Below, one piece after another: positions 1 to 37,759 of a DNA stretch of 37,759 nt. Every line of letters begins with the position of its first letter. The stretch's first letter is position 1. The position numbers were made by a program, and so were the translations under genes. The notes below the pieces were generated by a model. The model worked only from the letters and a program-made list of their open reading frames with translations. It made no database searches and had not been told where the DNA came from. Source of the stretch: an uncultured Planctomycetaceae bacterium. Its GTDB lineage: Bacteria > Planctomycetota > Planctomycetia > Planctomycetales > Planctomycetaceae. The stretch covers positions 1 to 37,759 of the forward strand of contig CAJWGB010000022.1 of NCBI GenBank assembly GCA_913031625.1, read 5' to 3'.

Positions 1-1457
1 AACAATTCGGTCGCTTCTGCCCATTGTTCCGCGACCATGGCCTGGGATGCGCGTTTCCGCTGCAGGTCGCGCGGATTCGGCTGAGTGAGAAACCAGACAA
101 GCGCGCATGTGAGTGACACCAGCAGTGTTGTTCCGGTGATGCGTGCGAGTCTTCTGTTGGCCCGCCACAGCCGTCTGAGGCGGCTGCCACGAGAAAGACA
201 GGCTGAGAGTTCAGCGACAAGTTCTTCTGCTGTCGCGATGCGGTGATCCGGATTCGCTTCAAGGCATCGAGCGAGAACCGACTTCAGACGATTGTCGAGG
301 AGGGCTTCTGATTCCGGTACGCGGCACGGCCCGGATTGCTGTGCCTCATAGAGGTGGGCGGCCAGGTCCCTCGTCGACAACTCCGTGGGCACCGGTCCGA
401 AGGGATGTTGACCGTGCAGCAGCTCAAACAGGCAGACTCCCAGTGAAAAGATGTCAGCCGTTGGACCGGGCAGTTCTGTTGAGTGCCCGTCTGACAGTTT
501 GACAAAGCCATTCAACTGTTCCGGGGCCATGTACGGGAGTGTTCCTCCCAGGGGCATACCCTTGACCGGTTCGCTGGACAGATTGAAGTCGATCAGCAGT
601 GGCTCTCCGGTCTGGCTGACAAGAATATTAGATGGTTTCAGGTCGCGGTGGCAGATCCCCTGTTCGTGAGTACTGACAAGTGCCTCGGCAATCTGAAGTC
701 CAAAAGCGGCGACAGCGTCACCAAACGTGGCATGCTGAGCAGCACCGGACGAGTTGAGGGTGAGCGTTTCGTCTTCGCAATTCACAGAGGCGGCTGCCGA
801 CGCAATGTCAGACCCTGACGACGGAACGTGGCCCGAACGGTGAACAAGCTCGACGACGTCAAGAAGAGTGGCCCTGCTGCTGAACGGCATGCAGAGAACG
901 GTCAGGCCCCATTCAGGATCCAGTGAGGCGGAATAGACGGGGACGATATTTCGGTGGGCCACCTGAGCGAGCAGCTGTGCTTCGTGGTGTCCGTGGCGGG
1001 CCACTTTGACGACAACCGGTCGTTCCTTCAGACTAATCTCACTGGCTCGGAAGACACGGCCAAATGTGCCCTGGCCGAGTTGCTCGAGCAACAGGAAGCC
1101 CCCAATTTCATCGCCGGGTTCCGGCCATTCCGGAAGGTCTTCAGGATCGCCCAGCACTCCCCGTTCGGAGAGAGCATTATGAATCTCTATCTGCCGTCGA
1201 AGGGTCCGTGAAATTTGTGAAAACTGAGCCACAAAGTCCGCCGCGATGAGGTGTTCCCCGTTCTCGCGTCGCAGGCAGTATTCTTCGTAGGCGAGGTCCA
1301 GCTGAATGGACTTGTGAACGGCATCGATGCCTCCGAGGTTGTCGATAGCTGATCGTGCACTGGGCTGAACGCCGGCTCGCCACCCAGCCTTCATCTCAGC
1401 GGCCGTCAGACGCTGTTGATCGAGGACAACGGTAGAGAATCTGTTAACCGCGTGCAT
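1..1457 (-). CDS. Membrane Ser/Thr protein kinase (Hanks type), 3' end cut by window edge
   Basis: This gene encodes a eukaryotic-like Ser/Thr kinase that would phosphorylate cytoplasmic proteins. I translated it directly from the minus strand; it is open from the ATG at 1457 to the window edge (485 residues visible). Kinase motifs are in order: glycine loop GQGTFG (about 128-133), VAIK-type lysine K151, catalytic HRDLKPSN (270-277), metal-binding motif DFN (290-292) in place of the usual DFG, and APE (311-313). Between the lobes is a Ser/Ala-rich insert of roughly 50 residues (about 203-250). A hydrophobic segment (about 440-457) should be a transmembrane helix, and the truncated part beyond it probably forms the extracytoplasmic domain. 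The start codon overlaps the stop of the ECF sigma gene (TAATG), so the two are translationally coupled. Sigma-kinase pairs of this kind are known in planctomycetes. The target of the kinase cannot be read from the sequence. Confidence 0.93.
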   Translation of the reverse strand, partial: MHAVNRFSTVVLDQQRLTAAEMKAGWRAGVQPSARSAIDNLGGIDAVHKSIQLDLAYEEYCLRRENGEHLIAADFVAQFSQISRTLRRQIEIHNALSERGVLGDPEDLPEWPEPGDEIGGFLLLEQLGQGTFGRVFRASEISLKERPVVVKVARHGHHEAQLLAQVAHRNIVPVYSASLDPEWGLTVLCMPFSSRATLLDVVELVHRSGHVPSSGSDIASAAASVNCEDETLTLNSSGAAQHATFGDAVAAFGLQIAEALVSTHEQGICHRDLKPSNILVSQTGEPLLIDFNLSSEPVKGMPLGGTLPYMAPEQLNGFVKLSDGHSTELPGPTADIFSLGVCLFELLHGQHPFGPVPTELSTRDLAAHLYEAQQSGPCRVPESEALLDNRLKSVLARCLEANPDHRIATAEELVAELSACLSRGSRLRRLWRANRRLARITGTTLLVSLTCALVWFLTQPNPRDLQRKRASQAMVAEQWAEATEL

Positions 1458-2047
1458 TAGTCCTCAAGCTTCTCAGCGAGTCGTTGAATCACGCGCCGCA
1501 CCGTTCGTTCATTCACCCCAACTTCTTCGGCGATTTCAGCCAGTGTCAGGCCGTCGCACCGGAGCTGGGCAATCTGCCGGTACTTCTCAGGTTCATTAGC
1601 CGTCATTGCTTCCCACTGTTCCCTGGCCATTACGACCTGGCTGGGTCGTTCGGCCGAATGATCGGGAAGTGGCAGGACGAAGCTGTCTTTGTGGAGTGAC
1701 TGCTCCCGATTGATATTCTGTTTTTCCGCCTGGAGATGTTTGCGGAATTCGCGACGGACTTTTCGCTGGGCAATCACCACCAGCAGCGCAATCATGCTGT
1801 CAGGTGATTCGCATTCAGCCAGACGCGACCGATTTTCATGGATCGTCATCCAGACTGCCTGAGCAAAGTCCTGTGAGTCGAATCTCGATCGAAGCCGACG
1901 ATCAAGGTTGCGACGGACTGCTCGCAGCACATAGGGGCCGAAGTGCTCAAGGACTTCCTGAAATGCCTCCGCGCTGCCATCTCGGAGCTGCTGCGTCAGG
2001 TTCAGGAATTCCTCATCGGTGTAGGCTTCGGTGCTGTCGCTGCTCAT
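1457..2047 (-). CDS. ECF-type RNA polymerase sigma factor (kinase-associated group)
   Basis: A 196-residue sigma-70 family factor of the extracytoplasmic-function type, which directs RNA polymerase to a specific promoter set. Region 2 lies at about 28-100, including a FDSQDFAQAVW core-binding/-10-melting stretch. Region 4 is a helix-turn-helix near the C-terminus (LAEIAEEVGVNERTVRRVI) that would read the -35 element. The linker (about 105-140) is short and charged, so there is no region 3. No anti-sigma gene is visible; the coupled partner is the downstream Ser/Thr kinase, whose start overlaps this stop by one base. By analogy with planctomycete ECF-kinase groups, the kinase probably controls this factor by phosphorylation (inference). 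No strong Shine-Dalgarno precedes the ATG. Confidence 0.92.
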   Translation of the reverse strand: MSSDSTEAYTDEEFLNLTQQLRDGSAEAFQEVLEHFGPYVLRAVRRNLDRRLRSRFDSQDFAQAVWMTIHENRSRLAECESPDSMIALLVVIAQRKVRREFRKHLQAEKQNINREQSLHKDSFVLPLPDHSAERPSQVVMAREQWEAMTANEPEKYRQIAQLRCDGLTLAEIAEEVGVNERTVRRVIQRLAEKLED

Positions 2048-2952
2048 GAGTCAGTGGTCACGGATGAGCGCCCGCTGCGGGCATATGGACGATACTTCTC
2101 AGTGCGACGTTAAATGTCACCTGAAATTGTAGTGCTCACGCCATTCATACAGTGACTGGATTCCTTCGGCGGTTTCCGAGCCTCACTGAAGATGGGCGTG
2201 ATTTCTCCGACCTGCTCTGCACCAGCTTAATCGTATGACCGGCGTTTTCTCGGACCCCTTTTCCGAGGTTTCAATTGTTTTTCAGCAATTCTCCGTTTTC
2301 CTCGGTCTCCATGTCCACTTTTTGGTCGCCAGCGCAATCAAAGAAAATGTCATAAACCCAAAAATAGTAAGGACATAGGGCGTCACTCGCGTGGGACGTC
2401 CGAAATCGGGTTGAAGCTGCTCCGTAAGCACAACATCTGATGCGTCTGCCATCCGCGGAACAGGTTTTAGACAGGTCCCCGCTGGTGAGGACCATTTCCA
2501 CCCCGGGGGAGCTTTTCTGGCGCTCCTACGGAATTCCCTGTTTCATCAGGATGAGATCAGGCACAATCTGATTCATCGGCTCAGAAGTGTGAGCCTCCCT
2601 GCCATCAGTCTGGGGCACCACGTGGCAGGGCGGCTTCACACTTTTCTTTGTGATTCCAGCGGCGATGCTGGCCTGATCAGACTCAATACCTGTAGCAACG
2701 CGGGTTCCCTATCTTCTCAATCTCGCGGAATTCGATGAAAACCATCCATTCCGAAGCGATCCGGGCCGATCATGGAGATCTGGATTGATCGGCCCATAGC
2801 CAGCGATACAATCCGCTCCTTCCGGTCGCAGGCTGTCTGTGATCGTCCATTTGTCCATCGAGTTGACGTTTCAGGACATGGATGTTGGGTTTCCCGGCTT
2901 CCTGACTCCCGTTTGCTCGACGCAGTCACTTCGGCTGCAAACAGGAATTGAG
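2048..2952. other. 905-base non-coding region between divergent genes
   Basis: No credible protein gene lies here; the short open frames lack family resemblance and start signals. The region must hold promoters for the ECF-kinase pair (minus) and rpsO (plus), but I could not identify convincing -35/-10 boxes. Two inverted repeats stand out. One is CTCGGA/TCCGAG at 2249-2267, followed by T-rich sequence. The other is a long hairpin at 2585-2643, listed separately. A small imperfect hairpin (CCAGC/GCTGG) lies near 2656-2671. Confidence 0.6.
2585..2650 (+). terminator. Orphan intrinsic terminator-like hairpin (possible small-RNA end)
   Basis: The arms 2585-2604 and 2623-2643 pair over about 20 bp with one bulged A and one mismatch, around an 18-base loop. 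On the plus strand the hairpin is followed by CTTTTCTTTG, a U-rich tail; on the minus strand no T-run follows. No plus-strand gene precedes it, since the neighbouring sigma gene is read leftwards. It may therefore end a non-coding transcript starting in 2050-2580, or an upstream-initiated rpsO leader. Confidence 0.5.
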
Positions 2953-3222
2953 ATGTCTATTTCTACAGAGGTGAAGCAGCAGCTTCGCAAAGAATTTGGT
3001 CAGAGTGAAAACGATACAGGCTCTCCTCAGGTGCAGATTGCCTGCCTGACCTATCAGATCAACGTCCTCACAGAACACCTGCAATCCAACAAGAAGGATC
3101 ACTCTTCGCGACGAGGACTGCTGCGGATGGTCAGCCGACGACGACGTCTGCTCGACTATCTCAAAGAGACGGCCCCGGACCAGTATCTCGAAATGCTGTC
3201 ACGTCTGGGTATTCGAAAATAA
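2953..3222 (+). CDS. rpsO: 30S ribosomal protein S15
   Basis: S15 binds 16S rRNA early in assembly of the small-subunit platform. The product is 89 residues, the exact usual length. It carries the family signatures [13 protein letters not shown] (about 21-33) and [24 protein letters not shown] (spanning about 47-70), ending in the typical LGIRK. The open frame extends upstream to 2839, but the ATG at 2953 matches the family N-terminus and has an AGGA Shine-Dalgarno at 2943-2946. A perfect terminator lies directly downstream, followed by pnp, the widely conserved rpsO-pnp order. S15 often represses its own mRNA through a leader structure; I could not identify one with confidence here. Confidence 0.98.
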
Positions 3223-3227
3223 TCTGT

Positions 3228-3264
3228 CAGGGCGTTGGTACTGCACCAACGCCCTGTGTTTTTT
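3228..3264 (+). terminator. Intrinsic terminator of rpsO
   Basis: A perfect 12-bp stem (3228-3239 with 3245-3256, CAGGGCGTTGGT and its complement) encloses a 5-base loop and is followed by TGTTTTTT. It begins six bases after the rpsO stop codon. Confidence 0.93.
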
Positions 3265-3598
3265 CGGAGCGCGACCTGCGGCAATGGTCCGTGGTCGCAA
3301 TGGGTTGAGGGCCATACCCTCGTTCAGGATTTGTCAGGCCACCGGATGTGGCGACCGCGTGTGCGGTGTTTGAATTCGTGTTGTTTGTTTGTTGTTGACT
3401 GCTGCCCAGGTTCGTTGCGGATTGCCGCCACCTGAGGCGACTTTGTGTCGGAAATTGCAAGAGTCTTTGACGGGTGTTGAATTTGCAGACGTGTGGTCTG
3501 CTGCTTGCTGTTTTGAGATCTGAAGTTGCTGCTCGTGCCGAAAATCTGACTTCTAACCGCGATCAGTGGTCCCCAGTCCCGGCAAGGCCGGAAAGGAA
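3265..3598 (+). other. pnp upstream/leader region with two small hairpins
   Basis: This 334-base stretch between the rpsO terminator and pnp has no credible gene. It contains a stem ACCGC/GCGGT at 3354-3367 followed by a G/T-rich run, and a perfect 6-bp stem GCAGAC/GTCTGC at 3485-3501. In Escherichia coli the pnp leader is folded and cleaved by RNase III for autoregulation. Whether these hairpins do something similar is only a guess. Because rpsO has its own strong terminator, pnp probably also has a promoter here, but I could not place one. Confidence 0.4.
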
Positions 3599-5740
3599 AT
3601 GATCGTGAAGAAAGTCACTGTAAGTACAGAATTTGGAGGCCGGACACTCTCGCTGAGTTCCGGGGACCTTGCCAAGCAGGCAAGCGCCGCCGTCACGGTT
3701 CAGTACGGCGAAACCGTCGCGTTCGTAGCGACACAGACGGGTCCGTCCCGGCCGGGAACCGATTTCTTCCCGCTCACCGTGGACTACCGTGAACGCCTGG
3801 CTGCAGCTGGTAAATTCGCAGGCGGATATCAAAAGCGTGAAGGCCGACCGACAACCAAGGAAATCCTGACCTGCCGACTCACAGACCGCCCCATTCGACC
3901 ACTCTTCCCAAAAGGCTTTCGTGACGAAGTTCAGGTCATGACCAATGTTTTGGCCTGCGATGGCGAAAACAACCCGGATGTCTTGAGCATCAATGGCGCA
4001 AGTGCGGCACTGCGGATTTCCGGCATGCCTTTCAAGGGGCCCATCGCTGCAGTTCGAATCGGACTCGTGGAAGATGAACTGGTTCTGATGCCGACCGTCC
4101 AGCAGATGGAAGAGAGCACGCTCGACCTGATCGTTGCCGGTTCTTCCAAGTCGATTCTCATGATCGAAGGATTCGCCAATCAGCTTCCTGAAAAGGAGAT
4201 GGGCGACGCGATCATGTTTGCTCATGACTTCATCAAGCAGCTCTGCCAGCTGCAGGAAGATCTCGCGAAGGAACTGGGCATTGATCCTCCAGAGATTCCG
4301 GAACCAGAAGTAAACCCATTCCTCGAGAAGCTTGAGCCATCATTCGAAAAACTGAAGGCTGCCAAGGCTACTCGAATGAAGCAGGAACGCGGGGAAGCAG
4401 TTGCTGCTGTCAAAGAAGAACTGGTCGGTCAGTTCTTCCCGGATGAGGCGGAAGAAACCGAAGACGGGCTGACAAAGGCTCAGTTCGGCGACGCCTTCTA
4501 CCAATTGACTGCCCGCGCTGTTCGAGAGCTGATCCTCAGCGGGACCCGACTTGACGGACGTGCTCCGGATGAACTCCGCGACGTACATTGCGAAGTTGGT
4601 CGTCTGCCTCGCGTTCACGGTTCAGCTGTGTTCACGCGCGGTGAGACTCAGTCAATGGCCACCATTACACTGGGAACCACGCGTGACCAGCAGCGAAATG
4701 ACGGTCTGTTTGGTGAATTCTCTGACCGATTTATGCTGCACTATTACTTCCCATCATTCTCTGTGGGTGAGTGTCGTCCGATTCGTGGGCCTGGCCGACG
4801 TGAGATTGGGCACGGGTGTCTGGCAGAGCGATCGGTTGCTCCCGTCATTCCTGCAGAAGACAAGTTCCCGTACACCATTCGAGTCATCTCTGACATCCTT
4901 GAGTCGAACGGCAGTAGCTCTATGGCATCCGTTTGTAGTGCGACTCTCGGCCTGATGGATGCAGGTGTCACCATTAAGCAGCCCGTCGCCGGTATCTCAA
5001 TCGGTATTGTTGACGAAGGCGACAAGTGGACCCTGCTGACAGACATCATGGGCGACGAAGACCACTTCGGCGACATGGACTTCAAAGTGGCAGGAACAGG
5101 ACGCGGTGTCACCGGCATTCAGCTGGACCTGAAGAATGAGGGAATCAGCGAAGAGATTATTCGCGCGACTCTCGATCAGGCTCTGAAGGCTCGTAAAGAG
5201 CTGCTGAAGAACATGCTTGGCGCGATTCGTCGACCTCGTGAACAGGTATCTGAGCATGCTCCAAAGCTGCTGCAGACATCCATCAATCCTGAAAAGATTG
5301 GTCTGCTGATTGGCCCGGGTGGCAAGACGATCCGCGCCATTCAGGAAGAGTCTGGTGCAACCATCGACATTGCCGAAGACGGAGTCGTCACGATCTCTGC
5401 CGCAAACGGTTCATCAGCCGATGCTGCTCTGGCTCGAATCGAAGCACTGACGGAAGACATCCAGCCGGGACGAATCTACACCGGTAAGGTCACTTCCATC
5501 AAGGACTTCGGAGCCTTCATTGAGATCGCTCCGGGCAAAGATGGACTGTGTCACATCAGTGAGTTGTCCGACGGCTTCGTCAAGAACGTGAATGACGTCT
5601 GCAAAGTGGGCGACGTTCTGGAAGTCAAAGTGATCGCTGTTGACGATCAGAATCGTGTCAAGCTGTCCCGCAAGGCTGTCCTGGCGGAACAGGGCGGAGG
5701 CGATGACGAAGACGTCGAGTTCGAGGACGACGACGAGTAA
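3599..5740 (+). CDS. pnp: Polyribonucleotide nucleotidyltransferase (PNPase)
   Basis: PNPase degrades RNA 3' to 5' by phosphorolysis and can add 3' tails; it is a trimer and a core of RNA-decay complexes. From the ATG at 3599 the product is 713 residues, normal for the family. It has two RNase PH-type domains (about 5-140 and 320-470), an alpha-helical linker between them, and catalytic acidic residues in GDEDHFGDMDFKVAGT (about 484-499). A KH domain (IGPGGKTIRAI, about 565-575) and an S1 domain (about 624-692) follow, then a very acidic tail (DDEDVEFEDDDE). The frame stays open to a GTG at 3566, but MIVKKVTV fits the family N-terminus. A GTG at 3605 is a rival start, with AAGGAA six bases before it. 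A strong terminator follows the stop. Confidence 0.97.
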   Translation: MIVKKVTVSTEFGGRTLSLSSGDLAKQASAAVTVQYGETVAFVATQTGPSRPGTDFFPLTVDYRERLAAAGKFAGGYQKREGRPTTKEILTCRLTDRPIRPLFPKGFRDEVQVMTNVLACDGENNPDVLSINGASAALRISGMPFKGPIAAVRIGLVEDELVLMPTVQQMEESTLDLIVAGSSKSILMIEGFANQLPEKEMGDAIMFAHDFIKQLCQLQEDLAKELGIDPPEIPEPEVNPFLEKLEPSFEKLKAAKATRMKQERGEAVAAVKEELVGQFFPDEAEETEDGLTKAQFGDAFYQLTARAVRELILSGTRLDGRAPDELRDVHCEVGRLPRVHGSAVFTRGETQSMATITLGTTRDQQRNDGLFGEFSDRFMLHYYFPSFSVGECRPIRGPGRREIGHGCLAERSVAPVIPAEDKFPYTIRVISDILESNGSSSMASVCSATLGLMDAGVTIKQPVAGISIGIVDEGDKWTLLTDIMGDEDHFGDMDFKVAGTGRGVTGIQLDLKNEGISEEIIRATLDQALKARKELLKNMLGAIRRPREQVSEHAPKLLQTSINPEKIGLLIGPGGKTIRAIQEESGATIDIAEDGVVTISAANGSSADAALARIEALTEDIQPGRIYTGKVTSIKDFGAFIEIAPGKDGLCHISELSDGFVKNVNDVCKVGDVLEVKVIAVDDQNRVKLSRKAVLAEQGGGDDEDVEFEDDDE

Positions 5741-5752
5741 GTCCTGTTAACG

Positions 5753-5786
5753 ACGGGGCCCTGTATTTGCAGGGCCCCGTTTTTTA
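5753..5786 (+). terminator. Intrinsic terminator of pnp
   Basis: A perfect 11-bp GC-rich stem (ACGGGGCCCTG, 5753-5763, with 5770-5780) encloses a 6-base loop and is followed by six T. It separates pnp from the histidine kinase gene starting only 14 bases later, so that gene either has its own promoter or depends on read-through. Confidence 0.93.
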
Positions 5787-5799
5787 TTTGGCCACAGCT

Positions 5800-6543
5800 A
5801 TGACTGATGAAACGCCAGCACAGCCTTCCGACGGAGACGATGCAGTCACGCAGGAACATGCTCGTCTGCAGGCGCAGAATCTGGAACTGGCAACGCTGGC
5901 CGGTGGTCTGGCTCATGAGATTCGAAATCCGCTTTCCACAATGCGGATGAATCTCGAACTGTTGTCGGAAGACCTTGAGGACGAAGGAACGCCCGGCACG
6001 CGCAGGATGCAGACGCGCGTTGATAAGCTGAAACATGAGTGTCTGAATCTGGAAGGCGTTCTCAACGCGTTCCTCCAGTTTGCTCGAGCAGGCCAGCTTA
6101 ATCTCGTGACGTGCAGCCTGAACGATGAAGTGCACGACTTTCTTAGTTTCATACGCCCTCAGGCCGAAGACACAGGAGTGGAACTTCGGCCGCACCTTGA
6201 TGCGAATCTGCCTGCCGTCGCCATCGACACGGCACTCATCCGCCAGGTGCTTTCTAACCTTGGCCGGAATGCGCTGCAGGCAATGCCCGACGGCGGCACT
6301 CTGGAGTTCATCACGCGTTCGCGTGAGAATCACGTGACACTGGAGGTCATCGACACCGGGGAAGGCATGACGTCCGCCACCGTCGAGAAAATGTTCCAGG
6401 CCTTCTTTTCCACGCGCAGCGGCGGAAGCGGGCTCGGCCTGCCAACAGTGCGACGCATTATTGAAGCGCATGGCGGGTCCATTGAGTGCGAGAGCGAACC
6501 CGGTCGTGGAACTCGATTTACGATTCTCATCCCGGTCAGCTGA
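5800..6543 (+). CDS. Soluble sensor histidine kinase without sensor domain (NtrB-like core)
   Basis: The 247-residue product is the bare transmitter core of a two-component histidine kinase. The H-box LAGGLAHEIRNPLS places the phospho-accepting histidine at H39. The ATPase domain shows the N-box (LSNLGRNALQAM), G1 box (VIDTGEGM), an F-box (FQAFFSTR) and the G2 box (GSGLGLPTVRRIIEAHGG). There is no signal peptide, transmembrane helix, PAS or GAF domain; only about 30 residues, probably coiled-coil, precede the H-box. The frame extends upstream to a TTG inside the pnp terminator; the ATG at 5800 is the sensible start. No response regulator is adjacent, so the kinase is an orphan here. The next gene starts 25 bases downstream and probably shares the transcript. 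Confidence 0.92.
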   Translation: MTDETPAQPSDGDDAVTQEHARLQAQNLELATLAGGLAHEIRNPLSTMRMNLELLSEDLEDEGTPGTRRMQTRVDKLKHECLNLEGVLNAFLQFARAGQLNLVTCSLNDEVHDFLSFIRPQAEDTGVELRPHLDANLPAVAIDTALIRQVLSNLGRNALQAMPDGGTLEFITRSRENHVTLEVIDTGEGMTSATVEKMFQAFFSTRSGGSGLGLPTVRRIIEAHGGSIECESEPGRGTRFTILIPVS

Positions 6544-6568
6544 GTGTCCCGAACGACAGGCCCTCACG

Positions 6569-6889
6569 ATGATCCGCCGTTTTATTGACAACTACCTCCC
6601 TCGCCACACTCACCCCTTGAATCGCGGACTGCATGCGATTGGTGTCCCTTTGAGCTTCATTGTGGCACCTGCGGCAGCAATTGCCGGTGCAGACTGGTAC
6701 TGGCACGTCGGCAGTTTCATTGGGGGGTATGTGCTTCAGTTTGCCGGTCACGCAATAGAGGGGAATGACGCAGGTGAGGTTGTGTTTGTCAAAAAAATAC
6801 TTGGAATGCCCTATACCGAGTATGCCCCTGGCGCCAATTCATCAAGTTGTGAGGATTATTCCGACGATAGGAATCCCGCGTCTCACTAG
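6569..6889 (+). CDS. Small DUF962/Mpo1-like membrane protein
   Basis: A 106-residue protein resembling the DUF962 (Mpo1/YGL010w-like) family. Visible signatures are the histidine-rich N-terminus RHTHPLNRGLHAIGVPL (about 12-28), one or two hydrophobic helices (about 26-70), and the conserved GHAIEGNDAGE (about 65-75). The yeast member Mpo1 is an iron-dependent dioxygenase acting in 2-hydroxy fatty acid alpha-oxidation, and the conserved histidines fit metal binding. Activity on lipids is inferred here, not shown. The ATG at 6569 is preferred over an upstream frame overlapping the kinase gene, since the family homology begins there. It probably sits in an operon with the preceding histidine kinase. 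Confidence 0.68.
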   Translation: MIRRFIDNYLPRHTHPLNRGLHAIGVPLSFIVAPAAAIAGADWYWHVGSFIGGYVLQFAGHAIEGNDAGEVVFVKKILGMPYTEYAPGANSSSCEDYSDDRNPASH

Positions 6890-6914
6890 ACCGCACTGAG
6901 TGCGCGTTCCGTAG

Positions 6915-6969
6915 TGAGGCGTGGCCGCCACCAACCATGACGGCCCTTCATACACGCCTGAGGCGTGGC
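6915..6969 (+). promoter_or_regulatory. Palindrome and direct repeat upstream of the TolC-like gene
   Basis: The 11-mer TGAGGCGTGGC occurs at 6915-6925 and again at 6959-6969, 44 bases apart (about four helical turns). The second copy forms half of a palindrome, CACGCC-TGA-GGCGTG (6953-6967). The arrangement would suit a dimeric repressor or activator site ahead of the efflux gene, but no regulator is known from this window. Confidence 0.3.
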
Positions 6970-6988
6970 GCTGCGAATGGGATGTCAG

Positions 6989-9016
6989 ATGCATCGTCAA
7001 AGTCTGTTCAAAAAACTCAGCCGTCAGAGGCTGCCCGCTCTGACATGCGCGACTGCACTTTTGGTTTGTGTCATGGCTGGCTGCCAGTCGCCAGAGAAGA
7101 CTGCCTGTGAACTGGATTACTGCGACGATATCCAGCAGGTCGGTTACTACCGAGAAGTAACCACGCAGCGTGCGTGGCCGTGCATCGATACTCCCACCCC
7201 GGAGGCAGTCGCTTCCAGTCTCGAGCCTCGCAATCTGCGACGACGAGTCCAGGACGAGACGCGCGAAATCGGACTGTTCGAAACTCTGCATCTCGCGCTG
7301 TCCCAGAACAAAGTCATTGAAACAAGTGCGCTTGGCGGCGTGGGATCCAAAGCAGTCCTGACCAACCCGACCAATGTTGCCTCCGTCTACGATCCGGCAA
7401 TTCAGTCATCGGGCGTGCTGTTCGGACGCCGAAGTGTGGAGGCTGCTCTGGCAGACTTCGATACCACATTCTCAACATCACTGACATTTCGAAGATCTGA
7501 CCTGCAGGGAGCCAGCACGGTCGGAGGTGGTAACAGCGCAGCGTTCACGTCGTCGCTGGGTAAGCAGTTTGCGACCGGTGGCAGCATCAGCCTGAATCAC
7601 GACTGGAACTACACCGTCGATCCTGTTCCTGTTGGCACAGCTTCCCCTAACTACTACGGTCGGCTGGGTGTGAGCATTCGACAGCCGTTGATGGCTGGCA
7701 GTGGTGTGGAATACACACGAATTGCCGGACCTGCCAATCCGAACTTCGGAGCAATTACCGGTGTGAGCCAGGGGGTCAGCATTGCTCGCATCAATGAAGA
7801 TGTTTCGATGGCCAACTTCGAAATCGCAATTCGCAATGCCCTGCGAGACGTAGAGAACGCTTACTGGAATCTGTACTTCGCATATAAATCTTACGATACA
7901 GCTGTCGAAGCACATAAGAGTGCGGTGCAGACATGGAAGGAAGCCAATCAACGCCGCAAGGTTGGCGTGATGAAACCGGCAGATGAGTTGCAGGCGAAAG
8001 ATCGTCTGTATGAGACGAAGGCCAATGTTGAGACGAGTCTGAATTCGTTGTATGCAGCTGAGTCAGAACTGCGTCGCCTCGTCGGCCTGCCGATGAATGA
8101 TGGAACTGTCCTGCGTCCTTCAGACGAGCCAGTGACTGCGGAACTTGTTCCCAACTGGCAGGCCTGCATGAAAGAAGCCCTGACCAATCGAATTGAGCTG
8201 CGGCGGCAGAAGTGGAGCGTCAAGAGTCTGCAACTGCAGCTGCAGGCGGCTCGCAACGTGGTCCGACCTCGACTGGACTTTATTGCTGGCTATGACATTC
8301 ACGGTTTGGGTGACAGTCTGCTGGCCTACAACAACGGACCGTTTCAAAACGCCTATCGATCTTTGGGTACTTCCGACACCAATACGTGGAACGCCGGGCT
8401 GCAGCTCTCGGTTCCCCTTGGTCTGCGGTTCACACGCAGCCAGGCATTGAATATCGAACTCCAGCTCAACAAGGCGACTGCCGTTCTTGCGTCTCAGGAA
8501 AAGAATATCGCTCATGATATTGCGACCGCCATTCAGGATGTGACGTCGTCGTACGCGGCAGCACAGTCGAATCTCAAGCGTCTGGAAGCTGCTCGAGAAC
8601 GAGTGGGACTGCTTGCTGCGGAACAGCAGGTCGGAACGCTTACTCAGGACCTCGTGCTCCGAGCTCAGGCCAGTCTTGCGGCCGCGGAAAACGCGTACTT
8701 CCAGCAGATTGTTGATTACAACCGAGCTCTCATGAACCTGAGCTTTGCTCAAGGAACTCTCATCGTTGACCGTGGTGTGACACTTGCGGAAGGTCAGTGG
8801 AATCCGGAAGCCAGACAGGATGCTCTCAAGCGTGCTGCCGCTCGGACTCACGCTGTTGATGCACCAGGCCTGGAAACGCTGCCACGGGAGTTTGCCTCAC
8901 CGGGACCCACAGGCAGCGTGGAACTGCGAACCATCCAGACAGATGAGGAGTTGCCAACGCCCGTGTTGCCGCCCGCGCAGCCGAAACAGGACAACCTGCA
9001 GGCAGTGACGCCTTAG
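6989..9016 (+). CDS. TolC-family outer-membrane efflux lipoprotein
   Basis: A TolC-type protein forms the trimeric outer-membrane channel of tripartite efflux or type I secretion systems. The product is 675 residues from the ATG at 6989 (GGGA six bases upstream); in-frame GTG 6965 and ATG 6977 are less likely. A basic n-region and hydrophobic core end in VCVMAGC, a lipobox, so the mature protein should be lipidated at that Cys. Two long alpha-helical OEP-type regions are visible, for example the stretch around EIAIRNALRDVENAYWNLYF and the later segment ending in LNLSFAQGTLIV. It is longer than the usual 450-500 residues: about 100 extra residues follow the signal peptide, and a Pro-rich tail of about 60 residues ends the protein. 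No membrane-fusion protein or inner-membrane pump is adjacent, so partners must be encoded elsewhere. Confidence 0.88.
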   Translation: MHRQSLFKKLSRQRLPALTCATALLVCVMAGCQSPEKTACELDYCDDIQQVGYYREVTTQRAWPCIDTPTPEAVASSLEPRNLRRRVQDETREIGLFETLHLALSQNKVIETSALGGVGSKAVLTNPTNVASVYDPAIQSSGVLFGRRSVEAALADFDTTFSTSLTFRRSDLQGASTVGGGNSAAFTSSLGKQFATGGSISLNHDWNYTVDPVPVGTASPNYYGRLGVSIRQPLMAGSGVEYTRIAGPANPNFGAITGVSQGVSIARINEDVSMANFEIAIRNALRDVENAYWNLYFAYKSYDTAVEAHKSAVQTWKEANQRRKVGVMKPADELQAKDRLYETKANVETSLNSLYAAESELRRLVGLPMNDGTVLRPSDEPVTAELVPNWQACMKEALTNRIELRRQKWSVKSLQLQLQAARNVVRPRLDFIAGYDIHGLGDSLLAYNNGPFQNAYRSLGTSDTNTWNAGLQLSVPLGLRFTRSQALNIELQLNKATAVLASQEKNIAHDIATAIQDVTSSYAAAQSNLKRLEAARERVGLLAAEQQVGTLTQDLVLRAQASLAAAENAYFQQIVDYNRALMNLSFAQGTLIVDRGVTLAEGQWNPEARQDALKRAAARTHAVDAPGLETLPREFASPGPTGSVELRTIQTDEELPTPVLPPAQPKQDNLQAVTP

Positions 9017-9256
9017 AACAAGTCGGGTTTGGGAAGAAAGCTGGACGAGCATCACTGTTTCGCCTGCCCACTTCTTTTAAGGAAGCCCGCGCCAGAGCAG
9101 CCGGCAGCGACAGCTCGCCGAACGTTTTGCGGACCGGAGCGGGTCCATGACCCGCTGAAACCGAATTCGTCGTCTCCGGCCGCACGGTCCCCTTCCAGCG
9201 AAGACTCTGGTTATTGTGCGCTGGACAGTCGGATCGATTTCCGTACCGTGTTCACG

Positions 9257-9291
9257 GTGAATTCTCGCATTCTGTGACGATTCACTTTTTT
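9257..9291 (+). terminator. Weak candidate terminator after the TolC-like gene
   Basis: GTGAAT (9257-9262) can pair with ATTCAC (9280-9285), extended by CG pairs after a bulge, followed by TTTTTT (9286-9291). The stem is short and the distance from the upstream stop is 240 bases, so support is weak. Confidence 0.3.
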
Positions 9292-9367
9292 CGGACACCC
9301 GATTGTCCTGCGTGTCCGGCTTGTGGAGAATTCTCTCGCCCGCGAACCGGGCCGTCATCTGCCTGTG

Positions 9368-9375
9368 GAGAAGGA
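9368..9375 (+). promoter_or_regulatory. Shine-Dalgarno site that fixes a TTG start for panB
   Basis: GGAGAAGG(A) lies seven bases before a TTG at 9383. With this start the conserved residues of PanB fall at positions matching the well-studied enzyme, whereas the upstream GTG codons (9323, 9365) lack a comparable site. Confidence 0.65.
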
Positions 9376-9382
9376 CTCTGAT

Positions 9383-10171
9383 TTGAAATCCCGCCTTTCT
9401 GCCCCTCAATTCGTTGCTGCTGCCGCAAATCGCAGGTTGTCGATGGTGACCGCCTACGATCACCTGTGGGCCGGGATCATGGATGAAGCGGGCGTGGACA
9501 GCATTCTGGTCGGTGATTCCATGGGGATGGTGGTGCAGGGGCGTGAGAGCACTCTGCCGGTTACCATGGATCAGATTATCTACCACGCAGAGATGGTCAC
9601 TCGAGCCGTGTCACGAGCGATGGTGCTGGTTGACCTCCCGTTTATGAGCTACCACGCCTGCACGTCGGAGGCCGTGAGAAACGCCGGCCGGGTATTAAAG
9701 GAAACGGGGGCTGACGCGGTCAAACTGGAAGGCGGTCGGACTCAGGTCGAAACGATTAAGGCCATCATGGACGCCGGTATCCCCGTGATGGCGCATGTTG
9801 GCATGAGGCCTCAGGCAGTTCGCCAGCTCGGCGGCATGGGAAAGATCCAGCGCGATGAACAGCAGTTGCTGGATGACGCCAAAGCAGCAGAAGACGCCGG
9901 CGCCTTTTCGATGCTGCTGGAACTCATGCCCGCTGACACAGCCGCAAAGATCACCGAAGCATTGACCATCCCAACGATTGGAATTGGAGCTGGTCCGTAC
10001 TGCAGTGGACAGGTCCTTGTTGGTCCGGACATGCTGGGGCTGACGCCCGATTTCCAGCCTCGATTTCTGAAGCATTTCGCGAATCTGAGAAGTGCGGCGA
10101 TCGACGGTGTGCAGGACTTCATTCGTGAGGTGCAGTCCGGAGAATTCCCCGGACCTGAACACAGTCACTGA
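9383..10171 (+). CDS. panB: 3-methyl-2-oxobutanoate hydroxymethyltransferase (ketopantoate hydroxymethyltransferase)
   Basis: PanB transfers a hydroxymethyl group from 5,10-methylene-tetrahydrofolate to 2-oxoisovalerate, the first committed step of pantothenate and coenzyme A synthesis in the cytoplasm. From the TTG start the enzyme has 262 residues, close to the usual 260-280. Conserved elements are visible: VTAYD (22-26), LVGDSMGMVVQG with Asp45, LVDLPFMSY with Asp84, AVKLEGG with Glu116, and LLEL with Glu180. In the family the first three acidic residues bind Mg2+ and the last is the catalytic base. The C-terminal GIGAGPYCSGQVLV (glycine-rich) and SGEFPGPEHS are also typical. A longer form from GTG 9323 is open but has no conserved residues. 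The helicase gene starts 25 bases downstream, so the two may be cotranscribed. No other pan gene is present. Confidence 0.95.
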   Translation: MKSRLSAPQFVAAAANRRLSMVTAYDHLWAGIMDEAGVDSILVGDSMGMVVQGRESTLPVTMDQIIYHAEMVTRAVSRAMVLVDLPFMSYHACTSEAVRNAGRVLKETGADAVKLEGGRTQVETIKAIMDAGIPVMAHVGMRPQAVRQLGGMGKIQRDEQQLLDDAKAAEDAGAFSMLLELMPADTAAKITEALTIPTIGIGAGPYCSGQVLVGPDMLGLTPDFQPRFLKHFANLRSAAIDGVQDFIREVQSGEFPGPEHSH

Positions 10172-10196
10172 ATCGACGCCCCTGTGAAGCGCAATC

Positions 10197-11651
10197 ATGC
10201 CCAGCCCTTCTGAACTGCTGCAGCGGTATTTCGGCTATTCGAGTTTCCGCGGTCCACAGGAACAGATTATTGAGCACGTCCTGGAAGGGAATCATGCGCT
10301 GGTCATCATGCCAACCGGGATGGGCAAGTCTCTCTGCTTCCAGATACCCGCCCTGCAGCTCGATGAGTCTGCGGTGGCCGATGGCGAGAAACCTCCCATC
10401 ACCCTTGTCCTGTCTCCGCTGATCGCACTGATGAAGGACCAGGTGGATGCTCTGCAGAATCGCGGCATTCGCGCGACCTTCATCAACTCGTCACTCCGCA
10501 GGCAGGAACGCGAGACTCGGTACAAGGCAGTTGCCGAGGGCAAATATGCCATGCTGTATGTGACTCCGGAACGGTTTCGCAAACCGGAGTTTCTCGAAGT
10601 GATCGCTCGACGCAACGTGCGGCTCCTGGCTGTTGATGAAGCCCACTGTATCAGTGAATGGGGACACGACTTCCGCCCCGACTACACTCGCCTCGCAGAG
10701 CTTCGTGAGATTCTTGGCAACCCGACCACAATTGCACTGACTGCCACGGCTACCCCCGATGTCCAGCAGGACATCATTCGTCAGCTGGGACTCACGGCCG
10801 ACGAAATCCGGCTGTATCACGAAGGGATTGATCGCCCCAACCTTGAACTGAAGGTGGTGGACGTCTGGGACACGGATGAGAAGCTTCAGTCCATTCATGA
10901 AGTCATTACCAAATGGCAGTCTGCGTCAACGGGTAGCGGAATCGCCTACTTCACGCTGATTCGGACGCTGGAGGAATTCAGTGATCGGCTGCGTCGCGAA
11001 GGCGTGGACCATGTCTGTTACCACGGCGACCTGGATCGCCGTGCACGCCGCGCAATCCAGGAAGACTTCATGGAAGGTCGCAGCCCGGTTGTCCTTGCCA
11101 CAAATGCCTTCGGCATGGGTGTCGACAAAGAAGACATTCGGTTCGTGATTCATGCGGATGTTCCAGGATCAATGGAGTCCTACTATCAGGAGATCGGCCG
11201 CGCCGGCCGTGATGGCGAACCGTCCGAGTGTGTGCTCCTGTACGATCAGCGAGACCTGAATACTCAAATGGAGTTTCTGCGCTGGAGCAATCCGGACGCG
11301 GACTTCTATCAGCAGGTGTATCACCATCTGACGGACAACAACGAGCAGGTGCGAGCGTTCGGCATCGACTGGCTGCGGGAACGGCTCTGTCATCGACAGA
11401 AGCATGATCGCCGAGTTGAAACTGCGCTTGCGATGCTCCAGCGTCATGGAGTGATCGAGAATGAGATCGACCTGCGAAATGTGACCGTCTCGTGCGAGTT
11501 GCCGGCCACGCTGGCTGACGAACAGCGTCTTACGGAAAAGCTGCTCAGAGATCAGAAGAAGCTCTATGCACTCGTTCAATACGTGCAGCATGAAGGTGAT
11601 CGCAAAGACTTCATCCACGAATACTTCGGCTGCGCGCGGCCGGAGCTGTAG
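10197..11651 (+). CDS. recQ: RecQ-family ATP-dependent DNA helicase, short form without zinc-binding cysteines
   Basis: RecQ helicases unwind DNA 3' to 5' during recombination and replication-fork repair. The product is 484 residues. Visible motifs: RecQ motif 0 (YFGYSSFRGPQEQII, 11-25), Walker A TGMGKS (40-45), DEAH 147-150 followed by the RecQ aromatic loop CISEWGHDFR, TATAT (182-186), and motif VI QEIGRAGRDGE. After the two RecA lobes comes a partial RecQ C-terminal region ending GDRKDFIHEYFGCARPEL. Typical RecQ proteins continue with a four-cysteine zinc site, a winged helix and often an HRDC domain. Here the position of the first zinc Cys is Asp, and the protein stops right after the YFG segment. 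I see no obvious continuation in another frame, so this looks like a genuine short subfamily rather than a frameshift. Orthology to E. coli RecQ is therefore tentative. Confidence 0.88.
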   Translation: MPSPSELLQRYFGYSSFRGPQEQIIEHVLEGNHALVIMPTGMGKSLCFQIPALQLDESAVADGEKPPITLVLSPLIALMKDQVDALQNRGIRATFINSSLRRQERETRYKAVAEGKYAMLYVTPERFRKPEFLEVIARRNVRLLAVDEAHCISEWGHDFRPDYTRLAELREILGNPTTIALTATATPDVQQDIIRQLGLTADEIRLYHEGIDRPNLELKVVDVWDTDEKLQSIHEVITKWQSASTGSGIAYFTLIRTLEEFSDRLRREGVDHVCYHGDLDRRARRAIQEDFMEGRSPVVLATNAFGMGVDKEDIRFVIHADVPGSMESYYQEIGRAGRDGEPSECVLLYDQRDLNTQMEFLRWSNPDADFYQQVYHHLTDNNEQVRAFGIDWLRERLCHRQKHDRRVETALAMLQRHGVIENEIDLRNVTVSCELPATLADEQRLTEKLLRDQKKLYALVQYVQHEGDRKDFIHEYFGCARPEL

Positions 11652-11934
11652 CCGGGTTCAGCAAGGTCTTTGCTCCCGCTGGTCGATGCGTCAATGTCTG
11701 AATTGTCACGAATCCAGCTGCGGTGAGCGTCTTCGTTTCACCGGAGGCCCGCGGAGCGCGACCTTAGGCGATTAGTCTAAGCGACGAGATCGCAGCTTCA
11801 TTGCCTCCTCAGGCAGCGAGAGCGCAGACCGGTGATCGTCATAACCGGCACAGTGCGAACGAATGACGCCCGACCGGTCTGTGGAATGTGACCTATACTC
11901 AAATCATCTACCGTTCCGCGCACAGGGACCGCAC
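11652..11934 (+). other. Intergenic region upstream of the O-antigen ligase-like gene
   Basis: A 283-base stretch without a credible gene. The ligase frame is open upstream to 11863, but no start signal supports that extension. A short inverted repeat CTTAG/CTAAG lies near 11764-11782. The AGGGA Shine-Dalgarno of the next gene is at 11924-11928. No clear terminator or promoter seen. Confidence 0.45.
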
Positions 11935-13275
11935 ATGAAGGGGCTGATTCTCACGTACATGATCACGATCTGTGGATCATGTGCTGCGCTGATCAATCCG
12001 TTCTACGGCTTTCTGGCCTACGTCACACTGGCGCTGTTGCGCCCTGACTTTATGTGGGCCCATTCGATCAGCGGCGGCAGGTTCAGCAAGATCGTGGCCA
12101 TCGTGATGCTTGCCAGCTGGGTGATGCGAGGCTTTGGCAACTGGAATCTCGGTCGTGCTCGAGTTCCCGTATTCCTGTTCATCGGTTACTTCCTGTGGTG
12201 TGTGTTGCTGGCATTCATGGCGCCTCACCAGAAGGAAGCATGGTACTACGTCGAACAGATGGCCAAGATTCTGCTGCCCTTCCTTGTCGGGATAACGACC
12301 TGTCGAACGGAGCGGCACCTGAAGCTGCTTGCATGGACGATTGTCCTGTGCACTGGCTACGTCTGTTTTGAGATGAACGTCTACTATTTTGGCGGTTACA
12401 ATTTCCTGTATCTCGTCGGATTCGGCGGCGTCGATAACAACTCGGCCGCCATTGGTTTTGTGACGGGGCTGGGCGTGGCCTTCTTCCTTTTCCTGTCAGA
12501 AGACTCATGGGTGAAGAAAGCGGTGATTGGCGCCTGCATGGCCTTTATTCTGCACGCCATCCTGTTTTCCTTCTCGCGGGGAGCCATGCTGGCAACCGGA
12601 ATTGGCGTCACTATTTCCTTCTTCATCACAAAGAAGAAGCAGGAGCACTACGTACTGTTCGGCATCGCCGCACTGGCCGTGGTTCTCCTGGCGGGACCGT
12701 CCGTCCGAGAACGTTTTCTGCTGACTTTCATGAAAGACAAGAGAGGGCAGCGCGAAGCATCTGCGCAGAGTCGAATCGATCTATGGGCGGACTGCTGGAC
12801 TGTTTTTCAGCGTGACCCTGTCTTTGGCTGCGGCCCCGATCACTGGCCACTGCTGGCTCATACGTTCGGCTGGAAGAAAGGGAAAGAGGCACACAGTCTG
12901 TGGGTGCAGACGGCGACGGAAACAGGGTTGCCGGGCATCATCATGTTCAGTGGGTTCTATCTGATGTGTATCTGGCGCAGCTGGCGGCTCCTGCGGCAGA
13001 TACCGGAACGCGCTCCGCCGTGGTTTGGTCATTCGTGCCGGATCACCATTGCTGCGTTGTGCGGCTTCGGTGTTGCTGCGCAGTTTGTCAGTCTGGAAGC
13101 CCTCGAAGTGCCGTATTACGTCGCGCTGTTGGGATGTGGCAACCTCGTCCTGTATGAACGTCTGCGTGCCAACGGGGCAATTGCGCCGGAGGACAGCGAC
13201 TGGCGCGACGAGATTCAGCCGTCAACGCCGCGTGACTTTGGCTTTGATGCCGCGGGACCAGTGATCCTGAATTGA
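11935..13275 (+). CDS. O-antigen ligase / Wzy-type polytopic membrane protein
   Basis: The 446-residue product has about ten hydrophobic helices and resembles the O-antigen ligase/polymerase (Wzy_C) superfamily, which joins lipid-linked glycans to acceptors on the outer face of the inner membrane. The N-terminal part (MKGLILTYMITICGSC, then GFLAYVTLALLRPDFMWAHS) recalls the DUF5935-type N-terminus of exosortase-associated O-glycosylation ligases. The family core includes FSFSRGAMLATGIG (about 205-218) and a large periplasmic loop with RIDLWADCWTVFQRDPVFGCG and EAHSLWVQTATETG; the Arg and His of this loop are the usual functional residues. The ATG at 11935 has AGGGA six bases upstream. No glycosyltransferase, flippase or exosortase gene is nearby, so its substrate is unknown. 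It is convergent with the next gene, only seven bases apart. Confidence 0.8.
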   Translation: MKGLILTYMITICGSCAALINPFYGFLAYVTLALLRPDFMWAHSISGGRFSKIVAIVMLASWVMRGFGNWNLGRARVPVFLFIGYFLWCVLLAFMAPHQKEAWYYVEQMAKILLPFLVGITTCRTERHLKLLAWTIVLCTGYVCFEMNVYYFGGYNFLYLVGFGGVDNNSAAIGFVTGLGVAFFLFLSEDSWVKKAVIGACMAFILHAILFSFSRGAMLATGIGVTISFFITKKKQEHYVLFGIAALAVVLLAGPSVRERFLLTFMKDKRGQREASAQSRIDLWADCWTVFQRDPVFGCGPDHWPLLAHTFGWKKGKEAHSLWVQTATETGLPGIIMFSGFYLMCIWRSWRLLRQIPERAPPWFGHSCRITIAALCGFGVAAQFVSLEALEVPYYVALLGCGNLVLYERLRANGAIAPEDSDWRDEIQPSTPRDFGFDAAGPVILN

Positions 13276-13282
13276 ACGCTCA

Positions 13283-14638
13283 CTACTTTCCACCGAGTGA
13301 CAGCACTTTGGTCTCGGTCCGAAAATACATGACCCCATTGGCCACTGCAGGCGTGGCAAAGCTGGGTTCTCCCAGAGGCACTCGCGAGAACAATCGGTAT
13401 TCTTCGGCGGCAGCAATCACAGCCACGTTGCCCGTTCGATCGGTGCAGTAGAGACGACCGTTGACCCAGATTGGCGATCCGTAATAACTCCCACCCACGC
13501 GGTTGCGCCAAACAACGTCGCCCGTATCGGCCGCAATACAGGTCACCACTCCGTTGTCTGACCAGAGAAACGCCAGATCGCCTTTTACGATTGGTGTTGG
13601 CGTGAGCGGAACCGACTTACGGATTTCCCATGCAATGGAGGGCTCTCTGGACAGACTGCCTGCGCGGACGGCAAAGAACGCTTGTCCTGATGTTCCGGCG
13701 CCGTGAGAACCAAAGACGAGGTCTCCCGCGATGACGGGAGACGCGACGGTTCTTGTGGGGAGCAGTTTCCTTGTCTGCCAGTTGACCGCTCCGTCCTTCA
13801 GATCCACTCCCGTAAGACCAAAAGCGGAGTCCAGAACAATCAACTCACGTCGCCCATCCTCCAGTTCACGAACGCAGGGGGTTGCATACGAAGCGAGGTA
13901 AGTTTCTCGCGGTGTGGTCCAGCGAGTCTTCCCGGTCCTGCGATCGACGGCAATGACCAGGCTGTCATTGGGATTCTCATCAGCAAACTCCTTCGGCAGC
14001 ACGCCGAAACGAACCATGACATTGGAGTCCATCTGGATGTTCACCAGCACCACAAGGTCCCCCACAATAATAGGCGATGTCCCAGCGCCGTTGATCGCGT
14101 CGTAGGGTCCAAGGTCCCGCTGCCACTGAATGTCGCCGTTCCTGTCGAGGGCCATCAGCAGCAGCTTCTCCGGATCAGCCCATGTCACGATGACTCCATC
14201 CTGATCAGCTACGGGGGTCGACGATCCGAAGGTGTTATCCGTGTGAATTCGATGCTTCTTCGAATCAAAATTCTTCTGCCACAGAATCGTGCCATCGTCA
14301 GTGTTCAGGCAGACGACCATTCGTTCGGCGGTCTCTCGGTCACCGCACAGGACATAGAGTCGATTGCCCACGATCACAGGCGATCCATGCCCCTGCCCGG
14401 GAAGATCTGTGACCCAGTTATAATCGTCGGCAGTCCATTCCGAGGGAATTGTCTCAGCGTGACTGATTCCCGTCCCGTTCGGCCCTCGAAAACGCGACCA
14501 GTCTATGGGATCCGCGTCGTTTGCCTCCTTCAAAGAGCCTGTCTGAGCCTGAACCACGCCAGTGGAAAGGACAGCAGCAGCCAGGACTGCCGAAAAGAAT
14601 ACTGACATTGGGAGAGTACGAGGTGGTGGGTGGGGCAC
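13283..14638 (-). CDS. Secreted PQQ-type beta-propeller repeat protein
   Basis: A 451-residue (GTG start at 14638) or 441-residue (ATG at 14608) exported protein with a PQQ_2-type eight-blade propeller. Blade signatures repeat through the protein: an aromatic-rich first blade with WSRFRGPNGTGIS, then segments such as SPVIVGNRLYVLCGD, VVCLNTDDGTILWQKNF, SLVIAVDRRTGKTRW, VTCIAADTGDVVWRNR and SPIWVNGRLYC. The N-terminus has a hydrophobic core ending VVQAQ, a likely signal peptidase I site. The GTG start adds the only basic residue of the n-region and has a GGA upstream, so I prefer it slightly. Such planctomycete proteins are abundant, and most have no demonstrated enzyme activity; PQQ binding itself is not shown. 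It lies 304 bases downstream of the DUF1501 gene on the same strand and is probably expressed separately. Confidence 0.9.
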   Translation of the reverse strand: MPHPPPRTLPMSVFFSAVLAAAVLSTGVVQAQTGSLKEANDADPIDWSRFRGPNGTGISHAETIPSEWTADDYNWVTDLPGQGHGSPVIVGNRLYVLCGDRETAERMVVCLNTDDGTILWQKNFDSKKHRIHTDNTFGSSTPVADQDGVIVTWADPEKLLLMALDRNGDIQWQRDLGPYDAINGAGTSPIIVGDLVVLVNIQMDSNVMVRFGVLPKEFADENPNDSLVIAVDRRTGKTRWTTPRETYLASYATPCVRELEDGRRELIVLDSAFGLTGVDLKDGAVNWQTRKLLPTRTVASPVIAGDLVFGSHGAGTSGQAFFAVRAGSLSREPSIAWEIRKSVPLTPTPIVKGDLAFLWSDNGVVTCIAADTGDVVWRNRVGGSYYGSPIWVNGRLYCTDRTGNVAVIAAAEEYRLFSRVPLGEPSFATPAVANGVMYFRTETKVLSLGGK

Positions 14639-14942
14639 TGCTCAGTTCCAGGGTGAAACGGACGGATTCAGTTTGCCCAATCTTAGCGGAAACCGGGTGC
14701 TCTTTGATCATCCCTGGGCCAGGATCTTCGTCCTGCAGTATCCGCTGCTCAAGCGAGGCAGCGTCAACTTTCCGGATGTGGTCTCAATGCCAATTTCCGT
14801 GACTAGATGGAACTCGTGGTGAAAACAGAATCGTCTATTGGCACCCAGCTGTGGACTGACCTGACCACCGCATATCAGAGCGAGTTGTTCCCGCCGACTA
14901 TCTGCCGTACCTCGCTTAGCTCAACCCGGCCTATACCAGTGA
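14639..14942. other. Intergenic region between DUF1501 gene and beta-propeller gene
   Basis: A 304-base stretch between two minus-strand genes with no credible open frame and no clear terminator hairpin. It probably holds the promoter of the propeller gene. Nothing else recognised. Confidence 0.45.
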
Positions 14943-16403
14943 CTAATGAATCAGTGTCTTGAGGACGTGCCCGTGCACATCGGTCAGGCGGCGGTCAATT
15001 CCGTTGTGGCGAAATGTCAGCTTCGTGTGCTCAAGCCCCAGCAGATGCAGGATGGTGGCATTCAGGTCATGGACAGACGACACATCTTCCACCGCTTTGA
15101 AGCCCAGTTCATCCGTCCTGCCGTGGTTCGTTCCCGGACGGACTCCCGCACCGCCCAGCCATGCCGTGAATCCCTGAGGGTTGTGATCGCGCCCCTGGGC
15201 ACCCTTCTGAAACATCGGCATTCGGCCAAACTCTGTGCACCACACGACGAGCGTGTCTTCGAGCAGTCCTCGCTGCTTCAGGTCACGGAACAGAGCGGCT
15301 GCCGGCTGGTCGAGAATCTCTCCGTGCACATCATATTGTTCCCGGAGTTTCGAGTGGCCGTCCCAGTTGAGTCTGCCGCCGCTGGCGTAACTTCCATTGA
15401 ACAGCTGTACGAATCGGACTCCATTTTCGATCAGTCGACGAGCAAGGATCGCGTTGCGGGCGAACGCCGCTTTTGTTGTATTCTGCGAGTCAGCGCCATA
15501 CATCTTCAGGGTTGCCGGAGTCTCAGTCGACAGGTCCGCGATCCTCGGGACAGATAACTGCATCCGAGCAGCAAGTTCGTAGCTGGCCATCCGAGCGGCA
15601 AGACTGCCATCCCCCGGGTTTCGTTTCAGGTGTTCATCATTCAGCAGCGACAGCAACGATCGTGCGGCGGCATCCGCCTGAGCACCAACCATTTTCGGCG
15701 GTGTCAGATTCGAGATCGGTTTGCTGCTGTTGAATGGCGTGCCCTGAAAGACGGCAGGCAGAAAGCCCGGTCCCCAGTTATTGACGCTTGCCTGAGGAAC
15801 TCCACGCGGATCAGGGATCGCAACAAACGCCGGCAGGTCCTGGTTTTCAGTCCCAAGCGCATAGGTCACCCATGCGCCGATGCTTGGGAAGCCATCAAGA
15901 ACAAATCCGGTCGACAGAAAATTCTCGGCAGGTCCGTGGGTGTTGGACTTGTTGGTCAGCGTATGAACAAAGGCGAGGTCGTCCACGATTCCTCCGAGGT
16001 GAGGAATCATGTCGGAGACCATCATGCCACGCTCACCGCGCGGCCGGAATTTGTACTGAGGACGCGCCAGGTTTCCGGCCGGCCCCTGAAATGTCACCGT
16101 CGGACCGCCTTCCAGCGGCTGACCGTCGCGCTTGATTAACTCCGGCTTATAGTCATAGGTTTCCAGCTGGCTGCACGCTCCTGCGCAGAAGATCACCAGA
16201 ACATTCTTTGCCGCGGCGGGTCGATGACCCTTACGGGGTGCATGCGGCTGCGACGGGTTGAAGGTAACCTCAGGCGCGGCCAGCAGCTGGTCCTGATGAA
16301 GGAGACTCGTCAGCGCCACTCCAGCGAGTCCCGCTGCCGTCTGCCCAAGAAGGTCGCGGCGCTGCAGAAGATGTCGCCCGGTTGTCGAAAGCTGAGGATG
16401 CAT
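14943..16403 (-). CDS. Tat-exported DUF1501 protein (alkaline-phosphatase/sulfatase-like fold)
   Basis: A 486-residue DUF1501 family protein, related in fold to the alkaline phosphatase/sulfatase superfamily. The N-terminus [24 protein letters not shown] carries a twin-arginine signal (Arg15-Arg16), so it should be exported folded. Family signatures include [22 protein letters not shown] (spanning about 67-88), [44 protein letters not shown] and [21 protein letters not shown]. It starts 14 bases after the DUF1549/DUF1553 gene. This pair is one of the most repeated gene pairs in planctomycete genomes, so the two products probably work together outside the cytoplasm. The substrate is unknown; polysaccharide breakdown is often suggested but not shown here. 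Confidence 0.95.
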
Positions 16404-16417
16404 TCACACGCGCTTGA

Positions 16418-19400
16418 TCAGGGGAGAAATAGAAACTCGCTGCTGTTCAGCAAAGCCCGACAGACAGTCTGCATTCCGTGAGTTTCTGCCGTTGAGGCTG
16501 AGGCCTGCAACTCGACGTCTGTTGGACCGCGTCCCAGGGAAAGATGAAAGGCCCGCTGAATCTGTTCATGGAGTGAGTCAGGATGCTCTTTGATGACTCG
16601 TTTTGAAAACACAGTCGCCTGGTCCACCATGAAATCACTGTTAAACAGATTGAGCGCCTGAATGGCTGTTGTGGACTGACTGCGTCGCGGTGCGGGCAGC
16701 CCGGCGTCGGGACAGTCGAATGCCCCGAAGATGGGGATCGGCTCCATCCGGATACGATGGGCGTAAATCATTCTGCGCTTTTCAGCGGCGGTAAACTTCT
16801 GAACCGGGGGGAATCCGCTCAGTCCACCCCGGCTGGTAAAGAAGTTAAACCCAGGTCCGCCTCGTTGAGAATTCAGCTCTCCACAGACTTCGAGAATGCT
16901 GTCTCGGATCGCCTCCGCCTCCAGACGTCTTGAGGGAAACTTCCACAGCAGTCGATTGTCTGCATCGATCACCGCCGGATCATTCGCGCCGCCAGCGAGT
17001 CGAGACGACGACTGCTGGTACGCGTTCGAACTCATGATGACGTTATGGAGATGATGTACGGACCAGTTATGACTTACGAATTCAGAGGCGAGCCAGTCAA
17101 GCAGTTCAGGGTGCGTGGGCCGCGATCCGTTCAGCCCAAAATCACTGGGAGTGTCGACAAGACCTACTCCAAAGTGTGCCTGCCAGATCCGATTGACCAT
17201 CACCCGCGCCGTGAGCGGATTCGTGGGAGATGAAATCCACTTTGCGAGCGCCAGCCTCCGGTCGAGGTCGGGTGCCTGCAGATCCAGAGTGACCCTGCTG
17301 AGAGACACCGGGACGTGGGGAGCAATTTCCTCCAACGGCTGTTCCGGGTCACCTCGATTTAAAACAAACGTTTTTGCCGGAGCCTGAAACGTCCCGCAAA
17401 ACCCCATCTGCGGTTTACGAAGTTCGGCCTGCTCAGACTTAATCTTCGTTAATCGAGCGGCGGAAGCTGCGATGTCAACACCCTGACTCTCCGGCACCTG
17501 ACGCGCAAGATTCCTGTACCTGTCGTGTGGCATGCCGAACGGCACTCGGTCCTGAGAACCTGCGACCGCCTGCCATTGTTTTCCGTCAATCGACACTTCA
17601 ATGCGATAATTGATTGCGAGACGGTCGCCAAACTTACCTTCACGATCCCGAGCCCACTCAATTCGCTCAATTGTCCGGACGTCCGTGAACTCGAGCTGGA
17701 CCCAGCCACGTCCCTTCTGATTCGAGATCCAGCTGAAACTGTTGCCGTACCGCCCATCGTTGATGTGCTTAAGCTGATGCTTTCCGGTATTCGAGTAGTT
17801 GCCCGATGAAGTCGGAACGGTGCCCTCAGAAACGTGAGCCACGTTTCGGCTCTCGGGTCCGGCACTGTAAACCTCAAGCTCATCGATGCATGGTTCGTAG
17901 CGATCATTTTCATTCGTGTGAAATGAGGTGAATCGAACGTAGCGAGCTTTGACTGGTGCGAATTGTTCGACGTTTTGCAGTGGGCTCACCGGATCACGCA
18001 GTCGCGGGAGGGCGGGCTGAGGACTGCCGGCAGCAGCCTCCTGCAGGACAATCACGTCAGCCGTGATTCCGGTCTTCGTGTCGCCGCCTCGCAGGACAAT
18101 CCGACTGTCCGGGCCCAGTGAGTGAGTGCCGGCGCTGGCAAAACCGCTCCACAGAGGCTTCCGTTCCGAGACCCCTTCGGTCTGGCCAACAAAGTAATAC
18201 TGGTCGGCTCGGGCAATCTCTTTCTGATCGTCCCGCGTATCCAGGTCGCCATCGAGGTCGAGCACATATCCTGCATCTCGCGTGTGAACGCCACTTCCGT
18301 GGACACCCCAGGAAATCCAGATGTGAAAGGTGCCCGCAGCCGATGGGTTCCATGTAAACACGTCCTGCCCAGGAACATTGTCCCACCATGTGTAGCGACT
18401 GCGACTGAGGTTGCCATAGCGCGCGGTATCTCCGAGGTCATCTCGATAACCCCGCCCTGCCCCTGCGGGATTTACGCCATGCCCGTTCTTCGTCTGCAGC
18501 AGACTGACTCGATCGAGATCCTCATCATCAATGATCAGCGTCCGACCAGCAGCAGCGGACAGCTCGAATGGTTTTAAAACCGTCTGCAACGTTTTGATTT
18601 CCTGGTCGAGCTTCTCGGCTTTCCGCAGGTTCTCCTGAGAATCAAATCCTCTCAGAGGACGATCGCCATAGCGCACTCCGGCAAAGAAAGCCTGGAATGC
18701 GTAGTAGTCTTTCTGTGAGATCGGGTCGAACTTGTGATCGTGACACCGCGCACAGCCGACAGTCAAACCGAGAAATGTGGCAGATGTGCCCACAATGATT
18801 TCGTCCAGTTCATCCTGACGCGCCAGTCGTTTGCTGGCTTCATCCGCACCGATCTGTCCCGGAAGCAGCGCGGCTGCGGCGACCATGAATCCGGTCGCTG
18901 CGTCCTGGCCGGTTTTGTCACCAGTCAGCTGATCACGAATAAACTGATCAAAGGGGCGGTCCTCATTGAACGCCCGAATGACGTAGTCTCGATAAGGCCA
19001 TGCGTTGGGTCGAGGCGTGTTAACTTCATACCCATGCGTGTCGGCGTAACGGACCACGTCCAGCCAGTGCTGAGCCCATCGTTCTCCGTAACGAGTATTG
19101 CTGAGTAGCTGGCGAATGAGCTTTTGATAGTTGCTGTCCCGCTCCGGATGGTCCGCGGCCAGCAGGGGTGTCCAGGTTGCAATCTGTTGTGGTGTGGGAG
19201 GGAGACCGTGGAGGTCCATAAACACTCTGCGAATCAGAGTCACAGGTTCAGCGGGATCCGAAAACTGAAGTTTGTGTCGGCTCAGCGCCCGTGTCAGAAA
19301 CTCATCAACCGGATGTTGACCGCCCCGTAACTGCTTTGGCGTAACCGGCTGAAAGGCCCAGTGATCTCGAGGATTCGCCTGGGCCTTTTCGCCTGCCGGC

Positions 19401-19741
19401 GCTTTGGCTCCACTGTTGATCCATTTTGTGAGTAAAGAGATCTGTTCGGTCGTCAGTGGGTCGCTTTCCGGAGGCATCCGCTCTTCAGCAGCGGCCGTGA
19501 TTCGCTGAATGATTGTGCTCCCCGGGGCGTTTCCTGCAACGACTGCAGCACCACTGTCTCCCCCCCGGATGGCGAGTGCCGCCGTATCCAGCCGAAGACC
19601 GCCTTCCTGTCTGAGCGGCCCGTGACAGGACCAGCAGTGAGTCTTGAGCAACGGCTTGATGTCAGACACATAGTCCGGGCCATCAGCGGCAAATGTCGCT
19701 GCAGAAAAGACGACAAAATAAAGGGCAGGCAGAAAATGCAT
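16418..19741 (-). CDS. PSCyt1-DUF1549-DUF1553 planctomycete cytochrome-like protein with F5/8C-type insert
   Basis: An 1107-residue exported protein. A signal peptide (about 1-18, ending TFAA) precedes a PSCyt1 domain with the haem-binding motif CWSCH (36-40). DUF1549 follows, with [17 protein letters not shown] giving a second CxxCH. The middle carries a discoidin (F5/8 type C)-like carbohydrate-binding region, visible as [19 protein letters not shown] and later [21 protein letters not shown]. The C-terminal DUF1553 (PSD1) shows [20 protein letters not shown] and [20 protein letters not shown]. The likely role is an extracytoplasmic c-type haem protein acting on or near polysaccharide, together with the DUF1501 partner 14 bases downstream. 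The signal n-region has no Lys or Arg, which is unusual, but no better in-frame start is visible upstream. No sigma or regulator gene sits next to it. Confidence 0.94.
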
Positions 19742-19918
19742 CCATGGATGATACCCGGACAGACACTCTGGTGCACATAATCTCAGTCCTGACAGTCATC
19801 TGAGCCCCTGAGTTTGTCTCAAATTCTGCACCCCCGACGGGCGAACTTGAGTCCTGCCTGATCGCGTCTAACATACCGTGCTCCTGTACTCTCACTCTTC
19901 CGAAAAACGGCCCCACCC
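19742..19918. other. Divergent promoter region (DUF1549 operon / TPR gene)
   Basis: 177 bases between divergent starts must carry promoters in both directions. I could not assign clear -35/-10 boxes, and neither start has a strong Shine-Dalgarno. Confidence 0.45.
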
Positions 19919-20299
19919 ATGTCTGACGAAATCAATCCTGACAGGCTCTACGACGAAGCTCAAAAGCTGAAAGAGGCCGGCCAGATCGAGGAGTTCACCG
20001 AGGCGCTCTTTAAGATCATCGAGACGCATCCGGATCATGTGCATACCAATATGGCCCTGGCCGTCTTCCTGCAGCGGCAGGGAAAAGCAGATGAGGCCAT
20101 TCAGCACGCCCGCAAAGTGGTCGACGTTAAGCCAAACGACCCGTTCTCGTACATCCAGCTGTCCGTCATTTACCAGCGGTGCGGCCGGATTCCGGAAGCA
20201 GAAGACGCCATGGCACGTGCCAGCGTGATGCGTGGAGCACCGGCTAGCGCAGGGCAGCCGGAAACGAGCAAACACGCAGAACAGAATTCCGGCGAGTAA
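19919..20299 (+). CDS. Small tetratricopeptide-repeat (TPR) protein
   Basis: A 126-residue acidic cytoplasmic protein with no signal peptide. Three TPR units are visible: about 9-40 (YDEAQKLKEAGQIEEFTEAL), 42-74 (TNMALAVFLQRQGKADEAIQ) and 76-106 (SYIQLSVIYQRCGRIPEAED), each with the helix-turn-helix pattern of small residues and Pro/Asp at unit ends. The C-terminal 20 residues are probably disordered. TPRs mediate protein binding; the partner is unknown. The gene diverges from the DUF1549/DUF1501 operon and converges on the giant surface-protein gene. Confidence 0.85.
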   Translation: MSDEINPDRLYDEAQKLKEAGQIEEFTEALFKIIETHPDHVHTNMALAVFLQRQGKADEAIQHARKVVDVKPNDPFSYIQLSVIYQRCGRIPEAEDAMARASVMRGAPASAGQPETSKHAEQNSGE

Positions 20300-20516
20300 A
20301 CCGGGCACGGCTGCAGTGTCCAGACCGGCATCTTGACTGCGCGTTCCTCAGTCGGCGGAGGGCATGCAGGGCCAGACTTTGCTGCAAAAATAATAGTCCA
20401 GCCGAAGGCCTCGGCGAGACGAGCGGCCTGACAGTGCGCTGTGCCCCGACGCTTGCGCGTCTCAGCGCCCAACAGCAATGCTGCCAACGACCTGAATGAG
20501 CCAGAGCACAACGAAC

Positions 20517-20545
20517 AACGGCGAAGGTCCAGGACCTCCGCCGTT
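20517..20545. terminator. Candidate bidirectional terminator between convergent genes
   Basis: An inverted repeat pairs AACGGCG (20517-20523) with CGCCGTT (20539-20545), continues with AGGT/ACCT after one mismatch, and closes on a 5-base loop. It lies 26 bases past the stop of the giant minus-strand gene and in the tail region of the TPR gene. No strong T-run follows on either side. The rest of 20300-20570 holds nothing else recognisable. Confidence 0.4.
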
Positions 20546-20570
20546 GCCGATTCCTGACAGTGAAAGGAAT

Positions 20571-23500
20571 CTACAGTTGTTCCTGTTCGTCGCTGTCAGA
20601 CTTTCTGTTGCGACGTCGGCGGAAGATGGAAGGAGCAAGAAGCGCCATTCCGGCCAGCCAGCCTCTTCCGTCTTCCCTGTTGTCAACTGGTTCGAGTGCA
20701 CGTGAATCAGCAACCGGCTCAGCAAGTGTTGTTGACTCGGCCTCCTGAATCAGGTGATTGAAGTCTGACATGACTTCGTCCGCAGTGACTTCGTCGATCT
20801 GCTCGACAACAGTCTCAGGGATGACGCGGGCTACAGGTGTTTCAAGAGAAACATTCTGTTGCGGTGCCGCGACTTCCTCGCCGTTCTGTTCGACAACAGC
20901 CGCCGGAATCAGCGTGACAGAAACGCTGTCGTTCTGCAGCAGGCTACCCGGCAGGTCAAACGATGTCAGGATCGTACCCTGTTCGTTGTCTGTCTGGTCC
21001 AGTTCGGCGATGGTGAAGTCAACAAAGTTGCTCCAGATACTTCGGCTGCCGTCTCCATGGATCGCTCGCACCCATGCTCGATAGTCGCCTGATGCCAGAG
21101 CGACCGGTGACTGGTAGCTGGTACCCGGGACATCGGCATTGACTTCAGCAGGGACCGGCTGATTACGTCGTCCAGCATGGATCTCATACCCAACAACATT
21201 TGCGACTAAGGACCATGAGAAGACCGGACGGTTTGTGCTGACGTCCACAGGGTTCAGCGTTGGCACGCCGGCAGCACTGATCTCAAACGACTCAGCCAAA
21301 CTCCACGGAGACAACTGTCCAGTCGTTGATTCCGCCCGGACCCAGACGTTGTAAGCACCTGAATCGAGTGGATCCTGAACCGGATAGAACGGTGAGGTCA
21401 GATCCGTAAGGTAAACGAGTGGCGAGGATGACCCGGCAGCCGCCAGCCACAGGTAATAGCGAGTGGCACCTTCAACTTCGCTGAAGGTAATTGTCGGAGT
21501 CGAGTCCGTTGAATCTTCGATTGGGTCGATGTGTGGTCGGCCACCAACCTCGAAGTCCATTCGCTCGCTGAAACTCGTCAGCGTTGTCTCGCCGTTCACT
21601 CCCACGTTTGCTCCGCGTACATAGAACGCGTAGTTGCCGTTTGGAAGATCTGTCGACGGAACGTAGCTGTTGCCCGTGAGGCCCTGCCGGTGTTCAACAA
21701 CCACGGTTGGACTGACATCTGTTCGGATCAGATACGTCTCGTAGGAGTCAATCTCCGATTGAGGCCGCGAAGCATTCCAGATCAGTGTCGGGCGCGAATT
21801 GAATGACGGGCCCTGCGGCTCGGCAATCGGTGGAGTCGTCACGCCAAAGTAATATGGCTTACTCCACTGACTATCCTCACCATGTACCGTGCTTGCCTTT
21901 GCGTACCAGACGTACTCACCAACCGGCAGGTTGGACGGAGGCGTGAAGCTCGAAGACTGCTGATCGCTGACAACGTACTTCGTGAATCCTTCGGTGATCG
22001 AGGCCAGCCAGAAGGTCATGGTCACCTGAAACGGAGCCTGAACTGACTGCAGTGTCGGACGTGGAGAGTCAGTCTGCGTTTGAGGTGCAATTCCCAAGCC
22101 CTCGGATGGGCCGAGAAGTGCCGGCGGAGCTCCCAAAGTAAAGACTCGCACCGGACTGGACCCTGTGGTCACACCGTTTCCTGTAAACCGGACCCGAGCA
22201 TTGTAAACACCCGGTTCCAGCTCAGAACCCAGCGGAATCGTGAACGAGGATCCGACAATTCCCGCCTGGCTGAAGACGATCAGATCATTGCTGTCTGTCA
22301 GCACCAGCTCAGCGGAATCAGCACCGAACGGGCTGACCCAGTCAAATGTTGGACGGGTATTGTAAATCCCGGTGTGCGGTGAAGTCAGTTCTCCGATTGG
22401 AGCCACGGTAAAGGCGGCCACACTTGTGACTTCGACATCACCTGTTGAGGAAGTCGCAGCAGCTTCGTTGACTGCCGTGACGCGAATTTCGTAATCGCCC
22501 ACTTCAAGAGGCTGCGGAATGGCATACTCAAGATCTGTCAGGTCATTCGCGGTCAGAACCGGCTGCCCCAGAGCAGTCACGATCTCCAGATCATAATGAT
22601 CCGCACCGTTGACGGCAGAGAACAGGGCGGTTGGTTTATTGATCGTGATGGTTCCCAGTGGATTGCTGACCACAGAAGGGACGGCAACTCGGAACTGAGA
22701 AGTGGCCCAGTCACCTTCAAACTGGTCTGCCGACTTACCGCGTACGCGAACTTCGTAGTCTCCGATTGGGAGCTGTGTTGTTACGTCGTAGGTCAGACTG
22801 GTATGGCCAGTCACATTGATAACCGGGTCAACATCGTCCGTCAGGTTGGCGATCTGAATGTCGTACGTAGCTGCTCCCGGCACAGGGCCGAAGCCAACCT
22901 GTGGAAGGTGTGTGGCAATCATTCCCTGCGGAGCAGAAATCGACGGTGCAGTGACCACATTGAAGTTCTGTGGGGCACTCCAGTCACCCGGCTGCCCGGT
23001 CACATCTTCGATCGCTCGAACAGTAACGTCGTAGTTGCCGATTGGCAGCTCATTGGCATTGGCAATCAGGTGCGAACTGGATGTCCCCGGAACATCGACT
23101 GAGTAGACAACAGCATTGGTGACCGTGGACACAACTCGGATTTGGTACGTCTGGGTCTGATTAACATTGCTGTAGCTAATGACTGGAGTGCCATTATCAA
23201 TGTCACCAATTGGTGCCAGCACTTCCATCGCGACGACATCAAAGGGAGGCAATGTCGTTTTCGCTTCTGGACGGGTGACCCCTGCCCGATTGAAGCTGGT
23301 GACATCGATGGTGTAGGTGCCAGCCGCCAGTTGTTCCAGTTCCACAGAAGTTTCGATGTGGTTGTCGTAACTCTGTACCAGCACGGCTTGATCGTCGAAC
23401 ACTTCGACAAGATAATGTCCGTTCGCACCGGCAGGCGTTCCTGCAGCAGGAACCCACTCAACAAGTGGAGTCGAGTCACTGGTCTGAGGCCACATTGGCA

Positions 23501-26500
23501 GAACGGGGTCAACAGCCTGTGCATCGTAGAGCTCTGTGATGTTGAGGACGTAGTCTTCCACTTCACCGTCGTCCGCCCGACCGGTTGGTGCAAGGCTTCC
23601 GGCAGAGCTGAATCGAGCTCGCAGCCAGACGTTATCAACTGTTTCTGCTCCCGCAGGAACATCAAAGTCGAGTGTGTTCGAACCTGCGACAAGGTCAAAG
23701 CTGACACCGCTGTTGAGGTGCTCGCTCGTGTCGAACTCGTCGCTGTCATTGTAGTCGATCCAGACATCCAGCTTACCGGCTGCTGAAGCAGTCACTGTCA
23801 GGAAGGATGGCACGTCCAGAGTGTCATCACCCTGGATGAACTGATCGATTATAATGCCATCTTCGTCAGCACCATCACCAACAATAATGCCATCTTCGTC
23901 AGCACCATCACCAACACCGGGCTGACCATCCGTTTCTGCGTCGACTGCTGCACCAAGATGGAACCCGTCGACAATAGTATGAGCTGCACCGTTGGATGCA
24001 CGCAACGTACCGTAATCATCCGGAGCATCCCCAAAGTCGACGGTCAGAATCGTCAGTGTTGTGTCAGTCTCCACAGTCGTACCGTCGTTCACATCAGTAA
24101 CAGCCAGCGTGATGGTGTTTACGCTTGGTGCTGTCAGGCCGAAGCCCTGCAGGACCGACCAGGCAACATTGATGGTGGCGTCAGTGGGGTCCCCTATGTC
24201 TGTGTCAAACACACCGTCGTTATCCAGGTCCCACGAATAGGTCAATGAATCACCAGGAGTCCCCGGCACACCGATATCCGGGTCATATGACTGAGATGCG
24301 TCCAGCGACAGGCTCTGGCCTTCGTCAATTACATACGGGTCGGTGACAGGTACCGGATTATCCGGCTGTGGATTCACAGTAATCGTGATGGTCTGTGATG
24401 GAGACGTGTTGTCGTCCAGCATGTGCTCCGTTGGGCCATTGTCCTCAACCCAGATCTCAAATGTGGCCGAGCCGGACGTATGGGCGGCCGCTTCGTATGT
24501 GAGCACACCGGCTGCACTCACGTCGATCGAGTCGAAGCTCAAATTTCCACTTGTGAACTGCAGATTGCCGAGCTTGAAGGTGGCAGTCTGAGTCGCAATT
24601 TCATCTGTCGCCGCAGCAGGGCCAACTCCAACAGTTGCGATCAGATTGTTCTCGGTCACCAAACCGTAATCTTCATCACTCTGCAAAACCAAAGGTGTTT
24701 CGGTCAGGGTGAAGAATGGTTCATCGTTGATCGGCGTAACGTTGATATCGAAGGTATGGTCAACACTGCTGGCGGATACGTGATTCGGGTCAGCAGCATT
24801 AAAGTCCTTCAGCCGGAATCTCACGCGAGCACGTCCATTGGTATCCGGAGCCAGCTCAAACGTCAACATTCCATCCGGTGCTATGGCAGGAGCCTGTGTA
24901 AATGCAAGGTTGCCATCGACGACGAGCGGTGTGTCGACCTCGAACTGCAGCGTCTGAGCACCTTCATTGGGACCGGGGTCCATGTTGGTGACAAAGTTGT
25001 TATAGGTCTGGACATTCTGCGCGTCTTCATTCAACGGATTCAGTGGAGTCGGCGGATCGAATGTCGGCCGATCATTAACCGCGATGACATCAATTTCGAT
25101 CGTGTCCGTATCGACTTCCGGATCGTCATTGGGGGGCGCAGAAACCTGTCCGCGACCATCGGGGCCCGTATCGTCAGTCACGATCGTCAAAATCACCGGT
25201 GGCGTGGCCCGCATCGTTCGATCTTCGAGCGGCAGTAAATTGAAGAACTCAGCCGGAGGTTGATAAATCAGGCCTTCAAGTGCAGCGTTAATGTCTGCAA
25301 TCGAACCATTGAACGTAATCGAGCTTTCCTGAGTTCCGGTATCTCCGGTTGGGAAATCAAGCCCGTTCGTAGTTGACAGCGAGAGCGTTCCAACAGTCAC
25401 GCTGATCGTGACATTCAGCCGAGGATCCGTCGCGAGGTGCACGTCTGCGTCAAAGACGGTGATGGCGTTTCCGGCTGACGAACTGAAGACGAGGGTCGTA
25501 TCTTCGTTGGTCTGCTGGAAGTCCGGAACAGTATTGATCGGCGCGTCATTAACACCATCACTCACAAGGATATTGAACAGAACGGACCCGTCAGACTGGT
25601 TGGCCTGCAGCAAATTGCCGGCAAAGTCCCGAACACCATCGACATCACCTGGCAGCACGGCTGCCTGATTGATGACGGTAATCTCGTAGCGCTGTTCTTT
25701 TTCCCATTCCGTCGGCGATATCAGGACCACCTGATTATTCACGTCATTATAGCGCCACAGGTAGTCGACTCCTTCGATCAGCGTGTCACCATTGTGAGTG
25801 ATAACAAACTGGTCTGCGTTGATATTGGCATCGTCAATGCCTATTCCTTCGTCCTCCAGCTGAATAACAAACTCTCGAACCGGCTCTTCGCGGGCAATCA
25901 GCAGGTAGTCGGGACGCGGGTCGAAATCTTCCGGATCCAGCAGGAGCGCCGTCGGACCAAAGAAGTCAACCCGGTCAATTGCCCCACGGTCGATAAAGAC
26001 GTTGCCTCCCTGGCCACTTGTGTTTGGTGCATCAGGGTCGTCGACTCGGAGCTGCCCGTAGACATCGTTGTTGGGAGCGAGGATGGGAGAAATTCCCAGG
26101 CCAAGCGGATTCTTCACCGTAATGAGCTGGGTGCGATCCCCGAGTGAGGCCAGACCGCTATCGACAGCCTGCGAGCCCGGTGCTGGATAGAAGTTTCGGT
26201 TTGCCTGATCAACAAACAGGGGGTCGGCAGCCGACAGCGAACGAGGAAAAGTTCCCTGCCCGATACCATTTGTCGCTGTGGTGGCACGGTACAGCATTGA
26301 GCCGAGAACCGGGGCCGCACCGCCAATCAGGTTTGTTGCCTGAACTCCCGTACCGACGTCCGCGACGATGTTGTTCAGCACGGTCGGAGACGCACGATCG
26401 ATCTGAATCCCTGTACCTCCACCGTTACCAACAATCGTGTTGTTGACAATTCGGTCGTATGGCACGACTCCTTCAGGAGATCCGCCAGCACCTTCGACTC

Positions 26501-29500
26501 GAATTCCGGTTGGGTTTCCGGCCACAACGTTATTCGTGATCACGACACCTGTTGCCAGGCGTCGCACATTCTCTTCCACAAGGTTTCTGACAGCACCTGG
26601 TGTAGGCCGGTCATTGATGTCACGGGTGCCCGCATTGACGAGGATTCCTACGTTTGCGGAATCAGTCACAGAGTTATTGCGGATGATCAGCTGACCCTGA
26701 TCCCGGTGATGGTTGCTGTCCCCAAATCCCTCGTGGTACGTAATGATGGCTTCCGCGAAGTCTGTTGTTACCTCGACAACACCATCAAGAATGATCGTCT
26801 GGCTGGTGCTCTCATACCCACCTGTAAAGTCAGCATCCTGCCCATCACTGAGCTGAGCACTTGTGCGGAGCACCCCCTGAACAATCTGTGAATTGATTGC
26901 ATCACGGAGAAGTGCCGCAGTGCTTTGATTGTCAAGCGTTGGGTCAAACAGAACCGGATAGGCACCGGCGTCAGGTGTTGTATTTCCGGTCAGGTCAAGC
27001 AGCTGAAAGACAACGGTGTTGATGCCGTCATTGATTTCAATTTTCGCTCGGTCACGAGACTGCGTATGAATCGGCAGTGTAATGGCTGCCAGGTTCTCAA
27101 CCCGATCATTTGTGTCGATTGATATACGGTTACCGAACAAATCGCGTTCCAGCAATGATGCTCGGCGAATTTCTACATCGTACTTGCCGACATTTACCCC
27201 TCCAGGCCCAAGCTGCTCATGCCCGGTGCCTGCGGTTGGAGTTGTGACTGCCTCGCCTCTTTCCGCAAACCCGATCATAAAGTCATCCAGATAGATGCCT
27301 TCATGTGCATTATTCCGGGATGCTGCTGCACCGTACGGCACCGCGTTGTCCTGAGGCGTGCCGTCTGCTAACCCCAGCGGTCCAGACTGGTCAATCCGGT
27401 GATCGTAAAGCCGCAGGACAGTGTCAGTTCCCTTAATGAAGTCAGTGGATGCGATGTTGCCGTCGACGGGTGCTGCAAACACATCAGCGATCGCCTGACG
27501 CAACACGTCAGCAACCTGAGCTGCATTAAAATCACCTTCAATCACGACTGGAACATTGCCAGGGGAGACACCGGCACCACCAGTCAGAACCAGTGCAGTC
27601 GATGATGACGTTATGTCATTTACTGACGCAGAATGAACCGTGACTCGATTGCCCGTGACAACAGCAAGATCAAGTGGCTGGGTGCCAAAGGGAGTTTCCA
27701 CCAGAGTAGTCCCCGGAGGATCAATGCTGAGTTCCGTTCCGGGAACCCCGGATTCGATGGGGGTCTCCCGTTTATCTGTCTTCAGCAAAGTCGCAGGTGA
27801 CAGATTCACCTTTTCCGCGGAAAACGTAATTGCATTCCCATCCAGTCGATTAATGGTCTCTTCGAACTCAAAGCCGTTTGCGAGGTTGATCAGGGTATCG
27901 AAGTTGGCATTAACCGATGCCGAACCCATGCCAAAAATGACATTGATACGGTCTCTTGTGGCATTGGCCACAAATTGGGCGCTGCCATTGATATCAATAC
28001 CGATCTCGAATTGTGAAGGCGGACCGGCAGCAGCATTAACGTACGTGAAGACATGATCATTGCCCATCGCGGTGTCATGGATCACAAACGTATCGCCGAA
28101 TGCCAGTGGTCCCCAGTTCACCGTAAAAGCAGTTGGCGAGTTTTTGGTGATTGAGGCTTCGTGCGAATCACCATCTTCGGTGAGAGTTAAATTCTGGAAA
28201 TACAGAACGGTATCGCCATCTGCCACGGCTGATTCCGGACCAAAGTCCGGGTCGTCATAGTTCCTCAGATGCGCGGCGATCCGCTCGGCGGCCTGCGGTG
28301 CAGAATCCCCGGCGTTGATCTCAATATCCTCGGGCTCAATAGCCCCGGGGGACGTGTAGGTAAAGGTTGTCCCCCACGCCTTAAACTGCTGACCGATGGC
28401 GCTGCCCCCGGTCGGAGTGGTGATATGCCGTCCGATATCGAACTCAAAAATAACCCCGTCAATCTCGACAAAATCATCCACATCTCCGTCTGTGATATCA
28501 GCCGCAGGAACACTAAACAGCTCAATACCACCATTAGCGGCTGTGGCAAGGTCAAGAGTTCCTCCTGTGCTGAAGTCAAATCGGAGCTGTAGGTTGTCGA
28601 GTGTGACAAAATCACTCAGGTCAATGCGGGCCTGTCGCCAAATTCCGCGATTGTCGTGGATCGGGTCGCCACCGTCGACCTCGCCATCGTCGACCGCATT
28701 GGATGCAATCTGAACCCAGTTACTGTCCTGTCCAATCGAGATCCGAAGAGCGTCATGGAATGTGTCTGCGGTGTCTTCGGTTGCCGCAAAGTAGTTGAAA
28801 TAGAGGTGCGGTCGATCCTCCGGTGAATAACCCTCAAGGCTGAACGGGTTGCTGATGACAGTTCCGTGAGCACCGCCCGGGAAGTTGTAATCACGTAAGA
28901 CCGTGTCATCCAGGTTGTTCAGATTTCCGGCACCAACGGCACCGACCGTATTACCAAAGTACAGGCTGGTCCCACCTTCAACATTGCGTTCAGGATTGTC
29001 GTAGATCGGGTCGATGCCATGGCCGTCGTCCTGGCCACGATGAGTCGTGGTCGTCCAGAGATTTCGCTCCAGTGTACTGAAGGCAAGCCCAGTGACAGAA
29101 TTGACCCCAACATCAACAGACGTCGCGTTATCGGCAAACACCGGCTGCAATTCTCCATCCGTATTGAACGCATGAAGCATGCCATCGGTCGATATACCGA
29201 ACAGCAGATCATCGTATCGAGCATCTTCGACAGTGGACGGAGCAGCAGCGAGGCCGGCGAATTCAATGTCCAAGCCGACCAAGTCGCCCAAGCCGTCCAC
29301 GTCGCCGACGTTGCCCACGAGAACCGAAAGGTTGCCGGGCAAGACTTGGTACAGGTTTCCGAAGTGGTCGACTGCCCAAAGACCACCTCCTGATTCGGCA
29401 AGTCCGGTGATGATTCCTATCCCGGTTGCTCTCTCCTCAGTGACTATCTGCGCAAATTCAACCTGTTGCGTACCTGCACCTTGATAGGCCTGTGCATCGT

Positions 29501-32500
29501 TGATTCTGTTGGGAAATGGGCTGTCAGATGCTCCATTCTGCTGATCAAGCCGGTAGACGATGTTCTCATCATACTCATTGAATTCGAGACTGTTCGCTGG
29601 CGTGTTACGAACTCGGCGATCACCAACAGCAAACAGGTTGTTTCCAAAGAACGTCATTGCGTTGTAATCAATGACGCCATCCGGAACGAGAGTCACTGTG
29701 TCATCGAACGGATTTCTCCGCAGGGGATTGCCCACTAGCGCCTCATTGAACACATTGATCCCGTCATCACCCAGGTTGGTGACGGCGGCAGTCCCTGTGT
29801 CGATCTGCAGGAAGTTACCGGTGTTGGTTGAACTCCAGTCGTTCGTGTCATTCTCCGATGTCAGAGTGAACAGTGCTCCGTCACGCCGCATCGCAATGTC
29901 ATTGGTCTCTTCGCCAAAGGCACCAATGATATAGTTGTTAGTGGTATGCCCGGTGAATGGATTTACCATCCTCAGCTGAGTTTCATTGCTGCCCGTATCC
30001 TGGCTGACGAACAGCACAATGTCGGCAAGGCTGTATGGAATCTCCTGGTCGTCAACATTATCGAACAGAATGAATTGCGCCGAATTAGCAGGATCTCGCT
30101 CAGTGCCATCCAGTCTGTCCTCCACAATCAGGAGTGAGCCGGGATTCGGCTCCAGTCTGGTCAGCGGGCTGTTGGGAGCCTCAAGGAAAAACTGATCCAG
30201 GGTTGCCGGGACACTGATGGCATTATGAACGGCCAGCGTATATCCCGCTGCGGCGGGCAACTCGACCTGACCGATAAACGGATCAAATTCTCCCACAGAT
30301 CCCCGAGAGAGATCATCCACGTCCCCGCCGATCTCCAGGGGACCCGGGCGGTCTTCCGCAATGTTGGCACTGCGACCAATCAGGATCAGTTCGCCGTCAG
30401 GGTTATAGATTGAAAGTGACGTGTCAGGTCGGGCCAGACCATCCGCATAATCCAGATCAAAGACAACAGCCACAGGCGCTCCGTCTCCTGGCTGCTGAGT
30501 AGACTCATATTCAACGTCAAAACTCAGAAAATGTACGTCCGTGTCCCCTGAAAGCGTGCCGGACAGGGAAAGTGCGGCGCGGTCCGATGCCAGCAGGTTT
30601 CCAAGATCAGAGCCGGGCCGCCTGGACTCACCCAGCAGCGGACTGTGAATTGGCTGACCCTCAATTGTAATACCCGTGGCCGCGTGTCGAATGTCCGCGT
30701 ACTGCACGGTCGTCCCGGCATGCTCATCAGTTTCCTGCATCCTGATCTGCAACTGGTAGCGGCCGGTCGTCTTTCCGTCATGCAGTTTGGCAGGATTTTG
30801 AAGATCCCCGCGAGGATCGGAAGACTGTGAATCAATATTGTTACTGCGAACCCGCACAAAATAGTCACCGCGAACTCCAGTGGTCCCCGGAAGAATCAGT
30901 CGCAGTCCCGGGTCACGCGGGTTCACGGTGAATGTGTCGTCACTCAGGTACCGGGAATGGTCCAGTGGAAACGCCTGGGTACCACCATTTGCATCGTAGA
31001 CCGGCCAGGCACCAATTTCTTCGTAGTGAGTGCTGTCCGAAAGTGCCAGCACCTGTTTATTGGCGTCAAGCACCTCAATGATAGGATCCAGGCGCTGGCT
31101 GGTGCGGTCAACATCCAGCCAAACGTGAGTGCCGGCGACTCCGCTGAAGCTGTAGACGTCCACATCATCCGGACTGTCAATCGTGCCGTGCACCTCAAAT
31201 CCGAGTCTGAGTGTCTCATCACCAGACTTCTCGTCTGCAGCCAGAACGCCAATTACTTCCGGGAACAGCGTTTCATTGGTGCTGGGCGCTAATGCATTAG
31301 AGATTTCACGTTCAAGATAAACCTCGACGTTTCGATCGTGCGCGTACTCTTCAATCGAAATGCCCGCCCAACTTCCTGCCGTCGGAGCTGTTGTCCCGTT
31401 GCTTTCCGTGTCCGTCAGCGGAAATCCATCCGGCCCAAATCCAGCTCCCACAGAGTCGTCGTCAATTGATGTAATCACCACCGGCCGGCCGGGCTGACCA
31501 ATAATGTGCAGCATCCCGCCAATGCGGTCGATCATATCCAGCGGATCACCGGACGCCGAGAATCCGGAGTTTGCACCGTCAACCTTAACGACAAGACTTT
31601 CGAGCGGGTTGCTTTCCAGGCGCAGTCCTCCAAACGTATGCAGGTTTGGCACATAGACTTCGTTGCGCAGTACGTGGACAATATCCGTGTCGTCCCAGAC
31701 GACCTGGGTGTTAACAACCTCACCGCGAATCTCCATCCCGTTAACGTCGTTGTTTTCATAGAGATTGCCGCGGACCAGTGGTCCCTGGTTGTCAATAAAT
31801 CCAGTCTCCTGATCAGCCAGCCCCGTCGATCGGCCCGGGTCTGTCACAATGTCTGCATTCAGGGCGTTGGAATTGATATTTGCGACGGGACCCTCATTGT
31901 TCCGGAATACATTGTCCAGGATGACTGGCTGAGAAGACCGAACAAAAATCGTCCCTTCATCGTGCGTCAGCAGTCCAAAGCGATTGGGTGGAGCCGTGCC
32001 ACCCAGACCATCAGCATTCTCGCTGAATTCAGTGTTTGCGATTCGTGCAGTGGCCTGATGGATTTCAATGGGATTGAAGGCTGCAAAGTCACCTTCCAGA
32101 GGCGTCACACCTCCCGCGTTATGAATCAGCGCATTATCAAGGCTGATCGAACCAGTGTGTCCCACATAGATTCCGCCCCAGTCTCCCGGCGCATTCTGCA
32201 GGCCCGCACCGTCGTCATTCGTATCAAATGTACCGCCTGCTCCGTACTCATCGTTGCGGCGTGACGTGAAGACAACTTCCTGTCCTTTCTGCCCTTCCGC
32301 AATAATAGTCGCACCGAACCCAGCTCGAATATGCGACCCTTCGAGCTTCACGATGATACCGGGGTCAATGGCCAGTCGGGCATGCAGCCGTCCTCGATCC
32401 CGTGGATCGGTCATCGTCATCCGATCCAGCTCCCGTTCAAATGTTTCTCCCTCGTCCAGCCATGTGGTAGCTGAGGCGTCCAAAGCCGCTGCCAGCTCGG

Positions 32501-35500
32501 GCACTCCTCCGTCTGTCACCCTGTAAATGTGCCGACCGGTATAACCATCGATAGTTACGGGCAGCTGCTGAAGCTCGATGCCGCCGGTAGACGACAGAGT
32601 AATCGCTGGCACTTCAGCCGACGCCGGACTCTCAAAGCCCTGGTCATCCACAAAGACAACGTGGTATGAGTAGCTGCGTCCACCCGGAAGGTTCCCCGTA
32701 GTGGATACCTGCGAGAAAGTGATTGCGACATCAGGAGCCACCGTTTCGCGGACTGAGCCCCCTGGAGAACCGGCCAGCACCAGATTCTGAGCCACAACAT
32801 GAACGATGTCCCGGTCATCAAATCGACCAGGTACGGTCATTTCCAGAGTTTCGCCGCCTGCAGGAGTGGTAACCCGGATGAACAGGCCGTTTGTCGAGTT
32901 TTCAGTCAGCGTATTGAAATAGATATCCGGACCGACTCGCTTGTAGTCCGACGTAAACGGTGCACGGCCCTCCTGAAATCGCGGCGAATGGAACGTGAGC
33001 TCCTCAAAGCTGTCCGGATCAGCTGAAATCGCCGAGTCCTCATTCAGCGAGATGTTGTTATGGGCAATTGTTGGCTGCGATTCCGCAATGTGAATTGGAT
33101 TAACCGTCTGCAGGACTGAATCCACAATGACATTACCACCTCCGTAGTGGATGTCCGCATGTGCCACATAGTTGAGGAAGATACCTTCGTTCTCAAAGCT
33201 GAAATTGTTCTGATCGCCGTCGACGTGATTGCGGAAGACAAGGCCACCCCAGTTACCAGCTGAAGGTGCGGTTGGTGTGTTGGTCGTGTCCGTTCCGACA
33301 GTTTCGTCGAGCCACGAAGTAAACAGAACGCGATTGTTCGGAGTACCCAAAACCTGAAGTGCACTGCCGCTGCGATTCAGGCTGGTCGAGGAGCTTCCGG
33401 CCCCGATCCGAGATCGATGCAGCTTGAAGAGCGCCCCGCCATCAATCATCAGCGTAACACCCTGAGGAACTTCAACCTCGCGTCCGTCTTCGAGAGCTGC
33501 ATTTGTGAGACTGGTTCCGACCTGATACGGCAGGTTGTCTTCCCGGGTCAGGACATCTTCATCCAGACCGCCGTTGCCGACGACTCGGACAATATCTCCT
33601 TCGGTGGCAGTGCTGATCGCCTGGGGAATTGTGCCAAACGGCGCCGCCAGAGTACCGTCTTCAGCAGCATTGCGGACAACACTGCCAGCAGAATGGGAGA
33701 CCTGTGTGGTCCCATTCATCCCACGAGTAACACCGACGAGGATATTTGAAAGATCACTGTCATCAATCGACGTGATTTGCAGCTCTTCACTGCCAATGAC
33801 AATGTCATCGCCCACTTCAAATGTGGTGACATGGTCAAACACCAGCGTGGTCTGGCTGGCCGTTGTCGGAAACGGCAGGTGTGCAATCGCAGCCTTGTCA
33901 ACGAAAATGTTGTCGGCAACAGCGGCTGCGGAGAACCAGAAATTGTAGACGCCTCCGGCTTCTCCGTCGTTGTCTCCATCAAACTCCATTCCCGTCGTGT
34001 CGACGATCGTATTGTCCACATCAGGGCGAAAGTTCACCCGCAGGTCGAACGCACCACTGGACGTGCCTCCGAATCCGGTGTCCCTGATTGTGGGGTCGTA
34101 GGCGTCATTGCCGGTAGACGACACTCCGATGTAGTAGTCGTATCCCGGCGTCAGGTACAACTCAAGGTACGAATCTTCACCGAAGTAGTCATCGTTCTGG
34201 CTGATGAGTTCAAGATCACCACCTGTCTGATTTTTGCGGAACAAACGGAGCACGGAATCAAGCCTGCTGGCATCAGACTGCCGCTCAGCCACAATCTCTG
34301 CAGAGAACAATCCGGCATCCGTCACTGTGAAATTCCAGAGGTCAATGTCGTTAGACGCCGGCCGATACAGGTGGCGGCCGTGAACAACATCGTGATCACC
34401 GGGGTACGTGTCTTCCGTCACGACGTTTCGACCTGCAGTCACTGCAGGTTCTGAGCCCATATGAGTTCCGAGCGGCAGCTCGTAAGTGTGACCAATTCCC
34501 AGCAGGTGACCGATTTCGTGCAATGCCGTCTCAAACCATGACTGCAGTCCACCAGCAGCAGGGCCGAGCTCATCGTGCCAGGTATCGCCCATATCCATGA
34601 TGGCCAGACCATTCGGGGCTCCGACATTGGCAAGGCCAAGTACCTCACCGGGGCCGATGTCAATCTCGGGGTCCAGGGCACGCATGTCGCCGGTAACAAT
34701 GGTGTATCCCTGGTCGGGAGTTTCAATGAAGTCGACGCCAAGGAGATTTGAGTACAACTCAAAAATCTCGCGAGCCCGCTCTTTCTGGTTCTCTGTGATC
34801 AGGTTGTGCAGATCGTTTCCGGCAGGGTCCTGACCGTAAACATCCTGAAAATTGTAGAATCGAATATCAGCTTCTTCACTCGCATCGGGCCCACTACCAA
34901 GATGGCCTTCAACCTCGGCCGGGATTTCTCGATGCCCGGGTTCATCGTCCGCTCCTGGATAGTCAAATGGGTTCGGAAGAGCACTGGCTCTAATTTCACC
35001 CTGAAGGATAATGTTGTTGTTTGCAGCTTGGCTGACATCTCCGAGTAGAATTGCGTCACGCACACTCGAGCCAGCATCTGGACCCAAAGGCGTTACAGAC
35101 GGCGGATCGGCAAGGTTTTGGTCTTCATCAGTTCCAATGCGCAGTCGATAACGACCAGCACCGAAATCAGAAATATCCGAGGCAAACGTCAGGACAGCCG
35201 TATTGGCTGCAGCGTCGTAAGCCACTGTATCCGGATTGAAAACGTCATCGTCGAGATTGCTGACCGTGTCGTTAGTAAAAATCAGTTGATAGAAACTCGT
35301 GTTTTCAGCGGATGCCTGGTCCAGTTCATCGTTATTAAAGTACACAACAATCTGATCTCTCGCCTGAGACAGACTGCCGTCAGCATTGCGAGTGACCGGC
35401 TGTGGATCAACAGCCAAAATGCGGGCACCAAGGTCCAGAGAGAAATTGAAGACGGTGTCATTCTGGCCAAGGTTCAGAATCTCTCCGTCCGCGTTCGTAA

Positions 35501-36302
35501 TCGGCGCTGCACTCGTCCCATCGAGGATAATCTGATAGTCATCATCGACCAGATTTTCAGCGAACCGAATCACAATCTCTTCAGACGTATCACCGCGTCC
35601 AAGGAAGCCAACATTGACTGGCTCAAACGATGAAAAATCACCGTCGCCACCCGCTCGCCTCACCTGCACGGTACTGGCGTTAATCGTGCTGAAATCCAGA
35701 TCCTGACCGGGGTTGAACTGAAGTGTCAGTTCATTCGGCGGAATAGAGCGCGTATCACCATCCGTGATGAAATCGCCCACATCAGGCCGAACGGCAATCA
35801 GAGATGGCGCTGGGTGCTGAATTGAAAAGGTGAACTCGTCGTTCACACCCGCGTTAAACTGTTCACCATCTGTATTCGCCAGTGTTCCGGGAATCGTGAT
35901 CCGATAGAGGTCAGGTGGCAACTGCTGCCCAACCTGCAACAAAACCTCATTGGTACCGCCAGGACCAATCAAAGTAAGGGGAACGGTGATGTCCGTGCCG
36001 TCAAATGCGCCGTCCCCACCCGCACGTTCCAGTACGAAGCCGTTGACCGTGTTGTTGTCGATGTCCGGTGTGGAACTGAAGTTGAGAGCGAACTCACTCG
36101 GTGAGTGCGTCAGCTCCTCGTCTTCAACAATCGTCTGCCCGGCATCGTCCTCAACCTCAACCAGCTGAGGGGCTGCCAGGAGGTGGCGACTTTCAAGATG
36201 CTCCAAAGTTCGGGAAGCCTGTTCCGGGATACGACGACTGGTTCGGCGAGCGTAAGGACGAAGACGACTGCGGAAGGACTGAAGCCAGGTGGAAATCAGC
36301 AT
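20571..36302 (-). CDS. Giant modular surface protein with zincin metalloprotease motif (5243 residues)
   Basis: One uninterrupted frame; the ATG at 36302 has AGGAA five bases upstream. The basic N-terminus carries a LEPR-XLL-like motif, LEHLESRHLLAA (33-44), typical of planctomycete surface proteins. Approximate order by residue: SbsA-type Ig-like repeats 45-400; metzincin-like region about 480-650 with HEIGHLLGIGH (His595, Glu596, His599, His605); PPC-like domain 651-760; beta-helix modules about 885-1700, with three related VxFTS...WGGI units near 993, 1344 and 1608; another PPC-like part; propeller-like stretch about 2090-2440; second beta-helix about 3195-3390; Ig-like 3452-3578; cadherin/tandem-95-like 3586-3985; PKD-like 3985-4085; GEVED domain 4088-4258; nine FN3-like repeats to about 5120. 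The end has a short hydrophobic segment (GWLAGMALLAPSIF) followed by RRRRNRK, a probable sorting tail. I find no cysteine. Function inferred: cell-surface or secreted adhesin/protease. Confidence 0.9.
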   Translation of the reverse strand: MLISTWLQSFRSRLRPYARRTSRRIPEQASRTLEHLESRHLLAAPQLVEVEDDAGQTIVEDEELTHSPSEFALNFSSTPDIDNNTVNGFVLERAGGDGAFDGTDITVPLTLIGPGGTNEVLLQVGQQLPPDLYRITIPGTLANTDGEQFNAGVNDEFTFSIQHPAPSLIAVRPDVGDFITDGDTRSIPPNELTLQFNPGQDLDFSTINASTVQVRRAGGDGDFSSFEPVNVGFLGRGDTSEEIVIRFAENLVDDDYQIILDGTSAAPITNADGEILNLGQNDTVFNFSLDLGARILAVDPQPVTRNADGSLSQARDQIVVYFNNDELDQASAENTSFYQLIFTNDTVSNLDDDVFNPDTVAYDAAANTAVLTFASDISDFGAGRYRLRIGTDEDQNLADPPSVTPLGPDAGSSVRDAILLGDVSQAANNNIILQGEIRASALPNPFDYPGADDEPGHREIPAEVEGHLGSGPDASEEADIRFYNFQDVYGQDPAGNDLHNLITENQKERAREIFELYSNLLGVDFIETPDQGYTIVTGDMRALDPEIDIGPGEVLGLANVGAPNGLAIMDMGDTWHDELGPAAGGLQSWFETALHEIGHLLGIGHTYELPLGTHMGSEPAVTAGRNVVTEDTYPGDHDVVHGRHLYRPASNDIDLWNFTVTDAGLFSAEIVAERQSDASRLDSVLRLFRKNQTGGDLELISQNDDYFGEDSYLELYLTPGYDYYIGVSSTGNDAYDPTIRDTGFGGTSSGAFDLRVNFRPDVDNTIVDTTGMEFDGDNDGEAGGVYNFWFSAAAVADNIFVDKAAIAHLPFPTTASQTTLVFDHVTTFEVGDDIVIGSEELQITSIDDSDLSNILVGVTRGMNGTTQVSHSAGSVVRNAAEDGTLAAPFGTIPQAISTATEGDIVRVVGNGGLDEDVLTREDNLPYQVGTSLTNAALEDGREVEVPQGVTLMIDGGALFKLHRSRIGAGSSSTSLNRSGSALQVLGTPNNRVLFTSWLDETVGTDTTNTPTAPSAGNWGGLVFRNHVDGDQNNFSFENEGIFLNYVAHADIHYGGGNVIVDSVLQTVNPIHIAESQPTIAHNNISLNEDSAISADPDSFEELTFHSPRFQEGRAPFTSDYKRVGPDIYFNTLTENSTNGLFIRVTTPAGGETLEMTVPGRFDDRDIVHVVAQNLVLAGSPGGSVRETVAPDVAITFSQVSTTGNLPGGRSYSYHVVFVDDQGFESPASAEVPAITLSSTGGIELQQLPVTIDGYTGRHIYRVTDGGVPELAAALDASATTWLDEGETFERELDRMTMTDPRDRGRLHARLAIDPGIIVKLEGSHIRAGFGATIIAEGQKGQEVVFTSRRNDEYGAGGTFDTNDDGAGLQNAPGDWGGIYVGHTGSISLDNALIHNAGGVTPLEGDFAAFNPIEIHQATARIANTEFSENADGLGGTAPPNRFGLLTHDEGTIFVRSSQPVILDNVFRNNEGPVANINSNALNADIVTDPGRSTGLADQETGFIDNQGPLVRGNLYENNDVNGMEIRGEVVNTQVVWDDTDIVHVLRNEVYVPNLHTFGGLRLESNPLESLVVKVDGANSGFSASGDPLDMIDRIGGMLHIIGQPGRPVVITSIDDDSVGAGFGPDGFPLTDTESNGTTAPTAGSWAGISIEEYAHDRNVEVYLEREISNALAPSTNETLFPEVIGVLAADEKSGDETLRLGFEVHGTIDSPDDVDVYSFSGVAGTHVWLDVDRTSQRLDPIIEVLDANKQVLALSDSTHYEEIGAWPVYDANGGTQAFPLDHSRYLSDDTFTVNPRDPGLRLILPGTTGVRGDYFVRVRSNNIDSQSSDPRGDLQNPAKLHDGKTTGRYQLQIRMQETDEHAGTTVQYADIRHAATGITIEGQPIHSPLLGESRRPGSDLGNLLASDRAALSLSGTLSGDTDVHFLSFDVEYESTQQPGDGAPVAVVFDLDYADGLARPDTSLSIYNPDGELILIGRSANIAEDRPGPLEIGGDVDDLSRGSVGEFDPFIGQVELPAAAGYTLAVHNAISVPATLDQFFLEAPNSPLTRLEPNPGSLLIVEDRLDGTERDPANSAQFILFDNVDDQEIPYSLADIVLFVSQDTGSNETQLRMVNPFTGHTTNNYIIGAFGEETNDIAMRRDGALFTLTSENDTNDWSSTNTGNFLQIDTGTAAVTNLGDDGINVFNEALVGNPLRRNPFDDTVTLVPDGVIDYNAMTFFGNNLFAVGDRRVRNTPANSLEFNEYDENIVYRLDQQNGASDSPFPNRINDAQAYQGAGTQQVEFAQIVTEERATGIGIITGLAESGGGLWAVDHFGNLYQVLPGNLSVLVGNVGDVDGLGDLVGLDIEFAGLAAAPSTVEDARYDDLLFGISTDGMLHAFNTDGELQPVFADNATSVDVGVNSVTGLAFSTLERNLWTTTTHRGQDDGHGIDPIYDNPERNVEGGTSLYFGNTVGAVGAGNLNNLDDTVLRDYNFPGGAHGTVISNPFSLEGYSPEDRPHLYFNYFAATEDTADTFHDALRISIGQDSNWVQIASNAVDDGEVDGGDPIHDNRGIWRQARIDLSDFVTLDNLQLRFDFSTGGTLDLATAANGGIELFSVPAADITDGDVDDFVEIDGVIFEFDIGRHITTPTGGSAIGQQFKAWGTTFTYTSPGAIEPEDIEINAGDSAPQAAERIAAHLRNYDDPDFGPESAVADGDTVLYFQNLTLTEDGDSHEASITKNSPTAFTVNWGPLAFGDTFVIHDTAMGNDHVFTYVNAAAGPPSQFEIGIDINGSAQFVANATRDRINVIFGMGSASVNANFDTLINLANGFEFEETINRLDGNAITFSAEKVNLSPATLLKTDKRETPIESGVPGTELSIDPPGTTLVETPFGTQPLDLAVVTGNRVTVHSASVNDITSSSTALVLTGGAGVSPGNVPVVIEGDFNAAQVADVLRQAIADVFAAPVDGNIASTDFIKGTDTVLRLYDHRIDQSGPLGLADGTPQDNAVPYGAAASRNNAHEGIYLDDFMIGFAERGEAVTTPTAGTGHEQLGPGGVNVGKYDVEIRRASLLERDLFGNRISIDTNDRVENLAAITLPIHTQSRDRAKIEINDGINTVVFQLLDLTGNTTPDAGAYPVLFDPTLDNQSTAALLRDAINSQIVQGVLRTSAQLSDGQDADFTGGYESTSQTIILDGVVEVTTDFAEAIITYHEGFGDSNHHRDQGQLIIRNNSVTDSANVGILVNAGTRDINDRPTPGAVRNLVEENVRRLATGVVITNNVVAGNPTGIRVEGAGGSPEGVVPYDRIVNNTIVGNGGGTGIQIDRASPTVLNNIVADVGTGVQATNLIGGAAPVLGSMLYRATTATNGIGQGTFPRSLSAADPLFVDQANRNFYPAPGSQAVDSGLASLGDRTQLITVKNPLGLGISPILAPNNDVYGQLRVDDPDAPNTSGQGGNVFIDRGAIDRVDFFGPTALLLDPEDFDPRPDYLLIAREEPVREFVIQLEDEGIGIDDANINADQFVITHNGDTLIEGVDYLWRYNDVNNQVVLISPTEWEKEQRYEITVINQAAVLPGDVDGVRDFAGNLLQANQSDGSVLFNILVSDGVNDAPINTVPDFQQTNEDTTLVFSSSAGNAITVFDADVHLATDPRLNVTISVTVGTLSLSTTNGLDFPTGDTGTQESSITFNGSIADINAALEGLIYQPPAEFFNLLPLEDRTMRATPPVILTIVTDDTGPDGRGQVSAPPNDDPEVDTDTIEIDVIAVNDRPTFDPPTPLNPLNEDAQNVQTYNNFVTNMDPGPNEGAQTLQFEVDTPLVVDGNLAFTQAPAIAPDGMLTFELAPDTNGRARVRFRLKDFNAADPNHVSASSVDHTFDINVTPINDEPFFTLTETPLVLQSDEDYGLVTENNLIATVGVGPAAATDEIATQTATFKLGNLQFTSGNLSFDSIDVSAAGVLTYEAAAHTSGSATFEIWVEDNGPTEHMLDDNTSPSQTITITVNPQPDNPVPVTDPYVIDEGQSLSLDASQSYDPDIGVPGTPGDSLTYSWDLDNDGVFDTDIGDPTDATINVAWSVLQGFGLTAPSVNTITLAVTDVNDGTTVETDTTLTILTVDFGDAPDDYGTLRASNGAAHTIVDGFHLGAAVDAETDGQPGVGDGADEDGIIVGDGADEDGIIIDQFIQGDDTLDVPSFLTVTASAAGKLDVWIDYNDSDEFDTSEHLNSGVSFDLVAGSNTLDFDVPAGAETVDNVWLRARFSSAGSLAPTGRADDGEVEDYVLNITELYDAQAVDPVLPMWPQTSDSTPLVEWVPAAGTPAGANGHYLVEVFDDQAVLVQSYDNHIETSVELEQLAAGTYTIDVTSFNRAGVTRPEAKTTLPPFDVVAMEVLAPIGDIDNGTPVISYSNVNQTQTYQIRVVSTVTNAVVYSVDVPGTSSSHLIANANELPIGNYDVTVRAIEDVTGQPGDWSAPQNFNVVTAPSISAPQGMIATHLPQVGFGPVPGAATYDIQIANLTDDVDPVINVTGHTSLTYDVTTQLPIGDYEVRVRGKSADQFEGDWATSQFRVAVPSVVSNPLGTITINKPTALFSAVNGADHYDLEIVTALGQPVLTANDLTDLEYAIPQPLEVGDYEIRVTAVNEAAATSSTGDVEVTSVAAFTVAPIGELTSPHTGIYNTRPTFDWVSPFGADSAELVLTDSNDLIVFSQAGIVGSSFTIPLGSELEPGVYNARVRFTGNGVTTGSSPVRVFTLGAPPALLGPSEGLGIAPQTQTDSPRPTLQSVQAPFQVTMTFWLASITEGFTKYVVSDQQSSSFTPPSNLPVGEYVWYAKASTVHGEDSQWSKPYYFGVTTPPIAEPQGPSFNSRPTLIWNASRPQSEIDSYETYLIRTDVSPTVVVEHRQGLTGNSYVPSTDLPNGNYAFYVRGANVGVNGETTLTSFSERMDFEVGGRPHIDPIEDSTDSTPTITFSEVEGATRYYLWLAAAGSSSPLVYLTDLTSPFYPVQDPLDSGAYNVWVRAESTTGQLSPWSLAESFEISAAGVPTLNPVDVSTNRPVFSWSLVANVVGYEIHAGRRNQPVPAEVNADVPGTSYQSPVALASGDYRAWVRAIHGDGSRSIWSNFVDFTIAELDQTDNEQGTILTSFDLPGSLLQNDSVSVTLIPAAVVEQNGEEVAAPQQNVSLETPVARVIPETVVEQIDEVTADEVMSDFNHLIQEAESTTLAEPVADSRALEPVDNREDGRGWLAGMALLAPSIFRRRRNRKSDSDEQEQL
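23851..23916 (-). repeat. Perfect 33-bp tandem duplication inside the GEVED domain
   Basis: Bases 23851-23883 and 23884-23916 are identical. The unit is a multiple of three and duplicates 11 residues, VGDGADEDGII, in the acidic loop of the GEVED domain (about residues 4129-4151 of the giant protein). Perfect identity implies a recent event or ongoing slippage. Confidence 0.95.
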
Positions 36303-36482
36303 GTTGGTTCCTGATGCCTGATGTTATTGCCAGACGATTCAACGGATGGATTGTTGGGGTGGCGGTAATGATGATTAAATCAATTACCCGATGCACAATG
36401 GTTTTCGACGAGGTGGCGCAAAAAGACCACAACGGCCGCGGCGGGGTTTAAATGCCATTTCAAACAGGGAGGTTTGCAAGGT

Positions 36483-36514
36483 GTCACGAGTGACGTCTGG
36501 AGAAGTCGTCACTC
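36483..36514. promoter_or_regulatory. GTCAC/GTGAC palindrome cluster upstream of the giant gene
   Basis: GTCAC-GA-GTGAC (36483-36494) overlaps an 8-bp inverted repeat GAGTGACG (36488-36495) / CGTCACTC (36507-36514) with an 11-base spacer. Three related half-sites within 32 bases would suit a dimeric DNA-binding protein. They lie about 180-210 bases before the giant gene start. Confidence 0.35.
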
Positions 36515-36642
36515 TTGCCATCCCGAACAAAACAACATTGGTGGTTTTTTGTTCAGTGGCCGGCGCGTAGCAACCCATAAAGGCGATACGATTCTCCGGC
36601 CTATGACGACCATTACCCTAAATCGAACAACCTAAAGTCTAC

Positions 36643-36672
36643 AAAAAAAGCCCGCTTTATTCGGAATTATCC
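36643..36672 (-). terminator. Weak candidate terminator of the right-edge gene
   Basis: On the minus strand, hairpins CGGA-TAAT-TCCG and AAAG-CGGG-CTTT are followed by a run of T (T7). The stems are short, so termination is uncertain. If it works, it separates the right-edge gene from the giant gene. Confidence 0.3.
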
Positions 36673-36995
36673 GACTTCATACGCCGCTTAGTCGTTCTAA
36701 CCGTTACACGCTGGCCGGCAAAAGACGAACAGCCATTTCAACCGGTCACTCTGATCGCGGAGCGCTGGCCTGAATCCGGTGTCCGCGGCCGCTGTCCACC
36801 ATCCCCTCACGACGCTCAGAAGCGGCAGACAGGGAATATCAGTTGTGCCGTTCATGCGGCCGGCGAATCGCTCGAACGACTGGAAATACCTGCATTTACC
36901 GCACAATGGGACGGCCCATCTGAGCAGTTCTCGGCCGTAAAAGCAGAGTGAAACGGCAGGTTAGTCCGAGCAAACAGGGGTGTTGCTTTTTGGAA

Positions 36996-37759
36996 TCATT
37001 TGGCGGGAATGTAGTTGAGCGTGTAGTACGCCTGCGAATGCAACAGCGGTACCTCTCTCTCCGATCTGACCCCTTTGGCGTGCAGCTCATGAACATGGCC
37101 GCGCTGTAGACCGTCGACGTAAAGCCGTACTGACTGGCCGTCTTTGCCGGCCACCGCGCGCGTTATTTTGGGAGTCGTGTGGTCCACTTCCGGGCTGCCG
37201 TAGGACGACTGAAAAATGTAGGTGTAAGTCGAAATTTCCCAGGACTCTAAGTCTTCCGCAGTGGTCGCATTCACGGGCTGAGTGAACGTCAGTTCGAAGC
37301 CGTCTGGCTTCGCTCGCATTTCGTGAATCTCGAACGGAACTTTGCCCGTCCATGTGAGGCGTTCCAGCGCGTATGGTTTGGTGCCTCTTGAGCCCCAGCC
37401 GCGGTTGGTGCCGCCGACAAACATCGAGCCATCAGGAGTGATTCGAACCGAGAGGCTGCCGGAGCCAAAACCCTCACGAAACGGAAAACAGGCTCCCTGA
37501 TAATGGCCGTCCACCTGTTCGAGAAAGCACCGCATTACCGTGCTGAACGTCTGGTCGCCGACAAACATCTGCGATGAAAAGGGACCGAAATTGCCTTTGG
37601 AGAGGTCGCACGCCACGCCGCTCGCAGACTGCCCCATCTTCTTGTACGGGAATAGAATTGCGGGCGGTTCGTATTCCGGGATTCGGTCCGCCTCCGTCAT
37701 GATTCGGCTGCCACTTTTCGGCTCCGTTGGAGCGTCGCCCAGAGCCTCTTTAGCCGCCT
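36996..37759 (-). CDS. C-terminal part of a sorbosone-dehydrogenase-like propeller protein, 5' end beyond window
   Basis: The frame is open from the right edge to the stop at 36996 (about 253 residues visible), so the apparent Met at 37700 is internal. The first part resembles blades of a glucose/sorbosone dehydrogenase-type beta-propeller: [20 protein letters not shown], then [14 protein letters not shown] and [15 protein letters not shown]. The last 130 residues ([46 protein letters not shown]) match the C-terminal extension common in planctomycete and verrucomicrobial membrane-bound dehydrogenase-like proteins, which often also carry a c-type haem domain. That domain, and any signal peptide, would lie outside the window. 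Catalysis is not shown; sugar or sugar-alcohol oxidation is the family suggestion. Confidence 0.72.

What the first reader, a model, noticed from the sequence alone, without database searches (positions are those of the whole stretch)
20571..36302. 15.7-kb single-frame gene for a 5243-residue modular protein combining protease, beta-helix, GEVED and FN3-like modules
The gene takes 42% of the window and is uninterrupted, so it is under selection to stay intact. The module order (Ig-like, zincin, PPC, repeated beta-helix, propeller-like, cadherin-like, PKD, GEVED, nine FN3-like repeats, hydrophobic-Arg tail) does not match any characterised protein I know. It could be a self-processing surface fibre or a predatory/adhesive protease.
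Basis: partly seen in the sequence, partly recalled or inferred. Interest (0 to 1): 0.78.

Follow-up and report, generated by a model that had tools for sequence, protein, structure and literature searches.

The report
Giant planctomycete surface protein with protease
A planctomycete bacterium carries one intact gene for a 5243-residue, probably exported surface protein with a matrix-metalloprotease-like domain; it belongs to a widespread giant-protein family in which about half of the examined members have lost the zinc-binding residues while the rest of the protein is kept.

Summary
The gene is real: 20571-36302, minus strand, 5243 aa, no cysteine (64 expected from nine other ORFs of the window). 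The N-terminus carries the planctomycete export motif ExLExRxLLA (Pfam Planc_extracel, below cut-off).

It is no orphan. Its core (about residues 165-3600) aligns with 13 other giants of 4713-8378 aa. Core homologues occur in 61 of 170 genomes of its own family and 158 of 199 of a second (Pirellulaceae-like) family. dN/dS is 0.02-0.10 in nine close pairs.

Unexpected: of 81 homologues with a readable site, 39 lack the zinc ligands (at least 9 changes on the tree). In six of eight selected tandem arrays such a copy lies directly upstream of an intact one.

Best reading: an exported structural/adhesive surface scaffold whose built-in matrixin does accessory, probably local or self-processing, cleavage. 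Planctomycete giant genes are known; ten paper searches showed no description of this family. Function is inferred, not shown.

The parts
20571..36302 (-). whole gene, 5243 aa, single frame, no cysteine
36168..36206 (-). N-terminal export motif LEHLESRHLLAAP (residues 33-45), Pfam Planc_extracel-like
   Evidence: Pfam PF07595 E 0.0011, 19.0 bits, below cut-off 25.5; consensus ExLExRxLLA as quoted in PMC8567305 passages
   Evidence: aligned in the 13 other giants; no Pfam support
34443..34868 (-). matrixin (M10-like) domain, about residues 479-620
   Evidence: weak fold matches to MMPs, none at E 0.001 or better
34488..34520 (-). zinc site HEIGHLLGIGH, residues 595-605; Met615 follows ten residues later (candidate Met-turn)
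34023..34385 (-). PPC-like beta-sandwich, about residues 640-760
   Evidence: PPC in 9 of 14 homologous segments; window's own segment not listed at E 0.01
32733..33665 (-). beta-helix-like region 1, residues 880-1190
   Evidence: conservation; strand-rich model with pLDDT mostly 64-88 over this part
31353..32396 (-). beta-helix-like region 2, residues 1303-1650, the most conserved stretch
   Evidence: Pfam Beta_helix E 0.0011 below cut-off; model; invariant columns
30738..31208 (-). second PPC-like domain, about residues 1699-1855
   Evidence: Pfam PPC E 0.001; collagen-binding-domain fold match, ColG 5iku
29067..30119 (-). beta-propeller, about residues 2062-2412
   Evidence: model and Foldseek, best E 4e-5; boundaries inferred from the model's strands
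25533..27290 (-). conserved region 3005-3590 with beta-helix signature at 3251-3323
   Evidence: Pfam Beta_helix E 2.4e-4 and NosD E 0.0044, both below cut-off; conservation
24276..24395 (-). cadherin-like fragment, residues 3970-4009 (weak)
   Evidence: Pfam Cadherin_4 E 0.0018, below cut-off
23541..23771 (-). GEVED domain, residues 4178-4254
   Evidence: Pfam GEVED E 3.7e-13
20973..23462 (-). nine FN3/Ig-like repeats, about residues 4281-5110
20601..20663 (-). C-terminal tail GWLAGMALLAPSIFRRRRNRK, residues 5214-5234
   Evidence: found in 5 giants of four same-genus genomes; other matches there only at E 0.036 or worse

Best explanation
The gene encodes an exported, cell-surface or matrix scaffold protein. 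Proposed working: the N-terminal planctomycete export motif routes the chain out of the cell (inferred from the motif); outside, a cysteine-free, very acidic chain (pI 4.1) folds into a long series of beta-helices, beta-sandwiches and a propeller that act as a rigid, binding-competent fibre, while the variable C-terminal GEVED/FN3-like part and the tail set reach, partner choice or anchoring (inferred). The matrixin domain near the N-terminus is competent by sequence in this copy and most likely makes local cuts in the protein itself or in neighbouring matrix proteins during assembly or turnover (inferred; no cleavage shown). Shown: intact frame, conserved collinear core, purifying selection in relatives, intact zinc site here, loss of that site in about half of the readable relatives. 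Because the scaffold persists without the zinc site, the scaffold is taken as the main function and proteolysis as accessory.
For: Core 165-3600 aligned across 14 giants with 265 invariant columns, nearly all within it; dN/dS 0.018-0.103, including four pairs without zinc ligands at 0.064-0.103. Export motif: 30 of 34 giants by regular expression, the other four carry near variants by eye; Planc_extracel in 7 of 10 N-termini scanned, 1 above cut-off; passages of PMC8567305 describe the motif as a proposed N-terminal export signal of cell-surface proteins, 20 of 52 motif proteins seen in a proteome. 0 Cys against 64 expected; 1 Cys in 79,834 residues of 14 giants. Binding-type folds: propeller, ColG-like collagen-binding domain, GEVED, FN3-like. 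Zinc site lost in 39 of 81 readable homologues.
Against: No experiment. The protein could be periplasmic or released. No classical signal peptide or long hydrophobic stretch was seen (hydropathy only), and no secretion gene is linked: apart from within-genus blocks, the one neighbour type shared by at least three loci that include the window is DUF1501, in 3 of 19. Some relatives do have cysteines: G399 copies 16 and 10, G449 copies 8 and 3. The active copies may have a distinct catalytic role that the scaffold argument misses. Fold evidence for the zincin is weak (pLDDT 60; no Foldseek hit at E 0.001).
Confidence: 0.5

Rival explanations
1. Secreted digestive or predatory protease: the beta-rich body carries the matrixin to prey cells or polymers and the protease does the work.
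For: Intact HExxHxxGxxH here and in 40 of 81 readable homologues (42 with the looser HE..H.....H); a PPC/ColG-like domain, a type found beside collagenases; some relatives carry two protease domains.
Against: 39 of 81 lack the ligands yet the four such pairs tested are conserved. One small domain in 5243 aa would be costly for digestion.
Confidence: 0.2
2. Glycan-active or glycan-binding giant: the beta-helices, not the zincin, are the business end, as in lyases and phage depolymerases.
For: Beta-helix 2 is the most conserved stretch, with invariant acidic residues in WDDTDIVHV in 37 of 37 aligned rows (D235, D236, D238 and H241 of alignment A4); weak Foldseek hit to depolymerase Depo32, prob 0.44. 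Passages of PMC5177795 report carbohydrate-binding and adhesion annotations for five genes over 20 kb of F. marisgermanici.
Against: No carbohydrate-enzyme family in the Pfam or NCBIfam scans. The same DDxDIVHV signature recurs in beta-helix 1, which fits a structural role.
Confidence: 0.17
3. Paired system: intact and zinc-less paralogues are exported together, the zinc-less one acting as partner, inhibitor or assembly template.
For: Six of eight selected tandem arrays have the zinc-less copy upstream of an intact copy on one strand with gaps of 139-796 bp; four further named assemblies hold one of each.
Against: Arrays were picked, not sampled; one is reversed and one has two intact copies. 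The core profile found one match in the window's own genome, so the window's protein would have to work alone; that genome is in 444 contigs, 96% complete.
Confidence: 0.13

Closest known systems
Giant genes of planctomycetes, including Fuerstiella marisgermanici NH11 (PMC5177795, outline with abstract and passages seen)
   Same: 15.7 kb exceeds the 5 kb threshold used there. A same-genus genome of exactly the published chromosome length (8,920,478 bp) carries two homologues of 6386 and 8378 aa; the larger (25.1 kb) should be among the five genes over 20 kb that the paper ran through InterProScan (inference).
   Different: The passages give a size class with general annotations; no family with this core or any loss of the zinc site is described in them.
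Planctomycete cell-surface proteins with the RRLxxExLExRxLLA N-terminus (PF07595; Studholme 2004, seen only as cited in PMC8567305)
   Same: LEHLESRHLLA at residues 33-43 fits ExLExRxLLA.
   Different: Scores below the Pfam cut-off; the body is not covered by that family.
Matrixins (M10): human MMP-12; bacterial karilysin
   Same: HExxHxxGxxH, a following Met, profile E 2.4e-8 to MMP-12 and 7e-4 to karilysin.
   Different: No cysteine, so no cysteine switch; embedded in a giant scaffold; the zinc site is missing in many relatives.
Bacterial collagen-binding/PPC domains (ColG, ColH)
   Same: Foldseek ColG 5iku E 6.7e-5; profile hit to ColH only E 0.071.
   Different: No collagenase domain of that family was hit.

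Membership tests
Peptidase family M10 (matrixin) | HExxHxxGxxH zinc motif | tested here: met
   HEIGHLLGIGH at 595-605
Peptidase family M10 (matrixin) | Met-turn methionine after the third His | tested here: met
   Met615 in the window; by eye, 7 of 11 intact-site giants have a Met there, 4 (G003, G004, G005a, G039) do not
Peptidase family M10 (matrixin) | profile score above the curated cut-off | tested here: inconclusive
   24.9 bits against 24 as isolated domain; 22.0 against 24 in the half-protein
Peptidase family M10 (matrixin) | matrixin fold | tested here: inconclusive
   model mean pLDDT 60; MMP hits only at E 0.027 or worse
Peptidase family M10 (matrixin) | prodomain cysteine switch (recalled; a mark of animal MMPs, not of all M10) | tested here: not met
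   no Cys in the protein
Peptidase family M10 (matrixin) | proteolytic activity | not testable with these tools
   needs protein
Planctomycete cell-surface proteins (PF07595) | ExLExRxLLA consensus near the N-terminus | tested here: met
   residues 33-43
Planctomycete cell-surface proteins (PF07595) | Pfam gathering score | tested here: not met
   19.0 against 25.5 bits; hence not filed as a formal PF07595 member
Planctomycete cell-surface proteins (PF07595) | surface location | not testable with these tools
   needs fractionation
PEP-CTERM/GlyGly-CTERM type sorting tails | one tail shared by many proteins of a genome (recalled) | tested here: not met
   in four same-genus genomes the tail profile finds five giants at E 5e-17 or better and nothing else better than E 0.036
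RTX adhesins or proteases | hemolysin-type calcium-binding repeats | tested here: not met
   no such Pfam family listed for the protein or its slices
Bacterial giant genes | over 5 kb (threshold as used in PMC5177795) | tested here: met
   15,732 bp

The most novel reading that the evidence does not exclude
A planctomycete-specific surface-assembly system built on giant paralogues: matrixin-bearing scaffolds and zinc-less sister scaffolds are exported by the planctomycete N-terminal signal and co-assemble, with the live matrixin cutting the pair in place to mature surface fibres such as those at crateriform structures. The window's gene would be a stand-alone, self-maturing form of it.
Probability: 0.15. 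Interest if true: 0.78.

Novelty: new variant of a known kind. Interest (0 to 1): 0.52.

Why it matters
Planctomycetes have many giant genes with little known function. This one belongs to a definable, conserved family (158 of 199 and 61 of 170 genomes in two families) with a common core, a candidate export signal and a natural experiment in which the same scaffold exists with and without the zinc site. That makes 'what are planctomycete giant proteins for' testable with one knockout and one active-site change in a laboratory strain. It also bears on how proteases become non-catalytic structural parts.

Tried and rejected
Rejected: chance or artefact frame (long frames in relatives, purifying selection). 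Rejected: shared sorting tail. Rejected: an operon with a fixed partner; 15 clusters present in at least three of 19 stretches were listed, and only a DUF1501 cluster (3 of 19) includes the window. Rejected: tandem DNA repeats as the origin of the length; three short arrays only. Internal duplication of the beta-helices by self-BLAST at E 0.01 gave no pair, although the DDxDIVHV signature recurs by eye. RNA genes: none found. Promoter and terminator scans found no more than shuffles.

Led nowhere or was limited: NCBIfam gave only weak irrelevant hits on the halves and none on ten N-termini. Single-sequence PDB search: MMP-12 E 0.044 only, nothing for the C-terminal half. The zincin model was poor. 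Paper searches: ten in all. For the papers opened I saw passages only (PMC5177795 also its outline and abstract; PMC2754498, PMC3482391, PMC11573180, PMC5394234, PMC10868602, PMC10952558, PMC8567305). Reva and Tummler 2008 and Studholme 2004 were not read, only seen as cited. The library holds open-licence PMC papers only.

Rows dropped: L055 and L111, identical to G003 and G004, before the tree; 11 of 92 rows without a readable zinc site are not in the 81. Only the best 80 of 392 named relatives were returned. A2/A4 rows were chosen for completeness and shorter insertions; A4 used 37 sequences.

Full report
The observation. The window (contig 22 of a 6.70-Mb, 444-contig genome, 96% complete) holds one frame of 5243 codons on the minus strand, 36302 to 20571. 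It has no cysteine; nine other ORFs of the window have 57 in 4666 residues, so 64 were expected. Its pI is 4.1 and its computed mass 560 kDa.

Anatomy. Residues 33-45, LEHLESRHLLAAP, follow a basic stretch and match Pfam Planc_extracel (PF07595) at E 0.0011, 19.0 bits, under the cut-off of 25.5; seven of ten N-termini scanned match and one passes the cut-off. Passages of PMC8567305 give RRLxxExLExRxLLA as a proposed N-terminal export signal of planctomycete surface proteins. Residues 165-430 are conserved but match no Pfam family. Residues 479-620 are a matrixin domain: HEIGHLLGIGH at 595-605 and Met615, Pfam M10 at 24.9 bits against 24, profile against MMP-12 E 2.4e-8. The AlphaFold model of 440-1190 is poor (mean pLDDT 60), and Foldseek finds MMPs and meprins only at E 0.008-0.08. 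PPC-like domains follow. Residues 880-1190 and 1303-1650 are beta-helix-like; the model of 1303-2440 (37 sequences, mean pLDDT 77) ends in a beta-propeller (about 2062-2412), with WD40, LRP6 and Bacteroides surface propellers as top hits at E 4e-5 to 1e-3, and includes a ColG-like collagen-binding fold at E 6.7e-5. TM-scores are low, so these are fold-class statements. A further beta-helix signature lies at 3251-3323, below cut-off. Cadherin- and PKD-like matches are sub-threshold; GEVED (4178-4254) is firm at E 3.7e-13; nine FN3/Ig-like repeats run from about 4281 to 5110. The tail GWLAGMALLAPSIFRRRRNRK is shared by five giants in four same-genus genomes; the profile's other matches there have E 0.036 or worse.

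Relatives. With the N-terminal half as query, 27 of 58 genomes match, own included, some only through PPC-like pieces. I fetched 13 giants chosen for long frames (4713-8378 aa). Alignment shows a collinear core of about residues 165-3600, with gaps at 2601-3000 in several and 2101-2300 in one; 265 columns are invariant, two of them beyond residue 3600. Past 3600 the alignment is good only within the genus; two Rhodopirellula-like homologues keep GEVED near the end but show no fn3 at E 0.001. With the core profile A2: phylum sample 29 of 392, of which 20 are full-length cores (own family, f5 and f7) and nine are partial matches of about 80-130 positions; own family 61 of 170; second family 158 of 199. 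Named relatives, best 80 of 392, include Rhodopirellula europaea 6C, Blastopirellula marina DSM 3645, Roseimaritima, Gimesia and Fuerstiella. Genome G005 has the exact length published for F. marisgermanici NH11.

Selection. Nine close pairs give dN/dS 0.018-0.103. In some, synonymous change is near saturation. Four pairs are zinc-less copies (0.064-0.103). No pair includes the window's gene.

The zinc site. Among 14 giants, three lack it. Among 92 cores (94 less two duplicates), 81 have a readable site: 42 fit HE..H.....H (40 also the stricter HExxHxxGxxH), 39 do not, 11 are unreadable. At least nine changes are needed on a quick tree rooted at the midpoint; the direction is not given by the tree, and loss is inferred from the match to M10. 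One supported clade of 30 rows has 25 zinc-less, 5 unreadable and no intact site. The 80 named loci are the nearest relatives, not a random sample.

Tandem arrays. Eight arrays were read: two met early, six picked from the printed, truncated list. Each array lies on one strand with gaps of 139-796 bp. In six a zinc-less copy is directly upstream of an intact one (G580, G588, G507, G449, G399, G053); G532 is reversed; G446 has two intact-type sites, one without the Gly. Four more named assemblies hold one of each. Several intact copies carry a second HExxH domain. The window's genome gave one core match only.

Neighbours. Downstream on the same strand are a planctomycete cytochrome c/PSD1 protein and DUF1501. 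Conserved neighbours are otherwise confined to genus blocks; DUF1501 recurs in 3 of 19 stretches. No secretion gene was seen in the window by Pfam, apart from an outer-membrane efflux protein 11.6 kb away (6965-9016).

Mechanism. Export motif, absence of cysteine, acidic beta-rich modules and binding-type folds point to a surface or matrix scaffold. Persistence of the scaffold without the zinc ligands says that proteolysis is not the common function; in this copy the site is intact and accessory cleavage is the likeliest use. Passages of PMC5394234 describe fibres of 12 nm and 6 nm tied to crateriform structures; a link to this protein is speculation. Steps shown: gene, conservation, zinc-site states. 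Steps inferred: export, assembly, cleavage.

Novelty. Giant planctomycete genes and their surface role are in print (PMC5177795 and PMC11573180, passages). Ten searches listed no paper on this family, on GEVED in planctomycetes (0 papers) or on Rhodopirellula with giant, metalloprotease and tandem together (0 papers); the library is partial. I rate it a new variant of a known kind.

Noticed in passing
G648:C21:79171-80916: A homologous core lies in an open frame of 18,985 residues in another genome of the same family.
   Followed up: no
23851-23916: Perfect two-copy 33-bp repeat inside the gene, giving a doubled acidic VGDGADEDGII-type segment just ahead of the Pfam GEVED match; looks recent.
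   Followed up: no
L150-L169 arrays (G580, G507, G446, G399): Some intact copies carry a second, more N-terminal HExxHxxGxxH domain.
   Followed up: partly
about residues 1161-1170 and 1535-1544 of the protein: The signature DDxDIVHV recurs in beta-helix regions 1 and 2, suggesting an old duplication that self-BLAST did not detect.
   Followed up: partly
14943-19741: Planctomycete cytochrome c (PSCyt1/PSCyt2/PSD1) and DUF1501 genes just downstream on the same strand.
   Followed up: partly
3-2047: Protein kinase and ECF sigma factor genes whose ORFs overlap by one base.
   Followed up: no
G399 and G449 arrays: Exceptions to the cysteine-free rule: 16 and 10, and 8 and 3 cysteines.
   Followed up: no
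L063: A contig titled Candidatus Kuenenia stuttgartiensis carries a core grouping with Planctomycetaceae rows; the title may be wrong or the bin mixed.
   Followed up: no
36996-37757: Upstream minus-strand ORF with no Pfam match, running off the contig end.
   Followed up: no
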